Positions 1 through 64,000 of a stretch of DNA of 64,000 bases are shown here, in pieces (position 1 is the first letter of the stretch; each line of letters begins with the position of its first letter). The DNA is taken from the NCBI RefSeq assembly GCF_000949135.2, contig NZ_JTAN02000002.1, positions 227,101 through 291,100 of the forward strand, written 5' to 3'. The notes beneath the pieces were generated by a model. It was not told the origin of the DNA. It saw only the letters and a list, made by a program, of their open reading frames with translations, and did no database searches. Source of the DNA: Burkholderia sp. USMB20 (GTDB taxonomy: Bacteria > Pseudomonadota > Gammaproteobacteria > Burkholderiales > Burkholderiaceae). The translations under genes were made by a program, and so were the position numbers.

Positions 1-1
1 G

Positions 2-358
2 CTTGGCGCGCTGCAGCTCAATCCGAAGCTCCGGGTACTCGCGGAGAACGGCCTCCACGATCTGGCGACGCCGTTCTTCAACACCGAGAAGCAACTCGCG
101 CGGCTGCAGACGGTGAAGGGGCTGAACCCGAAGCTGCAGGTGAACTTCTTCCAGGGCGGACACATGACGTATCTGGATGACGTGGCCCGTCCGCAGATGA
201 AGCGCGACCTGAAGCTCTTCTATCAGGGCCGGCGGATTCCGACCGCGCTGACGCTGCACACGCTGCCGCCGCCGTGGCCGGACGAGAATCCGGCCGGCAC
301 GCCGACCGGCGCCGCGCCGGGCGCGACCACCGCGACGACGCTGGCAGCGGCACCGTAA
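2..358 (+). CDS. C-terminal part of an S10-type serine carboxypeptidase-like protein (partial)
   Basis: The reading frame is open from the window edge and ends at a TAA; the start lies outside. It has 118 visible codons. Residues NGLHDLATP (Asp at about residue 20 of the fragment) and QGGHMTYL (His at about residue 54) fit the Asp and His of the Ser-Asp-His triad of S10 carboxypeptidases, where the nucleophile lies far upstream and is not visible. The last 40 residues are a Pro/Ala/Thr-rich tail. Family assignment is from motif pattern only; another alpha/beta-hydrolase peptidase is possible. Confidence 0.7.
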   Translation, partial: LGALQLNPKLRVLAENGLHDLATPFFNTEKQLARLQTVKGLNPKLQVNFFQGGHMTYLDDVARPQMKRDLKLFYQGRRIPTALTLHTLPPPWPDENPAGTPTGAAPGATTATTLAAAP

Positions 359-409
359 ACCGTAAACGACGGACTCCTTGCGAAAAGGAACCCTCTATTC
401 ATCCATTGA

Positions 410-838
410 ATGCGAGTGATCATGTCCCTAATCAACTTGATGCGGCGTATGTCCCCGTTGATCGTCCTCGGTGCCGTGATGAGCAGCGCCCACGCATTGC
501 CGCCGCAGGCGGTGGCGCCGGTGAAGCTGCCGCGCGGCGGGCACGGCGTCGACGGCCCGTTCTTTCCTTCGACCCGCGTGGCGCCGGTATTGCCGTCGAC
601 CGGCGCGACGCTGCAGCAGCAGGCGCAGAAGCGCGTCGATGCCCGGCTCGGCGGCAACACGGTGCTGAGCAACGGCGCGGCGGTGACGAAAGCGCAGGCG
701 CAGAGCGGCGGGCTCGGGTTCGTCGCGAAGCACTTCGACGAGATCGATGCGAAACACACCGGTCGCGTGACGATGAGCGACGTGCGGCAGTTCATCCAGC
801 AGCGGCAGGTGCAGGCGCAGCAGGAACAGCAGGAGTGA
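410..838 (+). CDS. Small exported EF-hand-like protein
   Basis: 142 residues. A hydrophobic N-terminus (residues 15-29, ending SAHA) looks like a signal peptide. A Pro/Gly-rich middle follows, then one EF-hand-like motif near residues 106-128: FDEID, then a loop D113-A-K-H-T-G118-R-V-T-M-S-D124. Loop positions 1, 6 and 12 fit calcium-loop rules, but position 3 is Lys, so calcium binding is uncertain. The C-terminus is Gln-rich. A purine-rich AAAGGA lies about 20 bases before ATG 410; ATG 422 is an alternative start. Function unknown. Confidence 0.6.
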   Translation: MRVIMSLINLMRRMSPLIVLGAVMSSAHALPPQAVAPVKLPRGGHGVDGPFFPSTRVAPVLPSTGATLQQQAQKRVDARLGGNTVLSNGAAVTKAQAQSGGLGFVAKHFDEIDAKHTGRVTMSDVRQFIQQRQVQAQQEQQE

Positions 839-1026
839 CGGTGTAGCGAGGTCGCGCGCGGGAGGGCGGCCGGTGTCGGCCGGTGCCGATGGGGGCCGGC
901 CGCTCGACCGCGGCGGCGGCCTGCTTTCAACCTGCCGCGGCGCACGTTAGGCCGCGGCTTTCTTCATCGAAGTTCGGTTCACGCGCGGGCAACGCGAAGC
1001 CGCGTCATGCTTCACGCGATCGACGC

Positions 1027-2031
1027 TCAGCCTTCCCGGTGCGCGTAGCGCCTCGCCGTCGCCGACGGCAACTCGCCGAACATCGCGCGGTAGTCCTGCG
1101 CAAAACTGCTCAGGTGCCAGAAGCCCCACTTCGTCGCGGCCGACGTCACGGACCCGCCGAGCCGCAGCTCGCGGCGAACGTGATTCAGCCGGACCGCGCG
1201 CAGGTACGCGATCGGATTCAGGTTGAGCGTGTCGTTGAACGCGTACTGCGCGGTACGCCGGCTGATGCCGAGCTGCACGCACAGTTCGGCGATCGACAGC
1301 GGGCACGTCGACGCATCCTGCAGCCGCGCCTGCACCGCGTTGACGAGCGACCAGTACTTCGTCGGCCGCGTCGCGAGGGCGTTCGCATCCGGCGCGGGCA
1401 TCGTCATTGCTTCTGAAATCGCATACAGCACGGTCCGTTCGAGCAGTTCGATCCGCGCCTGCGTCGTCACGTCCTCGATCGGCGCGCTCTTCGCGGCCGC
1501 GGCCATCGTGTGGCGCAGCAGGTCGCGCAGGCGGTCCGCGACCTGGGGCGTCATCGGGATCAGCGGCGCGAAGGTGCGCGCGCGCAGCGACGCGGCGAGC
1601 GTGCGCATCGCTTCCGTCGACAGCTTGTCGGGCTCGATCTCGATGTTCACGAGCACGTGCCGGTCGGGCGAATAGAACTCGAACACCGGCTGGCTGGAGA
1701 ACACATGGAGGCTGTCGCGCCCGCTCTTCTCGCCGCACATGCGCGCATGGCCTTCGAGTTCCAGCGGCACGGCCACCGCGATGCGGTCCGACGGCACCGC
1801 GCCCTGCTGCAGGATCACCTTGTCGAGGTCTTCGACCAGGAGCCGGATGCCGCCGAGCGACACGATGGACGACGAACCATGAAACCGGCCGCCCGAGATC
1901 TGCGTGTAGTTGAGATGCCAGCCGTCGAAGATCCGCGCCTGTTCCTCCACGTCGGTGAACGCGCAGAACGCCACCGCGCGTGCGAACGGCGGGGCGCCGG
2001 AAAAATCGCTCGGATCGGCGGACGGCGTCAT
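1027..2031 (-). CDS. AraC/EutR-like transcriptional regulator
   Basis: 334 residues from the ATG at 2031 (MTPSADPSD). The N-terminal ~220 residues form an effector domain without a recognisable ligand motif. The C-terminal ~100 residues hold the two helix-turn-helix units of AraC proteins: SIAELCVQLGISRRTAQYAF, then the second around SAATKWGFWHLSSFAQDYR and FGELPS. The pattern resembles regulators of the EutR group. It is divergent from the FAD oxidase gene at 2288 across 256 bases, so it probably controls that gene and the SDR after it. The inducer cannot be read from sequence. Confidence 0.85.
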   Translation of the reverse strand: MTPSADPSDFSGAPPFARAVAFCAFTDVEEQARIFDGWHLNYTQISGGRFHGSSSIVSLGGIRLLVEDLDKVILQQGAVPSDRIAVAVPLELEGHARMCGEKSGRDSLHVFSSQPVFEFYSPDRHVLVNIEIEPDKLSTEAMRTLAASLRARTFAPLIPMTPQVADRLRDLLRHTMAAAAKSAPIEDVTTQARIELLERTVLYAISEAMTMPAPDANALATRPTKYWSLVNAVQARLQDASTCPLSIAELCVQLGISRRTAQYAFNDTLNLNPIAYLRAVRLNHVRRELRLGGSVTSAATKWGFWHLSSFAQDYRAMFGELPSATARRYAHREG

Positions 2032-2287
2032 CGGAGTCGGGAAGGGGCGGGCCGGATCGACGCATTGTAGCCGTTGCGCGCGCCGGTCAAAAACCCCGGC
2101 GGCCCGATTCCCGGAGAAAACCCTCGCTTGCCGAAATCCGATAGTGAAAAGCCGGCCGGCGCAATACCTTTGGTACGAACGGAACACAACGCATCGCGCC
2201 GGCGCCGGGAGCATCCCGCTTCGTTGCCGGACGAACCGAACACGGCTGCCGGCGCGGGTCCGGCGGCACTTTTCTGGAGAGACGTCG

Positions 2288-3535
2288 ATGGAGCTTCCAC
2301 GTGGCGGGTTCTGGCGGAACTGGGTCGGCAATCAGTCGTGCGTCGCCGCGCACATGGCGTCGCCGACCAGCGAGGCGGAAATCGCCGAGCTGGTGCAGGC
2401 CGCGACGCGCCAGGGCAAGAACGTCCGATGCTCGGGATCGGGACATTCGTTCACGCCGATCGTCGCGACGAGCGGCCTGCTGCTGTCGCTGAAGGACTAC
2501 CAGGGCATCGTCGCGGTCGACGAGCGACGCAAGCGCGTCACGGTGAAGGCCGGCACGCGGATCAATGCGGTGACGCGTCATCTGAAGGACATCGGCTTCT
2601 CGCTCGTCAACCAGGGCGACATCGATTCCCAGGCGATTGCCGGTGCGCTCGCAACCGGCACGCATGGCACGGGGACGACGCTGGGCAACCTGTCGTCGCA
2701 GGTGGTCGGGATGCGGATCGTTCGCCCCGACGGCTCGATCATGGAAGTGAGCGACCAGCAGGACCTCGATCTGCTGCACGCGACCCAGGTGAACCTCGGC
2801 CTGTTCGGCGTGGTGTCGGAGCTGACGCTGCAGGTGACCGACGCGTTCTGGCTGCACGACCGCGTGTGGCGCGAGGACTTCGAGGCGCTGATGGAACAGT
2901 ACGACGACCTCGCGGCGAAGCATCGCCATTTCGGGTTCTTCTGGTGCCCGACGTCCGAAAGCCGGCACCTGTACTGCCTGCCCGATACCACGAAGGTGTC
3001 GAATTCGAAGAAGGACTACGACGTGTGCGAGATCAAGGTGATGGACATCACCGACAAGCGCACGTTCTACGAAGGCGAGCACGAGAAGATCGCGTACAGC
3101 TCCGAGGTCTACGCGATTCATTACGTCGCGAACTTCCACGAGCTCGAATACGCGGTGCCCGCCGAACACGGCAAGGAGGCGCTGCGCCGCGTGCGCGAGC
3201 TGATCCTCACGAAGCATCGCGACTGCATCTTCCCGGTCGAGTACCGCTTCACGAAGGGCGATCCGGCGTGGATCAGCCCGTTCAATCATCAGGATAGCGT
3301 GACGATTTCGTGCTCGGGCGGTCCGAACGGCGTCGACTACTGGCCGTTCCTGAAGGACGTCGACGACATCCTGCGCGACTACGGCTCGCGTCCGCACTGG
3401 GGCAAGCTGCACTTCACGAACCGCGACGACGTGGACCGCTGGTTCCCGAAGGCCGAGGCGTTCCGCGAACTGCGCCGCAGCGTGGATCCTGAAGGCCATT
3501 TCCTCAACGATCATCTTCGGACGCTGTTCAGCTGA
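2288..3535 (+). CDS. FAD-dependent D-arabinono-1,4-lactone / alditol oxidase family protein
   Basis: 415 residues. The start is ATG 2288 with a GGAGAG ribosome-binding site about 8 bases upstream. The N-terminal half is a VAO-type FAD domain: CSGSGHSF at residues 49-55 carries the His (H53) that in AldO/ALO relatives bears the 8-alpha-linked FAD, and GALATGTHGTG is at about 119-129. The C-terminal half has the ALO signature HWGKLHF at about 370-376. Family members oxidise sugar lactones or polyols to carbonyls with O2, making H2O2. The SDR 33 bases downstream suggests a two-step polyol or lactone oxidation. Substrate not determined. Confidence 0.87.
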   Translation: MELPRGGFWRNWVGNQSCVAAHMASPTSEAEIAELVQAATRQGKNVRCSGSGHSFTPIVATSGLLLSLKDYQGIVAVDERRKRVTVKAGTRINAVTRHLKDIGFSLVNQGDIDSQAIAGALATGTHGTGTTLGNLSSQVVGMRIVRPDGSIMEVSDQQDLDLLHATQVNLGLFGVVSELTLQVTDAFWLHDRVWREDFEALMEQYDDLAAKHRHFGFFWCPTSESRHLYCLPDTTKVSNSKKDYDVCEIKVMDITDKRTFYEGEHEKIAYSSEVYAIHYVANFHELEYAVPAEHGKEALRRVRELILTKHRDCIFPVEYRFTKGDPAWISPFNHQDSVTISCSGGPNGVDYWPFLKDVDDILRDYGSRPHWGKLHFTNRDDVDRWFPKAEAFRELRRSVDPEGHFLNDHLRTLFS

Positions 3536-3568
3536 GCGGTCCGAACGAACCAGACTGGAGAACGACTC

Positions 3569-4348
3569 ATGAATGTCAAGATCGACGGGCGCCTGGCGGG
3601 CAAGGTCGCGATCGTGAGCGGCGGCGCGGGCGGATGCGGTGCCGCCGCGTCGGAACTGTTCGCCGCGCAAGGGGCGAAGGTGGCGATCATCGACCGCGAC
3701 GGCGACGCGGCCGACACGCTCGCGGCGCGGCTGCGCGATGCCGGCTTGCAGGCGATCGGCCTCGGCGCCGACGTGTCGAAGCAGTCCGACGTGCGGAACG
3801 CGGTCGACGCGGCCCGCAAGCAGTTCGGCAACGCGGACATCCTGTTCAATCACGCGGGCACGCTGATCGTCAAACCGTTCCTCGACATCGAGGAGTCGGA
3901 GTGGGACTGGCTGATGGGCGTGAACGTGAAGAGCATGTTCCTGATGACGCAGGCGGTGCTGCCGCAGATGCTGGAAAAAGGGCGCGGCAGCATCGTCTGC
4001 ACGTCGTCGATCTCGGCTGTTTGCGCGACGCCAGGCGAAGTGCTGTATGACGCGACCAAGGGCGCATGCCACATGTTCGCGCGCGCGATCGCCGTCGAAT
4101 ACCGCGATCGCGGCATCCGCTGCAATGCGCTCGCGCCCGGGTTCATCCGCACCCCGCACGGGATGCGCGAACTGAGAGATCTGCAGGCGATGGGCGTGGA
4201 CGCGACCGAAGCGGCTATCGCAGTGCAGCAAGGCCGGCTGTGCGAGCCGTCGGAAGTGGCGGCGGCCGCACTGTTCCTGGCGTCGGACGAATCGAGCTTC
4301 GTCAACGGCACCCATCTGTTCGTCGACAACTGTTTCTCCGCCGTTTAG
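3569..4348 (+). CDS. Short-chain dehydrogenase/reductase
   Basis: 259 residues, classical SDR length. The cofactor-binding glycine motif is SGGAGGCG (17-24), the NxAG motif is NHAG (94-97), and the catalytic set is S147, Y160 and K164 (YDATK). An acidic IDRD after strand 2 favours NAD(H). The sequence after the active site, NALAPGFIRTP, is typical. The gene follows the FAD oxidase by 33 bases with its own GGAG site, so the two are probably one transcript ended by the terminator at 4410-4448. Substrate probably a product of the oxidase; this is inference. Confidence 0.92.
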   Translation: MNVKIDGRLAGKVAIVSGGAGGCGAAASELFAAQGAKVAIIDRDGDAADTLAARLRDAGLQAIGLGADVSKQSDVRNAVDAARKQFGNADILFNHAGTLIVKPFLDIEESEWDWLMGVNVKSMFLMTQAVLPQMLEKGRGSIVCTSSISAVCATPGEVLYDATKGACHMFARAIAVEYRDRGIRCNALAPGFIRTPHGMRELRDLQAMGVDATEAAIAVQQGRLCEPSEVAAAALFLASDESSFVNGTHLFVDNCFSAV

Positions 4349-4409
4349 GCCCCGATATTCGCAGGAAGCCGAAGGGCAGGCGCGAGCTCCCCAGGGACGG
4401 CAGGTTCTG

Positions 4410-4448
4410 TCGAAGGTTCCGCAGCGATGCGGACCTTCGATTTTTTTT
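4410..4448 (+). terminator. Rho-independent terminator after the oxidase/SDR operon
   Basis: A 13-14 bp stem (TCGAAGGTTCCGCA at 4410-4423, matching arm at 4428-4440, one bulged T) with a GCGA loop is followed by eight T residues at 4441-4448. Confidence 0.9.
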
Positions 4449-4668
4449 GCCGGTTCGCCGCGCGATGTGTCCTAGCGGATTGTCGTAATCCTTCTATCTG
4501 AACGAATCTGCGTCTGCTGGAATGGCAATGCCGAATCACCGTTCAGCCGGCGTCGCGGGGCGGCATGGTTGTCGACGTCATCGAGCGCCGGTCCGGCGCT
4601 CGACTTCGCGGGTCCGGGCAAGTCCGGCCCACCAGGGTCAATCCATCACTCTCTTTTGATCAATCATC
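4449..4668 (+). other. Leader region of the glyA fragment, no gene seen
   Basis: No convincing ORF. It contains an imperfect stem-loop (TCGAGCGCCG at 4581-4590 with CGGCGCTCGA at 4594-4603) and is probably the original upstream region of glyA. I see no recognisable riboswitch core. Confidence 0.4.
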
Positions 4669-5346
4669 ATGTTCAATCGCACTACCAGCACCGTCGCCAA
4701 CGTCGATCCGGAACTCTGGACTGCCATTCAGGACGAGAACCGCCGCCAGGAAGACCACATCGAGCTGATCGCGTCGGAAAACTACACGAGCCCGGCCGTC
4801 ATGGCCGCACAGGGTTCGCAGCTCACGAACAAGTACGCGGAAGGTTATCCCGGCAAGCGCTACTACGGCGGCTGTGAGTACGTCGACGTGGTCGAGCAGC
4901 TGGCTATCGACCGCGTGAAGCAGCTGTTCGGCGCGGAAGCCGCGAACGTGCAGCCGAACTCGGGTTCGCAGGCGAACCAGGGCGTGTTCTTCGCAATGCT
5001 CAAGCCGGGCGACACGATCATGGGGCTGAGCCTCGCGCACGGCGGCCACCTGACGCACGGCTCGCCGGTGAACATGTCGGGCAAGTGGTTCAACGTCGTC
5101 AGCTATGGCCTGAACGAACAGGAAGACATCGACTACGACGCGGCCGAGAAGCTGGCAAACGAACACAAGCCGAAGCTGATCGTCGCGGGCGCATCGGCAT
5201 TCGCGCTGAAGATCGACTTCGAGCGTCTCGCGAAGATCGCGAAGTCGGTCGGCGCATACCTGATGGTCGACATGGCGCACTACGCCGGCCTGATCGCCGC
5301 GGGCGTGTACCCGAACCCGGTGCCGCACGCGGACTTCGTGACGTGA
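4669..5346 (+). pseudogene. glyA: Serine hydroxymethyltransferase, 5' half only
   Basis: 225 residues align well with the N-terminal half of SHMT (normal length about 415-425): [35 protein letters not shown] and [19 protein letters not shown]. The frame ends exactly where THKSLRGPRGG, with the PLP-binding lysine, should follow (PHADFVT then TGA). The product therefore lacks the Schiff-base lysine and the whole C-terminal domain and cannot be active. The break at about 5343-5349 joins foreign sequence read from the other strand. Probably a second glyA copy lost by rearrangement. Confidence 0.92.
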
Positions 5347-5775
5347 GAACGACGGATCGGGCTTGATGTAATTGTCTGCCAGCAAATCAGGGTTCAGGAA
5401 CCCATCCGGCGTCACACTCTCCGTGTACTTCGCGGGCGTCAGCTGTCCGGCGTCGATACCGTGATACATCATCTGGTCGTCCAGACGCCCGAGCCTGCGG
5501 TTCAGGCCTTTGCACAGCCCTTCCTCCGACGCCTCGAACCATTCGCCCTCCGAGTTCACCCCATGCACGAAGATCACGATACCGGGCAAGGGCATCTGCT
5601 TGAGACAGATGAGCGGCGTGTTCTTCGCAAACATCGTCACGCCTTCGACGCGGCCGACGACGATCGGCGGCGGTGCCGGCCGAGATGCGGGCGCGTCCGG
5701 CGCAGCCGCCTCCGCGACGGGTTCGTCATTGCGCGTTTTCGCTTCCGATCGAGGATCGAAAATTGAATTGGTCAT
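5347..5775 (-). pseudogene. N-terminal fragment of a Tle3-like (DUF3274) type VI lipase effector
   Basis: From ATG 5775 about 143 residues resemble the start of Tle3/DUF3274 alpha/beta-hydrolase effectors: a Pro/Ala-rich lead, then PGIVIFVHGVNSEGEWF (65-80), EEGLCKGLNRRL and LLADNYIKPDPS. Beyond 5347 the frame only reads antisense through glyA, so everything after the first ~15% of the protein, including the catalytic residues, is missing. No vgrG, chaperone or immunity gene is next to it. The Tle3 name rests on remembered family pattern; the truncation itself is plain. Confidence 0.6.
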
Positions 5776-6329
5776 CCAGACTCCTCAACATGCGTGATGC
5801 GTTCCGCCACCATCGGACCGACACGGAGTGAAAAGATAAGTGTCCGAAGCAAGAGGGAAACGTGATCAGGCGGCGAGCATACTGAATCGGCGCGCGTGAA
5901 AGACGCGGTCGCCCGAAAACTCCGCGCGGAGGCCGTGATAACGGACACGGATTGTCAGAATGTGTTTCAGGCCCGAATCGGTCGCATGGCTTCGTTGTCG
6001 ACGTAGAGCGTGGCCTTGCGCTCCGCTGTCGTCCGACAGGCGACCATCCGGCGAATCAGCCTCATGACGCAATTGCGCGCGAGATCGTGTCCGTACTTGG
6101 CAGCGCTCGAATCGCGATCGTCCGTATGTGCGTGGCGATACTGACGGATTTGTATCGCACTGTATCTATCGAGGCTCTGGAGACATCGGATTGCACTGAA
6201 GGCGAGTTTCGGAAACAAGCCGGATACGTGAGCGGGTTCTACTGTCGACATGCAGCAAACGTTCGGTGCCAAGCGTTCGCACCGGACGCCGAGTGATCGA
6301 TACCCCATCTTCCCCCCAGGAGAAATCTC
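5776..6329. other. 554-base stretch without a supported gene
   Basis: Several short ORFs exist on both strands, but none has domain-like sequence, a good ribosome-binding site or the GC3 bias of the neighbours. Base composition is less GC-rich than the flanks. It probably holds remains of the rearrangement that truncated glyA and the Tle3-like gene, plus the promoter of the DUF4148 gene at 6330. Confidence 0.4.
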
Positions 6330-6683
6330 ATGAAAGCCGCTCGAATCCTCGCAGTTGCCGTACTCGCTTCGATCCCCGTCTTGTCGTTCGCCGATGCCGG
6401 CCACGGCCTCACGCGCGCCGATGTGCGCGCCGACCTCGTCCGGCTCGAGCAGGCCGGCTACAACCCGGCCGGCAGCGACGCGCACTACCCGGACGATATC
6501 GCCGCCGCACAGAATGTCATCGCAGCGCAGCAGGTCGCGCGCTCCGACCAGAACGGCCCGTCGAAGTCGCAGGACGACAACGTGGCTGCCGCGTCGGCGC
6601 CGGCCGCCCGCTACGCCGCGGCCGACCAGCGCGCCGCACGGAACGCGCGCACGGACGCGGACGATCTGTACGCGCACTCGTGA
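6330..6683 (+). CDS. DUF4148 family exported protein
   Basis: 117 residues with a clear signal peptide (MKAARILAVAVLASIPVLSF, cleavage after SFA). The mature part carries the DUF4148 core LTRADVRADLVRLEQAGYNP, then DAHYPDDIAAAQ. The family is abundant in Burkholderiales and is of unknown periplasmic function. CAGGAG lies 11 bases before the ATG. The C-terminal half is Ala/Asp-rich and low in complexity. Confidence 0.85.
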   Translation: MKAARILAVAVLASIPVLSFADAGHGLTRADVRADLVRLEQAGYNPAGSDAHYPDDIAAAQNVIAAQQVARSDQNGPSKSQDDNVAAASAPAARYAAADQRAARNARTDADDLYAHS

Positions 6684-6766
6684 TCCGCGGCCGCGCCCGG
6701 GAGACGAGCGGCGCGGCCGCATCGGAAACACTTCAGATGCACAACACGATGAAAAGGAGCATGACG

Positions 6767-7558
6767 ATGGTCGGTTTGACGAAACGGGTTCTGGTGTCCG
6801 CGGCGGTGCTCGGCGGGCTGTTCGGTGCGGTCTCGGCGCAGGCGGCACCCAAGGAAGACCTGAAGGGCACGAACGTCGTGCTGGTGCACGGCGCGTTCGC
6901 CGACGGGTCGAGCTGGAACCGCGTGATTCCGCTGCTCGAAGCGCGCGGCCTGCATGTCGTATCGGTGCAGAACCCGCTGAGCTCGCTCGCCGCCGACGCC
7001 GCCGCGACGAAGCGCGCGATCGACGAGCAGAAGGGGCCCGTCGTGCTGGTCGGCCATTCGTGGGCCGGTGTCGTGATCAGCGATGCGGGCAACGACGACA
7101 AGGTGAAGTCGCTCGTCTACGTCGCCGCGTTCGCGCCGGACAACGGCCAGTCGATCGCCGACGTCACGCAGGGGCTGCCGGCACCGTCGTGGGCCGGCGA
7201 GTTGCGCAACGATGCAGGCGGTTTCGCGACGCTGTCGGACAAGGCGATCGCACAGGATTTCGCGCCGGACCTGCCGCCCGCGCAGCAACGCGTCGTCGCG
7301 GCGACGCAGGGGCCGTGGTACGGTGGCTGCATTTCGGAGAAGGTCGCGCAGGCCGCGTGGCATGCGAAGCCGTCGTCGTTCGTCGTCGCGACGCAGGACC
7401 GGATGATCGATCCGAAGCTGCAGGAGGCGATGGCGAAGCGGATCGGCGCGACGGTCACGCGTGTGAACGGCAGCCACGTCGCGATGCTGAGCCAGCCGAA
7501 AGCCGTGGCCGACGCGATCATCGCGGCCGCGGAACGTGCGAAGCAGGATGCGCAGTGA
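6767..7558 (+). CDS. Exported alpha/beta hydrolase
   Basis: 263 residues from ATG 6767, chosen because AAGGAG (6754-6759) is 7 bases upstream; ATG 6737 and 6761 are alternatives. A signal peptide is cleaved near AQA|AP (residue 26). The hydrolase core has the oxyanion-hole motif HGAF, nucleophile elbow GHSWAG (S98), Asp in TQDRMID and His in NGSHVAML. It resembles the small esterase-like alpha/beta hydrolases common beside DUF4148 genes. Substrate unknown. Confidence 0.85.
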   Translation: MVGLTKRVLVSAAVLGGLFGAVSAQAAPKEDLKGTNVVLVHGAFADGSSWNRVIPLLEARGLHVVSVQNPLSSLAADAAATKRAIDEQKGPVVLVGHSWAGVVISDAGNDDKVKSLVYVAAFAPDNGQSIADVTQGLPAPSWAGELRNDAGGFATLSDKAIAQDFAPDLPPAQQRVVAATQGPWYGGCISEKVAQAAWHAKPSSFVVATQDRMIDPKLQEAMAKRIGATVTRVNGSHVAMLSQPKAVADAIIAAAERAKQDAQ

Positions 7559-7632
7559 GTGAAGGCGGCGGCGCGGCGTGCGTGACGCGCGGCGCCGTCG
7601 GTGATTGTGAAGTCCCTTGACGAGGAGAATTC

Positions 7633-7851
7633 ATGACGCAGCAACTCTGGCAACTGTCGGCGACCGAAATCGCGAAGCGCGAGCAGCAACGTGAAGTGTC
7701 CGCGCGGGAAGTGGCGGATGCCGCGCTGGCCCGCCTCGAAGCGGTGAACCCGGCGATCAACGCGGTGGTCGAGCATCGTCCCGACGACGTGCGCCGGCAG
7801 GCCGACGAGGTGGATCGCGCGATTGCCCGCGGCGACGATCCGGACCGCTGA
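7633..7851 (+). pseudogene. Amidase-signature enzyme, N-terminal fragment
   Basis: 72 residues (LWQLSATEIAKREQQREVS, then ARLEAVNPAINAVVEHRPDD) match the start of amidase-signature hydrolases, normally 450-500 residues. The Lys-cisSer-Ser catalytic region is absent. The frame stops at 7849-7851 and the following 400 bases carry no amidase-like sequence in any frame, so this is a deletion remnant and not a simple frameshift. A good AGGAGA site remains upstream. Confidence 0.75.
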
Positions 7852-8270
7852 TGCGGTGACGGGCGTGGTGCGTCGGCGATGCACCGCGCCGGCCGCTTGC
7901 CATTCGCCGATTCATCGAAGCGTGCGCCGTTCGACCCGGCGCACGATTCCATCGCGGATTCCATCACGACGTGCGGCACGCGTCGCATGCGGCATCGTTC
8001 CCGGCTTCGCCGCCGCCGATCCTTTCAAAAAACCTTCGATGCGCGACATCGAACGGCCATCGCTCCCCGTCCTCCGCACGCATCCGCCCCAATTGCGCGC
8101 GTCTGCTATTGCATTTCACGCGCTGCTGATTAGGAAATGAATTTTTATTGGTTCTGCTTCCCCGAGCGCGCTCGCATAGTGGGGCTGACGGCTATAGACA
8201 GCACGCAAGCTGCACCGGCCGCATTCCCGGCATGTTTGATCATACGAAACTGCGAGAACAAGGAAGCGTG
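7852..8270. other. Intergenic stretch upstream of the encapsulin sulfur locus
   Basis: No supported gene. The first 280 bases are probably debris from the amidase deletion. The last ~130 bases are AT-richer (AAATGAATTTTTATT at 8139-8153) and look like the promoter region of the rhodanese gene, including the TGACGGCTATAG element listed separately. Confidence 0.5.
8186..8197 (+). promoter_or_regulatory. TGACGGCTATAG element, copy 1
   Basis: This 12-base sequence occurs identically at 9984-9995. The two copies lie 74 bases before the rhodanese start (8271) and 88 bases before the encapsulin start (10083), both in the same orientation. Spacing and repetition suggest a shared operator or promoter core for the two halves of the locus. 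The XRE protein between them is a candidate binder. Confidence 0.5.
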
Positions 8271-8741
8271 ATGACGTTTGCATTGGAAGAACGAACCGCC
8301 GCCCAGCAGGCGCTCGAAGACGCCCGCGCGGCGGCCGCAGCGGCGGGCACGCCGTACGCGGGCGGCGTGGCGCCGGAAGCCGCGTGGGCGCTCTTTTCCG
8401 CCGGCGACGCGTTGCTGGTCGACGTGCGCACCGCGGAAGAACGGAAATTCGTCGGCCACGTGCCGGAGTCGCTGCACGTGCCGTGGGCGACCGGCACGAG
8501 CCTGACGCGCAACCCGCGCTTCGTGCGCGAACTGGAAGCGAAGACCGGCAAGGACGCGGTCGTGCTGTTGCTCTGCCGCAGCGGCAACCGCTCCGCGCAG
8601 GCAGCCGAGGCCGCGGCCAAAGGCGGCTTCACGCAGGTATTCAACGTGCTCGAAGGGTTCGAGGGCGACCTCGACGAACAGCAGCATCGCGGCGGCAGCA
8701 ACGGCTGGCGCCATCGCGGCCTGCCGTGGGCGCAGGACTGA
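8271..8741 (+). CDS. Rhodanese-like sulfurtransferase of the encapsulin locus
   Basis: 156 residues from ATG 8271 (AAGGAAG just upstream); ATG 8232 is in frame but less well supported. Single rhodanese domain: LLVDVRTAEERKFVGHVPES (49-68) and active-site loop LLCRSGNRSAQ with Cys102, expected to carry a persulfide. It is the first gene of a colinear set with serine O-acetyltransferase, XRE, encapsulin and cysteine desulfurase, so it probably passes or accepts sulfane sulfur in the same pathway. Cytoplasmic, no signal peptide. Confidence 0.9.
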   Translation: MTFALEERTAAQQALEDARAAAAAAGTPYAGGVAPEAAWALFSAGDALLVDVRTAEERKFVGHVPESLHVPWATGTSLTRNPRFVRELEAKTGKDAVVLLLCRSGNRSAQAAEAAAKGGFTQVFNVLEGFEGDLDEQQHRGGSNGWRHRGLPWAQD

Positions 8742-8769
8742 GTCACGGCCGTTACGGGGAGAAGTCAGC

Positions 8770-9729
8770 ATGGCCGCATTCGATATCGACGACATCGTTC
8801 AGTCGCTCCAGACCGTGCGCCGCGCGTGGCGCGAGAAGCAGCGCCGCTCGCTCGAACCGGGCGGGCGCGACCTGCCGGCGCGCGAGGCGCTCGCACAGAT
8901 CATCGGCGCGCTCAAGGGCGTGCTGTTCCCGATGCGGCTCGGGCCGCCCGACCTGCGGCAGGAGAGCGAGAACTTCTATGTGGCCCACGCGCTCGACGCG
9001 GCGCTGAACGCGCTGCTTGCGCAGGTGACGCTCGAGCTGCGCTACGCGGCGCGGCAACGCAACGCCGACGCGCAGATCGACGAAGCGGCCGCCACGGCCG
9101 TGCAGGCCTTCGCGGCACGCCTGCCCGACATCCGCCGGCTGCTCGACAGCGACGTGCTGGCCGCGTTCCACGGCGATCCGGCGGCGGGCAGCGTCGACGA
9201 AGTGCTGCTGTGCTATCCCGGCATTCTCGCGATGATCCACCACCGGCTCGCGCACGAGCTGTACCGGCTCGGGCTGCCGCTGCTCGCGCGGATCATCGCC
9301 GAGCAGGCGCATGCGGAAACCGGCATCGACATTCACCCGGGCGCGCGGATCGGCGGCGGCTTCTTCATCGACCACGGCACGGGTGTCGTGATCGGCGAGA
9401 CCGCGATCATCGGCGAGCGCGTGCGCGTGTACCAGGCCGTCACGCTCGGCGCGAAGCGCTTCCCGCGCGATGCGGCCGGTCATCTGGAGAAGGGGCTCGC
9501 GCGCCACCCGATCGTCGAGGACGACGTGGTGATCTATGCGGGCGCAACGATCCTCGGCCGCGTGACGATCGGCCGCGGCGCGGTGATCGGCGGCAACGTG
9601 TGGCTCACGCAGGACGTGCCGGCGGGCGCGAACATCACGCAGGCCGTGCTGCGCAGCGAGGCGAATGCCGCGCCGCGCGCGCGGAGCGAGCCGGCCGAGC
9701 CGGTGCCCGACGCACAGGTGACGACATGA
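8770..9729 (+). CDS. Serine O-acetyltransferase (EpsC/CysE type)
   Basis: 319 residues. The N-terminal ~170 residues are helical (about 120-170 residues longer than the catalytic core). From residue 180 a left-handed beta-helix of hexapeptide repeats begins: IDIHPGARIGGGFFIDHGTG, VVIGETAIIGERV, then ATILGRVTIGRGAVIGGNVW. His in DHGTG (202) and HH at 157-158 fit the catalytic region. It makes O-acetylserine from serine and acetyl-CoA, the carbon acceptor for sulfide in cysteine synthesis. GGGGAGA precedes the ATG. The stop overlaps the next start (ATGA). The usual C-terminal cysteine-feedback tail is replaced by a short acidic tail. Confidence 0.92.
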   Translation: MAAFDIDDIVQSLQTVRRAWREKQRRSLEPGGRDLPAREALAQIIGALKGVLFPMRLGPPDLRQESENFYVAHALDAALNALLAQVTLELRYAARQRNADAQIDEAAATAVQAFAARLPDIRRLLDSDVLAAFHGDPAAGSVDEVLLCYPGILAMIHHRLAHELYRLGLPLLARIIAEQAHAETGIDIHPGARIGGGFFIDHGTGVVIGETAIIGERVRVYQAVTLGAKRFPRDAAGHLEKGLARHPIVEDDVVIYAGATILGRVTIGRGAVIGGNVWLTQDVPAGANITQAVLRSEANAAPRARSEPAEPVPDAQVTT

Positions 9730-9947
9730 GCGACCTGATCCAGCACTTCGGCGCCAACGTGCGCAAGCTGCGCGAGGCACGCACGTGGTCGCAGGAGCAG
9801 CTCGCCGAACACGCGGGGCTGAACCGTTCGTACGTCGGCGAGATCGAGCGCGGCGAGGCGATCGCCTCGATCGTCACCGCCGACAAGATCGCGCGCGCGT
9901 TCGACGTGTCGATCTCGACGCTGTTGCCCGGCGTGTCCGTCGCCTGA
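9726..9947 (+). CDS. Small XRE-family DNA-binding protein
   Basis: 73 residues, essentially one Cro/cI-type HTH_3 domain: NVRKLREARTWSQEQLAEHA, then GLNRSYVGEIERGEAIASI. The start codon overlaps the acetyltransferase stop by four bases, so the two are translationally coupled. Lying in the middle of the sulfur/encapsulin locus, it is the likely local regulator; the repeated TGACGGCTATAG elements are candidate targets. Confidence 0.93.
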   Translation: MSDLIQHFGANVRKLREARTWSQEQLAEHAGLNRSYVGEIERGEAIASIVTADKIARAFDVSISTLLPGVSVA

Positions 9948-9983
9948 CGCATTCCGCTTCCTTTCCCGTTCGGTGGTGCCGCG

Positions 9984-9995
9984 TGACGGCTATAG
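9984..9995 (+). promoter_or_regulatory. TGACGGCTATAG element, copy 2
   Basis: Identical to 8186-8197. Here it overlaps the perfect 8-base palindrome GCTATAGC (9990-9997). It lies in the 135-base gap between the XRE gene and the encapsulin gene, indicating that the shell/cargo pair has its own promoter. Confidence 0.5.
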
Positions 9996-10082
9996 CATGT
10001 TGAGCCGGCAGGTGCGTGCTTCCGATAATCACCCAGCGTCATAAGCAATCCCGTTTTTCATCTTAAGAACCCGGAGCCACAC

Positions 10083-11015
10083 ATGTCGACCGTTGCAAGC
10101 GGCACGGCCGCGCTGAGCGATCACGCCGCCCGCCAACTAGCGAACGCTACCAAGACCGTCCCGCAGCTTTCCACGATTACGCCGCGCTGGCTGACCCATC
10201 TGCTGCAGTGGGTGCCGGTCGAGGCCGGCATCTATCGCCTGAACCAGGTGAAGAACCCGGAAGCCGTGCGCGCCGCGTGCACGCAGCTCGAGGACGAAAG
10301 CGTGCTGCCGCAGACCTTCGTGCCGTACGAGGAACAGCCGCGCGAGTATTTCCTGAACGCGGTGAGCACGGTGCTCGACGTGCATACGCGGATCTCCGAT
10401 CTCTATAGCAGTCCTCACGACCAGATCAAGGAACAGCTGCGCCTGACGATCGAGACGATCAAGGAACTGCAGGAAAGCCAGCTGATCAACAACCCGGACT
10501 ACGGGCTGCTCGCGAACGTGACCGACGAACAGCGGATTTTCCCGCTGACGGGCGCGCCGACGCCGGACGACCTCGACGAACTGCTGACCAAGGTATGGAA
10601 GGAACCGGCGTTCTTCCTCACGCACCCGCTCGCGATCGCCGCGTTCGGCCGCGAATGCACGCGGCGCGGCGTGCCGCCGCCGACGGTCAGCCTGTTCGGC
10701 TCGCAGTTCCTCACGTGGCGCGGCATTCCGCTGATTCCGTCGGACAAGGTGCCGGTCGCGGACGGCAAGACCAAGATCCTGCTGCTGCGCGTCGGCGACA
10801 AGCGCCAGGGCGTGGTCGGCCTGTATCAGCCGGGCGTCGCGGGCGAGCAGGGGCCGGGCCTGTCGGTGCGCTTCATGGGGATCAACAACCAGGCGATCGC
10901 GTCGTACCTGATCTCGCTGTACTGCTCGCTCGCGGTCCATTCGCCGGATGCGCTGGCTGTCCTCGATGACGTCGAAATCGCCAAGTACCATGACTATCCC
11001 GACACCTACCGTTAA
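10083..11015 (+). CDS. Family 2A encapsulin shell protein (SrpI type)
   Basis: 310 residues, the length of family 2A encapsulins, which have the HK97 phage-capsid fold and self-assemble into a protein nanocompartment. Recognised from the N-arm region (RQLANATKTVPQLSTITPRW), the stretch YEEQPREYFLNAVSTVLDVH, the E-loop/P-domain part with HPLAIAAFGRECTRRGV and TWRGIPLIPSDKVPV, and the C-terminus AVHSPDALAVLDDVEIAKYH. No protease or cargo domain is fused. The cysteine desulfurase gene begins inside its 3' end (ATG 10990), the hallmark cargo arrangement. The shell is expected to enclose the desulfurase and separate its persulfide chemistry from the cytosol. Confidence 0.93.
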   Translation: MSTVASGTAALSDHAARQLANATKTVPQLSTITPRWLTHLLQWVPVEAGIYRLNQVKNPEAVRAACTQLEDESVLPQTFVPYEEQPREYFLNAVSTVLDVHTRISDLYSSPHDQIKEQLRLTIETIKELQESQLINNPDYGLLANVTDEQRIFPLTGAPTPDDLDELLTKVWKEPAFFLTHPLAIAAFGRECTRRGVPPPTVSLFGSQFLTWRGIPLIPSDKVPVADGKTKILLLRVGDKRQGVVGLYQPGVAGEQGPGLSVRFMGINNQAIASYLISLYCSLAVHSPDALAVLDDVEIAKYHDYPDTYR

Positions 11016-13000
11016 TCCCGGCTCGGCCGGCAGCGACGCGCTCGCGTTGCCGCACGCGCCGCTGCCGGCCGGCCTGCCCGACCCGGCGGCCGGCTCGCGC
11101 GGCTCGCGTCCGGAGTCTTCGCGACGCCGCCCGGGCAGGCCACCGCGCCCGGGCTGTCGGCGGGCAGCGGGGCGGTCGCGGCGTGCCGTCGGCGCTGCCG
11201 GCTGCCGCGCCGATCCTCGCGTCGGTGAGCAATCCGGCGCCGGGGCGCTCGCCGCTCGCGGGGCCGGCGGCACGGGCACCGGGTGCCGGGCCTCCGCGCT
11301 GCCGCAAGGCAAGGCGCCGGCACGAACCTCGCGGCCGTCCGCCGACACACGTGCTGTCGCTCGGCAATCGCGTGCCCGCGCTCGCGCCGCACGCGGCCGC
11401 GCAGAACGGGCTGCCCGACAACGCGGTGTCGATCGCGCCCGCGTTCGAGCCGCGCATCGGCGGCGCGGCGCTCGGCGTGCCGCAGGCGCAGGCGGCGGTG
11501 TCGGAGGGCGCGGTGCAGGCAGCGCCGGCCGCGTCGCCGTTTTACTTCACCGACGGCTCGCGGCAGGGCTGGCAGGCGACGCCGCAGGACATCGTCGTGC
11601 CGTCGAACGGCCTCGCGTCGCCGGAAGCGTTCGGGCTGCCGGGCGACGATGCGCTGCGCGAACTGCTCGCCGTGCAGCGCGACGTGCCGGTGTCGCGCGC
11701 ATCGGGCGGCGAGGTGCCGCGTTACTTCATCGACGATACGCGCGCGGCCGAGCCGCAAGGTCAGTTGTATCGCGGCGCACACCCGCCGTTCGACGTGAAC
11801 GCGATTCGCCGCGATTTCCCGATCCTGCAGGAGCGCGTGAACGGCAAGCAGCTCGTCTGGTTCGACAACGCGGCGACGACGCACAAGCCGCAGGCCGTGA
11901 TCGACCGACTCGCGTATTTCTATGCGCACGAGAACTCGAACATCCACCGCGCGGCGCATGCATTGGCCGGCCGTGCGACGGATGCGTACGAGCATGCGCG
12001 GGAAACGGTGCAGCGCTTCATCGGAGCGTCGTCGCCGGACGAGATCGTGTTCGTGCGCGGCACCACCGAGGCGATCAACCTGATCGCGAAGTCGTGGGGC
12101 GTGCAGAACGTCGGCGAAGGCGACGAGATCATCGTGTCGAACCTCGAGCATCACGCGAACATCGTGCCGTGGCAGCAGCTTGCCGCACTCAAAGGCGCGA
12201 AGCTGCGCGTGATTCCGGTCGACGATTCGGGGCAGGTGCTGCTCGACGAATACCGGAAGCTGCTCAACGACCGCACCAGGATCGTGTCCGTCACGCAGGT
12301 GTCGAACGCGCTCGGCACGGTCGTGCCGGTGAAGGAGATCGTCGAACTCGCGCATCGCGCGGGCGCGAAGGCGCTGGTCGACGGTGCGCAGTCGATCTCG
12401 CACATGCGCGTCGACGTGCAGGCGCTCGATGCGGACTTCTTCGTGTTCTCCGGGCACAAGATCTACGGGCCGACCGGGATCGGCGTCGTGTACGGCAAGC
12501 GCGCGATCCTCGACGACATGCCGCCCTGGCAGGGCGGCGGCAACATGATCGCGGACGTGACGTTCGAGCGCACGGTGTTCCAGCCGCCGCCGAACCGCTT
12601 CGAGGCCGGCACCGGCAACATCGCGGATGCGGTGGGGCTCGGCGCGGCGCTCGACTACGTGAGCCGCGTCGGCATCGAGAACATCGCGCGTTACGAGCAC
12701 GACCTGCTCGCGTATGCGACGAGCGTGCTCGCGCCGGTGCCGGGCGTGCGGCTCGTCGGCACCGCGCGCGACAAGGCGAGCGTGCTGTCGTTCGTGCTGA
12801 AGGGCTATGAGACCGAGGAAGTCGGGCAGGCGCTGAACGAAGAGGGCATCGCGGTGCGCTCCGGGCATCACTGCGCGCAGCCGATCCTGCGGCGCTTCGG
12901 GCTCGAGGCGACGGTGCGGCCGTCGCTGGCGTTCTACAACACGTGCGATGAGGTCGATGCGCTCGTGAGCGTCGTGAGAAGGCTGGCGGCACGGCGCTGA
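10990..13000 (+). CDS. Encapsulated cysteine desulfurase (SufS-like cargo), N-terminal region frameshifted
   Basis: The catalytic part is intact: class V aminotransferase fold from RRDFPILQERVNGKQLVWFD, PLP lysine in SGHKIYGPTG (codon 12458-12460) and persulfide cysteine in SGHHCAQP (codon 12872-12874). It converts cysteine to alanine and enzyme-bound persulfide. The start ATG 10990 (MTIPTPTVNPGSAG) overlaps the shell gene by 26 bases. The Pro/Ala-rich cargo-loading region is then spread over three frames: frame 1 to ~11088, frame 3 (RLARLASGVFATPPGQ) to ~11180, frame 2 to ~11291, frame 1 (SALPQGKAP) to ~11318, frame 3 (GTNLAAV) to ~11338, frame 2 (PPTHVLSL) to the end. Each step equals one missing base in a short G/C run. 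Either sequencing error or a real lesion; from 11183 a GTG-started 605-codon frame would still make the enzyme domain. Confidence 0.85.
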
Positions 13001-13019
13001 GGCGCGCGGCATGCGGAAA

Positions 13020-13066
13020 GGCCGCTTGCGACTCCCGGCAACGGGGCGTCGCAAGCGGCCTTTTTT
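13020..13066 (+). terminator. Rho-independent terminator after the cysteine desulfurase
   Basis: Perfect 13-bp stem GGCCGCTTGCGAC (13020-13032) with GTCGCAAGCGGCC (13048-13060), a 15-base loop, then six T residues (13061-13066). Confidence 0.95.
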
Positions 13067-13093
13067 CGTGGCGATGCGGCAGCGCGACGGCGC

Positions 13094-13708
13094 TCAGCGC
13101 CCGGCCAGCATGCGCCCGCCGAGCCCCATCAGCAGCAGCCCGGCCGTCGTGTCGAGCACGGCCTTGCGCCGGATCAGCAGCCGGCGCACCGACGGATGCG
13201 ATGCGAGCAGCGCCATCGCGCAGTACCACGCGCCCGAAATCCCGATCGACAGCACGACGACCGTGAGATCGAGCCACACCGGCGTATGCGCCGGCACCAT
13301 CAACGCGAAGATGCTGCCGTAGAACGCGACGGATTTCGGGTTCGTCATGCTGACCACGTAGCCCTTCTTCGCGGCCTGCCAGCCGGAGGACGCGGGCGGC
13401 GCGGACACGGCGAGCGGCTTGCGTGCGCTCAGCACCATCTTCAGGCCGAGCCAGATCAGGTACGTGGCGCCTGCCAGTCGCAGCGCGGTGTGCACCCAGG
13501 CGACGTGGGTCACGAGCAGGCCGAGGCCGGCAATCGCGATCGCGGCCCAGGTGCCCGATGCGGCGGCGAGGCCGAGCCCGGTCATCACGCCGGCGCGGCG
13601 CTGCGCGAGCGCGGTGGACGTGACGATCACGAAGTTCGGGCCGGGGCTGGCCACGCTGAGCAGCAGGACGCCGGCGAGCGGCAGCAGGGTGTTGATGGTG
13701 GTCGACAT
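13094..13708 (-). CDS. LysE/RhtB family amino-acid exporter
   Basis: 204 residues, typical of the family, with about six hydrophobic segments. The N-terminal SVASPGPNFVIVTSTAL contains the conserved SPGPN motif of LysE/RhtB exporters; the second conserved stretch is GLKMVLSARKPL, with NPKSVAFYGSIFA further on. Inner-membrane exporter of an amino acid or homoserine-lactone-like solute. It is convergent with the encapsulin locus and divergent from the porin gene. Confidence 0.9.
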   Translation of the reverse strand: MSTTINTLLPLAGVLLLSVASPGPNFVIVTSTALAQRRAGVMTGLGLAAASGTWAAIAIAGLGLLVTHVAWVHTALRLAGATYLIWLGLKMVLSARKPLAVSAPPASSGWQAAKKGYVVSMTNPKSVAFYGSIFALMVPAHTPVWLDLTVVVLSIGISGAWYCAMALLASHPSVRRLLIRRKAVLDTTAGLLLMGLGGRMLAGR

Positions 13709-13967
13709 GGCGCGGGCGGCGAAGCGGCGGAAGGAGCGTTCATCTTACCCCGGCGTGCCGTCGATGGCGCCGCGCGGTCGTTTCGGCACCGGCCGGCTAG
13801 CGTGCATCGCACGCCGCCGTCATTGTTGAGCGCGTTGGAAAGGTGCAATCCGGAATCGGCAATAGGTGTCGCGAATATGACCGATTATTCTCCCGAGCGC
13901 AGTACCGTCCGCCAGCCGCAAATGCTGTCGGAGTGCTTACAAAATCAATCGCTCAGGGAGGCCTTTC

Positions 13968-15119
13968 ATGAACCGCATCGTCGTATCCGGTGGTGTCGGC
14001 GCGGTGTTCGCCGTAGCAGCGGCATCACCCGCCTTTGCGCAGAGTTCCGTCACGTTGTATGGCCTCGTCGATACGGCGATCCGCTATCAGACGAACGCCG
14101 GCCCCGACGGCCGGGACCTGGTCGGCATGACGGTCGGCCCGGAAACGCACAGCCGCTGGGGCTTGCGCGGCAGCGAGGATCTCGGCGGCGGCCTCGCGGC
14201 GATCTTTCGTCTCGAGAACGGCTTCGAGCTCGGCGACGGCAGGCTGCACGTCGCGAACACGCTGTTCAGCCGGCAGGCGTACGTCGGCCTGGCGAGCGAC
14301 CGGTACGGCTCGCTGACCTTCGGCAACCAGTACGCGCCGCTGTACGACACGATGGGCGACGTGTTCGACCCGATGACCGTCGGCGACTACTGGCAGGACA
14401 GTTGGGCGTACAACGGCATCGGCAACTACCTGACGGTGGCGAACTCGGTGAAGTACAAGTTCTCGACCAACGGCTTCAGCGTCGATGCGATCTACGGGTT
14501 CGGCAATCATGCCGGTGCGATGGGTCTCGACAGCACGTACGGTGTCGAGCTGACCTACGCGCAAGGGCCCGCGTCGATCAACGCCGGCTTCCAGCAGACC
14601 TCGGTGTCGTCCGTGAACGGCAGCGCGGTCAACGGCGCGAAGGTGAACTTCCTGCACGTGAGCGGTGCGTACCAGGTCACGCCGTCCGTGCGCCTGCTGG
14701 CCGGCTGGCTGCACGGGCAGGACAAGACGGGCACGACCGACTTCAACATGCAGCAGGCCGGCGCGCCCACGCTCGGTGGCGGCAGCCCGAATCGTATCGA
14801 CGATACGTTCTACGTCGGCGCGAACTGGCAGGCTACCGCGCCGCTGCTGATCACGGTGGCCGGCTATTACGGCCACGCGCGCAATGCGGAGCGGCTCGAC
14901 GGCACGCTCGGCTCCGGAATCAACTACTCGGCGACCGTGCTGGCCGAATATGCGCTGTCGAAGCACACCGAGGTATACGGCACGGTCGATTTCGCGCGCG
15001 GCAACGGCGCGTTCGCGGCCGACTATCCGGGCGCCACCAACCGGCTCACCGGCAAGGTCGACCAGATCGGCAGGACCAACAACGTCGGGGCCGCGATCGG
15101 CCTGCGCCAGATGTTCTGA
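13968..15119 (+). CDS. General porin (Burkholderia trimeric 16-strand type)
   Basis: 383 residues. The signal peptide ends FAQ (about residue 25), followed by SSVTLYGLVDTAIRYQTN, the standard first strand of proteobacterial porins. The middle has RWGLRGSEDLGGGLAAIFRL and SRQAYVGLASDRYGSLTFGNQYAP. The protein ends in alternating beta strands and the outer-membrane insertion signature GLRQMF with terminal Phe. AGGGAGG lies 6 bases before the ATG. Passive diffusion channel in the outer membrane. Confidence 0.95.
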   Translation: MNRIVVSGGVGAVFAVAAASPAFAQSSVTLYGLVDTAIRYQTNAGPDGRDLVGMTVGPETHSRWGLRGSEDLGGGLAAIFRLENGFELGDGRLHVANTLFSRQAYVGLASDRYGSLTFGNQYAPLYDTMGDVFDPMTVGDYWQDSWAYNGIGNYLTVANSVKYKFSTNGFSVDAIYGFGNHAGAMGLDSTYGVELTYAQGPASINAGFQQTSVSSVNGSAVNGAKVNFLHVSGAYQVTPSVRLLAGWLHGQDKTGTTDFNMQQAGAPTLGGGSPNRIDDTFYVGANWQATAPLLITVAGYYGHARNAERLDGTLGSGINYSATVLAEYALSKHTEVYGTVDFARGNGAFAADYPGATNRLTGKVDQIGRTNNVGAAIGLRQMF

Positions 15120-15145
15120 CGACGGCGCGCGCGGCGTTCACGCAT

Positions 15146-15179
15146 GAAAAAACGCGTGGCGACCGGTGCCGCCACGCGT
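15146..15179 (-). terminator. Rho-independent terminator after groEL
   Basis: Read on the minus strand, a 10-bp stem ACGCGTGGCG/CGCCACGCGT (15152-15161 and 15170-15179) is followed by a T run (complement of A residues 15146-15152). It faces the groEL stop at 15229 and also lies just past the convergent porin gene. Confidence 0.85.
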
Positions 15180-15228
15180 CGTGGATCGAAGCGCGGTCGC
15201 CCGGTTCGGGCGGCCGCGCACAGCGATG

Positions 15229-17173
<1,945 letters not shown>

Positions 17174-17205
17174 CTGTCCGTCCTGTTCTGTTGTGTCGAA
17201 ATTGG

Positions 17206-17232
17206 CTGGCACTCTTTAGCAGAGAGTGCTGA
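17206..17232 (-). promoter_or_regulatory. CIRCE operator (HrcA site) of groESL
   Basis: CTGGCACTC, nine bases, GAGTGCTGA. This fits the CIRCE consensus TTAGCACTC-N9-GAGTGCTAA with changes only at the outer positions. It lies between the -10 box and the groES start. Confidence 0.9.
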
Positions 17233-17234
17233 CG

Positions 17235-17264
17235 AGTATAAAAACGCGTGGCGGCGCGATCCAA
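17235..17264 (-). promoter_or_regulatory. Sigma-70-type promoter of groESL
   Basis: On the minus strand TTGGAT (17264-17259), 18 bases, TATACT (17240-17235), directly upstream of the CIRCE element. The position places the operator at the transcription start, as expected for HrcA control. Confidence 0.6.
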
Positions 17265-17383
17265 TAACGGATTCCGAAATGCATTTGCGTGCAGGCGCTA
17301 TGGACGCGCCTGCCGCGACGATGCAGCCCATGCGTCGATTCCGGGAAAGCATTCGCGCCGTCATGCAAAGCACGTGCTGCCGG

Positions 17384-18607
17384 CTATTGCGCGTCGGCCT
17401 GCTGCGCGGCCGGCGTGCAAACCGGGCGGATCGTCGCGCCGGCGAGCACGCGCTTCACGAACGGAATCGAGTCGGCAAGCGATGCGTTGACGGTGCCGTT
17501 GTGTTCGCGGCCCGCATACAGGTGCGCCTCGACCGTCGTGCCCGCCGCGCACGCATCCTTCGCTAGCGCGAGCTCGAGCGGTGCGAGCCCGTCGTCCGCG
17601 CCCGCGCCGATGAAGACGGGCGTGGCGATCTTCAGCGTCGGATATTTCAGGTATTCGTCCCACCACGCCTTCAGACGCGCATCGCCGCCCGGCTTCACGG
17701 CGTTCGCGTGGGTGAGGTGCGCGAGCGCCGCATCGTCCTCGAGCGACGCCAGGCAACCGATGCGCGCCTGTTCGAGGATCGGCAGCGCGGTGTCGGTCAG
17801 CACTTCGTCCGCGCGCAGCGACGGGTCGATCTGCTGCGCGGACAGCACCGAGTAGAACTGATACGCGAGCGTAGGATCGACGCGCTCGGGATCGCGCCGG
17901 TATGCGGTTTCGAACTTCGGGAGCGACGCGAGCGTGGCGCGCGACGCGTTGTAGATCGTCCCGGTCGCGACGGTCGCGCGGATCGCGAGTTCCGGTGCAT
18001 AGACGGGTGCGTAGCCGGCCGCCGCGAATACGGCCGAGCCGCCCTGCGACTGGCCGACGAGCACGACTTCGTTCGCGAGGCCCGGCACGCCGCCCAGCAC
18101 CGCGCGCACGCTGTCGAGCAGCGTGTAGCTGTTCGAGCGGTTGTTGAGCTGCGGATTCGGGCCGGGCGTGCCGAGCCCCTGATAGTCGGTCGCGACGACC
18201 GCGAAGCCTTGTTGAAGCCATGCGTTCAGGTAGCGCACGTCGCGATACGAGCGGCCGAACCACGACGGCGCGCAAATGTCGGCCATCCCGAATGTGCCGT
18301 GTGCCCACGCGACGATCGGCCAGCCGCCGGCTGGCGGCGTACCGCGCGGCACGAACAGCGCGCCCGATACGGCGATCGGCGCGCGGCCGCCGACGCCGTC
18401 GGTCGACGCATACAGGATGCGCAGTTGCCGTCCGGCGCTCGCGAGCCCGAGCGTCGCGGGCAGTGCTTCGGTGCGCAGCAGCACGCCGGGCGTCGCCGGA
18501 ACGTCGCGGTCCCACGTGTAGAACGCGGATACGCGACCGTCGCCCTGCAACGGATCGGGCGCGGGAACGCGGCCGGGCGAAGCCGCATGCGAAACGAGGG
18601 ACGGCAC
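17384..18607 (-). CDS. Secreted lipase/esterase-like alpha/beta hydrolase
   Basis: 407 residues from GTG 18607. Resembles the secretory-lipase (LIP) family: AWAHGTFG (oxyanion region), DYQGLGTPG, nucleophile elbow VLVGQSQGGSAV, Asp in GADDGLAPL and His in AGREHNGTV. The real start is probably ATG 18665: reading ATG-ACG-CTC-TCC and then skipping one C of the CCCC run (18652-18655) gives MTLSLRGFAARTLLVSALAV, a good signal peptide running into the ORF. A sigma-54 promoter lies 68 bases before that ATG. The gene therefore appears to carry a one-base insertion or a sequencing error in its signal peptide. It is divergent from the aldolase-like gene and shares its activator site. Confidence 0.75.
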   Translation of the reverse strand: MPSLVSHAASPGRVPAPDPLQGDGRVSAFYTWDRDVPATPGVLLRTEALPATLGLASAGRQLRILYASTDGVGGRAPIAVSGALFVPRGTPPAGGWPIVAWAHGTFGMADICAPSWFGRSYRDVRYLNAWLQQGFAVVATDYQGLGTPGPNPQLNNRSNSYTLLDSVRAVLGGVPGLANEVVLVGQSQGGSAVFAAAGYAPVYAPELAIRATVATGTIYNASRATLASLPKFETAYRRDPERVDPTLAYQFYSVLSAQQIDPSLRADEVLTDTALPILEQARIGCLASLEDDAALAHLTHANAVKPGGDARLKAWWDEYLKYPTLKIATPVFIGAGADDGLAPLELALAKDACAAGTTVEAHLYAGREHNGTVNASLADSIPFVKRVLAGATIRPVCTPAAQQADAQ

Positions 18608-18732
18608 GGCGAGCGCCGAAACCAGCAGCGTGCGCGCAGCGAAGCCGCGCAGGGGAGAGCGTCATGGTCGGATGGAGGTCGGTGAGATCGGATCGGACGC
18701 GCCGGGCAGTGCCCGGCGCGGGCCGACCACGA

Positions 18733-18749
18733 CGCAAGTTTTGAACCAG
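18733..18749 (-). promoter_or_regulatory. Sigma-54 promoter, lipase gene
   Basis: Minus strand TGGTTCAAAACTTGCG: GG and GC separated by exactly 10 bases, matching the sigma-54 -24/-12 pattern TGGCAC-N5-TTGCW except in the middle of the -24 box. The GC lies 68 bases from the ATG at 18665. Confidence 0.65.
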
Positions 18750-18890
18750 CGCGGCGCAGCGCGAGTGCAGCGCCAGTGCAGCGCGGGCGCGGCACGCGCG
18801 GCGTGCGGCACGACGGGGAAACGCCCGCGCGCGGCGTGCGGCGCGCGCAGGCGCCGGCTGCGTCTCGCGCAGCAATCCGGGCTCGCCGGT

Positions 18891-18906
18891 TGTTGCTCCC
18901 GCAACA
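18891..18906. promoter_or_regulatory. Upstream activator site TGTTGC-N4-GCAACA
   Basis: Perfect inverted repeat TGTTGC-TCCC-GCAACA, placed about 100 bases from the plus-strand and 145 bases from the minus-strand sigma-54 promoters. The same pattern recurs at 25018-25033. The most likely binder is the sigma-54 activator encoded at 19891. Confidence 0.75.
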
Positions 18907-19002
18907 GATGCCGACACACGTATCGCGCCGCGCGGTTCGTCCACGGCGCGCACACCGCCCGCCCGCGCGGTGGCGCACGCATGCGACGCTCGCGTGCCCT
19001 GC

Positions 19003-19018
19003 TGGCACGATTGCTGCT
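19003..19018 (+). promoter_or_regulatory. Sigma-54 promoter, aldolase-like gene
   Basis: TGGCACGATTGCTGCT: GG (19004-19005) and GC (19016-19017) are 10 bases apart. The -24 half TGGCACG is consensus. It is 72 bases before ATG 19090. Confidence 0.75.
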
Positions 19019-19089
19019 GATCCGGTTGCCGTGCGTCGCGGCGTTGCGACGCGAGCCCATCCGTCCACCCGATCAAGGAAACCGTACTC

Positions 19090-19770
19090 ATGTCCGTCAC
19101 CCAAGCCATCGACAGCGGCGAACTCGTGGCATTCGTCGAGCGCGCCGCGCGCGAATTCGCGCAGGCCGCGCGCGTGCTGAAGGAAACGCGCACGCTGTCC
19201 GCCACCAACACGTTCCAGGCGTTCCAACGCGTGCCGGGCACGGAACTCGTCGTCGCGCTGTCGGCGCCGAGCCCGTGGGCTGCGTCTCAGGAGATCCAGC
19301 CGGTCGTCGTGACGCTCGACGGCGACGTGCTGCACGGCGATGCGCGCGCGGGCGCCAACGGGCCGCGTTATGCGGGCGTATTCCGCGAGGTACCGGAAGT
19401 CGACGTCGTGATTCACGTGCACGGCCCGTACCTCGGCGCGTGGGCGAGCGCGCATCGTCCGCTGCCGATCCGCTATGCGCCGGCCGCGCGCTACACGAGG
19501 GCCCGCGAGATTCCGGTCTACGTCGATCGCCGTCCCGGCGAACCGCGCTTCATCGTCGACACGATCCGGCGCGACCCCGAAGTCCCGGCGATCATCGAGG
19601 CGAACGGCGGCGCGACGTTCTGGGGCAAGTCGATTCTCGACGTGTCGAAGTACATCCTGATCCTCGAGGAAGCCGCGTATTTCCAGGCGCTCGCGGAACC
19701 GCTCGGCGGCTCGCTCGAATTCGGCCCGGGCGCGCTCGAGCAGCAATGGAAGATGACTGGCCTCGCGTGA
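19090..19770 (+). CDS. Class II aldolase/adducin-family protein
   Basis: 226 residues, length of the fold. The zinc ligands of class II aldolases are recognisable as HVHGPY (H109 and H111). The usual N-terminal phosphate-binding part is represented by SATNTFQAFQRVPG, which is weak, so the substrate may not be a sugar phosphate. It is expected to cleave or isomerise a small carbonyl compound in the cytoplasm. The gene has its own sigma-54 promoter and lies next to the sigma-54 activator, so it belongs to the organosulfur regulon, perhaps in processing a desulfurated carbon skeleton. That role is inference. Confidence 0.8.
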   Translation: MSVTQAIDSGELVAFVERAAREFAQAARVLKETRTLSATNTFQAFQRVPGTELVVALSAPSPWAASQEIQPVVVTLDGDVLHGDARAGANGPRYAGVFREVPEVDVVIHVHGPYLGAWASAHRPLPIRYAPAARYTRAREIPVYVDRRPGEPRFIVDTIRRDPEVPAIIEANGGATFWGKSILDVSKYILILEEAAYFQALAEPLGGSLEFGPGALEQQWKMTGLA

Positions 19771-19890
19771 CGCCGCGCCGGGGGCGGCGCAATCCGGCCG
19801 CCGTCATACCGATAGCTCGATGAATTGGTTCCTGGCCGGCGCGCGCCTTGCTATCGTCGAACCTCTCCCGTTCAACACGCCGGTCGTGCC

Positions 19891-21017
<1,127 letters not shown>

Positions 21018-21027
<10 letters not shown>

Positions 21028-21806
21028 TCGCGCCAGCGCAGCGCGCGCTGCGCGATCCGCTCGCATAGCGCACTCATGCCGACGGCCAGCGCCGTCACGC
21101 CCAGCACGCACACCAGCAGCACGTCGGCGCGCGCACCGGCCTGCGCGTTCTGCATCAGGCTGCCGACGCCGGCCCCCGTGTTGAACAGCAGCTCGCTGCT
21201 GGTCGCGGTGATCCACGCGAACGGCACGGCCTGGAGCACGCCCGCGAACAGGTCGGGCAATGCGCCCGGAATCAGCACGTCGCGCCACAAGCCGATCCGG
21301 CTCAGGCGATACGACCGCGCGAGTTCGACGTAGCGCGGATCGACGCGGCGCAGCCCGTCGAAGCTGGCGGTGGTCATCGGGTAGAACGCGGCGAGCGCGA
21401 TGATGAACACCTTCGCGAATTCGCCGGTGCCGGCCCACAGGCTCAGCAGCGGAATCAGTCCGAGCAGCGGCACGTAGCGCAGTGCCTGGAAGGCCGGCTC
21501 GGCGAGCTTGCGCGCGAGTGGAGAACGCGCCATCGACGCACCGAACACGAGCCCGAGCGCGACGCCGACTCCGAGCCCGAGCGTCGTGCGGCGCAGGCTC
21601 GCGCCGAGATCGGTCGCGAGTTCACCGCTGCGTGCGAGTTCGACCAGCGCGGCGCCGACCTGCTGCAACGGCACGAACGCGTATTGATGAGCCGCGTCGC
21701 CGGACGACGCGTATTGCCATGCGGCAACCAGCAGGGCCGGCACGACGAAGCCGCGCGCGCGGCGGCGCAGCGGGGAGAACGAGAAAGCGCGGGTAGCGAA
21801 GGTCAT
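21018..21806 (-). CDS. ABC transporter permease (SsuC/TauC type), second in operon
   Basis: 262 residues with about six hydrophobic segments of the BPD_transp_1 fold. The EAA-loop region DGLRRVDPRYVELARSYRLS, then DVLIPGALPDLFAGV, is the contact site for the ABC ATPase. It lies 22 bases after the other permease, and its end overlaps the sigma-54 activator gene. Together the two permeases would form a heterodimeric inner-membrane channel for an organosulfur compound. No ATPase gene is found nearby. Confidence 0.9.
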
Positions 21807-21828
21807 GCCGAAGCGTATCCAGTCAGGG

Positions 21829-22644
21829 TCAGCGTGCGGGCATCTGCCAGCGCAATGCGTAGCGCTGCACGAGCGCGATCGATCGGTCGAGCGCGAAGCC
21901 GATCAGCCCGATCGCCGCGACGTCGACGAGCACCACGTCGAGCCGCAGCATCTGCCGGGCAAGTTCCATCATCTGGCCGATCCCGCTGTCGGCGCTGAGC
22001 AGTTCGACCGCAACGAGCGCGAGCCACGCGCGCGCCAGCGCGATTCGCACGCCGGTCAGCAGCGGCGGCAGCGCGGCCGGCAGCAGCACGTCGCGCAGCA
22101 GCGCGAAGCGGCCGAGCCCGTAGTGGCGCGCCATCTCGACGAGATCGCGCGGCGCGTCGTGCACGCCCGTGTATGCGGCCAGCGCAACCGGGAAGAACAC
22201 GGCCTTGCCGACCACGACGAGCTTCAGCGGTTCGTCGACGCCGATCAGCAGGATCAGCAGCGGAATCAGCGTGAGCGTCGGCACCTGCCGCAGCAGGTCG
22301 AACGTCGGCCGCAGATAGTCGGAGAACAGCCGGCTGCGCGCAAGCAGGATGCCGAACGCGGCGCCGCCCGTCGCGCCGATCGCGAAGCCGAGCGCGAGGC
22401 GATGCAGCGTGATCAGCAGGTTGTCGCGCAGCTCGCCGGTGTCGAGCAGCGTGCGCAGCGTCGCCGCGAGGCGTTCGGGCGGTACGACGAGCTGCGGCGG
22501 AAACCAGCGCTGCGCGCTCGCGAGCCACCACAGCGCGGCGAACGCGACGGGCGTGATCCACCACAGCGCATGTTCGCCGAGCCGCGCGATGCCGGGCAGG
22601 CGGATGGCGCGCAAGCCGTTCGGCGCGAGGGCGCGCATCGGCAT
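21829..22644 (-). CDS. ABC transporter permease (SsuC/TauC type), first in operon
   Basis: 271 residues from ATG 22644, which overlaps the stop of the substrate-binding protein gene by one base. It has about six membrane segments. The EAA-like loop is APRDLVEMARHYGLGRFALL, with DVLLPAALPPLLTGVRIAL after it. It belongs with SsuC/TauC-like sulfonate permeases and pairs with the permease at 21018. Confidence 0.92.
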   Translation of the reverse strand: MPMRALAPNGLRAIRLPGIARLGEHALWWITPVAFAALWWLASAQRWFPPQLVVPPERLAATLRTLLDTGELRDNLLITLHRLALGFAIGATGGAAFGILLARSRLFSDYLRPTFDLLRQVPTLTLIPLLILLIGVDEPLKLVVVGKAVFFPVALAAYTGVHDAPRDLVEMARHYGLGRFALLRDVLLPAALPPLLTGVRIALARAWLALVAVELLSADSGIGQMMELARQMLRLDVVLVDVAAIGLIGFALDRSIALVQRYALRWQMPAR

Positions 22645-23750
22645 CAGCGGCTCGCGACGCGCGCGGCGTCGGCGCGCCAGTAGCCGTCGAGGCCGAGCTG
22701 CTTGAGCGCGGTCGACACGAAGGTCGGCGCGAGCAGCGCGTTCACGTCGACCGGCACGGAAGTCAGGCCGGCCTGGCGGCTGTATGCGATCACGTCGCGA
22801 TAGTGGCCGGTGAGCGCCGGCGTGAAGAGCGGCGTCCATTGCTCCTTCCACGGCGTCGCTTCGTCCGCGTATTCGCGGCGGACGATGCTTTCCGGCTGGC
22901 CGGACGCGCTCAGGATCTTCACGTACGCGTCGCGGTTCTGCGGCTGCGAGATCCAGTGCGCGGCACGGACGTAGGCCGTCGCGACGAGCTGCGTGATGTC
23001 GGGGTAGCGCCGCACGAAATCGTCGGACGCCCACAGTTCCGCGCGCATCTTCCAGTCGTCGGGCGCGGTCTTGGTCGACCAGATGATCTTGCCGACCTGC
23101 TTGTCGACGAGCGAATACGCGTCGGACAGCGTGAACAAGCCGTCGACGCGGCCGGCCGCGACGGCCGCCGCGCCGGCCTGCGGATCGAGGTTGTAGATCT
23201 TGAAGTCGGACAGCTTCAGCCCGTTCTCGGCGAGCAGCTTGCCGAACGTGACTTCCCACGGCCGGCCGCGGTTGAGCGCGATGCGCTTGCCCTTGAGGTC
23301 GACGATCGATTTCGCGGTCGAGCCGGCCGGTACGACGAGATACGTGTTGCTGCCGACGCCGCCGGGCACGATCAGGCGCGTGTGCGTGCCCGATGCGTTG
23401 ACGACGACCGACGGCAAATCGCCGTAGCCGGCGAAATCGATGCTGCCGTTCGTGAATGCCTCGTTGACGAGCGTGCCGACCGCCGCGGTCGACACGGGCA
23501 CCCATTGCAGCTTCACGTGCCGTGCCGCCAGCGCTTTCTCGAGCGACTTGTCGGCGTCGATCAGTGCGGAGGCACCCGCGTATTGCGTCTTGCCGCCGCT
23601 CGAATACGCGACGACGGCGATGCGCACGACCTTGGGGGCGTCTTCCGCATGCGCGGCCGGTGCCACGAGCGCCGCCGCGGCCAGCGGCAGCGCGGCGAGC
23701 AGCGCGCGTAGCGGGCGGCGCAGCGAAGCGAGGGAGAGCGTGTGTTTCAT
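22644..23750 (-). CDS. Periplasmic substrate-binding protein, sulfonate/nitrate ABC type
   Basis: 368 residues with a signal peptide cleaved after AHA (about residue 35). The mature sequence is SsuA/TauA-like: VVRIAVVAYSSGGK, TNGSIDFAGYGDLPSVVVNA, SIVDLKGKRIALNRGRPWEV and GRVDGLFTLSDAYSL. It captures the ligand in the periplasm for the two permeases downstream. It is the second gene of a four-gene minus-strand operon. The exact ligand is unknown; sulfonate, sulfone or an aromatic sulfur compound is favoured by context. Confidence 0.9.
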   Translation of the reverse strand: MKHTLSLASLRRPLRALLAALPLAAAALVAPAAHAEDAPKVVRIAVVAYSSGGKTQYAGASALIDADKSLEKALAARHVKLQWVPVSTAAVGTLVNEAFTNGSIDFAGYGDLPSVVVNASGTHTRLIVPGGVGSNTYLVVPAGSTAKSIVDLKGKRIALNRGRPWEVTFGKLLAENGLKLSDFKIYNLDPQAGAAAVAAGRVDGLFTLSDAYSLVDKQVGKIIWSTKTAPDDWKMRAELWASDDFVRRYPDITQLVATAYVRAAHWISQPQNRDAYVKILSASGQPESIVRREYADEATPWKEQWTPLFTPALTGHYRDVIAYSRQAGLTSVPVDVNALLAPTFVSTALKQLGLDGYWRADAARVASR

Positions 23751-23781
23751 GATGGTCCCGGACAGTGAACGGTAAAGGGGC

Positions 23782-24858
23782 TCATGCGCGCTTCTGCAGC
23801 GACGGCCGCAGCACGTCGGCGAGCGGGCGCGGGTCGATCCAGTCGGCGACATCGAAGTCCGCTTCCAGAAAGCCGTGGGCATGCAGGAACGTCTTGAACT
23901 CGTCGAGCGCGGCGATCGATTCGTCGTCGAGATTGACGCCGAGATGGCGGTGCAGCTGGTTGCCGTACGCGGCGCGAACCCAGTCAATCGACGACGCGGT
24001 TTCGCCGGCCACGTAGTGCGCGGTTTCGTCGGGATGCGCGCTCGCCCATTCGCCGGCGGCGACCACGAGCTTCAGGAAGCCGGCGACGATGTCCGGATGG
24101 TTCGCGAGCACGTCCGCGTTGACGGTCAGCGGGCGCGGCGTGCCGTTGTTGTTGCGGATCGAGCGCTCCGGATGGAAGCCGATGTCGATCACGACGTGCG
24201 CGCCGATCAGCTGCGCGATCTCGAGGCCCGTCGAGCCTTTCACGTAGATCGCGTCGACTTCGCCGCGCAGCAGCGCGCCGGCTTCGGCCGCATAGAGCGC
24301 GCGGCTCGAGAAGCCTTGCGGCGACGCGAACAGGTTCGCCGCGCGCGCCGGCCCGACTGCCTGCAGCGTGCGTGCGCGCACGTCGACGAGTTCGACATCG
24401 CGCGTGGTCAATCCGTCGAGGCTCAGCGCATTGACGAAGCCGCGCAGCGCCGACGCGCGAAAGATGTCGATGCGATCGTCGGGGCGGCTCGGAATCGCGA
24501 TCCGGCGCCCGCGCAACGCCTTCACGGAGCGGATGCCCGACTCGGGGCGCGCGAGGATCAGCTGCGATTCGTCGACCCACGACAACCCAATCACGCGCGT
24601 ATTCGCGTCGTTCGAGCGCGCCCACATCGCGGGGATGCTGCCGCCCTGGCGAAACGACTGCGCGAGCGTGTGGTCGCTGATCGACGACACGTCGTGCCGC
24701 GTGGCGCCGCGCGGCGAGCGGATCGCGACGCCGTCGGCTGACGTCTCGCCGTTGAGCCAGCCGAGATGCACGGCGATGCCGAGCGGCGTCGGTACCGGCG
24801 ATCGGGCGTACCAGAACGTCTGCTGCTTGTCCGATGACGAATCGGGCCTGTCTGTCAT
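23782..24858 (-). CDS. DszB-like protein with Ser replacing the catalytic Cys
   Basis: 358 residues, no signal peptide. Homologous along its whole length to the two proteins at 26513 and 29598 and, by pattern, to DszB (2'-hydroxybiphenyl-2-sulfinate desulfinase) and its periplasmic-binding-protein fold. Here the active-site motif is WYARSPVPTPLG with Ser20 where DszB has Cys27. His63 and Arg70 (SFRQGGSIPA) remain. It may therefore be a binding protein, a sensor or an inactive partner, not a desulfinase. First gene of the minus-strand operon, 69 bases from a sigma-54 promoter. Confidence 0.8.
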   Translation of the reverse strand: MTDRPDSSSDKQQTFWYARSPVPTPLGIAVHLGWLNGETSADGVAIRSPRGATRHDVSSISDHTLAQSFRQGGSIPAMWARSNDANTRVIGLSWVDESQLILARPESGIRSVKALRGRRIAIPSRPDDRIDIFRASALRGFVNALSLDGLTTRDVELVDVRARTLQAVGPARAANLFASPQGFSSRALYAAEAGALLRGEVDAIYVKGSTGLEIAQLIGAHVVIDIGFHPERSIRNNNGTPRPLTVNADVLANHPDIVAGFLKLVVAAGEWASAHPDETAHYVAGETASSIDWVRAAYGNQLHRHLGVNLDDESIAALDEFKTFLHAHGFLEADFDVADWIDPRPLADVLRPSLQKRA

Positions 24859-24926
24859 GTGTGAGATTCCCCTGTCTGGGTAAGCGTGGTCGAGGCGCGG
24901 TGTCGCACGCGCGGGCCGTTCCACAT

Positions 24927-24942
24927 TGCAAGTTCCGGGCCA
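24927..24942 (-). promoter_or_regulatory. Sigma-54 promoter of the ABC/DszB-like operon
   Basis: Minus strand TGGCCCGGAACTTGCA: GG (24941-24940) and GC (24929-24928) are 10 bases apart, and TTGCA is consensus for the -12 half. It lies 69 bases before ATG 24858 and about 75-120 bases from the paired activator sites. Confidence 0.75.
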
Positions 24943-25017
24943 GTGAACGGAAACGGCCGTGCGGCAAGCGCAGCGGGCATCGCGCGCGATGCGCCGCGCG
25001 TCGGCCCGCGCATCGCC

Positions 25018-25063
25018 TGTTGCGTGAGCAACAGTCGCATCGAGCGCTGTTGCGCATGCAGCA
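25018..25063. promoter_or_regulatory. Tandem upstream activator sites between divergent sigma-54 promoters
   Basis: Site 1 is TGTTGC-GTGA-GCAACA (25018-25033), a perfect inverted repeat. Site 2 is TGTTGC-GCAT-GCAGCA (25048-25063), with one mismatch. They are 30 bases apart, close to three helical turns, so both lie on the same DNA face. They are shared by the promoters at 24927 (minus) and 25213 (plus). Confidence 0.8.
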
Positions 25064-25212
25064 CCGGTGCGGCCGGTGCAGCAGCACCGCGCCGGCTCGT
25101 GTTCGCGATGCCGGCAACCTCGGGCGCGTTCCTGCCGTTTGCCGCCGACGCCCGGCCCGCAAGGCGTCGCGCGCGCTCGTCGGTCGCTTCGCAGGTCGGC
25201 GAGCGCGCGCGT

Positions 25213-25228
25213 TGGCACACCGCGTGCT
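25213..25228 (+). promoter_or_regulatory. Sigma-54 promoter of the SsuD-like/TonB operon
   Basis: TTGGCACACCGCGTGCTT: GG (25214-25215) and GC (25226-25227) separated by 10 bases, with consensus TGGCAC. It is 71 bases before ATG 25299. Confidence 0.78.
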
Positions 25229-25298
25229 TAACAGCGCTGCATACGCGCGGCACGCCGGTGCCGCACGCAATCCGAACGGGCCGACAAGGAGAATCCCG

Positions 25299-26468
25299 AT
25301 GGCTGTTGAATTTCTGTGGCGCCTGCCGATGCACGGCGACGGCCGGCGCGCACACGACCTGCATACGCGCGGCGAATGGAACCGCCAGCGCGCATCGCGC
25401 GTTGCGCCCAAAGTCGACGACGACGATTTCGGCTACATCGACTACCTGTCGCAAGTCGCGCGTGCGGCCGATATCGCCGGCTTCCACGGCGCGCTGATTC
25501 CGATCTTCCGCTTTACCGAGGAGCCGTGGGTCGTCGCGGCCGCGCTGGCGCGCGAGACGCGCCGCCTGCGACTGCTGATCGCGCTGCAGCCGCATTTCGT
25601 GCATCCCGTCTATGCGGCGCAGATGGCCGCGAGCCTGCAGCGGATCAGCCGCGGCCGCGTCGAGTGGAACGTCGTCACGGGCGGCGGCGGTCCCGACCAG
25701 CGCGCGTACGGCGACTTCATCGATCACGACAGCCGCTATGCGCGCACCGACGAATTTCTCGACGTCGTGAAGGGCGTCGCGGCCGGCGCGCCGTTCACGT
25801 TCGACGGCCGCTTCTATCGCGTCGAAGCCGGCGGGCTGCTGCCGCCGCTGAGCGGCCAGACGCCGCCGCGGATCTATCTGGCCGGCGCGAGCGATGCCGC
25901 GCTCGCGGTGGCCGCGAAGCACGGCGACGTGCACCTGAGCTGGGGCGAGCCGCTCGCGAAGCAGAAGGAGGTGATCGATGCGGCGCGCCGCGCGCTCGAC
26001 CGCCAGAACGCCGAGCGCGACCTGCGCTTCGGCATGCGCATCGACATCCTGGCGCGCGAGACCGAGGAGCAGGCGTGGGCCGAACTGCGGCAGATGTTCG
26101 CGACCGTGAGTGCGTCGACGCACAACGGCTTCGGCGGGCGCGGCGAGTCGGAATCGGTCGGCGCGAAACGTCAGTTCGCGCTGCACCAGGGCAACACGCA
26201 GCACTTCGACGACCTGATCGTCGGCCCGAACCTGTGGGCCGGGATGTCGCAGATCCGCGGCGGCCCCGGTTGCGTGATCGTCGGCAGCCACGAGCAGGTA
26301 GCCGAGCGGCTGGCGGAATACGTCGACATCGGCGTCTCGACGTTCATTCTCGCGAGCAACCCGCATCTCGAAGAGGCGTACCGCGTGGGCGAGGAAGTGC
26401 TGCCGCTCGTCGACGGCACGCTGAACGCACGCGGCACGCAGGCGACGCTGCGCGTGGCCGGTGCCTGA
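25299..26468 (+). CDS. SsuD-like flavin-dependent alkanesulfonate-type monooxygenase
   Basis: 389 residues; AAGGAG (25286-25291) sits 7 bases before ATG 25299. The luciferase-like TIM barrel resembles SsuD closely: FLWRLPMHGDGRRAHD at the N-terminus, NVVTGGGGPDQRAYGDFIDH and HGDVHLSWGEPLAKQKEV in the middle, then ALHQGNTQHFDDLIVGPNLW and FILASNPHLEEAYRVGEEVL at the C-terminus. With FMNH2 from a reductase it would oxidise a C-S compound and release sulfite or a sulfinate. No flavin reductase gene is nearby, so one must act in trans. First gene of an operon that continues to 31888. Confidence 0.88.
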   Translation: MAVEFLWRLPMHGDGRRAHDLHTRGEWNRQRASRVAPKVDDDDFGYIDYLSQVARAADIAGFHGALIPIFRFTEEPWVVAAALARETRRLRLLIALQPHFVHPVYAAQMAASLQRISRGRVEWNVVTGGGGPDQRAYGDFIDHDSRYARTDEFLDVVKGVAAGAPFTFDGRFYRVEAGGLLPPLSGQTPPRIYLAGASDAALAVAAKHGDVHLSWGEPLAKQKEVIDAARRALDRQNAERDLRFGMRIDILARETEEQAWAELRQMFATVSASTHNGFGGRGESESVGAKRQFALHQGNTQHFDDLIVGPNLWAGMSQIRGGPGCVIVGSHEQVAERLAEYVDIGVSTFILASNPHLEEAYRVGEEVLPLVDGTLNARGTQATLRVAGA

Positions 26469-26512
26469 GCGCGGCGGCAGGCCTGCACATTCAAACGACA
26501 AGGACACTCACC

Positions 26513-27559
26513 ATGACGACACTCGCTGCGCAGGCCACGGCTTGCGACGCACTCTGGTACACGCGCTGCCCGGTGCCGACCGCGCTCGGCATCGCCGTGC
26601 ATCGCGGCTGGTTCGACGAGGAGTTCGGGCCGGACGGCATCGCGCTGCACTCGCTGCAGGAGACGGCCGACGCCGACAAGCGCGAATCGCATTTCGATCA
26701 CAGCCTGCCGCACTCGTTCCGGCAGGGCGGCAACATTCCCGCGCTGTGGGCGCGGGCTCGCGGCGCCGATACGCGCGTGATCGGCCTGTCGTGGACCAAC
26801 GAATTCCAGGCGATCGTCACGCTGCCCGAACGCGGCATCCGCACCGCGCGCGATCTGCGCGGCCGGCGGCTCGGGTTGCCGCGCCATCCGATCAGCATCG
26901 ACTTCTGGCGCGCGGCCGCGTTGAAGGGGTTCCTGAGCGCGCTCGAGCTGGAAGGGCTCGGCCACGGCGACGCCGAATGGGTCGACCTGCCCGACACGCA
27001 CGAGCGCCGCACCGGGCCCGCGTCGTTCACGCGCGGCCCGCACGAGTACGGGCTCGAGATCGCGGCACTCGTGCGCGGCGAGGTCGACGCGGTGTTCGTG
27101 AAAGGTGTCGAAGGGCTCGAAACCGTACACCTGATCGACGCGCAGGTCGTCATCGATCTCGGCGCGCACCCCGATCCGCTGGTGCGGATCGGCAACGGCA
27201 CGCCGCGCACGCTGACCGTCGATCGCGCATTGATCGATGCGCGCCCCGATCTCGTGAGCCGCTTCCTGTCGGTCGTGGTCGGCGCGGGCGACTGGGCCGC
27301 GCGCCATCCGGCGGAGACGGTCGCCTATATCGGCCGCGAAACGCGCGCGTCCGACGAGTGGGTGCGCTACGCGTACGGCGCGGACGTGCACCGGCATCTG
27401 GAAACGGGGCTCGCGCCGACGTCGATCGACGGACTGGTCGCGTTCAAGGATTTCCTCGTCGAATGGGGCTTTCTCGAACGCGATTTCGATGCGCGCGCAT
27501 GGATCGATCCGGCGCCGTTCACGCAGATCGACCGGCATCGCCATGCGTGGGTCGCGTAG
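26513..27559 (+). CDS. DszB-like sulfinate desulfinase, copy with Cys
   Basis: 348 residues, no signal peptide, so cytoplasmic despite its SsuA/THI5-like fold. WYTRCPVPTALG places Cys19 at the position of DszB Cys27. SHFDHSLPHSFRQGGNIPAL supplies His60/63, Arg70 and the Gly-Gly turn that in DszB shape the sulfinate site. Later stretches DLRGRRLGLP, RGEVDAVFVKGVEGLETVHL and VIDLGAHPDPLVRIGNGTPR run parallel to the paralogues. Predicted reaction: hydrolysis of an aryl or alkyl sulfinate to sulfite. It follows the monooxygenase directly, which could supply the sulfinate. Confidence 0.78.
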   Translation: MTTLAAQATACDALWYTRCPVPTALGIAVHRGWFDEEFGPDGIALHSLQETADADKRESHFDHSLPHSFRQGGNIPALWARARGADTRVIGLSWTNEFQAIVTLPERGIRTARDLRGRRLGLPRHPISIDFWRAAALKGFLSALELEGLGHGDAEWVDLPDTHERRTGPASFTRGPHEYGLEIAALVRGEVDAVFVKGVEGLETVHLIDAQVVIDLGAHPDPLVRIGNGTPRTLTVDRALIDARPDLVSRFLSVVVGAGDWAARHPAETVAYIGRETRASDEWVRYAYGADVHRHLETGLAPTSIDGLVAFKDFLVEWGFLERDFDARAWIDPAPFTQIDRHRHAWVA

Positions 27560-27592
27560 CGCGCCGCGGCGCGTCATTGCAAGGAGCCGAAT

Positions 27593-28395
27593 ATGACAGG
27601 ACTGCTGATCGAATACGGCGTGCCGACGGCGCGCCGGCACGCGGCGCGCACGGCCGCCGCGGTTGCGGTGCCTGCGACACGGCTGTCGCCGGCGGTGCCG
27701 CCTGCGCGCAAGGACGTGCGGCCCGCGCAGCCGGGCGGTTGGCGCGGCGCGGGCGCGATTGCGCTCGCCGTCGCGGCGCTGCACGCGGGCATCGCGCTAT
27801 TGGCGGCGCGTGCGCCCGCCGAGCCGCGCGTGCAACCGCCGAGGCCGCTGCCGATGACGGTCGAGTTGACGCGGCCGCCCGACCGTTTCCGCAGGCCGCA
27901 CATCCGCCGCCGCCGGTCGTGCCGCCGAAGCCGTTGAAGCAGGCGCCGACCCCGCCGAAGCCGCGCGTGGCCGTTGCGCATCAGGCGCCCGCTCTGGCTG
28001 TCGTGCCGCCGGTGGCTCGCGACGCATCGACTGCTGCACCGGCACAGGTCGCCGCAGCGCCTGCCATCCCGAACCCGGCGCCCGTCCCCGCCGCGCCGGC
28101 CGCACCGGTGCGCGAATCCGCGCCGATCGGCGACGCGGCGTACCTGCGCAACCCGGCACCCGACTATCCGGCGTTCGCGCAGGACCAGGGCTGGGAGGGG
28201 CGCGTCGTGCTGCGCGTGCACGTGCTCGCGAACGGCACGCCCGATTCCGTCGAGGTCCGCACGAGCAGCGGCCGCCGCGTGCTCGACAACGCGGCGGTGG
28301 CCGCCGTGAAGCGCTGGACGTTCGTGCCCGCGAAGCGCGGCGACGAAGCGGTCGACGGCTGGGTCAACGTGCCGATCGATTTCAAGCTGGGCTGA
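27593..28395 (+). CDS. TonB energy-transducing protein, interrupted by a frameshift
   Basis: From ATG 27593 (AAGGAG 6 bases upstream) the frame gives a membrane anchor GAIALAVAALHAGIALLAAR (about residues 53-72) and VELTRPPD, then runs off. One base later the other frame continues the expected Pro-rich periplasmic spacer (HPPPPVVPPKPLKQAPTPPK) and the C-terminal TonB domain (AYLRNPAPDYPAFAQDQGWE, GRVVLRVHVLANGTPDSVEV, VKRWTFVPAKRGDE). The shift is at about 27883, as if GACCCG had become GACCG. With that base restored the protein is about 267 residues. The exbB and exbD genes follow directly. Confidence 0.85.
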
Positions 28396-28437
28396 CCCGA
28401 CGGGCGGCTCGCCACATTTTTCAAGGAACTCACATCA

Positions 28438-29153
28438 TGACCGGTATCCCGACCACCTTCATCGTCCAGGGCGCGCTCTGGCTGCTCGTCGTCTTCTCCG
28501 TCGTCACGTGGACGCTGATCGTCGTCAAGGCAATCCAGAGCCTGCGATCGAGCGCGCGCAACCGGCGTTACGTCAGTGCATTCTGGGCCGCGAACAGCTT
28601 CCACGACGCGGCCGCGCTCGACGGCGCGAACAGCCCGGTCGGCGAACTCGCCGCGACGGGCTTCGACGCGCTGCGGCGTGCCGACGAGAGCAGCGCGCAC
28701 GATCTGGAACACAGCTGGAGCCGCCACGACCTGCTCGAACGCCATCTGCGCCAGCAGATCCACAATGCGCGCCGACGCGAGGAAGCGGGGCTCGCCGTGC
28801 TCGCGTCGATCGGCAGCACCGCGCCGTTCGTCGGCCTGTTCGGCACCGTGTTCGGCATCATCCATGCGCTGACCGCGATCACGCACAGCGCGTCGGCGAG
28901 CATCGACGTCGTTGCCGGGCCGATCGGCGAGGCGCTCGTCGCGACCGGGATCGGCATCGCGGTCGCCGTGCCGGCCGTGCTCGCGTACAACTTCTTCGTG
29001 CGTCGCGTGAAGGCCGCGTCGGCCGACCTCGATGCGTTCGCAACCGACTTCGTCACGCTCGCGCAGAAGGCCGGCTTCCGCGTGCCGGCCGCCGCGCCTG
29101 CTGCCGCGCCGGCACGCCGTTCCGACGACACCCGCCAGGAGGCGTTCGCATAA
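28438..29153 (+). CDS. exbB: ExbB/TolQ-type proton channel subunit
   Basis: 238 residues. First membrane segment IVQGALWLLVVFSVVTWTLI (9-28), a cytoplasmic helical part, then two segments around LAVLASIGSTAPFVGLFGTV and ALVATGIGIAVAVPAVLAYN. GSTAPFVGLFGTVFGII is the family signature. It pairs with ExbD to energise TonB with the proton-motive force. AAGGA precedes the ATG at 28438. Its stop overlaps the exbD start (TAATG). Confidence 0.95.
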
Positions 29154-29563
29154 TGGCCTTCTCGTCCTCTTCCGACAACGACGACGTGCTCAGCGAAATC
29201 AACATCACGCCGCTCGTCGACGTGATGCTCGTGCTGCTCGTCGCCTTCATCGTCACCGCGCCGCTGCTCAACAACGCGGTGCACGTGAATCTCCCGAATA
29301 CCGTCGCTACCGCGCCGGCCGACCGCAAGCCGAACGTTACCGTGAGCGTCGACGCCAAGGGCATCGTGTATCTCGACAAGCGCGCGGTCGCGCTCGACAC
29401 GGTGCCGGCCGAACTGGCCGCGCTGAAGGCCGGCCGCCCCGACGTCGCGCTCGACCTGCAGGCCGACGAGCACGTGCCGTACGGCATCGTCGCGAAGCTG
29501 ATGGCCGCGATCGAGCGCGCGGGCATCACGCGGCTGTCGGTGCTCACCGCGCCGCGCGGCTGA
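29153..29563 (+). CDS. exbD: ExbD/TolR-type subunit
   Basis: 136 residues. Short cytoplasmic tail, one membrane helix with the proton-relay Asp (D23 in ITPLVDVMLVLLVAFIV), then a periplasmic domain (NVTVSVDAKGIVYLDKRAV, ending RAGITRLSVLTAP). The start codon overlaps the exbB stop by one base, with GGAGG upstream. Together with the preceding two genes it forms a complete private TonB motor. Confidence 0.95.
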   Translation: MAFSSSSDNDDVLSEINITPLVDVMLVLLVAFIVTAPLLNNAVHVNLPNTVATAPADRKPNVTVSVDAKGIVYLDKRAVALDTVPAELAALKAGRPDVALDLQADEHVPYGIVAKLMAAIERAGITRLSVLTAPRG

Positions 29564-29597
29564 CGCGCCTTTCAAGACTTCCTTTGCGAACGCATCC

Positions 29598-30674
29598 ATG
29601 AGCACCACGGCTTCACACAACGTCCAGTCGATCTGGTACACGCGCTGTCCGGTACCGACGCCGCTCGGCATTGCCGCGCATCTCGGCTGGCTCGACAGCG
29701 AATTCGCCGGCGACGGCATCACCGTACGCGCATTGCAGGAAAGCCAGCACGCGGCGCTGCATCACGCGCACGTCGATCATTCGCTCGACAACGCGTTCCG
29801 GCAGGGCGGCAGCATTCCGGCGCTGTGGGCGCGCGCGTCCGGCGCCGACACGCGTGTGGTCGCGCTGACCTGGGTCGACGAGTCCCAGGCGATCGTCGCA
29901 CTGCCGGAAGCCGGCCTGACGCGGCCGAAAGACCTGCGCGGGCGCCGCATCGGCCTGCCGCGCCGCGACGGCGAGCGCATCGACATCTTCCGCGCGGCGG
30001 CGCTGCGCGGCTTCGTCAGTGCGCTGTCGCTCGACGGGCTCGGCCCCGGCGACGTCGAATGGGTCGACGTACCGGCGTCGAACCTGCGCGCGCCGGTGTC
30101 GACCCCCGCGACCCGCGACGCGGCATTCAGCCATCCGGCGAGCCTGTCGAGCCGGCGGCTCTATGCAGCCGAGGCGGCCGCGCTGGTGCGCGGTGACGTC
30201 GATGCGATCTATGTGAAGGGCTCGCTCGGGCTCGAAACCGCGCACCTGATCGGCGCGCAGCCGGTCGTCGACATCGGTTTTCATCCCGATCCGCAGGTCC
30301 GCATCAACAACGGTTCGCCGCGGCCGCTGACCGTCAACGCAGCGACGCTCGAGCGCCATCCCGACATCGTCAGCCGTTTCCTCGCGCGCGTGACCGATGT
30401 CGAAGGCTGGGCGCGCGAGCACGAAGATGAAGTGCTCGACTATCTCGGCCGCGAGACGGGGTCGGGCCACGACTGGCTGCGGCTGGCTTATGGCGCGGAC
30501 GTCCACCGGCGGCTGCGCACGGATCTCGACGAAGCGTCGATCGCAGCGCTCGACGATTTCAAGCGTTTCCTGGTCGACTGGCGGTTCCTGCCCGCCGACT
30601 TCGACGTGCACGCGTGGATCGACCGGCGTGCGCTCGACGGCATCGCGGCATCGTTTCGCGACGCCGCGCGGTGA
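29598..30674 (+). CDS. DszB-like sulfinate desulfinase, second copy with Cys
   Basis: 358 residues, no signal peptide. WYTRCPVPTPLG gives Cys17 at the DszB nucleophile position; HVDHSLDNAFRQGGSIPALW gives His61 and Arg68. DLRGRRIGLPRRDGERIDIF, RGDVDAIYVKGSLGLETAHL and PVVDIGFHPDPQVRINNGSP match the other two copies. It is more similar to the Ser-bearing copy at 23782 than to 26513 in the middle section, so duplication and divergence are likely. The next gene starts inside its stop codon. Confidence 0.78.
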   Translation: MSTTASHNVQSIWYTRCPVPTPLGIAAHLGWLDSEFAGDGITVRALQESQHAALHHAHVDHSLDNAFRQGGSIPALWARASGADTRVVALTWVDESQAIVALPEAGLTRPKDLRGRRIGLPRRDGERIDIFRAAALRGFVSALSLDGLGPGDVEWVDVPASNLRAPVSTPATRDAAFSHPASLSSRRLYAAEAAALVRGDVDAIYVKGSLGLETAHLIGAQPVVDIGFHPDPQVRINNGSPRPLTVNAATLERHPDIVSRFLARVTDVEGWAREHEDEVLDYLGRETGSGHDWLRLAYGADVHRRLRTDLDEASIAALDDFKRFLVDWRFLPADFDVHAWIDRRALDGIAASFRDAAR

Positions 30675-31888
30675 GCGTGCCGGCACGCGTCGCCGGCGCA
30701 TGGCGGCGCGAGCGCTTCACCGGCGGCTTCATGCTGCTCGCGCTCGCGAGCGGCACGACGATCAGCATGGCGCAGCTCGCGACGACGTTGTATGCGCTGG
30801 CACTCGGCGTCGACAGCGCGCGGCTCGGCGTCATCGCCGCGATGGAGCCCCTCGGCATTGCACTGATGACCCTGCCTGCCGGGCTGCTCGTCGCGCGCTA
30901 CGGCGCGCGGCGCGTGTACTTCGCCGCGAGCATGGGGCCGATGCTGCTCAATCTCGTCGTGCCGTTTACCGGCGCGTGGCCGCTGATCGCGCTCACGCAG
31001 GGGCTGATCGGGCTGTGCATCCCGTTCCGGATCGTGTCGATCAACGGCGTATTCCTTGCGCGTCTCGCGCAGATCGGCCTCGCGCGCGCGGGCTGGTATC
31101 GCGCGGCCATGTCGGTCGGAACCGGCATGGCGGGGCCGTGGCTCGCGAGCTGGCTGATCGGCGCGCACGGCGCGGTCGCGACGTTCTGCGCGGCGTCGGC
31201 GAGCTTCGCGGGCATGGCGTTGTTCAGCCGGATGCTGCTTGGCGACGCCGAGCCGCCGTCGCGCCGCGCACGGCATGAAACGGGCACGCTGCGCGCGCTG
31301 CTCGCGCTCGCGTGGAGCCACGACGTGCGCGAGCAGCTCGTGCTGGAGGCCGTGAACAGCGCGACACGCTCGCTCGTCGGCACGTATACGGTGGTGCTCG
31401 CGATTCAGTCGCTCGGACTGTCGCGGACGCGCGCCGTCGCGCTGCTCACCTTGCAGGGTGCCGTTGCGGTGATCGCGTTGTTCGGGCTCGGCAATGTCGC
31501 ACAGCGGATGACCGGGCGCCGTTGCCATGCGCTCGGTCTCTCAGGCAGCATCGCCGGGCTGCTCACGCTCGGCCTCGCGCGCGACGCGTGGATCGTCGGC
31601 GCAGGGCTCGCCGCGCTGTGCGCCGGGTCATCGCTGCTGCATCTCGTCAACATGCAGCATCTGGGCCGCCACCCGGCCGACAAGAGCCAGGTGTCGAGCC
31701 TGTACAACCTCGCGTCGATGGCCGGCGCGTTCTGCGGCCCGCTGGCCGGCAGTGCGCTCGTGCCGGTCGTCGGGTTGCAGGCCGTGTTTCTGTGCTGGCT
31801 GCCGGTGGTCGTGCTGGTGGCGTTCGCGCTGCGGTTCGCCAGGAGCCGTCGCGGTGCGGCGCAGCCGCTGCCTGCAAAGCTGTCCTGA
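30671..31888 (+). CDS. MFS transporter of the organosulfur operon
   Basis: GTG start at 30671 overlaps the previous stop by four bases (GTGA), indicating translational coupling. About 405 residues with roughly 12 hydrophobic segments. The loop after helix 2 is GLLVARYGARRVYF, a weak form of the MFS motif A. It is the last gene before the TonB-dependent receptor. It could import a substrate brought in by the receptor or export a desulfurated product; direction cannot be read from sequence. Confidence 0.85.
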   Translation: MSVPARVAGAWRRERFTGGFMLLALASGTTISMAQLATTLYALALGVDSARLGVIAAMEPLGIALMTLPAGLLVARYGARRVYFAASMGPMLLNLVVPFTGAWPLIALTQGLIGLCIPFRIVSINGVFLARLAQIGLARAGWYRAAMSVGTGMAGPWLASWLIGAHGAVATFCAASASFAGMALFSRMLLGDAEPPSRRARHETGTLRALLALAWSHDVREQLVLEAVNSATRSLVGTYTVVLAIQSLGLSRTRAVALLTLQGAVAVIALFGLGNVAQRMTGRRCHALGLSGSIAGLLTLGLARDAWIVGAGLAALCAGSSLLHLVNMQHLGRHPADKSQVSSLYNLASMAGAFCGPLAGSALVPVVGLQAVFLCWLPVVVLVAFALRFARSRRGAAQPLPAKLS

Positions 31889-31904
31889 CGATCTTCGAGG
31901 ACGG

Positions 31905-31952
31905 TGTTGCGAGACCAGCAGTTTGCTTTCTTCCACAGATGCGTATGCAGCA
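31905..31952. promoter_or_regulatory. Two imperfect activator half-palindromes upstream of the TonB-dependent receptor
   Basis: TGTTGC-GAGA-CCAGCA (31905-31920) and AGATGC-GTAT-GCAGCA (31937-31952) resemble the TGTTGC-N4-GCAACA sites, at 32-base spacing like the pair at 25018. Each has mismatches, so affinity is probably lower. Confidence 0.45.
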
Positions 31953-32004
31953 ACGGCGGCACCGTGCGCGTGCCTGCAGCCCCGTGCGACGGGCTTCTCG
32001 ATGC

Positions 32005-32020
32005 TGGCATCCGAATTGCA
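32005..32020 (+). promoter_or_regulatory. Sigma-54 promoter of the TonB-dependent receptor gene
   Basis: TGGCATCCGAATTGCA: GG (32006-32007) and GC (32018-32019) are 10 bases apart and both half-sites are near consensus (TGGCA and TTGCA). It is 63 bases before ATG 32083. Confidence 0.8.
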
Positions 32021-32082
32021 ATACAGAACCCGTGCGTCGCGCACGCACGTGCGTTCAACCGATCAAACAGGATGACTCATCG

Positions 32083-34398
32083 ATGTTCAGGAAAAAACTA
32101 ATCGTCACCGCGCTGGGGGGACTGCTGACGGGCGGCACCGTATCGTTGCCCGCATGGGCAGAGGATGGCGCGGCGACCGCGGGGGCGCCGGACGCGAAGC
32201 CGGCGCAACAGGCGTCGGACGACGCGACCGCGGCAGCGCCGAAGACCACCGGCGCGAATCGCGGGTCGACCGTACGCGAAGCGAATCTCGGCACGGTGAC
32301 CGTGACCGCGCGCCGGCGCAAGGAGCGCATTCAGGACGTGCCGGTCGCGGTGAGTGCGCTGAGCGGCGACGCGATCAAGAACAACGAGTTGCGCGTGATC
32401 AACGACGTGACGAAGTACGTGCCGAACTTCAACGGACAATCGACCGAGGGCCGCGAGCGGCCGCGCTGGTTCCTGCGCGGCGTCGGCAGCAACGATCCTT
32501 CGGACCTGTCGCTGAGCCCGATCGGCGTGTACTTCGACGACGTATACATCAACAGCGTGTTCGGGCAGGGCTTTCCGCTGTTCGACCTCGATCGCATCGA
32601 GGTGCTGCGCGGGCCGCAGGGCACGCTGTGGGGCAAGAATACCGTCGGCGGCGCGCTCAGCATCACGTCGCAGAAGCCGACCTTTGACGTGAGCGGCTAC
32701 GGCAAGCTCGGCCTCGGCCAGTACAACAGCCGGCTCGCGGAAGCCGCGATCGGCGGTCCGATCGGCAAGAACGACGTGCTGGCCGCGCGCGTGTCGGTGT
32801 ATCACGAGAATGCTGACAGTTTCTACACGAACACCGTGCAGCAAGGGCGCTTCGGCGGCTTCCACGACAACGCGGTGCGCTTCCAGGTGCTGGCCGTGCC
32901 GACGTCCGACACCGATTTCCTGTTCAACATCCACGGCCGCAACTACACGGGCGGCGGCGATGCATGGCACGCGGAGGGCGCGGGTCGCGGCGGCGCGAAC
33001 CAGTTCGGCTTCGTCGGGTCGACCGATCCGTACACGGTGTCGCTCAATGCGCCGTCGAGCGATCACATCTCGACTTGGGGTACGTCGCTCACCGCGCACT
33101 GGCGCATCAACCCGGCGGTGTCGCTGACGTCGATCACGGCATTCGAAGGGCTGCACCGCTGGTATCAGGACGACGAGGACTATTCGCCGTTCGATGCGGC
33201 ACGCTCGCATGACCGCCTGTCGAGCCGCCAGTTCTCGCAGGAGTTCCGGCTCGAATCGCCGCAGAGCGAGCGGCTGAGCTGGCTGGTCGGCACGCACCTG
33301 TTTACCGAGCAACTGGCCGAGCAGGGCGCCGGCGGCGGCCTGCCGGGCGCGCCGTCGCCCGCGTTCTACCACCTGACCGACCTCACGCAGCACACGCAGA
33401 GCGCGGCGATCTTCGGCAGCGTCAAGTACCGCTTCACCGACCGTTTCAACGTGACGGGCGGGCTGCGTTACACGATCGAGCGCAAGACCATCAATCTGAC
33501 GGGGCTGCAGGGCACGGGCAACGTGACGTTCAGCGATCCGAACAGCTGGTGGTCGCCGTCGTCGGTGTCGTCGCCGCTCGCGGTCAGCGCGCAGCAGAAC
33601 CAGACGAACACGTGGCGTGCGCCGACCTGGGATCTCACGCCGGAATATGCGCTCAGCAACAACGTGCGCGCGTATTTCCGCTATGCGCGCGGTTTCCGCT
33701 CGGGCGGCTACAACGGCAACGCGTATACGCAGAGCACGGTGTCCACCGTGTCGCCGGAGTACCTGACCGACTACGAGATCGGCATCAAGAGCGAGTGGTT
33801 CGACAAGCGGCTGATCGTCAACGCGAGCGTGTTCCACTACGACTATCGCGACATCCAGGTATTCGCGCTCGCGCCGAACCCGTTCGGCGGGCCGCCGGTG
33901 TCGACGTTGTCGAATGCGGGGCAGGGGCGCGCGGACGGCTTCGAGCTCGAGCTGAAGGCGCAGCCCGTCAACAGCCTGTACCTGTTCGCGAACCTCGGGA
34001 TGCTGAACACGCGCTTCACGGAGTTCCGCTACGTGCCGACGGCCGTCGGCAACTCGTTCGCGCGTTCGCCGCATACGACGCTGAACGCGGGCTTCGACTA
34101 TCGCGTGCCGGTGTCGTTCGGCACGTTGACGGCCGGGGGCGACGTGAACTACCGCAGCCGCGAATACTTCAGCGCGACGCGGCAGACGATGCCGCAGCTC
34201 TGGCAAGGCGGCTATACGGTGCTGAACGCGCATGTGTCGTACACGACGCCGAACCAGAAATACATCGTGACGGGCTACGTGACGAACCTGACGAACAAGG
34301 TTTACAAGAAGCTCGAGCTGCTGCCGTCGTATGGCGCGTATCCGGTGCTGTACGGCGATCCGCGCACGGTCGGGATCACGCTGACCGCGAAGATCTGA
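32083..34398 (+). CDS. TonB-dependent outer-membrane receptor
   Basis: 771 residues. Signal peptide to AWA (about residue 26). A TonB-box-like LGTVTVTARRRKE precedes the plug (DVPVAVSALSGDAIKN, RIEVLRGPQGTLWGKNTVGG). A 22-strand barrel follows, ending with YLTDYEIGIKSEWF and GYVTNLTNKVYKKL. Plug and barrel are full length, so the gene is intact. Receptors of this iron-complex-like group are often wrongly read as siderophore receptors; here the adjacent ExbBD-TonB, desulfinases and sigma-54 promoter suggest uptake of a sulfur compound, as proposed for sulfate-starvation-induced receptors. Confidence 0.93.
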   Translation: MFRKKLIVTALGGLLTGGTVSLPAWAEDGAATAGAPDAKPAQQASDDATAAAPKTTGANRGSTVREANLGTVTVTARRRKERIQDVPVAVSALSGDAIKNNELRVINDVTKYVPNFNGQSTEGRERPRWFLRGVGSNDPSDLSLSPIGVYFDDVYINSVFGQGFPLFDLDRIEVLRGPQGTLWGKNTVGGALSITSQKPTFDVSGYGKLGLGQYNSRLAEAAIGGPIGKNDVLAARVSVYHENADSFYTNTVQQGRFGGFHDNAVRFQVLAVPTSDTDFLFNIHGRNYTGGGDAWHAEGAGRGGANQFGFVGSTDPYTVSLNAPSSDHISTWGTSLTAHWRINPAVSLTSITAFEGLHRWYQDDEDYSPFDAARSHDRLSSRQFSQEFRLESPQSERLSWLVGTHLFTEQLAEQGAGGGLPGAPSPAFYHLTDLTQHTQSAAIFGSVKYRFTDRFNVTGGLRYTIERKTINLTGLQGTGNVTFSDPNSWWSPSSVSSPLAVSAQQNQTNTWRAPTWDLTPEYALSNNVRAYFRYARGFRSGGYNGNAYTQSTVSTVSPEYLTDYEIGIKSEWFDKRLIVNASVFHYDYRDIQVFALAPNPFGGPPVSTLSNAGQGRADGFELELKAQPVNSLYLFANLGMLNTRFTEFRYVPTAVGNSFARSPHTTLNAGFDYRVPVSFGTLTAGGDVNYRSREYFSATRQTMPQLWQGGYTVLNAHVSYTTPNQKYIVTGYVTNLTNKVYKKLELLPSYGAYPVLYGDPRTVGITLTAKI

Positions 34399-34442
34399 CG
34401 CGCGGCGCATGCCGCGTCCGTTCGACGAACGGCGCGACTGTA

Positions 34443-34600
34443 ACGTCGATCAGGTATCGGAACGTCGAAGTGAACGGCAAGGTTCGGTTCATGCCTGCGT
34501 CGTTCGTCGGCGCGCGATACGTGTACACGACGGTGCGCTACGACGCGTCGACCGGCGTCGCGAAGCCGAAGATCCGGGGGCGTGAGGAGATCCGGCACGG
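34443..34600 (+). pseudogene. Possible internal remnant of a porin gene
   Basis: About 50 codons without a start read VNGKVRFMPASFVGARYVYT, then TVRYDASTGVAKPK, an alternating pattern like one hairpin of Burkholderia trimeric porins. Neither the signal peptide nor the terminal Phe strand is present. Weak; offered as a remnant only. Confidence 0.3.
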
Positions 34601-34646
34601 GTTCCGGGTGTGCGGGAAAGAAGGCGGCGGCGGCCGCCTTCATCCG

Positions 34647-35666
34647 TTACGAAGCGACGCGAATCACGACCTTGCCGAAATGCTGGCCCGACTGCAGGTA
34701 CGCATACGCTTGCGGCGCCTCGTCGAAGCCGAACACGCGATCGACCACCGGCTTGATCCGTTTCGCATCGACGAGCCGCACGACGTCGTCGAGCATCGCG
34801 CGGCTGCCGACCATGATCCCGTGCAGTTTCCGAATGTCGCCGATCAGCGACAGCAGCCCGAGTTCGGGGCCGCCGAACCCGCTGACGCCGCCGATCACCG
34901 ACACGACGCCGCCCAGCTTCGTCGCGGCGACCGAGCGCGGCAGCGTGTCGTGTCCGCCGACTTCCAGGACGAGATCCGCGCCCGCACCGCCGGTGAGCCG
35001 CAGCACTTCGTGCTGCCACTCGGGCGTCGCGCGATAGTTGATCGTTGCGTCCGCACCGAGTGCGCGGGCGCGTTCGAGTTTCGCGTCGCTCGACGACGTG
35101 ACGATCGTGCGCAGGCCCGCCGCGTGCGCGAGCTGCAGTGCGACGATCGAGACGCCGCCCGTGCCGAGCAGCACGACGGTCGAGCCCGGCCCCGCGCCGC
35201 CGTCGGCGAACAGCGCGTTCCATGCGGTGATGCCCGCGCACGACAGCGTCGCCGCTTCGTCGTAGTCGAGATGCGCGGGAATCGCGACCAGCGCCGCTTC
35301 GTCGGACACGAAGTGCTCGGCGAGCACGCCGTCGAATTGCGCGCCGGGCGAACCCGAGACTTTCTGCGGCGTGGGCGGCCCGTCGATCCAGCGCGGGAAG
35401 TACGTGTTGATCACGCGATCGCCCGGCTTGAAGCGCGTGACGTCGCGGCCGGTTTCGACGACTTCGCCGGCGCCGTCGGCGACAGGAATCAGCGCGTTCT
35501 TGCCGATGCCGAGATAGTCGCCGCGCGCGAACATCAGGTCGCGGTAGTTCAGTCCTGCCGAGTGGATTTTCACGACGACGTCGGTCGGCCCGACGGGGCG
35601 ACGCGTCGCGTCGATGCGCCGGAGCGCGGCAATGCCGTCCCCCGGTCTGATTTGCCATGCGTGCAT
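34647..35666 (-). CDS. Zinc-independent NAD(P)H-dependent alcohol dehydrogenase / quinone oxidoreductase (MDR)
   Basis: 339 residues, MDR superfamily. The N-terminal GroES-like domain has SAGLNYRDLMFARGDYLG; the usual catalytic-zinc Cys/His set is absent, as in quinone-reductase-like members. The Rossmann part has VVLLGTGGVSIVALQLAHAA and TSSSDAKLERARALGADATI. AAAAAGGAG sits 7 bases before the ATG. It is divergent from a LysR gene with an inverted repeat between them, so it is probably the regulator's target. Confidence 0.88.
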   Translation of the reverse strand: MHAWQIRPGDGIAALRRIDATRRPVGPTDVVVKIHSAGLNYRDLMFARGDYLGIGKNALIPVADGAGEVVETGRDVTRFKPGDRVINTYFPRWIDGPPTPQKVSGSPGAQFDGVLAEHFVSDEAALVAIPAHLDYDEAATLSCAGITAWNALFADGGAGPGSTVVLLGTGGVSIVALQLAHAAGLRTIVTSSSDAKLERARALGADATINYRATPEWQHEVLRLTGGAGADLVLEVGGHDTLPRSVAATKLGGVVSVIGGVSGFGGPELGLLSLIGDIRKLHGIMVGSRAMLDDVVRLVDAKRIKPVVDRVFGFDEAPQAYAYLQSGQHFGKVVIRVAS

Positions 35667-35683
35667 GTCGACTCCTTTTTAGA

Positions 35684-35699
35684 GATAGACCGGACTATC
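35684..35699. promoter_or_regulatory. Inverted repeat GATAG-N6-CTATC between ADH and LysR genes
   Basis: GATAG-ACCGGA-CTATC lies 18-33 bases before the ADH start and about 95 bases before the LysR start. The size and place fit an operator for the divergently encoded LysR protein. Confidence 0.5.
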
Positions 35700-35793
35700 A
35701 TAGTGTTGCGCGTCCGGACGCATTGACGATTATTCGGCCAACGATTGTCGCCGGCACGGATACAAACCTGTCATCCCATCGGAGTGGAACTGC

Positions 35794-36747
35794 ATGGACG
35801 AGCGGCTGAGAGGCATCGCCGAATTTGTCGACGTCGTGGAGTCGGGCAGCTTCGCCGCGGCGGCGCTGCGCCTCGGCATGACGCGCTCGGCCGTGGCGAA
35901 GATCGTCGCGCGTCTCGAACAACGGCTCGGTGCGCGGCTCTTGCAGCGCACGACGCGCCAGCTCGGCTTGACCGACGAAGGGCTCGTCTATTACGAGCAG
36001 TGCCGGCGGTTGCTGGCGGAACTCGGCGAGACGGAGGCCGCGCTCGACGCGGGCCGGCGCGAGCCGGCCGGGCGCGTGCGGATCAGCGTGCCCGTGCTGT
36101 TCGGCCGGCAATGCGTGGCGCCCGTCGTGCGGCGCATCATCGAGCGTTATCCGCGGCTTGAAATCGACGTGTCGTTCAGCGATCGCCTGGCCGATCTGGT
36201 CAACGACGGCTTCGACATCGCGGTGCGCATCGGCGAGCTTGCGGATACGAGCACGCTCGTCGGGCGGCGGCTCGGCGTACAGAGGATGGGCATTTGCGCA
36301 TCGTCGGCGTATCTCGAACGTCACGGCCGGCCGACGGGATCCGACGAGCTCGCGTCGCACGTCGGCATCGCGTATTCGCGCGGCGGGCAGCCGACGCCGT
36401 GGCGGATCATCGGCCCGGACGGCGCGGTGCACGACCATCGCCCGGCCGGCCGCCTGCGGTTCGACGACCTGCACGCGATCGCCGACGCGGCTGCAGCCGG
36501 CGCGGGCCTCGCGTGGCTGCCGTGCTGGCTGATGGCGCCGTACGTGCGCGACGGGCGTCTCGCGCTCGTGATGGACAGCGACAGCGTGTCGGGCGCCGAA
36601 GTGTTCGTGGTGCGGCCGGCGTCGCGCAATGTGCCGTCGAAGGTGCGCGTCGTCATCGATACGTTCGTCGACGAGATTCCGCGCATGCTGGAGTCGGACG
36701 ACGCAGACGGCGAGCGCGTGCCGCAGCGCGTCGTTCACGCATCGTAG
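35794..36747 (+). CDS. LysR-family transcriptional regulator
   Basis: 317 residues. Winged-helix HTH at residues 1-65 (GSFAAAALRLGMTRSAVAKI, then VARLEQRLGARLLQRTTR). The C-terminal substrate-binding fold has RVRISVPVLFGRQCVAPVVR and DGFDIAVRIGEL, of the group related to small-aldehyde and quinone-stress regulators. Divergent from the MDR oxidoreductase. The start ATG 35794 is that of the homologous domain. Confidence 0.93.
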   Translation: MDERLRGIAEFVDVVESGSFAAAALRLGMTRSAVAKIVARLEQRLGARLLQRTTRQLGLTDEGLVYYEQCRRLLAELGETEAALDAGRREPAGRVRISVPVLFGRQCVAPVVRRIIERYPRLEIDVSFSDRLADLVNDGFDIAVRIGELADTSTLVGRRLGVQRMGICASSAYLERHGRPTGSDELASHVGIAYSRGGQPTPWRIIGPDGAVHDHRPAGRLRFDDLHAIADAAAAGAGLAWLPCWLMAPYVRDGRLALVMDSDSVSGAEVFVVRPASRNVPSKVRVVIDTFVDEIPRMLESDDADGERVPQRVVHAS

Positions 36748-36853
36748 CGACGACGCGGGATCGGACGATGCGGAAGACGCGGACGACGCGGACGACGGCG
36801 ACCACACGCGTTTTCTGCGCCTGACGGACAATCGGTGCGGGTCGTGCATGCGC

Positions 36854-36964
36854 CGCGCGCTCGTCGGTTGCACGCGCACGTGGGCGCTGGAACTCGCCGG
36901 ACACGGCGTGACGATCAACGCGCTCGCGGTGGACGGCGGCGGTACCCTCGGCGGACGCAACTGA
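36854..36964 (+). pseudogene. SDR remnant with internal deletion
   Basis: Without a start codon, the frame reads RALVGCTRTWALELAGHGVT, INALA, then at once VDGGGTLGGR and a stop. The first part is the SDR stretch after the catalytic Tyr-x3-Lys and the last part is the SDR C-terminus. About 60 intervening residues and the whole Rossmann N-terminus are gone. The rest of 36748-37107 holds no gene. Confidence 0.55.
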
Positions 36965-37107
36965 CGCAACGCGTGCATGACGGCGCGAGTCGTCGATCAA
37001 CGGGCGGCGTGCATATTCCTGCTTCCCGTTAGCATGTGACGAATCCGACTTTGGGCGCCGCGCGGGCGCCGCTAAGATCGCCGATCCGTAATCGAGCGTT
37101 CGACAAA

Positions 37108-39063
37108 ATGAAAAAGTCCGCGTCGCCGTTGCATGCCTTCCGTTTCCGTGTCGTCTGCGCCGCGATTGCCGGCGCGTTGTCGCTCGCATCGTGCGGGGGC
37201 GTCGACAGCGATGCGCCGTCGCAGTCCGCCGCGACACCGCCGCAGGCCGCGAAGCGCCCGAACATCCTGTACATCATGGCCGACGATCTCGGCTATTCCG
37301 ACATCCATGCATTCGGCGGCGAGATCAACACGCCGAACCTCGACGCGCTCGTCGCGTCGGGTCGCATCCTGTCGAACCACCACACGGGCACCGTCTGCGC
37401 GATCACGCGCGCGATGCTGATTTCCGGCACCGATCACCACCTCGTCGGCGAAGGCACGATGGGCGTGCCGACCGACGAGCGGCGCGGGCTGCCCGGCTAC
37501 GAGGGCTACCTGAACGATCGCGCGCTGTCGTTCGCACAACTACTGAAGGATGCCGGATATCACACGTACATCGCCGGCAAGTGGCACATCGGCTCGGGGA
37601 TCGTCGGCAGTGCGACGGGCAGCGGACAGACGCCCGACCAGTGGGGTTTCGAGCGCAGCTACGTGCTGCTCGGCGGCGCAGCGACGAACCATTTCGCGCA
37701 CGAGCCGGCCGGCTCGTCGAACTACACGGAAGACGGCAGCTACGTGCAGCCGGGCCAGCCCGGACAGCCGGGCGGCGCGGGCGGCAATCCGGCCGTGTTC
37801 TACTCGACGGACTTCTATACGCAGAAGCTGATCTCGTACATCGATGCGAACAAGCAGGACGGCAAGCCGTTCTTCGCGTACGCGGCCTACACGTCGCCGC
37901 ACTGGCCGCTGCAGGTGCCGGACCCGTGGCTGCACAAGTACGCGGGCGTATACGACGCCGGCTACGATGCGATCCGCAACGCGCGGATCGCGCGGCAGAA
38001 GGCGCTCGGCCTGATTCCCGCCGACTTCAAGCCGTTCGACGGCCTGCCCGAAACGACGGCCGCGTCGCCGGCGACGGCGAACAACGGCACCGCGAACGCG
38101 AAGTACATCAGCGCCGTGCATTCCGCCGCCGACGGCTACAGCGACTACGGCACCGGCAAGGTCGACAAGCTGTGGGCGAGCCTGAGCCCGGCCGAGCGCC
38201 GCGCGCAGGCGCGCTACATGGAGATCTATGCGGGGATGGTCGAGAACCTCGACTACAACATCGGCCGCTTGATCCAGCACCTGAAGGACATCGGCGAATA
38301 CGACAACACGTTCATCATGTTCCAGTCGGACAACGGCGCGGAAGGCTGGCCGATCGACTCCGGCGCGGACCCGACGGCGACCGACACCGCGAACGGGCAG
38401 GAGCCGGTCTATTCGACGCTCGGCACCGACAACGGCAAGCAGAACGCGCAACGGCTGCAGTACGGGCTGCGCTGGGCCGAAGTGAGCGCGACGCCGTTCC
38501 GGCTCACGAAGGGTTATTCGGCCGAAGGCGGCGTGTCGACGCCGACGATCGTGCGGCTGCCGGGGCAGACACGCCAGTTGCCGACGCTGCGCGCGTTCAC
38601 GCACGTGACCGACAACACGGCGACCTTCCTCGCGGTCGCGGGCGTCACGCCGCCGTCGCAGCCGGCGCCGCCGCTCGTGAACACGCTGACGGGTGTCGAC
38701 CAGAACAAGGGCAAGGTCGTCTACAACAACCGCTACGTCTATCCGCCGACGGGCCAGTCGCTGCTGCCGGTGCTCACCGGCTCGGCGACGGGCGAGGTGC
38801 ATACCACGCCGTTCGGCGACGAAGCGTACGGCCGGGCATACCTGCGCAGCGCCGACGGCCGCTGGAAGGCGTTGTGGACCGAGCCGCCGCTCGGGCCGCT
38901 CGATGGCCACTGGCAGCTGTACGACCTTGCGGCGGATCGCGGCGAGACGACCGACGTGTCGGCGCAGAACCCGTCGGTCATCAGCACGCTCGTCGACCAG
39001 TGGAAGACGTACATGAGCAACGTCGGCGGGGTGGAACCGCTGCGTCCGCGCGGCTACTACTGA
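37108..39063 (+). CDS. Sulfatase lipoprotein with atypical active-site motif CAITR
   Basis: 651 residues. Lipoprotein signal with lipobox LASC (Cys29), so it is probably anchored in the periplasm. Sulfatase metal-site motif ILYIMADDLGYSD (D59, D60) and late motif FQSDNGAEGWP; the GKWHIGSG catalytic Lys/His stretch is present. It resembles the Pseudomonas arylsulfatase group (GTDHH after the active site). The formylglycine motif, normally C-x-P-x-R, reads C97-A-I-T-R101, with Pro replaced by Ile. The next gene encodes a formylglycine-generating enzyme, so modification may still occur. It releases sulfate from an organic sulfate ester. Confidence 0.9.
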   Translation: MKKSASPLHAFRFRVVCAAIAGALSLASCGGVDSDAPSQSAATPPQAAKRPNILYIMADDLGYSDIHAFGGEINTPNLDALVASGRILSNHHTGTVCAITRAMLISGTDHHLVGEGTMGVPTDERRGLPGYEGYLNDRALSFAQLLKDAGYHTYIAGKWHIGSGIVGSATGSGQTPDQWGFERSYVLLGGAATNHFAHEPAGSSNYTEDGSYVQPGQPGQPGGAGGNPAVFYSTDFYTQKLISYIDANKQDGKPFFAYAAYTSPHWPLQVPDPWLHKYAGVYDAGYDAIRNARIARQKALGLIPADFKPFDGLPETTAASPATANNGTANAKYISAVHSAADGYSDYGTGKVDKLWASLSPAERRAQARYMEIYAGMVENLDYNIGRLIQHLKDIGEYDNTFIMFQSDNGAEGWPIDSGADPTATDTANGQEPVYSTLGTDNGKQNAQRLQYGLRWAEVSATPFRLTKGYSAEGGVSTPTIVRLPGQTRQLPTLRAFTHVTDNTATFLAVAGVTPPSQPAPPLVNTLTGVDQNKGKVVYNNRYVYPPTGQSLLPVLTGSATGEVHTTPFGDEAYGRAYLRSADGRWKALWTEPPLGPLDGHWQLYDLAADRGETTDVSAQNPSVISTLVDQWKTYMSNVGGVEPLRPRGYY

Positions 39064-39073
39064 GGACGGCACG

Positions 39074-40123
39074 ATGCGGTTCCGCTTCCGGACACTCGGC
39101 GCGGCGCTCGCGGCCACGCTCTTCGCGGCTGCGTTCGCCGTCGGCTACGCGAGCCCGTCGGCGTCGCCCGCCGGCGCCTTCGACGACGCGAATCGCGGCC
39201 GCCCGCTCGTGCCGCTCGGCTCGGAGCGGCAGTGCGAGCGCTACTCGGGCCTGCCCGCGAAGTGGCGTGACGACCCGAAGGCCGGGATGGTGCACCTGAG
39301 CGGCGGCGCGTTCGTGTTCGGCAGCACACGCGGCTATGCGGACGAGCGTCCGGCGGGCGACGGCAAGACGCGCGTCAGCGGCTTCTGGATCGACCAGACC
39401 GACGTGACGATCGCGCAGTTCGCCGCGTTCGTGCAGGCGACCGGCTACGTGACCGAGGCCGAGCAGCAGGGCGGCGCAGCCGTGTTTCACGTGCCGACGC
39501 GCGACGAGCTGAACGCGCGCGACCTCGCATGGTGGACCTGGGTGAAGGGCGCATCGTGGCGGCAGCCGCGCGGCCCCGGCAGCAGCGTCGACGGGCTCGG
39601 CAACCTGCCCGTCACGCTCGTCACGCAGCGCGACGCGCTCGCGTATGCGCGCTGGCTCGGTCGCGATCTGCCGACCGAAGCCGAATGGGAATATGCGGGC
39701 AAGGCCGGTCGCGACGACGCGTCGCTCGATGCGGCGCCGCGCGACGCGCAGGGCAAGCCGGCCGCGAACTACTGGCAGGGCGCGTTCCCGGTGCTCGATA
39801 CGGCCGAGGACGGCCACGCGGGCCTGGCACCGGTCGGCTGTTATGCGGCGAACGGTTTCCACCTGTACGACATGATCGGCAACGTATGGGAATGGACGAA
39901 GGACACGTACACGGGCCCGCATCAATCGCACACGAACGGCGACACGGCGGCCGTCGCACCGCCGACGCGCCGGCACGACACGCCGATGGTGATCAAGGGC
40001 GGCTCGTTCCTGTGCTCGCGCGATTACTGCGTGCGCTATCGCGCGTCGTCGCGCGAACAGCAGGAAGCGGATCTCGGTGCATCGCATATCGGGTTCCGCA
40101 CGATTCTGAGGGATGCGTCATGA
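39074..40123 (+). CDS. Exported formylglycine-generating enzyme (SUMF1 family)
   Basis: 349 residues. The N-terminal hydrophobic segment (about 7-25) is a signal peptide or anchor. The FGE-sulfatase domain runs from MVHLSGGAFVFGSTRGYADE to the end, with FWIDQTDVTIAQFAAFVQAT, LPTEAEWEYA and NGFHLYDMIGNVWEWTKDTY. The copper-binding Cys pair is present in GGSFLCSRDYCVRYR (C314, C319). It oxidises the active-site cysteine of sulfatases to formylglycine using O2. Being 10 bases behind the sulfatase and exported, it can act on it in the periplasm. Confidence 0.92.
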   Translation: MRFRFRTLGAALAATLFAAAFAVGYASPSASPAGAFDDANRGRPLVPLGSERQCERYSGLPAKWRDDPKAGMVHLSGGAFVFGSTRGYADERPAGDGKTRVSGFWIDQTDVTIAQFAAFVQATGYVTEAEQQGGAAVFHVPTRDELNARDLAWWTWVKGASWRQPRGPGSSVDGLGNLPVTLVTQRDALAYARWLGRDLPTEAEWEYAGKAGRDDASLDAAPRDAQGKPAANYWQGAFPVLDTAEDGHAGLAPVGCYAANGFHLYDMIGNVWEWTKDTYTGPHQSHTNGDTAAVAPPTRRHDTPMVIKGGSFLCSRDYCVRYRASSREQQEADLGASHIGFRTILRDAS

Positions 40124-40929
40124 AGCGGGTGATGCATTGCGTTGCCGCGTCGCTGATCGTTGCATGCGGTGTCGCCACTTCGGGCTGGATCGTTGCGGCC
40201 GAATCCGTCACATCGACGATCCGCGTCGGCGTGACACGCGGCGTGCATGCGGACATCCTGGACGAGGTGAAGCGTGTCGCCGCCACGCGCGGGCTGAGCT
40301 TCGACGTCGTCGAATTCGACGACGCGTCGCGCATCGATACCGCGCTCGCCGACGGCAGGATCGACGCGGCGAGCTTCGAGGACGCGCAGCGCCTTGCCGC
40401 GACGCGCACGGCGAAAGGTCATGCACTGAACGCCGTCGCGCCGACCGTCACGCTGCCGATGGCGCTCTATTCGCGCAAGATCAGGAGTCTGAACGAACTG
40501 CAGCCGGGCTCGACGGTCGCGATCCCGGCCGATTCGCGCGGGATGGCTCGCGCGCTCGTGCTGCTGCAGAACGACACGCTGGTGACGCTGCGCGACCAGG
40601 CCGGCCTGCATGCGACGCTGCGCGACGTGACGGGCAACCGGCTCGCGCTGAAGTTCGTCGCGCTGCGCCGCGACCGGCTGCATGCGGCGCTCGACTCGGC
40701 CGCGTTCGTCGCGATCGACTACGAGGACGCCGCGCGCGCGGGGCTGCAGCCGGCGCGCGACAGCATCAATCTCGAGGATGCGCGCTCGCCGTATGCGAAC
40801 GTGCTGACCGTGCGCGAGGCCGACCGCACGAAGCCGTGGGTCGCGCAGCTCGTCGCCGCGTATCACTCGGACGACGTCGCGCATTTCATCCTGACGCGCT
40901 ATCAGGACTCGGTGCGGCGGCCGTGGTAG
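40120..40929 (+). CDS. NlpA/MetQ-like periplasmic binding lipoprotein
   Basis: 269 residues; the start overlaps the FGE stop (ATGA). Signal peptide with lipobox LIVAC (Cys16) points to a lipoprotein. The mature part follows the NlpA/MetQ fold: IRVGVTRGVHADILDEVKRV, then VEFDDASRIDTALADGRID, AVAPTVTLPMALYSRKIRSL, ELQPGSTVAIPADSRGMARA. MetQ relatives bind methionine or related solutes, but no metN/metI lies alongside, so it may work with a remote transporter or bind a sulfate-ester product. Confidence 0.82.
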   Translation: MKRVMHCVAASLIVACGVATSGWIVAAESVTSTIRVGVTRGVHADILDEVKRVAATRGLSFDVVEFDDASRIDTALADGRIDAASFEDAQRLAATRTAKGHALNAVAPTVTLPMALYSRKIRSLNELQPGSTVAIPADSRGMARALVLLQNDTLVTLRDQAGLHATLRDVTGNRLALKFVALRRDRLHAALDSAAFVAIDYEDAARAGLQPARDSINLEDARSPYANVLTVREADRTKPWVAQLVAAYHSDDVAHFILTRYQDSVRRPW

Positions 40930-41909
40930 ACGACTATCGCCTCGCGTGCAATGCGTGCGGCCGCTGCTGCAACAGCGCGCCGACGCTGTCGTTGCGCGAA
41001 CTGTTCCGGCATCGGCACCGCTTCGTCGGCGCGCTGACGATCCATCGTGTGCCGAAGCGGCGCATCGGTGAACGAACGCGCGCGGGCGGACGCGAGCATG
41101 CGCTCGACGCGGACGACATCGCCGCCTGCGATGCGCTCGCGAACGCGTTGTTCCACCGCGCGCGCGGCGCGAGCGACGAATGGATTGCACTGACGCTCCA
41201 GGGCTACGACTATCCGTCGCTCGGGCGCTGTCCGGCATTGGCCGACGACGGCCGCTGCAGCGTGCATGCGGACAAGCCTTCGATCTGCCGCGCCGTGCCG
41301 CTCGATCCGATGCTGCCGGACCGCCTGCAATCCCGCGTGCTCGCCGGGCGGCGCGACGAGACGGCGTGGCTCGGTGCGAATTGCATCGTCGGCGCGGACG
41401 GCGGCACGGCTTCCCTCGATATGGCGTCGGCGCTGCCGCTCGTGACGGCAGGGCAGGTCGCGGACCGCGCGGCGCTCGACACGTTTCGCGATGCGCTCGC
41501 GTTCGAGCGTGCGGTATGGCGCGACGCGGTGTTCGCATCGCTGATCGACGGCGGACCGCAGGTGCGCGCGGCGTTGGCGCGGCTTGCGCCCGGCGGCTAC
41601 TTGACGATGTCGATCGTGCCGGTGCTGCTGGCCGTCGCATCGGTGTCCGCGCATTGCCGCGCGTTGTGCATCGACTTCATCGACGCGCAGCGCGCGTTGA
41701 TCGACGCACGTATCGAGGCGGCACTCGCACGCCGTCGTCTCGACGATCGGCCGGCGACGGCCGAATTGCGCGGCTTTGCGCAGGCACTCGAACGTGCGGG
41801 GCACGCACTCGCCGCCATGCCGGCCGCCACGGCGGGCACGCGCACCGACGCCCCGCGCATCGACGCGTGGCTCGACGATCGGCACGCTTCCACCGCGCTT
41901 ACCGCGTGA
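40923..41909 (+). CDS. YkgJ-family cysteine-cluster protein
   Basis: 328 residues from GTG 40923, overlapping the previous stop. Cysteine pattern CNACGRCC near the N-terminus (residues 9-16), then CPALADDGRCSVHADKPSIC with two further spaced Cys. These fit the zinc- or iron-sulfur-binding YkgJ/UPF0153 family. The C-terminal half is helical and alanine-rich. Function unknown; linkage to the sulfatase/FGE pair hints at a redox or maturation role. This is inference. Confidence 0.8.
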   Translation: MVDDYRLACNACGRCCNSAPTLSLRELFRHRHRFVGALTIHRVPKRRIGERTRAGGREHALDADDIAACDALANALFHRARGASDEWIALTLQGYDYPSLGRCPALADDGRCSVHADKPSICRAVPLDPMLPDRLQSRVLAGRRDETAWLGANCIVGADGGTASLDMASALPLVTAGQVADRAALDTFRDALAFERAVWRDAVFASLIDGGPQVRAALARLAPGGYLTMSIVPVLLAVASVSAHCRALCIDFIDAQRALIDARIEAALARRRLDDRPATAELRGFAQALERAGHALAAMPAATAGTRTDAPRIDAWLDDRHASTALTA

Positions 41910-41974
41910 CACCGGCGGCACGCCGCGCGTGCCTTACACTTGGCGCTCTTTCAACCGTCTCCGATGGGGCGCGC

Positions 41975-42301
41975 ATGTACGCATCGACCTTCATTTTCCG
42001 TGCAGGGCAATACGACGACGAATTCCACCGCCTCGACCGGCAGATCGCCGACATGGCGCGCGCGACGCCCGGCTACCTCGGCGAGGAGACGTGGGAGAAC
42101 GCCGAGGCGGGGCTGATCCAGAACGTCTACTACTGGGAATCGGAGGCGGCGCTGCGGCAGTTGATGCAGCATCCCGCGCATCTGGAAGCGAAGGCGAAGC
42201 AGGCGCGCTGGCTGGACGGCTATCGCGTGGTGATCTCGCAGGTGCTGCGCGAGTACGGCGACGGCAAGCTTGCGCAGCCGCATGCGCGGCAGCCGGCGTA
42301 A
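41975..42301 (+). CDS. Antibiotic-biosynthesis-monooxygenase (ABM)-fold protein
   Basis: 108 residues, dimeric ferredoxin-like ABM fold: YASTFIFRAGQYDDEFHRLD, TPGYLGEETWENAEAGLIQN, VYYWESEAALRQLMQHPAHL. No catalytic residues are assigned. Its upstream gap is 65 bases, so it may have its own promoter. Confidence 0.8.
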   Translation: MYASTFIFRAGQYDDEFHRLDRQIADMARATPGYLGEETWENAEAGLIQNVYYWESEAALRQLMQHPAHLEAKAKQARWLDGYRVVISQVLREYGDGKLAQPHARQPA

Positions 42302-42363
42302 GCCGATCGCCGAACGGGCGCTTCAGGCGCCGTGCGTGATCCGCCCGGCATCCCCACACCACA

Positions 42364-43296
42364 TCAAAGCGCCTCGACCAGCAGCCGGTTGCTCTTCTCG
42401 CAATACTCGTGACACGCGGCGCGTGCCGCGATCGACGCGCCATGCACGAACTTCGGCGCGTCCGCCCGCCGCGACATCGACACGACGATCGACGGCGGCG
42501 ACGGCTGCAGCGGCAGCTCGACGACCTCGCCGCTCGCGATCAGCGCATCCACGAACAGCACCGGAATCGCGGCGACGCCGAAGCCGTCGCGTACGAGCTG
42601 CACGATCACCGAGATCGACGGCGAGCCGGTGATGCGCGTCTCCGACAGCGGCACGCCATGCGCGTGCGCGAGCGTGCGCACGATGTCCTCGAGCGCGCGG
42701 TGCGGCGCGGTACCGCGCCCGTAGGTCAGGATCGGCTGGCGCAGCACCTGCCGCGCGAGGCCGGTGCGCGCAGTCGGCAGCAGCCCCGCGCGCGCGATCC
42801 AGCGCACCGGATAGTTCGCGAGCGCGTCACAGACGACCGACGCCTCGTCGCTTCCCTCCACGCGAATGATCAGGTCCAGTTCGCCGGCCATCAGCCGGCG
42901 CTGCAGCACGACGCTGACGTCGACGGTCAGGTCGATCTCCAGTTGCGGATAGTCGGCGGCGAGGCGGCGCAGGTAATGCGGCAGCCAGCTGTGCACGACC
43001 GTCTCGATCACGCCGAGCCGCAACTTGCCGCGCAGCGCGCTTTCGCCGGCCGCGGCGGCCTGCAACTCGTGCGTCGCCTCGACGACGGCCTTCGCATAGC
43101 CGAGCAGGTACTCGCCGTTCGGCGTGAGCCGGAATTCGCGGCTGTCGCGATCGACGAGCACGGTCTGCAATTCGTCCTCGAGCGCCTTCAGGCGCTGCGA
43201 GATCGCGGCCGGCGTCGCGTGCAGCGCGGCGGCCGTCGTGCGGAAGTTGCGCAGCTTCGCGAGCGTGACGAAGGTTTCGAGGAAACGCGTGTTCAT
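42364..43296 (-). CDS. LysR-family regulator of the D-glutamate/5-oxoproline module
   Basis: 310 residues from ATG 43296 (MNTRFLETFVTLAKLRNFRT). N-terminal winged HTH (TTAAALHATPAAISQRLKAL, EDELQTVLVDRDSREFRLT) and a C-terminal effector domain (LRLGVIETVVHSWLPHYLRR). Divergent from the DUF1445 gene at 43500 over 203 bases of AT-rich DNA, so it is probably the activator of the DUF1445-MFS-oxoprolinase genes. Confidence 0.92.
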   Translation of the reverse strand: MNTRFLETFVTLAKLRNFRTTAAALHATPAAISQRLKALEDELQTVLVDRDSREFRLTPNGEYLLGYAKAVVEATHELQAAAAGESALRGKLRLGVIETVVHSWLPHYLRRLAADYPQLEIDLTVDVSVVLQRRLMAGELDLIIRVEGSDEASVVCDALANYPVRWIARAGLLPTARTGLARQVLRQPILTYGRGTAPHRALEDIVRTLAHAHGVPLSETRITGSPSISVIVQLVRDGFGVAAIPVLFVDALIASGEVVELPLQPSPPSIVVSMSRRADAPKFVHGASIAARAACHEYCEKSNRLLVEAL

Positions 43297-43499
43297 GGCG
43301 GTCGGCAAGGCGTTGGGCGCGCAGCTTGCCCCGCTGAAAAAATGAACGGGACTGGGGAAAACCCGGCTTCGTGTAAAGAAATTCTATACACGCGGCGCAA
43401 AAAAACTCGTTGGCGACAAAATTTTTTCTTTTCTATTCTTCGCCGTATCCGCTGACGCAACCGTCATTCCGACGACCTATCGATCTGCCCGCGACCATC

Positions 43500-44273
43500 A
43501 TGACGCCTTCCGAATTCCGCCAGTCCGTGCGCAACGGCACGTTCCGCAGCCCGACGGCCGGCCAGTGCGGCCCGTTCGCGCAAGCGAATCTCGCGATCCT
43601 GCCGAACGCGTACGCGCACGATTTCCTGCGCTTCTGCCAGGCGAACCCGAAGGCGTGCCCGCTGCTGGGCGTGGGCGAACCCGGCGCGTTCCGGCTCGAC
43701 GTGCTCGGCGAGGATCTCGACATCCGCACCGACGTGCCGAGCTACAACGTCTACCGCGACGGGCGCCTGACCGAGCGGGCCGAATCGCTCGAAGCGCTGT
43801 GGCGCGACGATTTCGTCGTGTTCGCGATCGGCTGCTCGTTCTCGTTCGAGGACATGCTGGCGCGCGAAGGGATCGGGCTGCGCCACATCGAGGAGGGTCG
43901 CAACGTGCCGATGTACCGTACGACGATTCCGAACCGACGCGCGGGAATCTTCGGCGGCCAGCTGGTCGTGTCGATGCGGCCGCTGCGCGGCGCCGACGCG
44001 ATCCGCGCGGTGCAGATCACGAGCCGGTTCCCGGGCGTGCACGGCGCGCCGGTCCATATCGGCCATCCGCAGGAACTGGGCATCGCTGATCTCGCCGCGC
44101 CCGATTTCGGCGACGCGGTGACGGTGCGCGACGGCGAGCTGCCGGTGTTCTGGGCGTGCGGCGTGACGCCGCAAACCGCGCTGATGGACGCGAAGCTGCC
44201 GCTCGCGATCGCGCATACGCCCGGCTACATGCTGATGACCGACATCACGAACGCGTCGCTGGCCGTGTTCTGA
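43500..44273 (+). CDS. DUF1445 protein, probable D-glutamate cyclase
   Basis: 257 residues, length of the bacterial hydro-lyase family (UPF0317). Conserved stretches: [82 protein letters not shown] and [10 protein letters not shown]. The mammalian homologue interconverts D-glutamate and 5-oxo-D-proline. Here the gene sits upstream of a 5-oxoprolinase gene, which fits that activity well. Start ATG 43500 gives the homologous N-terminus [13 protein letters not shown]. Confidence 0.87.
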
Positions 44274-44384
44274 CCCGACCGACGCCGGCGGCCCGCACGG
44301 GCGCCGGTCCGGCCCCGACGCGGCGGCATGCCGCGAGCGCAGACGATCCGCCCGGCCGGAGGGCGGCGCGCAGCCGCAGCGCGA

Positions 44385-44512
44385 CGCGCGCAAGCAACGC
44401 ACGACGCCGACACGCCACGCGAACACACGACGCAAGCAACACACGACGCAAGAAGCGCACGACAAACACGACACGCACCACACGCACCACCCGCACCACA
44501 CGCACGGTCTCG
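44385..44512 (+). repeat. Short tandem repeats upstream of the MFS gene
   Basis: AACACACGACGCAAG occurs twice with period 16 (44422-44452), then CGCACCACA-like 9-base units repeat to about 44505. G-poor on this strand, unlike the neighbours. It separates the DUF1445 gene from the MFS gene in a 266-base gap and could form an unstable spacer. On the minus strand it reads as a meaningless VRVVRVV peptide. Confidence 0.6.
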
Positions 44513-44539
44513 ACCGCATATTTCGACAGGAGCTTCACC

Positions 44540-45844
44540 ATGGAAAGCAAGACCCTCGCGGCGCCCGCCGCCGACCCCGCGGGCCCCGCACGCAACGGCC
44601 TGTTCGGATGGTATGCGGACGCGCAGCCGCGCGAACGCCGCGCGTTCTGGAGCTGCAAGGTCGGCTACATGCTCGACGGGATGGATACGCAGATGTTGTC
44701 GTTCGTGATCCCGACGCTCGTCGCGACCTGGGGCATCTCGCTCGCGGACGCCGGCTTCATCGGCACGATGACGCTGCTCGCGTCGGCGCTCGGCGGCTGG
44801 ATCGCGGGCATCCTGTCCGACCGGATCGGCCGCGTGCGCACGCTGCAGCTGACGGTGCTGTGGTTCGCCGTGTTCACCGCGCTGTGCGGGCTCGCGCAGA
44901 ACTATCACCAGCTGCTCGCGGCGCGCGCGCTGATGGGCTTCGGCTTCGGCGGCGAATGGACGGCCGGCGCGGTGCTGATCGGCGAAGTGATCCGCGCGCG
45001 CGATCGCGGCAAGGCGGTCGGCCTCGTGCAGTCGGGCTGGGCGATCGGCTGGGGGCTGTCGGCGCTGCTGTATGCGCTGCTGTTCTCGGTGCTGCCGGCC
45101 GAACAGGCCTGGCGCGCGCTGTTCCTCGTCGGCCTCGCGCCGGCGCTGCTGGTGGTCGTGATCCGCCGCTACGTGAAGGAGCCGGACGTCTACGAGAAGG
45201 AGAAGGCCACGCAGGCGAAGGTGGCCGACGCGCCGCGCCTCACCGAAATCTTCGCGCCGAAACTGCTGTCGACGACGCTGCGCGCGGCGCTGCTGACCAC
45301 CGGTGCGCAGGGCGGCTACTACGCGATCACGACCTGGCTGCCGACGTTCCTGAAGACCGAGCGGCACCTGACCGTGATGGGCACCGGCGGCTATCTCGCG
45401 ATGATCATCTTCGGCTCGTGGGTCGGCTACCTGACGAGCGCGTACCTGACCGACCGGCTCGGCCGCAAGCCGAACTTCATCCTGTTCGCGCTCGGCTCGA
45501 TGGTGATCGCGTTCGCCTACACGTCGCCGGTGCTGCACCTCACGAACGCGTCGATGCTGTGGCTCGGCTTCCCGCTCGGCTTCTTCGCATCGGGCATCTT
45601 CTCCGGGATGGGGGCGTTCCTCACCGAGCTGTTCCCGACGCGGGTGCGCGGCTCGGGCCAGGGCTTCTGCTACAACGTGGGCCGCGCGATCGGCGCCCTG
45701 TTCCCGTTCCTGATCGGCGCGCTGTCGAAGCACTACGGGCTCGGCGCGAGCATCGGGATCTTCGCGGTCGCCGCCTACGGCGTGTTGATCGTCGCCGCGC
45801 TGACGCTGCCCGAGACGCGCGGCCGCGAACTCGACGCCGCATAA
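44540..45844 (+). CDS. MFS transporter (AAHS/metabolite-proton symporter type)
   Basis: 434 residues, 12 predicted membrane segments. MFS motif A is [15 protein letters not shown] after helix 2 and is repeated as [12 protein letters not shown] between the halves. The first helix has [15 protein letters not shown] with the acidic pair of aromatic-acid/proton symporters. [19 protein letters not shown] is typical of that subfamily. AGGAG is 7 bases upstream. Between the cyclase and oxoprolinase genes, it is likely the importer of 5-oxoproline or D-glutamate. Confidence 0.9.
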
Positions 45845-45974
45845 CGCCGCATGGGCGGGCGCCCGCCCGCCGCCTTTCTACCGCTCCCTTTTCATCGAAG
45901 CCCTCACGCGGCGCGCGACGCGCGCCGTGCGGCGGCGCTCGTCCTTCGTTCAACGACGCATCGAGTTCATCGCC

Positions 45975-49613
<3,639 letters not shown>

Positions 49614-49633
49614 GCGGCAGGGGGGCGCACGCG

Positions 49634-49670
49634 GAAAGCGGTGCGGCGGGGCGCTCGCCGCACCGCTTTC
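49634..49670 (+). terminator. Stem-loop after the oxoprolinase gene
   Basis: Perfect 15-bp stem GAAAGCGGTGCGGCG (49634-49648) with CGCCGCACCGCTTTC (49656-49670), 7-base loop, 20 bases after the stop. There is no T run, so it may act as a mRNA 3' stabiliser or weak terminator. Confidence 0.6.
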
Positions 49671-50282
49671 GCGCGTTCCGGGCGGCGATCGCACCGGTTC
49701 CATTCATGCTGCTGCATCGGCTGCGCGGCCCGGCGATCTATTCGCTCGCACCGATCGACGCGATGTTGCAACAGCGCTGGGAATAAGGGCGCGCATTCAC
49801 GCACGAACGGGCAACGAGAATCCCCGATTCCGCGCGCGGCGCAATGCGATCCGACCCCGCCGCAGCGCCGTGCCGACACATCGCTGCCGGGATGCCTCGA
49901 TTTCCCGCAAACCGCCGTCCGGCGGGGCACTCCGGCGAATCCGCCGGCCGTTCGACGCGCTCGCCACCGGCTTCGCACCTCCCGTCGATCACGAAAAATC
50001 CGTCATGCCAACCGAGTTCCGATTCCTTGACACCCCGTTCCAAATGTGAGTGCCAATCTTCTTCGTCATTTGATAAGATGGGTTCCATCATTCGTTTGGA
50101 AAACCTGCGCGCGAAATGCGCGAACGCCGGTTCGCATTGGTTGGAAACAAGTACGGAACGAGGGCCACTGGCACGGTCATCACGACTGCCCCACCGGGTA
50201 CGCGCACTGCGCGCGCGGGGATCGGGGGCGGCCGGCTCGCCTCCGTCTACACTGTGCGTTTTTTCTGGATCGGGGCGTGTCC
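49671..50282. other. Long upstream region of rpfR, no gene seen
   Basis: No ORF here has domain-like content or a ribosome-binding site. It holds an AT-richer promoter-like stretch with TTGACA (50029-50034) and TTTGATAAGATG (50069-50080); the latter 12-mer recurs at 55816-55827 before the OmpA-like gene. The rpfR mRNA leader may be around 200 bases. Confidence 0.45.
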
Positions 50283-52286
50283 ATGGATGACGAAAACGAT
50301 CGCGCCGTGCTCGAAGCGCATCTCGGTACGCATAGCCCGTGCTGGCGGCTCGGCAGCGACAGCAATGCACTCGAGCTGGCCGCCGTTCGCGGCCTGACCA
50401 ATGTCGCGGTGGCACTGACCGGCGAGCAGGCCGCGCGGATCCGCGCGCTCACCGGCGTCACGTCGCACCTCGTGCTCGAACTCGCGCTGTTCGGCGATCC
50501 GGTCAGCCTCCATCTGGTCGGCAGGAAGGTCGACACCGCCAATTGGGCCGGCACCGCCTCCGCCTATTCCGATACCGCGTCCGTCGCGGGCGACCTCGCG
50601 CACGGGCTCGCGTTCGCCGAGCAGGTCGTGTCCGAAGTGAATTCGCTCGTCGTGATCCTCGACCGCAACGGCATGGTGCAGCGCTTCAACCGCCTGTGCG
50701 AGGAAGTGACCGGCAAGCGCGAGGTCGACGTGATCGGCCGCAGCGCGTTCGAGCTGTTCATGAGCCCCGACCAGGGTGCGCAGTCGCGCAGCAACATCAC
50801 CGGCTTTTTCGCGAGCAACCGGGCGTTCGAGGTCGAGCGCTACATCAACACGGTCAACGGCCCGCGCCTGTTCCAGTTTCGCAACAAGTTCGTGCAGAGC
50901 GGCAGCGGCGCCGACGAGCAGTTCCTGATCTGCTCGGGCGTCGACGTCACCGAGGAGCGCAACGCGCAGCAGCGGCTCAGCGAACTCGCGAATTCCGACG
51001 TGCTGACCGGCTTGCCGAACCGTCATGCAATCAGCGAGCGCATCCGCGTCGCGCTGGCCGCGGACCGCACCGACGTGCGCGGCCAGGTCGGCATCCTGTT
51101 CCTCGATCTCGACAACTTCAAGCGCGTCAACGACCACTACGGGCACATCACCGGCGACCGCCTGCTGCAGGACGTGTCCGCGGTCATCGGCGGCTGCCTG
51201 CCGTCCGGCGCGACGCTCGCGCGGCTCGGCGGCGACGAATTCCTGGTGCTGTTCGAGCACGGCACGCGGCCGCTGCTCGAGGCGACCGCGCAGATCATCC
51301 TCGAGCGGCTGCGTACGCCGATCCACCTCGGGCTGGTGGAGGTCTACACGAGCTGCTCGATCGGCATCGCGATGTATCCGCAGCACGGCGATTCGCTCGA
51401 AACGCTGATCCGCAGCGCCGACACCGCGATGTACGTCGCGAAGGAAGAGGGCAAGCATACGTACCGCGTATTCTCGCTGGAGATGAACCAGAAGGTCGCG
51501 AAGTACATGTGGCTCGACACGAACCTGCGCAAGGCGCTCGAGGAAGAGCAGTTCGTGCTGCACTACCAGCCGGTCGTCGACATCGCGACCGGCGACGTGC
51601 ACGCCGTCGAGGCGCTGATCCGCTGGCAGTCGCCGGATCGCGGGCTCGTCGCGCCGATCGAGTTCATCCGCTTCGCCGAGGAATCGGGGCTGATCGCGCC
51701 GCTCGGGCGCTGGGTGATGCGCACCGCGGCCGCGCAGGCCGCCGCGTGGAAGGCGAAGGGGCTCGACGTGCGGATCGCGGTGAACGTGTCCGCGCGGCAG
51801 TTGCAGGACATGAACATCGTCGATCAGTTCGCGTCGATCCTCGACAGCGCCGGGTTGAAGCCGAGCCTCGTCGACATCGAGCTCACCGAAAGCAGCTTCA
51901 TCGAGGATGAAGAAGCGGCGCACGAGCTGATGAAACAGTTCCGCCAGCTCGGCGCGGAGGTTCACCTCGACGATTTCGGCACCGGCTATTCGTCGCTGTC
52001 GCAACTGTCGCGGCTGCCGCTCGATTCGATCAAGCTTGATCGCAGCTTCATCACGGGCATCGACCGCAACCCGCGCTCGCAGGCGCTGGTGCGCTCGGTC
52101 GTGTCGCTCGCGCGGGCGCTGAGTTTCTCGGTGGTCGCCGAGGGCGTCGAGACGCACGCGGAAGCCGAATTCCTGAAGCAGATCAACGTCGACCACGCGC
52201 AGGGTTTCTACTTCGCGCGGCCGATGCCGGCCCAGGCCTTCGAGGCCTGGCTCGCGGAAACCAGAAAGCTCAGGCTGATCGCCTGA
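50283..52286 (+). CDS. rpfR: RpfR, BDSF receptor with PAS, GGDEF and EAL domains
   Basis: 667 residues from ATG 50283. N-terminal ~95 residues match the RpfF-interacting (FI) domain. A PAS domain follows (about 110-220: LVVILDRNGMVQRFNRLCEE), then GGDEF (RLGGDEFLVLF, GGDEF at 316-320) and EAL (AVEALIRWQSP, EAL at 443-445; DDFGTGYSSLSQL later). Both signature motifs are intact, so both cyclase and phosphodiesterase activity are possible. In B. cenocepacia BDSF binding to PAS stimulates c-di-GMP breakdown. It is convergent with rpfF. Confidence 0.93.
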   Translation: MDDENDRAVLEAHLGTHSPCWRLGSDSNALELAAVRGLTNVAVALTGEQAARIRALTGVTSHLVLELALFGDPVSLHLVGRKVDTANWAGTASAYSDTASVAGDLAHGLAFAEQVVSEVNSLVVILDRNGMVQRFNRLCEEVTGKREVDVIGRSAFELFMSPDQGAQSRSNITGFFASNRAFEVERYINTVNGPRLFQFRNKFVQSGSGADEQFLICSGVDVTEERNAQQRLSELANSDVLTGLPNRHAISERIRVALAADRTDVRGQVGILFLDLDNFKRVNDHYGHITGDRLLQDVSAVIGGCLPSGATLARLGGDEFLVLFEHGTRPLLEATAQIILERLRTPIHLGLVEVYTSCSIGIAMYPQHGDSLETLIRSADTAMYVAKEEGKHTYRVFSLEMNQKVAKYMWLDTNLRKALEEEQFVLHYQPVVDIATGDVHAVEALIRWQSPDRGLVAPIEFIRFAEESGLIAPLGRWVMRTAAAQAAAWKAKGLDVRIAVNVSARQLQDMNIVDQFASILDSAGLKPSLVDIELTESSFIEDEEAAHELMKQFRQLGAEVHLDDFGTGYSSLSQLSRLPLDSIKLDRSFITGIDRNPRSQALVRSVVSLARALSFSVVAEGVETHAEAEFLKQINVDHAQGFYFARPMPAQAFEAWLAETRKLRLIA

Positions 52287-52303
52287 GCCTCCCCGCATGA
52301 CGG

Positions 52304-52327
52304 GCGCCGCCGCTTGCGCGGCGGCGC
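52304..52327. terminator. Stem-loop between convergent rpfR and rpfF
   Basis: Perfect 10-bp stem GCGCCGCCGC/GCGGCGGCGC with loop TTGC, in the 51-base gap between the two stop codons. No T run on either strand; likely a bidirectional weak terminator. Confidence 0.5.
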
Positions 52328-52337
52328 GCCGCTCACG

Positions 52338-53201
52338 TCACACCGTGCGCAGCTTCGATACGCGCCGGTTCTGCAGCATCACCAGGCGTTCCATGTACGC
52401 GAGATCCTTCGGCTCGATCGTGAACGCCGCGTGCACCCATTCCTCGGTGATGTCCATCAGCTCGGAACGCGTGAGATGGAACACGCGTTCGCGGGCGCGC
52501 AGCATCGCGCGCACGCCGTTCAGCTTCGGCTTCATCACGTCGATGAAGGTGCGTGTCGCGAGATACGCGTCGCCCGCGTCGAACGTCTGGTCGACCAGCC
52601 CGCGATCCTCGTACCACTCGGCCGCATGCGCCTCGCCGGACGAGATCAGCGATTCCGCGAGCCCGCGGTCCGCCTTGCGCGCGACCAGCGAATAGCCGCC
52701 CATGCCCGGGAACAGGTTGAACGCGATCTCGGGGAAGCCGAGCTTCACGCCCTTCTGCGCGAGCATGTAGTGGTGCGCGAGGGCGGCCTCGAAGCCGCCG
52801 CCCAGCGCGCTGCCCTCGACCATCGCGATCGAGATCGCCCCGGTGCCGAAGCCCGTGTAGATCTCGTATACGCCGTCGATGCACGAGCGCGCGTAGGCCA
52901 TCAGCTGGTCGCGGCGGCCGCTGCGGATCGCGTCGACGAAGAAGCTCAGGTCGCCGCCGACGTTGAACAGCTCGGGGACGAGCGAGCCCGTCACCCAGAA
53001 GTCGAACGGCAGGCCCGAGTCGCGAGCGACGCGCGCGAGATGGATGATGTCGGTGACGAGTTGCTGGTTGAAGCACGGCCGCGGCTCCGATCGCAGCATC
53101 ATCCACATGACGTTGCGGCCTTCTTCGTAGAACGCGGTCAGTTGCGTGAGTTCGCCTGCTTCGTAAAACGGACGGCACGCCGGATGGGATTGGAGTTGCA
53201 T
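52338..53201 (-). CDS. rpfF: RpfF, BDSF synthase (crotonase family)
   Basis: 287 residues from ATG 53201 with GAGGA upstream. Crotonase fold, bifunctional in the family as dehydratase and thioesterase, making cis-2-dodecenoic acid from an acyl-ACP. Landmarks: RSEPRPCFNQQLVTDIIHLA, FDFWVTGSLVPELFNVGGDL, VEGSALGGGFEAALAHHYML, KLGFPEIAFNLFPGMGGYSL. The two Glu residues in VEGSALGGGFE and GFPEI fit the catalytic pair. Convergence with rpfR is the BDSF arrangement of the cepacia complex. Confidence 0.95.
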   Translation of the reverse strand: MQLQSHPACRPFYEAGELTQLTAFYEEGRNVMWMMLRSEPRPCFNQQLVTDIIHLARVARDSGLPFDFWVTGSLVPELFNVGGDLSFFVDAIRSGRRDQLMAYARSCIDGVYEIYTGFGTGAISIAMVEGSALGGGFEAALAHHYMLAQKGVKLGFPEIAFNLFPGMGGYSLVARKADRGLAESLISSGEAHAAEWYEDRGLVDQTFDAGDAYLATRTFIDVMKPKLNGVRAMLRARERVFHLTRSELMDITEEWVHAAFTIEPKDLAYMERLVMLQNRRVSKLRTV

Positions 53202-53703
53202 GGTATGTCCTCGAGAGATGTGGTTTTTCAGAGACCGACGCGGCCGGCGACGTGGAAACCTGCCCCCGCACGGCGCCGGCCGCGAGGCACCGCCATTGTT
53301 GCGCGCGCACAAATGTCGAATTGCGGGGAACAACGCATGACGGGGGCGCGGGCGGGTATCGCGTCCGGCGCGAACCGTGCGAGTCATGCGGGCGATGCGA
53401 ACGATGTGGTCGATGTGATCGCCCGGCGGGAGAACCGTGATGAGAGGTGGGCGGGATCGGGCCGGTGGTCGTCAGGGGCGGTGAAGGTGGTGAAGGCAGC
53501 GAAGGCAGCGAAGGCAGCGAAGGCAGCGAAGGCGGCGACGGCGGCTGCGATGACGATGCCGTGCGCGATCCGCGCGATCCGCGCGATCGGCCGACGCGCG
53601 GCGTGCCGGCCGCTTACGCGTTGAAAGCGGCGCCGTGCCGCCGACCACGTCTCATGGATTGTGCGGACTGGTGCAGCGGCCGGGCGTCGGCTAGCTTTAG
53701 AAG
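53202..53703. other. Intergenic region between rpfF and the KimA-like permease
   Basis: No supported gene. It contains the GAAGGCAGC minisatellite (see next entry) and GCGCGATCC repeats at about 53570-53590. A glycine/glutamate-rich ORF through the repeat is an artefact of its period of 9. Confidence 0.5.
53482..53540 (+). repeat. 9-base minisatellite GAAGGCAGC
   Basis: About six units: GAAGGTGGT, then GAAGGCAGC four times, then GAAGGCGGC. Period 9 like the array at the window end and part of the one at 44385. Confidence 0.8.
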
Positions 53704-55710
53704 ATGACGCCGCCGCGCCCGGCGTCCCGGGAGGGGACCGTGACCGCATTCCAGAAGATGTGGCAGCTGCTCGTCGGAAAGCCGCTGGACCCGCTCGATC
53801 CGCGCACGCGCCATGCGATCGCGGTGACGCCGTTGCTGGCCTGGGTCGGACTCGGCGCGGACGGCCTGTCGTCGTCGTGCTACGGCCCGGAGGAGGCGTT
53901 CCTCGCGCTCGCGCACCACACGCCGCTTGCGCTGTTCCTCGCCTGCGCCACCGCGGCGACCGTGTTCATCATCGCGCTCGGCTACAACCAGGTGATCGAG
54001 CTGTTCCCGACCGGCGGCGGCGGCTATCGCGTCGCGACCTCGCTGCTCGGGTCGAAGCCGGGGCTCGTGTCGGGCGCGGCGCTGCTGGTCGACTACGTGC
54101 TGACCGTCGCGACGTCGCTCGCGAGCGGTGTCGACGCGTTCTTCAGCCTGCTGCCGGTCAGTGCGCAGGCGTTCAAGCTCACGACCGAGATCGTGCTGAT
54201 CCTGCTGATGACGGGGCTCAACTTCCGCGGGATGCGCGAATCGATCATGGTGCTGCTGCCGATCTTCATCGGCTTCGTCGTGCTGCATTTCGGGCTGATC
54301 GTGTACGGCGTCGCGGTGCACGGCAGCGCGCTGGCGACGATCGTGCCCGACGCGGTGCACGAGGCGCACGGGATGTCGCAATCGCTCGGCGTGTTCGTGA
54401 TGCTCGCATTGCTGATGCGCGCGTTCTCGCTCGGCGGCGGCACCTATACGGGCCTCGAGGCCGTGTCGAACAACGTGAACATGCTCGCGGATCCGCGCGT
54501 GCCGAACGGCAAGGCGACGATGTGGTACATGTCGACGTCGCTCGCGTTCACGGCCGGCGGCATCATCCTGCTGTACATGCTGTGGCACGCACGGCCCGTC
54601 GAAGGCGAGACGCTCAACGCGGTCGTGTTCGGCAGCGTGATCGATCATCTCGGGCTCGGCTCCGCGTTCGCGCGCCACGCGCTGCTCGCGGCGGTGCTCG
54701 CGTTCGAGGCAGGGCTGCTGCTGGTCGGTGCGCAGACGGGTTTTCTCGACGGGCCGGCGGTGCTGTCGAACATGGCGTCGGACTCGTGGGTGCCGCGCCA
54801 TTTCCGCGACCTGTCGACGCGCCTCGTGCGGCAGAACGGCATCATCGTCGTCGGCCTGTCGGGCCTGCTGATCCTGCTGTGGACGCACGGCAGCGTCGAC
54901 GTGCTCGTCGTGCTGTACAGCATCAACGTGTTCCTCACGTTCAGCATGTCGCTGCTGGGGCTGTGCACGTACTGGTGGCGCCATCGCAGCGAGCGCGGCT
55001 GGTTCAAGCACTTCTTCCTGTCGGCGCTCGGGTTCAGCGTGACGTCGACGGTGCTCGTCATCACGCTGGTCGAGAAGTTCACGGCCGGCGGCTGGCTCAC
55101 GGTGCTCGTGACGAGCGCGGTGATCGCGCTGTGCGTCATGATCAACCGCCACTACGCGTACACGCGCGCGCAGCTCGCGAAGGAAGACGCGCTGTTCTCG
55201 GGTCCGCCGCCGGCAGTCGACGAGGCGACGGCGCCGGGCAAGCCCGACCCGTCGCAGCCGACCGCGGTGCTGCTGGTCGGCAAGCATCGCGGCGCGAGCA
55301 TGCATGCGCTGCTATGGGTGAACCGGCTGTTTCCCGGGCACTTTCGCAACGTGATCTTTCTCGCGGTGGGCGAGGTCGATGCGAAGGCATACGACGGGCA
55401 CGAGCATCTCGAACGCCTGCGGCACACAATCACCGAGGCGCTCGACTATTACGTCGCGCACTGCCGCCGCAACGGCATCGCGGCCGACTACCGGATCGCG
55501 TTCGGCACGAACCCGGTCGTCGAATTCATGAACCTCGCGTCGTCGACGCTCGATGCCTATCCGAACGCGGTGTGCTTCGCGAGCAAGCTGATCTTCAGGC
55601 GCGTGAATTTCCTGACCGCGTGGCTGCACAACCAGACGCCCGTCGAGCTGCAGGCGCGGCTGCACGTCGAGGGGCGGCAGATGGTGTTGTTGCCGATGAA
55701 CGTCGGGTAG
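53704..55710 (+). CDS. APC-superfamily permease, KimA-like
   Basis: 668 residues. About 12 membrane segments over the first 490 residues, then a soluble C-terminal domain. GLGADGLSSSCYGPEEAFLA and ELFPTGGGGYRVATSLLGSK resemble the substrate site of KimA potassium/proton symporters and related APC transporters, as does SGAALLVDYVLTVATSLASG. The C-terminal part (PTAVLLVGKHRGASMHALLW, AFGTNPVVEFMNLASSTLDA) looks like the nucleotide-sensing domain of such transporters. Ion or amino-acid uptake; specificity unproven. Confidence 0.82.
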   Translation: MTPPRPASREGTVTAFQKMWQLLVGKPLDPLDPRTRHAIAVTPLLAWVGLGADGLSSSCYGPEEAFLALAHHTPLALFLACATAATVFIIALGYNQVIELFPTGGGGYRVATSLLGSKPGLVSGAALLVDYVLTVATSLASGVDAFFSLLPVSAQAFKLTTEIVLILLMTGLNFRGMRESIMVLLPIFIGFVVLHFGLIVYGVAVHGSALATIVPDAVHEAHGMSQSLGVFVMLALLMRAFSLGGGTYTGLEAVSNNVNMLADPRVPNGKATMWYMSTSLAFTAGGIILLYMLWHARPVEGETLNAVVFGSVIDHLGLGSAFARHALLAAVLAFEAGLLLVGAQTGFLDGPAVLSNMASDSWVPRHFRDLSTRLVRQNGIIVVGLSGLLILLWTHGSVDVLVVLYSINVFLTFSMSLLGLCTYWWRHRSERGWFKHFFLSALGFSVTSTVLVITLVEKFTAGGWLTVLVTSAVIALCVMINRHYAYTRAQLAKEDALFSGPPPAVDEATAPGKPDPSQPTAVLLVGKHRGASMHALLWVNRLFPGHFRNVIFLAVGEVDAKAYDGHEHLERLRHTITEALDYYVAHCRRNGIAADYRIAFGTNPVVEFMNLASSTLDAYPNAVCFASKLIFRRVNFLTAWLHNQTPVELQARLHVEGRQMVLLPMNVG

Positions 55711-55815
55711 CGATGCACGCGGGAGACGCCCGCGCACGCTTGGAAACGATTCAACATGACGTGGCGCGTCAGAACGTTCAGTATCCGAAAGCTTTTGCCC
55801 GTTTTCCCGGAAAGA

Positions 55816-55827
55816 TTTGATAAGATG
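55816..55827 (+). promoter_or_regulatory. Possible -10 element TTTGATAAGATG before the OmpA-like gene
   Basis: The same 12-mer occurs at 50069-50080 upstream of rpfR. TGATAAGAT fits an extended -10 box. The ATG lies 52 bases downstream. Confidence 0.35.
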
Positions 55828-55878
55828 CGCGCGCTTCGACGCCATCAACAGAACGACAAATCCTTTCCGAGGGGCTCA

Positions 55879-56880
55879 ATGAAGAACGCAGCATCGTCCG
55901 TATTCCATGTCGCGCGCCGTGGCCGCAACGCGCTGTTCGCCGCCGCGCTGCTGTCGCTTTCGTCGCTGGCGAGCGCTGGCAGCGACAAGCCGGGTGCGAA
56001 AGATCATCCGTTGCTCACGCGTTTCGCCGGCGCGACCATCACCGCATATTCGCAGACGCCGTTCGACGAGGCATTCCTGCCGAACCAGCCGATCGACGAC
56101 GAGAGGACCGCCAAGGGCCTGAATCTCGAAGGCAAGATCACGCGGATCTCGTACGCGATCGACGGCGGCCGGTCGACGCTGGAAGTCGAGCGCAACTATC
56201 TCGACGCGCTGCAGAAGGGCGGCTTCCAGATTCTGTTCCGCTGTACGGCGGAGCAGTGCGGAAAGAGCGGCGGCAGCGACTTCCAGAGCGTCGTGATCAA
56301 TTCCGGCCGGCTGCGACAGGCGGGCGGCGGCGACGCGAACTTCGGCGACAAGCACCGCACGATCCTCGCGAAGCTGCCGCGAGCGTCCGGCGATGCGTAT
56401 GTGTTCCTGCACATCATGGACAGTTCGGCATCGAACAAGCGCACGCTCGTCTACGAGGAAGTCGTCGAAGTGAAGCCGATGCAGACCGGGCAAGTCAAGG
56501 TGCTCGATTCCGGTGCGCTGCAGAAGGGCCTCGTCGCGACGGGCAAGGTCGCGCTGTACGGCATCTACTTCGACACCGACAAGGCGCAGGTGAAGCCCGA
56601 GTCGAAGCCGCAGCTCGACGAGATGGCGAAGCTGCTGACGGCGAACCAGGCGCTGAAGGTGTACATCGTCGGCCATACCGACAATCAAGGGCAGTTCGCG
56701 CACAACGCCGACCTGTCGCAAAAGCGTGCGGAGGCCGTCGCGCAGGCACTGGCGACGACCTACAAGATCGCGCCGGCGCGGCTCGTCGCGAAGGGCGTCG
56801 GGTCGCTGTCGCCGGTTGCGTCCAACGGCGACGACGCCGGCCGCGCGCAGAACCGCCGCGTCGAACTCGTGCAGCAATAA
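55879..56880 (+). CDS. OmpA-like peptidoglycan-binding protein with DUF4892-type N-terminus
   Basis: 333 residues. A signal peptide ends at about ASA (residue 33). The middle (about 40-200) reads TAYSQTPFDEAFLPNQPIDD and SYAIDGGRSTLEVERNYLDA, the pattern of DUF4892/OmpA proteins. The C-terminal OmpA domain has LYGIYFDTDKAQVKPESKPQ, VYIVGHTDNQG and SQKRAEAVAQAL, ending GRAQNRRVEL. The Asp and Arg of DLSQKRAEAV and QNRRVEL bind peptidoglycan. GAGGGG precedes the ATG. Confidence 0.9.
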   Translation: MKNAASSVFHVARRGRNALFAAALLSLSSLASAGSDKPGAKDHPLLTRFAGATITAYSQTPFDEAFLPNQPIDDERTAKGLNLEGKITRISYAIDGGRSTLEVERNYLDALQKGGFQILFRCTAEQCGKSGGSDFQSVVINSGRLRQAGGGDANFGDKHRTILAKLPRASGDAYVFLHIMDSSASNKRTLVYEEVVEVKPMQTGQVKVLDSGALQKGLVATGKVALYGIYFDTDKAQVKPESKPQLDEMAKLLTANQALKVYIVGHTDNQGQFAHNADLSQKRAEAVAQALATTYKIAPARLVAKGVGSLSPVASNGDDAGRAQNRRVELVQQ

Positions 56881-56926
56881 CGCACGACGGACCGGGCGCA
56901 CGCGCTGCGCGAACGAACAGGGCCGC

Positions 56927-57064
56927 GGCAACGCGACCGTGACGGGCGATGTGACGCCGACGCGCTACGACCTCAACGGGCAATTGCACGGGCAGCATGC
57001 ACAGGCCGGCGCATACACGCTCGCGTGGACGTGGCGCGGCAAGCGCGTCGGCGATTGCCATTGA
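56927..57064 (+). pseudogene. Possible C-terminal gene remnant
   Basis: About 45 codons with no start: GNATVTGDVTPTRYDLNGQL, then HGQHAQAGAYTLAWTWRGKR. Codon use is coding-like and the sequence is protein-like. I do not recognise the family. Confidence 0.25.
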
Positions 57065-57199
57065 ACGCAACGACGCTCGACGCGCAAGCAGCCGGACCGC
57101 GAGCGCCCTTCTGCGCCCGTTGATGTCCTCGAGAAACATGTGCCGCCATTCCGGGGCTGTACGCTTGAAGGGGCTCGACGTGCGCGGCGCGCTTTCCGC

Positions 57200-57358
57200 T
57201 TACGAATGGTGATGCGTATGCGAGCGTGCCGAGCGCTGCGACGAGCGGTGCAGCAGCCGGTCGCGCGTGCGGTCGCGGCTGCGCCGTTCCGCGAAGAACA
57301 GCACCGCGAACACGAGGACCGCGAGCATCAGGACGATCGCGACGATAGCGTTTTCCAT
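57200..57358 (-). CDS. Small single-span membrane protein
   Basis: 52 residues from ATG 57358, with GGAGG 5 bases upstream. One hydrophobic helix (IVAIVLMLAVLVFAVLFFAE, residues 5-24) precedes a strongly basic, His-rich tail (ERRSRDRTRDRLLHRSSQRS). Predicted N-out/C-in by the positive-inside rule. Function unknown. Confidence 0.55.
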   Translation of the reverse strand: MENAIVAIVLMLAVLVFAVLFFAERRSRDRTRDRLLHRSSQRSARSHTHHHS

Positions 57359-57967
57359 GTCGCCTCCGGCAGGTAGGGGCCGGTGCCGGTCGTTCCGACC
57401 CCGGGCCGCGAACGCGCACACGGCGCAGCGGAAACGGGGGCAAGAACGAGGGCCAGGCCGCGTTCGCGTCAGCATCGGCATCGCTTCGATCAGCGCGATT
57501 CCGAGCCGCGCGCCGATCGCGGCGCCGACACGTTCAGGATGCCACCGTTCGAGATGCAGCGCACCGATCGGGATCACGCCCGGCAGCGCGAACGCGATCA
57601 CGAGATAACCGATTTCGAATTCGTGTCGATCGGCACGATGTCTCCATCCCCATGTCGGCGTGTCGAATTCACCCGATCGTCATGCGTTTCGGCGACCTCG
57701 CACGCGCGCGTTACGCGCCCAAATAATATGTCGCGACATGACATAAATGGCGATCGCGTAGCCAGCAGGGCGCGAAAGTGCGACAGTCTGCCGGCGTGAC
57801 GCAGGCGCGCTTCCTCGTGCGCCCGCTGCATGGCGGCGCGGGCCGCCGCCCCGTGGCTTGACGCTCGCGGGCACGTCACCCACACTGGGTTGAACGACGG
57901 GGCGCGGCGCGCCAATGCGTGCCCGTTGCGTCCCGACCTGAGCACGAAACGCGCGGAGAGCTTCGAC
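57359..57967. other. 609-base region without a supported gene
   Basis: Open frames on both strands lack start signals and domain pattern. It includes the 12-base palindrome ATGTCGCGACAT (57728-57739) in an AT-rich patch, probably an operator in the promoter region of the gene at 57968. Confidence 0.4.
57728..57739. promoter_or_regulatory. Palindrome ATGTCGCGACAT
   Basis: Perfect 12-base inverted repeat, followed by a partial direct repeat (GACATGACATA). It lies 229 bases before the DUF3857 gene. It could be a TetR- or XRE-type operator; the cognate regulator is unknown. Confidence 0.35.
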
Positions 57968-59878
57968 GTGGTGCGTTTTCCGTTCCGATCGACCGGCAGG
58001 CTGCCGGGTCGCGCCGCAACGCTCGCGGTTGCCGTGACCGCGATCGCGCTGGCGTTCGTGCGTCCCGCGTTCGCCGACGCGGGCGACGCCGCGCCCGTCA
58101 CGCTCGTCAGCGACGTCCATGTATTCGTGATCCAGCACGACGGCTCGCTCGACGAGGACGACGATTCGACACTGCGCGCGAACGATGCGAACGGGATCGA
58201 CGCGATCGCGCAGCGTTACGTGTGGTTCGACAAGAACCTCGAGAAGGTCGACCTGGTCGCGGCCGAGACGATCGATCGCGACGGTGTCGCGCATCCGGTC
58301 GGCCCCGACGGTATCCGCGATGTGCAGGAGCCGCGCTCGGCCGGCGCGCCGACGTTCCAGGACGGGCTGCTGCGCACCGTCGTGTTTCCCGGCGTCGAAG
58401 CCGGATCGAGCACGCGCATCGCGTTCCGCAAGTCGCGCACGAAGCCGGTCAACGCAGGTTACTTCGGCTACTACGTCGAACCGTCGCGCGAGCCGGTGGA
58501 GAACCAGCGGCTGATCTTCGACGTGCCGGCCGACATGCCGCTGCATGCGGACGCACGCGGTTACGTCGCGCTGCCGCCGGTGACCGCGAACGGCCGCACG
58601 CGCTACGCATTCGAATACCGGCACGGCACGTACGACCGGATCGAGAACGGCTCGGTCGGCTATCCGACCTACGGCGACCGGCTCGTGGTGTCCACGCTGC
58701 CCGACTACGCGGCGTTCGCCGCGCGCTACCGCGACGCGGCCGTCGACCCGGGCGCGAACGATCCGGCCGTCGTGCAGCTGGCGCGCGCGCTCACCGCCGG
58801 CACCGCCGATCCGCGCGATCGCGCGCGCGTCCTGTACGACTGGGTGCAGGCGAACGTGCGTTACGTCGCGCTTTTTCTCGGCGAGACGGCGGCCGCGCCG
58901 CACCGCGTGACCGACATCCTGCGCAACCGCTACGGCGACTGCAAGGACCACGTCGCGCTGTTCGGCGCGTTGCTCGCGGCGGCCGGCATCCGCAGCGAAG
59001 CGGTGCTGATCAATCTCGGCTCCGTGTACACGCTGCCGTCGGTGCCAGGTTACGGCGGCGGCGCGATCAATCACGCGATCACGTGGCTGCCCGATCTCGG
59101 CGTCTACGCGGACACCACGACGGCCGGCATCGCGTTCGGCTACCTGCCGCCGATCGTGATGGACCGGCCGGCGCTGCTCGTCGACACCGGCGTGCTGTCG
59201 CGCACGCCGGCCACGCAGCCGAAGCACCGCGCCGCGCGCGTGGAGATCGATGCCGCGCAACCGGGCGCCGCGCGGTTTCATGCGCGCGTCGAGGACGACG
59301 GCTGGACCGCGGAACTCGAACGCACGCTGTTTCGCCGGGCGGCGCCCGACCGCATCCGGCAGCTCGCGAACGAACGCCTGCGGCAAAGCGGGCTGCGCGG
59401 CCGCGCGCAGATCGCGACGAGCGATCGCCGTGCGACGGACGGGCCGTTCGACGTCACGTATGCCGGCACGCTCGATCACTTCGTGTGGCCGGACGGCACG
59501 ACCGCCGTGCCGGCGCTGTCGAGCCTCACGGGCGGCATCGCGACGCAGGTCGAGGGCTGGCTGGCCGAGCCCGTGCGCACGCAGCCGTGGGCATGCATCG
59601 GCGGCACGTTCGACGAGACCGGCCAGATCGCGCTGCCGGCCGACGTCGCGGTGACCGACCTGCCGGCCGATACGGCCGTGCACGACCGTTTCGTCGAGTT
59701 CACGTCGCATTACGTATTCGATGCGGCCGCGCAGGTCGTGCAGGTCACGCGGAGGATGAAGGCCGAATTCGGCCGCCAGGTCTGCACGCCCGACGAGTTC
59801 ACGGCACTGCGCGCGTCGCTCGAACGCATCGAACGCGACACGCAGGCGCAGATCGTCGTGCGGGCCAGGCAACGTTGA
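57968..59878 (+). CDS. Exported DUF3857/transglutaminase-like protein
   Basis: 636 residues from GTG 57968 (GGAGAG 7 bases upstream; GTG 57971 also possible). Signal peptide ends FADA (about residue 38). DUF3857 occupies about 40-240 (SDVHVFVIQHDGSLDEDDDS, GLLRTVVFPGVEAGSSTRIA). The transglutaminase-like domain has the full triad: Cys325 in RYGDCKDHVAL, His369 in GGAINHAITWLP, Asp382 in GVYADTTT. The C-terminal ~230 residues are a beta-rich DUF2569/DUF3858-like part. Periplasmic; peptide or cross-link substrate unknown. Confidence 0.88.
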   Translation: MVRFPFRSTGRLPGRAATLAVAVTAIALAFVRPAFADAGDAAPVTLVSDVHVFVIQHDGSLDEDDDSTLRANDANGIDAIAQRYVWFDKNLEKVDLVAAETIDRDGVAHPVGPDGIRDVQEPRSAGAPTFQDGLLRTVVFPGVEAGSSTRIAFRKSRTKPVNAGYFGYYVEPSREPVENQRLIFDVPADMPLHADARGYVALPPVTANGRTRYAFEYRHGTYDRIENGSVGYPTYGDRLVVSTLPDYAAFAARYRDAAVDPGANDPAVVQLARALTAGTADPRDRARVLYDWVQANVRYVALFLGETAAAPHRVTDILRNRYGDCKDHVALFGALLAAAGIRSEAVLINLGSVYTLPSVPGYGGGAINHAITWLPDLGVYADTTTAGIAFGYLPPIVMDRPALLVDTGVLSRTPATQPKHRAARVEIDAAQPGAARFHARVEDDGWTAELERTLFRRAAPDRIRQLANERLRQSGLRGRAQIATSDRRATDGPFDVTYAGTLDHFVWPDGTTAVPALSSLTGGIATQVEGWLAEPVRTQPWACIGGTFDETGQIALPADVAVTDLPADTAVHDRFVEFTSHYVFDAAAQVVQVTRRMKAEFGRQVCTPDEFTALRASLERIERDTQAQIVVRARQR

Positions 59879-59954
59879 AGGTCGGGCGCGGCGCACGCGG
59901 CGCCCGGTGCAATCGCGCGTGCGGCCGAAGCCGGCCGGCGCGCAGGAGACGAAC

Positions 59955-60122
59955 ATGACGGAACGGGAACACGAGATCGCCGACCTGTCGAAGGAATTGC
60001 TGGGCCGGATCGTGCAGGGTGCGGTGACGAACGGCGCGCCGGTGGATGCGCAACAGTGCGCGGCGCTGGCCGTGAAGTGCGCGACGGCGCTGATCGACGA
60101 ACTCGACGCGCGCAGCGGCTGA
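59955..60122 (+). CDS. Small hypothetical protein
   Basis: 55 residues with AGGAG 7 bases before the ATG. Helical and acidic: REHEIADLSKELLGRIVQGA, VTNGAPVDAQQCAALAVKCA. No signal peptide. No recognised domain. It follows the DUF3857 gene by 76 bases. Confidence 0.6.
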   Translation: MTEREHEIADLSKELLGRIVQGAVTNGAPVDAQQCAALAVKCATALIDELDARSG

Positions 60123-60215
60123 GCAGGATCGTCACGCGCGGCGACCGATCGTGCGATGCCGGGGCGACCCGGCAGGCGTTCGCTGCGCCGTGCGTTGCGC
60201 GTGACGCGTTACACG

Positions 60216-61250
60216 TCACGCATCGGCGTGCGTGTCGCCTTCGGCACGCACCGCGCCCGGCGGCCTGCCGACCACGCGCTTGAACGCGCGGCTGAACGCG
60301 GCGAGCGACCCGTAGCCGAGCCGGTACGCCACCGCTTCGATCGTCTCGCCCTCGCGGGCGATCCACTGCGCGGCGAGCCGCATCCGCAACTCGGTCAGGT
60401 AACGCACCGGCGTCATCCCGGTGGCCGCGAGAAAGCGCTCGGCGAATACCGAGCGCGACACACCTGCTTCGGCGGCCAGTTCCGCGACGCTCCAGTTGCG
60501 CCCCGGATCGCGATGCAGCGCGACGATCGCGCGGCCGAGCTTCGGCTCGCGCAACGCCTGCACCCAGCCCGTCGCGTCGCCGCATCCGCACTCGACCCAG
60601 CCGCGCACGATGAACGCGGCGACCACATCCGCGAGCCGCGCGAGGATGCCCGCGAAACCCGCGCGCGCGGCGCACGATTCGCGCTCCATCGCGTCGAGCA
60701 TCGGGCGGATTTCCGGGTAACGCGCGAGCAGCGTGCCGACGTGCATGAATTCCGGCATCGTCCCGACGAGCGGCTGCATGCCGCCGAGATCGAGCTCCAT
60801 GCACGCGCTGAAGATCAGCGCATCGCCGGCGGCTGGCTCCGTCGCGGCGCAGGTCGTCGCGCCCACCGACGCGACCGTGTCGCAGATCTTCGCGGCTGCG
60901 AACCCGCCGATCTCGCGGCACGGCGCGTCCGGATCGGACACCAGCGCATGCGTGCGGCCGTGCGGCAGCAGGATCGCGTCGCCGGCCTCGAGCCGCACCG
61001 TCGTGCCGTCCGCGTCGCGCAGCAGCACGGGCCCGCGCCCGACGAAATGGAACTGCGCGCGGCCCGGCGCATGGCCGAAGCTCAGCCCGAACGGCCGCGG
61101 CACCTGGATCCGGCGGTACTGCACGCCGCTCAGGCGCATCCCCAGCAGCAACTCGCTGACGAGGTCGTGTACGTCGGGCACGGGGGGAAGCAAGGGCTCG
61201 GACATCGCGAGATTCGGACGATCGATCAACAAGAACGGATTGTATGTCAT
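60216..61250 (-). CDS. AraC-family regulator with cupin-type N-terminal domain
   Basis: 344 residues from ATG 61250; ATG 61205 (MSEPLLPPVPDV) is a plausible shorter start. N-terminal cupin-like domain (FHFVGRGPVLLRDADGTTVR, LEAGDAILLPHGRTHALVSD). C-terminal double HTH: WSVAELAAEAGVSRSVFAER, then EAVAYRLGYGSLAAFSRAFK with the AraC signature. Divergent from the MFS gene over 70 bases, so it is likely the regulator of that exporter. Confidence 0.9.
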   Translation of the reverse strand: MTYNPFLLIDRPNLAMSEPLLPPVPDVHDLVSELLLGMRLSGVQYRRIQVPRPFGLSFGHAPGRAQFHFVGRGPVLLRDADGTTVRLEAGDAILLPHGRTHALVSDPDAPCREIGGFAAAKICDTVASVGATTCAATEPAAGDALIFSACMELDLGGMQPLVGTMPEFMHVGTLLARYPEIRPMLDAMERESCAARAGFAGILARLADVVAAFIVRGWVECGCGDATGWVQALREPKLGRAIVALHRDPGRNWSVAELAAEAGVSRSVFAERFLAATGMTPVRYLTELRMRLAAQWIAREGETIEAVAYRLGYGSLAAFSRAFKRVVGRPPGAVRAEGDTHADA

Positions 61251-61320
61251 AGACCGTCCTGCCGCTGTTCCTTACGATACGCCCTCATCAGTATTTTCCC
61301 TAACTGACACGGAACCCCGC

Positions 61321-62532
61321 ATGAATCCCGGAATCTCCTCGGCCGCTTCGACGGCGGCCCCCCGTGAACCGGCCTGGGGCGCGGTATTCGCGATGACGCT
61401 CGGCGTGTTCGGCCTCGTCACCGCCGAATTCCTGCCCGCGAGCCTGCTCACGCCGATGGCCGACAGCCTCGGCGTGACCGAAGGCGTGGCCGGCCAGGCC
61501 GTCACGGCCACCGCGACGGTCGCGCTCGTCACGAGCCTGCTGATCTCGGCGCTGACGCGCACGATCGACCGCCGGCGCGTGCTGCTCGCGTTCTCGGTGC
61601 TGCTCGTCGCGTCCAATCTCGCGGTCGCGTTCGCGCCCGACCTGACGACGCTGCTGATCGGCCGCGTCGTGCTCGGCGTCGCGCTCGGCGGTTTCTGGAC
61701 GATGGCGACGGCCACCGCGATGCGGCTCGTGCCGACCGCGATGGTGCCGCGTGCGCTGTCGATCATCTTCAGCGGCGTGGCGGTCGCGACGATCGCGTCC
61801 GCGCCGATGGGCAGTTATTTCGGGTACCTGATCGGCTGGCGCAACGTGTTCCTGATCGCGGCGGGGCTCGGCGCGCTCGCGTTCGTGTCGCAGGTCATGA
61901 CGCTGCCGTCGATGCCGCCGAGCGGCACCACGCGGCTGCGCACGCTCTTCGACGTGCTGCGCCGGCCGACCGTCGGCCTCGGGATGTTCGCGACGATCCT
62001 CGTGTTCACCGGGCATTTCGCGTTCTTCACGTATCTGCGGCCGTTCCTCGAACAGGTCGCGGGCGTCGGCGTGAACGGGCTGTCGGCGATCCTGCTCGGC
62101 TACGGGATCGCGAACTTCGTCGGCACGTCGCTCGCCGGGCGCGTGCTCGAGCACCGGCTGCGGCCGATGCTGATCGGGATGCCCGCGCTGATGGTCGTGC
62201 TCGGCGTCGCGCTCGTCGCGCTCGGCCGCGCGCCGATGATCGACGCGGTGCTCGTCGCGTTGTGGGGGATGGCGTTCGGCGGCGTGCCGGTCGCGTGGTC
62301 GACGTGGGTCACGCGCACCGTGCCCGACGAAGCCGAGAGCGCGGGCGGGCTGATCGTCGCGGCGATCCAGCTCGCGATCGCGACGGGCGCGGCGGCCGGC
62401 GGCGTCGTGTTCGACGCGAACGGCGCGGGCGGCGTGTTCCTGGGCGCGGCCGCGGTGCTGGCCGTCGCGGTCGCGACGATCGTGACCGGCGTGCCGAAGC
62501 GGGTCGGCGTGGCGCCGGCGTTGGCCGAGTGA
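61321..62532 (+). CDS. DHA1-type MFS efflux transporter
   Basis: 403 residues, 12 predicted segments. FGLVTAEFLPASLLTPMADS in helix 1 is typical of the AraJ/NepI-like DHA1 group, and RTIDRRRVLLAFSVLL takes the place of motif A. GRVVLGVALGGFWTMATATA carries motif C-like glycines. It is probably an exporter of a nucleoside, sugar or drug. Divergent partner of the AraC gene. Confidence 0.9.
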   Translation: MNPGISSAASTAAPREPAWGAVFAMTLGVFGLVTAEFLPASLLTPMADSLGVTEGVAGQAVTATATVALVTSLLISALTRTIDRRRVLLAFSVLLVASNLAVAFAPDLTTLLIGRVVLGVALGGFWTMATATAMRLVPTAMVPRALSIIFSGVAVATIASAPMGSYFGYLIGWRNVFLIAAGLGALAFVSQVMTLPSMPPSGTTRLRTLFDVLRRPTVGLGMFATILVFTGHFAFFTYLRPFLEQVAGVGVNGLSAILLGYGIANFVGTSLAGRVLEHRLRPMLIGMPALMVVLGVALVALGRAPMIDAVLVALWGMAFGGVPVAWSTWVTRTVPDEAESAGGLIVAAIQLAIATGAAAGGVVFDANGAGGVFLGAAAVLAVAVATIVTGVPKRVGVAPALAE

Positions 62533-62747
62533 CGGATTGCGGCACGCCGATGCGCGCGATCGCGCATCGGCTAGTGGCGCGGCGAGGTCGCGCCAGTCGC
62601 GCGTTAGCCGGCCCGAGTCATGCGGCGCGGCGTGGCCGAGTCGATCGTGTCCGGCGGATAGCGGGACAGGACGCCTCCTGGGCGATGTGCGCCGCCGGCA
62701 TGGCGGCGCGACACCCGAAGCGTGCTTTCGGCATCTGCTCGCTGTCG

Positions 62748-62894
62748 ATGAAATCGCCGGAAACCTACGCGCTGCGGCTCGCGACCGTCATCGACGGCGC
62801 GCTCAGCAGCGGGCCGGCACTGCATGCGCACGGGCCCGTGCGCTTCCTGCAGGAATGCGCGCACCTGCTGATGCCGAAGAAGGGCCGGAAATGA
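62748..62894 (+). CDS. Possible small protein
   Basis: 48 codons: MKSPETYALRLATVIDGALS, then a tail HLLMPKKGRK. Coding-like and in the gap between the MFS and MarR genes. No ribosome-binding site, and no recognised family. The remaining gap (62533-62747) shows no gene. Confidence 0.3.
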   Translation: MKSPETYALRLATVIDGALSSGPALHAHGPVRFLQECAHLLMPKKGRK

Positions 62895-62912
62895 ATGACG
62901 TGACGCGCCGCT

Positions 62913-63380
62913 TCAGCCGCGCGTAGCCGGATCCTCCGACAGCGCGCGCAACTGGCCGCGCAACACATCGACTGCTTCCGGCGCGAACGGCCGTTCGATC
63001 TCGGTATGGGTCTGCTGCCAGAGCGGGAACGCTTCGGCCAGCAACTGATGGCCGGCCGGCGTGAGTTCGAGCAGGCGGCTGCGCTTGTCGTCCGGATCCG
63101 TCGTGATCGTGAGCAGCCCGCGCCGCTCGAGCGGCTTGAGCGCGGCGGTCAGCGTGGTGCGATCCATCGCGAGCAATGACGCGACCGATTTCATCGCGGC
63201 CGGCTGCGGCCGGTTCAGCGACATCAGCAGCGAGAACTGGCCGTTGGTGAGATCCAGCGGACGCAGCACATCGTCGAAGATGCGCGCGAGATTGCGCGCC
63301 GCGCGCTGCATGTGCAGGCACAGGCAGCAATCGCGCACCATCAGCGTCGTTTCGAAAGGGAGCTTTTCTTTGCGTGCCAT
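62913..63380 (-). CDS. MarR-family regulator
   Basis: 155 residues. Winged helix with SVASLLAMDRTTLTAALKPL (recognition helix) and wing TTDPDDKRSRLLELT. Two adjacent Cys and a third (RDCCLCLHMQRAARN) near the N-terminus could make it redox-sensitive, like OhrR. Divergent from the YCII gene, with a perfect palindrome between the two starts. Confidence 0.92.
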   Translation of the reverse strand: MARKEKLPFETTLMVRDCCLCLHMQRAARNLARIFDDVLRPLDLTNGQFSLLMSLNRPQPAAMKSVASLLAMDRTTLTAALKPLERRGLLTITTDPDDKRSRLLELTPAGHQLLAEAFPLWQQTHTEIERPFAPEAVDVLRGQLRALSEDPATRG

Positions 63381-63391
63381 GTTGCAATTGT

Positions 63392-63403
63392 GTTGATATC
63401 AAC
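63392..63403. promoter_or_regulatory. Palindromic operator GTTGATATCAAC
   Basis: Perfect 12-base inverted repeat 12 bases before the MarR start and 60 bases before the YCII start. It is the expected size for a MarR dimer and would autoregulate marR and control the neighbour. Confidence 0.7.
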
Positions 63404-63462
63404 CTACTGTGTCAAGGGCGAGGTGCGGCAGCCCGCCGTGCCCGCCATCGGACGGAGGAAGC

Positions 63463-63831
63463 ATGAGTGCTCAACAGCAGTTGTATCTCGCGGTATTCCT
63501 CGGCAGCAAGGATAGCCCGGGCATGAAGGCGTGGATGGCGTTGCCTGAGGACGAGCGGCGCACGCGGGAGCGCGAAGGGATCGCCGCGTGGCATGCGTGG
63601 GTCGAGCGGCATCGCGACGCGATCGTCGAGTCGGGCGGGCCGCTCGGCAAGACCAAGACGATCGACAAGGGCGGCGTGACGGACACCGCCAATGCGATGA
63701 GCGGCTTCACGGTCGTGCGTGCCGCATCGCACGACGCGGCCGCCGCGCTGTTCGAGGGCCATCCGCATTTCACGCTGTTCCCGGGCGATGCGATCGACGT
63801 GATGCCGGTGCTCCCCGTGCCCGGCATGTGA
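63463..63831 (+). CDS. YCII-related small protein
   Basis: 122 residues; GGAGGA lies 4 bases before ATG 63463. The dimeric ferredoxin-like YCII fold is suggested by LYLAVFLGSKDSPGMKAWMA, VESGGPLGKTKTIDKGGVTD and ALFEGHPHFTLFPGDAIDVM (HPHF takes the place of the His-Asp site). Function unknown; divergent MarR partner. Confidence 0.82.
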   Translation: MSAQQQLYLAVFLGSKDSPGMKAWMALPEDERRTREREGIAAWHAWVERHRDAIVESGGPLGKTKTIDKGGVTDTANAMSGFTVVRAASHDAAAALFEGHPHFTLFPGDAIDVMPVLPVPGM

Positions 63832-63865
63832 GCGGCGACAGGCGCTGCATGCGCGGGCGAAGTGA

Positions 63866-64000
63866 TCGAAGCGTTCGAAGCATTCACATCATTCGAAGCA
63901 CTCGAAGCACTCGAAGCACTCGAAGCACTCGAAGCACTCGAAGCACTCGAAGCACTCGAAGCACTCGAAGCACTCGAAGCACTCGAAGCACTCGAAGCAC
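63866..64000 (+). repeat. 9-base minisatellite TCGAAGCAC running off the window
   Basis: Three imperfect units (TCGAAGCGT, TCGAAGCAT, TCACATCAT) at 63866-63892 are followed by exactly 12 perfect copies of TCGAAGCAC (63893-64000). The array is cut by the window edge, so its full length is unknown. One frame would read (E-A-L)n, but it lacks a start and ribosome-binding site. Confidence 0.95.

Follow-up and report, generated by a model that had tools for sequence, protein, structure and literature searches.

A gene cluster of about 17 kb (17384-34398) in Burkholderia sp. USMB20 very probably constitutes a self-contained organosulfur-scavenging regulon under the control of an SfnR-type activator. 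The window, i.e., the whole stretch of 64,000 nt that was analyzed, corresponds to positions 227,101 to 291,100 (forward strand) of contig NZ_JTAN02000002.1 in assembly GCF_000949135.2. The cluster is apparently the machinery for the uptake and breakdown of one organosulfur compound, and its circuit is a local version of the control circuit known from Pseudomonas. Its layout agrees with the original prediction, whereas its extent exceeds the approximately 14 kb given there once the outer genes are counted. A literature search, with the primary SfnR papers outside its scope, gave no paper that we recognized as describing this locus. The genes and the block 5' of the activator gene are as follows.

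17384-18665, minus strand: secretory-lipase-like alpha/beta hydrolase (PF03583; in-frame ORF 17384-18607)
19090-19770, plus strand: class II aldolase/adducin-family protein (PF00596)
19803-19860, plus strand: conserved block 5' of the activator gene, not sigma-54-like (19-row alignment; core pattern in 16 genomes, one copy each)
19891-21027, plus strand: SfnR-type sigma-54 activator (378 amino acids; PF00158, 3e-71; GAFTGA)
21018-21806, minus strand: ABC permease, SsuC-like (PF00528)
21829-22647, minus strand: ABC permease, SsuC-like (PF00528)
22644-23732, minus strand: periplasmic SsuA-type binding protein (profile match)
23782-24858, minus strand: DszB-like paralogue 1 (alignment; catalytic Cys and His absent)
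25299-26468, plus strand: flavin monooxygenase of the luciferase-like family, intermediate between SsuD and MsuD (family match)
26507-27559, plus strand: DszB-like desulfinase, paralogue 2 (alignment; Cys, His, and Arg kept)
27593-28395, plus strand: TonB-like protein (TIGR01352 on the C-terminal part; the two ends in different frames)
28437-29153, plus strand: ExbB/TolQ-like protein (below both cutoffs)
29150-29563, plus strand: ExbD/TolR-like protein (below both cutoffs)
29598-30674, plus strand: DszB-like desulfinase, paralogue 3 (alignment; Cys, His, and Arg kept)
30671-31888, plus strand: MFS transporter (weak matches to MFS models)
32083-34398, plus strand: TonB-dependent outer-membrane receptor (profile match)

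Five GG-N10-GC promoters are located at the positions originally predicted, and the distances from the -12 GC to the start codon, expected to be 63 to 72 bases, are 68, 72, 69, 71, and 63 bases in the order listed below. The start codon served by the promoter at 24927 is the ATG at 24858.

18733-18748, minus strand: sigma-54 promoter of the lipase gene, TGGTTCAAAACTTGCG (core 6/6 invariant in 20 rows; rank 3 of 127,970)
19003-19018, plus strand: sigma-54 promoter of the aldolase-like gene, TGGCACGATTGCTGCT (core 6/6 invariant; rank 2)
24927-24942, minus strand: sigma-54 promoter of paralogue 1 and the importer genes, TGGCCCGGAACTTGCA (core 6/6 invariant in 21 rows; rank 1)
25213-25228, plus strand: sigma-54 promoter of the monooxygenase operon, TGGCACACCGCGTGCT (core 6/6 invariant in 21 rows; rank 8)
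32005-32020, plus strand: sigma-54 promoter of the receptor gene, TGGCATCCGAATTGCA (core 6/6 invariant in 15 rows; rank 4)

None of the six core bases varies at any of the five promoters across the alignments (20, 21, and 15 rows), and matrices built from other genera and other sulfur loci place the five at ranks 1, 2, 3, 4, and 8 of 127,970 in the window. Read-through from the promoter at 19003 into the activator gene is possible. A sixth candidate at 19837, 5' of the activator gene, was rejected (rank 51; not conserved among the aligned rows). The three intergenic regions contain no match to the IHF consensus.

The predicted activator sites are palindromes located in the same three intergenic regions.

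18859-18874, plus strand: degenerate site, partner of 18891 (4 mismatches; arms 7/12 invariant, spacer 0/4; rank 22)
18891-18906, plus strand: TGTTGC-TCCC-GCAACA (exact; rank 2)
25018-25033, plus strand: TGTTGC-GTGA-GCAACA (exact; rank 1)
25048-25063, plus strand: site 30 bp from 25018 (1 mismatch; arms 11/12 invariant; rank 3)
31905-31920, plus strand: site in the receptor region (2 mismatches; rank 4)
31937-31952, plus strand: degenerate site 32 bp from 31905 (3 mismatches; arms 5/12 invariant; rank 14)

The form TGTTGC-N4-GCAACA had been predicted once at 18891 and twice at 25018-25063; the copies at 18891 and 25018 are exact, and the second copy at 25048 is present with 1 mismatch. The two degenerate palindromes predicted at 31905-31952 were found (2 and 3 mismatches). 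The site at 18859 had been overlooked. Because this degenerate partner was found, each of the three regions holds a pair of sites, spaced by 32, 30, and 32 bases. In the same alignments (20, 21, and 15 rows), the arms of the palindromes are kept, while the N4 spacers are free to vary. Four palindromes occupy ranks 1 to 4 of the 63,985 window positions when the training sequences of the matrices come from different genera and different sulfur loci; the sites at 18859 and 31937 are weak in this matrix scan (ranks 22 and 14).

The activator gene at 19891 encodes an AAA+ protein with GAFTGA, as predicted. Since the AAA+ domain begins at residue 24 of 378, the protein lacks an N-terminal sensor domain, which also agrees with the prediction. 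For the Fis-type helix-turn-helix expected at its C-terminus, there is no Pfam HTH match; the helix SRNIVRARL is identical in one of the two SfnR-like activators of Pseudomonas aeruginosa. Judged from its sequence, the activator is a paralogue of SfnR. Its grouping with SfnR apart from other sigma-54 activators is tentative, with a single remote outgroup and a long-branch warning. Its assignment as SfnR proper, i.e., the orthologue of the sfn-cluster SfnR, was rejected: the identity to canonical SfnR is 57%, and 13 of 18 genomes hold a closer, canonical copy (75% or more to L071, a Burkholderia sfn locus).

The pattern of conservation bears on whether the motifs are chance matches in GC-rich intergenic DNA. 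Within the window, five palindromes with at most 2 mismatches were seen against a mean of 2.1 in shuffled sequence, which is not significant (6 of 100 shuffles reach five), and matches to the loose promoter consensus are no more frequent than expected (45 against 54). These counts taken alone would fit chance, but such an origin is extremely improbable because of the conservation, the taxon-held-out matrices, and the genome scans. The intergenic regions diverge except at the promoter cores and activator sites, which are conserved. The scan for a site plus a promoter, confined to one stringency and to distances of 70 to 100 bp, gave matches in all 21 Burkholderia genomes that carry the locus and in none of the 44 that lack it (65 in total). 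All 42 matches are inside the locus, at most 6 kb from paralogue 1. In a separate composite scan, 2 of 27 matches were outside the locus (G014 and G015), both within ORFs; no match was found in G013, although it carries the locus. The 44 Burkholderia genomes that lack the locus contain 31 exact palindromes. In a B. cenocepacia record and 23 genomes, the exact palindromes outside the locus were all inspected for further regulon members, with 3 to 6 kb around them (22 of 22; L007, L051-L070, and L083): 14 are within ORFs of at least 150 amino acids. Of the 8 elsewhere, one is a possible member: L070, which comes from the genome with the Methyloversatilis locus, shows a passable sigma-54 word on the correct side, 124 bp off, behind which no ORF of 150 amino acids was found. 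At E ≤ 1e-100, paralogue 1 is present in 21 of the 65 Burkholderia genomes; a class-wide sample of 369 genomes, searched at E ≤ 1e-70, gave a single match, in G001 itself.

It is unlikely that a canonical SfnR encoded elsewhere is the main reader of the sites, with the local activator secondary or restricted to a subset of promoters. The frequent presence of canonical SfnR and the occurrence of the same kind of site before msu/sfn promoters in other bacteria speak for such an arrangement, and canonical SfnR could also use the sites where it is present. However, in three genomes that retain the sites (G014, G016, and G017), a search at E ≤ 1e-95 gave the local activator type and no canonical SfnR, the local activator accompanies the locus wherever an aligned row extends over it, and the Burkholderia sfn promoters (L071 and L077) have 3-mismatch forms only. 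A division into two circuits, with the activator confined to the divergent regions and the receptor promoter under another sigma-54 activator, is highly improbable. The restriction of exact palindromes to 18891 and 25018 in the window, as opposed to the 2 and 3 mismatches at the receptor, would be explained by such a division, but the receptor site has only 1 mismatch in five Paraburkholderia-type loci, 31905 is rank 4 in the window, and in two genomes (L024 and L025) in which the receptor gene has been relocated, it has kept its own site and promoter. Most likely, the five promoters are switched on together by the cluster's own activator gene. The original prediction of one sigma-54 regulon centered on an SfnR-like activator is supported by comparison, i.e., by the conserved cores and sites, the moved receptor, and the msu/sfn sites; the binding of the activator, the RpoN dependence, the sulfur signal, and the chemistry and substrate of the locus are inferred.

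The predicted gene contents hold in part. The lipase gene is present; in the window, the ATG at 18665 lies in a different reading frame from ORF 17384-18607, whereas all 7 relatives checked have the corresponding ATG in frame. The permeases and binding protein of the predicted ABC importer are present, and no ATPase gene for it was seen in the cluster. As for the predicted private TonB motor, a TonB domain (80.6 bits, 27.1 required) and ExbB/ExbD-like neighbors were found, with tonB split over two frames in the window; the ExbB and ExbD candidates score higher as TolQ and TolR, all of these ExbB/ExbD and TolQ/TolR scores being under the cutoffs. The name desulfinase suits paralogues 2 and 3, in each of which the catalytic Cys, His, and Arg are present in 7 of 7 rows (those of the module for paralogue 2), but not paralogue 1, in which all 13 rows have Ser in place of Cys and either Ile (12 rows) or Ser (1 row) in place of His, with Arg kept. 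From Burkholderia to Jeongeupia, paralogue 1 is retained in this form, lacking both Cys and His. That it is the missing sensor, binding the substrate or sulfinate in the cytoplasm and gating the sensorless activator, is a very doubtful proposal; if true, an SfnR-type circuit would answer to a specific compound besides sulfur starvation.

In the proposed mechanism, the activator would be made from the conserved promoter at 19803-19860, which does not look sigma-54-like, and a sulfur-starvation signal of the CysB/SsuR type would enter at this block. The activator would bind the inverted repeats (TGYTGC-N4-GCARCA and less strict forms), which are paired at a distance of about three helical turns in the three regions, and RpoN-dependent transcription from the five promoters would follow. 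The predicted units are the lipase (unit 1); the aldolase, with transcription perhaps continuing into the activator gene (unit 2); paralogue 1 with the binding protein and permeases (unit 3); the monooxygenase, desulfinase, TonB/ExbB/ExbD, desulfinase, and MFS transporter (unit 4); and the outer-membrane receptor (unit 5). Their products would release, import, and oxidatively desulfurize one organosulfur compound, perhaps too large or too scarce for porins: the flavin monooxygenase may make sulfinate or sulfite, and the DszB-like enzymes may free sulfite. If this is correct, SfnR-type sulfur control extends beyond the dimethyl sulfone/methanesulfonate genes to a dedicated TonB-type import and desulfurization unit. 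The site definition on offer is a pair of TGYTGC-N4-GCARCA about 30 to 33 bp apart followed by a sigma-54 promoter, and the three genomes without canonical SfnR are natural controls.

Among the systems most like this one are the Pseudomonas SfnR regulons (sfnFG, sfnA, and msuEDC; SfnR1/SfnR2 of P. aeruginosa), which also have a sensorless sigma-54 activator, 53 to 57% identical to the local one, and flavin monooxygenase targets. The msu and sfn products go up in sulfur-starved P. aeruginosa (PMC12581299). The same exact palindrome as at this locus, another copy 31 bp further along, and a sigma-54 promoter are found upstream of P. aeruginosa msuE, and we therefore read the locus as an SfnR-type circuit; the msuE site region sits between two SfnR-like activators. 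Among the other sulfur loci, L071, L077, L078, and L079 have only copies with 2 to 3 mismatches, without the pair at 30 to 33 bp. Unlike Pseudomonas SfnR, the local activator is a paralogue that stands alongside canonical SfnR in most of the genomes, and its targets lie in one locus that includes TonB-type import, DszB-like proteins, a lipase, and an aldolase.

DszB (2'-hydroxybiphenyl-2-sulfinate desulfinase), the catalytic residues of which we take to be Cys27, His60, and Arg70, matches paralogue 2 (E 1e-12) and paralogue 1 (E 2e-11) over the full length. Unlike in the context of DszB, no dibenzothiophene genes were seen at the locus, and unlike DszB itself, paralogue 1 has the Ser substitution and no His. 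The monooxygenase at 25299 belongs to the same luciferase-like family as the SsuD/MsuD alkanesulfonate monooxygenases (E 1e-70 to 1e-78). Its assignment as SsuD was rejected (TIGR03565 score of 311.1 bits, 518.2 required). The SsuD residues Cys54, His228, and Tyr331, with these numbers and their roles presumed, correspond to Thr, Asp, and Asn in the monooxygenase at 25299, and the same residues are found in 12 of 12 orthologues read.

Five sigma-54 promoters (GG-N10-GC) and inverted repeats (TGTTGC-N4-GCAACA) had been predicted in the module of approximately 17 kb at 17384-34398. Reading of the sequence and a motif search in the window confirmed both at the predicted positions, with start codons at the predicted spacing from the -12 GC.

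18733 (-): promoter, lipase/aldolase region, 68 bases to ATG
18859 and 18891: palindrome pair, lipase/aldolase region
19003 (+): promoter, lipase/aldolase region, 72 bases to ATG
19891-21027: local activator gene
23782-24858: paralogue 1, DszB-like
24927 (-): promoter, middle (paralogue 1/monooxygenase) region, 69 bases to ATG
25018 and 25048: palindrome pair, middle region
25213 (+): promoter, middle region, 71 bases to ATG
26507-27559: paralogue 2 (desulfinase 2), DszB-like
29598-30674: paralogue 3 (desulfinase 3), DszB-like
31905 and 31937: palindrome pair, receptor region
32005 (+): promoter, receptor region, 63 bases to ATG

Within the window alone, neither the palindrome nor the promoter motif is clearly more frequent than in shuffled sequence, and the case therefore rests on comparison. 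In the lipase start region (18607-18665) of the window, the ATG at 18665 and the ORF at 17384-18607 are in different frames, and the lipase ATG is in frame in all seven relatives checked.

The alignment rows were drawn from 25 loci found by a protein scan with desulfinase 2 as the query, from two chromosome-sized records, of Burkholderia arboris and B. cenocepacia, that match the region across 98% of 15.7 kb at 92.3% and 92.2%, respectively, and from the window, giving 20 rows for the lipase/aldolase, 21 for the middle and 16 for the receptor region; L019 was removed from the last before counting (15 rows counted). L009, L010, L014 and L018 stop short of the receptor region, L022 covers the middle region only, L003-L006 repeat L001/L002, and L026-L032 lie outside the alignments. 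At each of the five promoters, all six core bases (TGG and TGC) are identical in every row. Of the 12 arm positions of each palindrome, 9 are invariant at 18891, 7 at 18859, 10 at 25018, 11 at 25048, 8 at 31905 and 5 at 31937, and none of the four spacer positions is invariant at any of the six sites; the remaining columns are invariant at 12/418, 20/373 and 21/146 in the lipase/aldolase, middle and receptor alignments, respectively. The better site of the middle pair is the first in Burkholderia and the second in Paraburkholderia-type rows. A site matrix from 30 training sites (Paraburkholderia-type rows and msu/sfn loci) ranks 25018, 18891, 25048 and 31905 first to fourth, in this order, and the weaker partners 31937 and 18859 14th and 22nd, of 63,985 in the window. 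With a promoter matrix of 20 words taken from these rows and loci, the five promoters reach ranks 1, 2, 3, 4 and 8 of 127,970; because the training rows contain the orthologous positions of another genus, both matrices are held out at the level of the taxon and not of the locus. In L024 and L025, tonB, exbB, exbD, desulfinase 3 and the MFS gene were not found at the locus, and the receptor gene follows desulfinase 2 with its own 1-mismatch site and promoter (TGGCATTCCTTTTGCA). The segment from tonB to MFS is also missing in L019 (Burkholderia sp. Bp8963, 10001-13454), where the receptor gene lies directly 3' of desulfinase 2 and the intervening 82 bases keep the -12 half, without the -24 half or the sites.

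The two chromosome-sized records contain 2 exact palindromes in 3.5 Mb and 3 in 3.2 Mb, two of each within the locus, and no match to the reversed control. Across 23 genomes the exact palindrome occurs 0-6 times per genome, at least once in 18, against 5 control sites spread over 4 genomes; all 22 exact sites outside the locus were inspected, 14 lie inside ORFs, and that at L070 may be a remaining candidate. A composite pattern, in which a looser site is followed at 70-100 bp by TGG-N9-TGC (excluding the 110- and 149-bp arrangements), matched in 15 of 16 genomes (27 matches, none in G013; control, 0). Of these matches, 23, from 11 Burkholderia genomes, fall within the locus, 2 belong to the relocated receptor gene (G016 and G017) and 2 lie elsewhere, both inside ORFs (G014 and G015). 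A scan of 65 Burkholderia genomes for this composite pattern found it in 21/21 genomes with the locus versus 0/44 without it, a split that is partly true by construction because the sites lie within the locus. All 42 composite matches are within 6 kb of paralogue 1 (control, 4 matches), and what the scan adds is that no other place in the 65 genomes has the site-promoter combination at the chosen stringency. When the promoter is left out of account, the 21 locus-bearing genomes contain 47 exact sites and the 44 others 31.

Desulfinases had been proposed, and the cluster encodes three DszB-like proteins. In the module rows, paralogues 2 and 3 retain all three catalytic residues (Cys, His and Arg), whereas paralogue 1, whose gene heads the importer operon, has Ser for the catalytic Cys in 13/13 rows and has lost the His, with the Arg kept. 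Among 14 relatives of paralogue 2 read, L029 has Gly, and L028 is outside the reach of the search pattern. The monooxygenase scores under the SsuD cut-off, and three residues of the SsuD pocket are replaced, identically in 12/12 orthologues read. The importer genes encode one binding protein and two permeases, and neither an ATPase gene nor a flavin reductase gene was recognised within the cluster; its other products are a TonB domain, ExbB/TolQ-like and ExbD/TolR-like proteins, the receptor, an MFS protein, the lipase and the aldolase. The two ends of tonB (27593-28395) are in different frames in the window, L001 and L002 and share one frame in L008, L011 and L012 (6 checked in all); the split may be a sequencing error or a real disruption. 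In Sinorhizobium meliloti, a DszB-like gene is found among acyl-CoA-dehydrogenase-type and NtaA/DmoA-type enzymes, a neighbourhood that fits oxidation and then desulfination; the chemistry of the cluster would be oxidation, then desulfination, of the substrate. Just outside the regulon, 37036-40123 carries a sulfatase-like gene and then a formylglycine-generating-enzyme-like gene (weak matches), and no shared site was seen there.

The activator comprises 378 amino acids, with the AAA+ domain from residue 24 and GAFTGA, and has no sensor domain, as predicted. Upstream of its gene, an alignment of 19 rows shows long invariant blocks at 19803-19860 that do not resemble a sigma-54 promoter; each of 16/16 genomes has a single copy of their core pattern, which is therefore not a widely repeated site. 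The activator gene would be made from an activator-dependent sigma-70 promoter, at which CysB or SsuR may act, by analogy with published titles.

Relatives of the activator are found in sulfur loci. That of B. pyrrocinia (57% identity) adjoins msuE, sfnG and an SfnB-type gene, and in a P. aeruginosa record two activators (53-54%), whose names are absent from the record and which are taken from gene context as SfnR1/SfnR2, flank msuE, ssuD and an acyl-CoA-dehydrogenase-type gene. A published account groups the P. aeruginosa msu operon with sfnR1 and sfnR2 (PMC8234197). Upstream of P. aeruginosa msuE are TGTTGC-CCGG-GCAACA, a further copy with 3 mismatches at a distance of 31 bp, and the sigma-54 promoter TGGTACGGCCCTTGCT. 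B. glumae msuE is preceded by copies with 3 and 1 mismatches that are spaced by 31 bp, and sigma-54 words in Jeongeupia are preceded by pairs with 2-3 mismatches, spaced by 31 and 33 bp. The site is therefore of the SfnR kind, most clearly in P. aeruginosa; L071, L077, L078 and L079 have 2-3-mismatch copies only and no pair at 30-33 bp. Of 18 genomes, 13 encode a canonical SfnR (at least 75% to that of L071, a Burkholderia sfn locus). Three genomes (G014, G016 and G017) have the local activator type only (E <= 1e-95) and keep the sites, which argues for the local activator as the reader of the predicted sites. In the tree, the local activators group with Jeongeupia (support 99/99), and the deeper order is unsure. 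A Methyloversatilis MAG (L029, 86-18175) has relatives of most module genes in a different order (33-68% identity), and its activator is slightly nearer to canonical SfnR. As far as the comparison reaches, the prediction of one sigma-54 regulon around an SfnR-like activator is supported, and the sequences support reading the locus, with no new mechanism, as a new, locally wired circuit of the SfnR kind.
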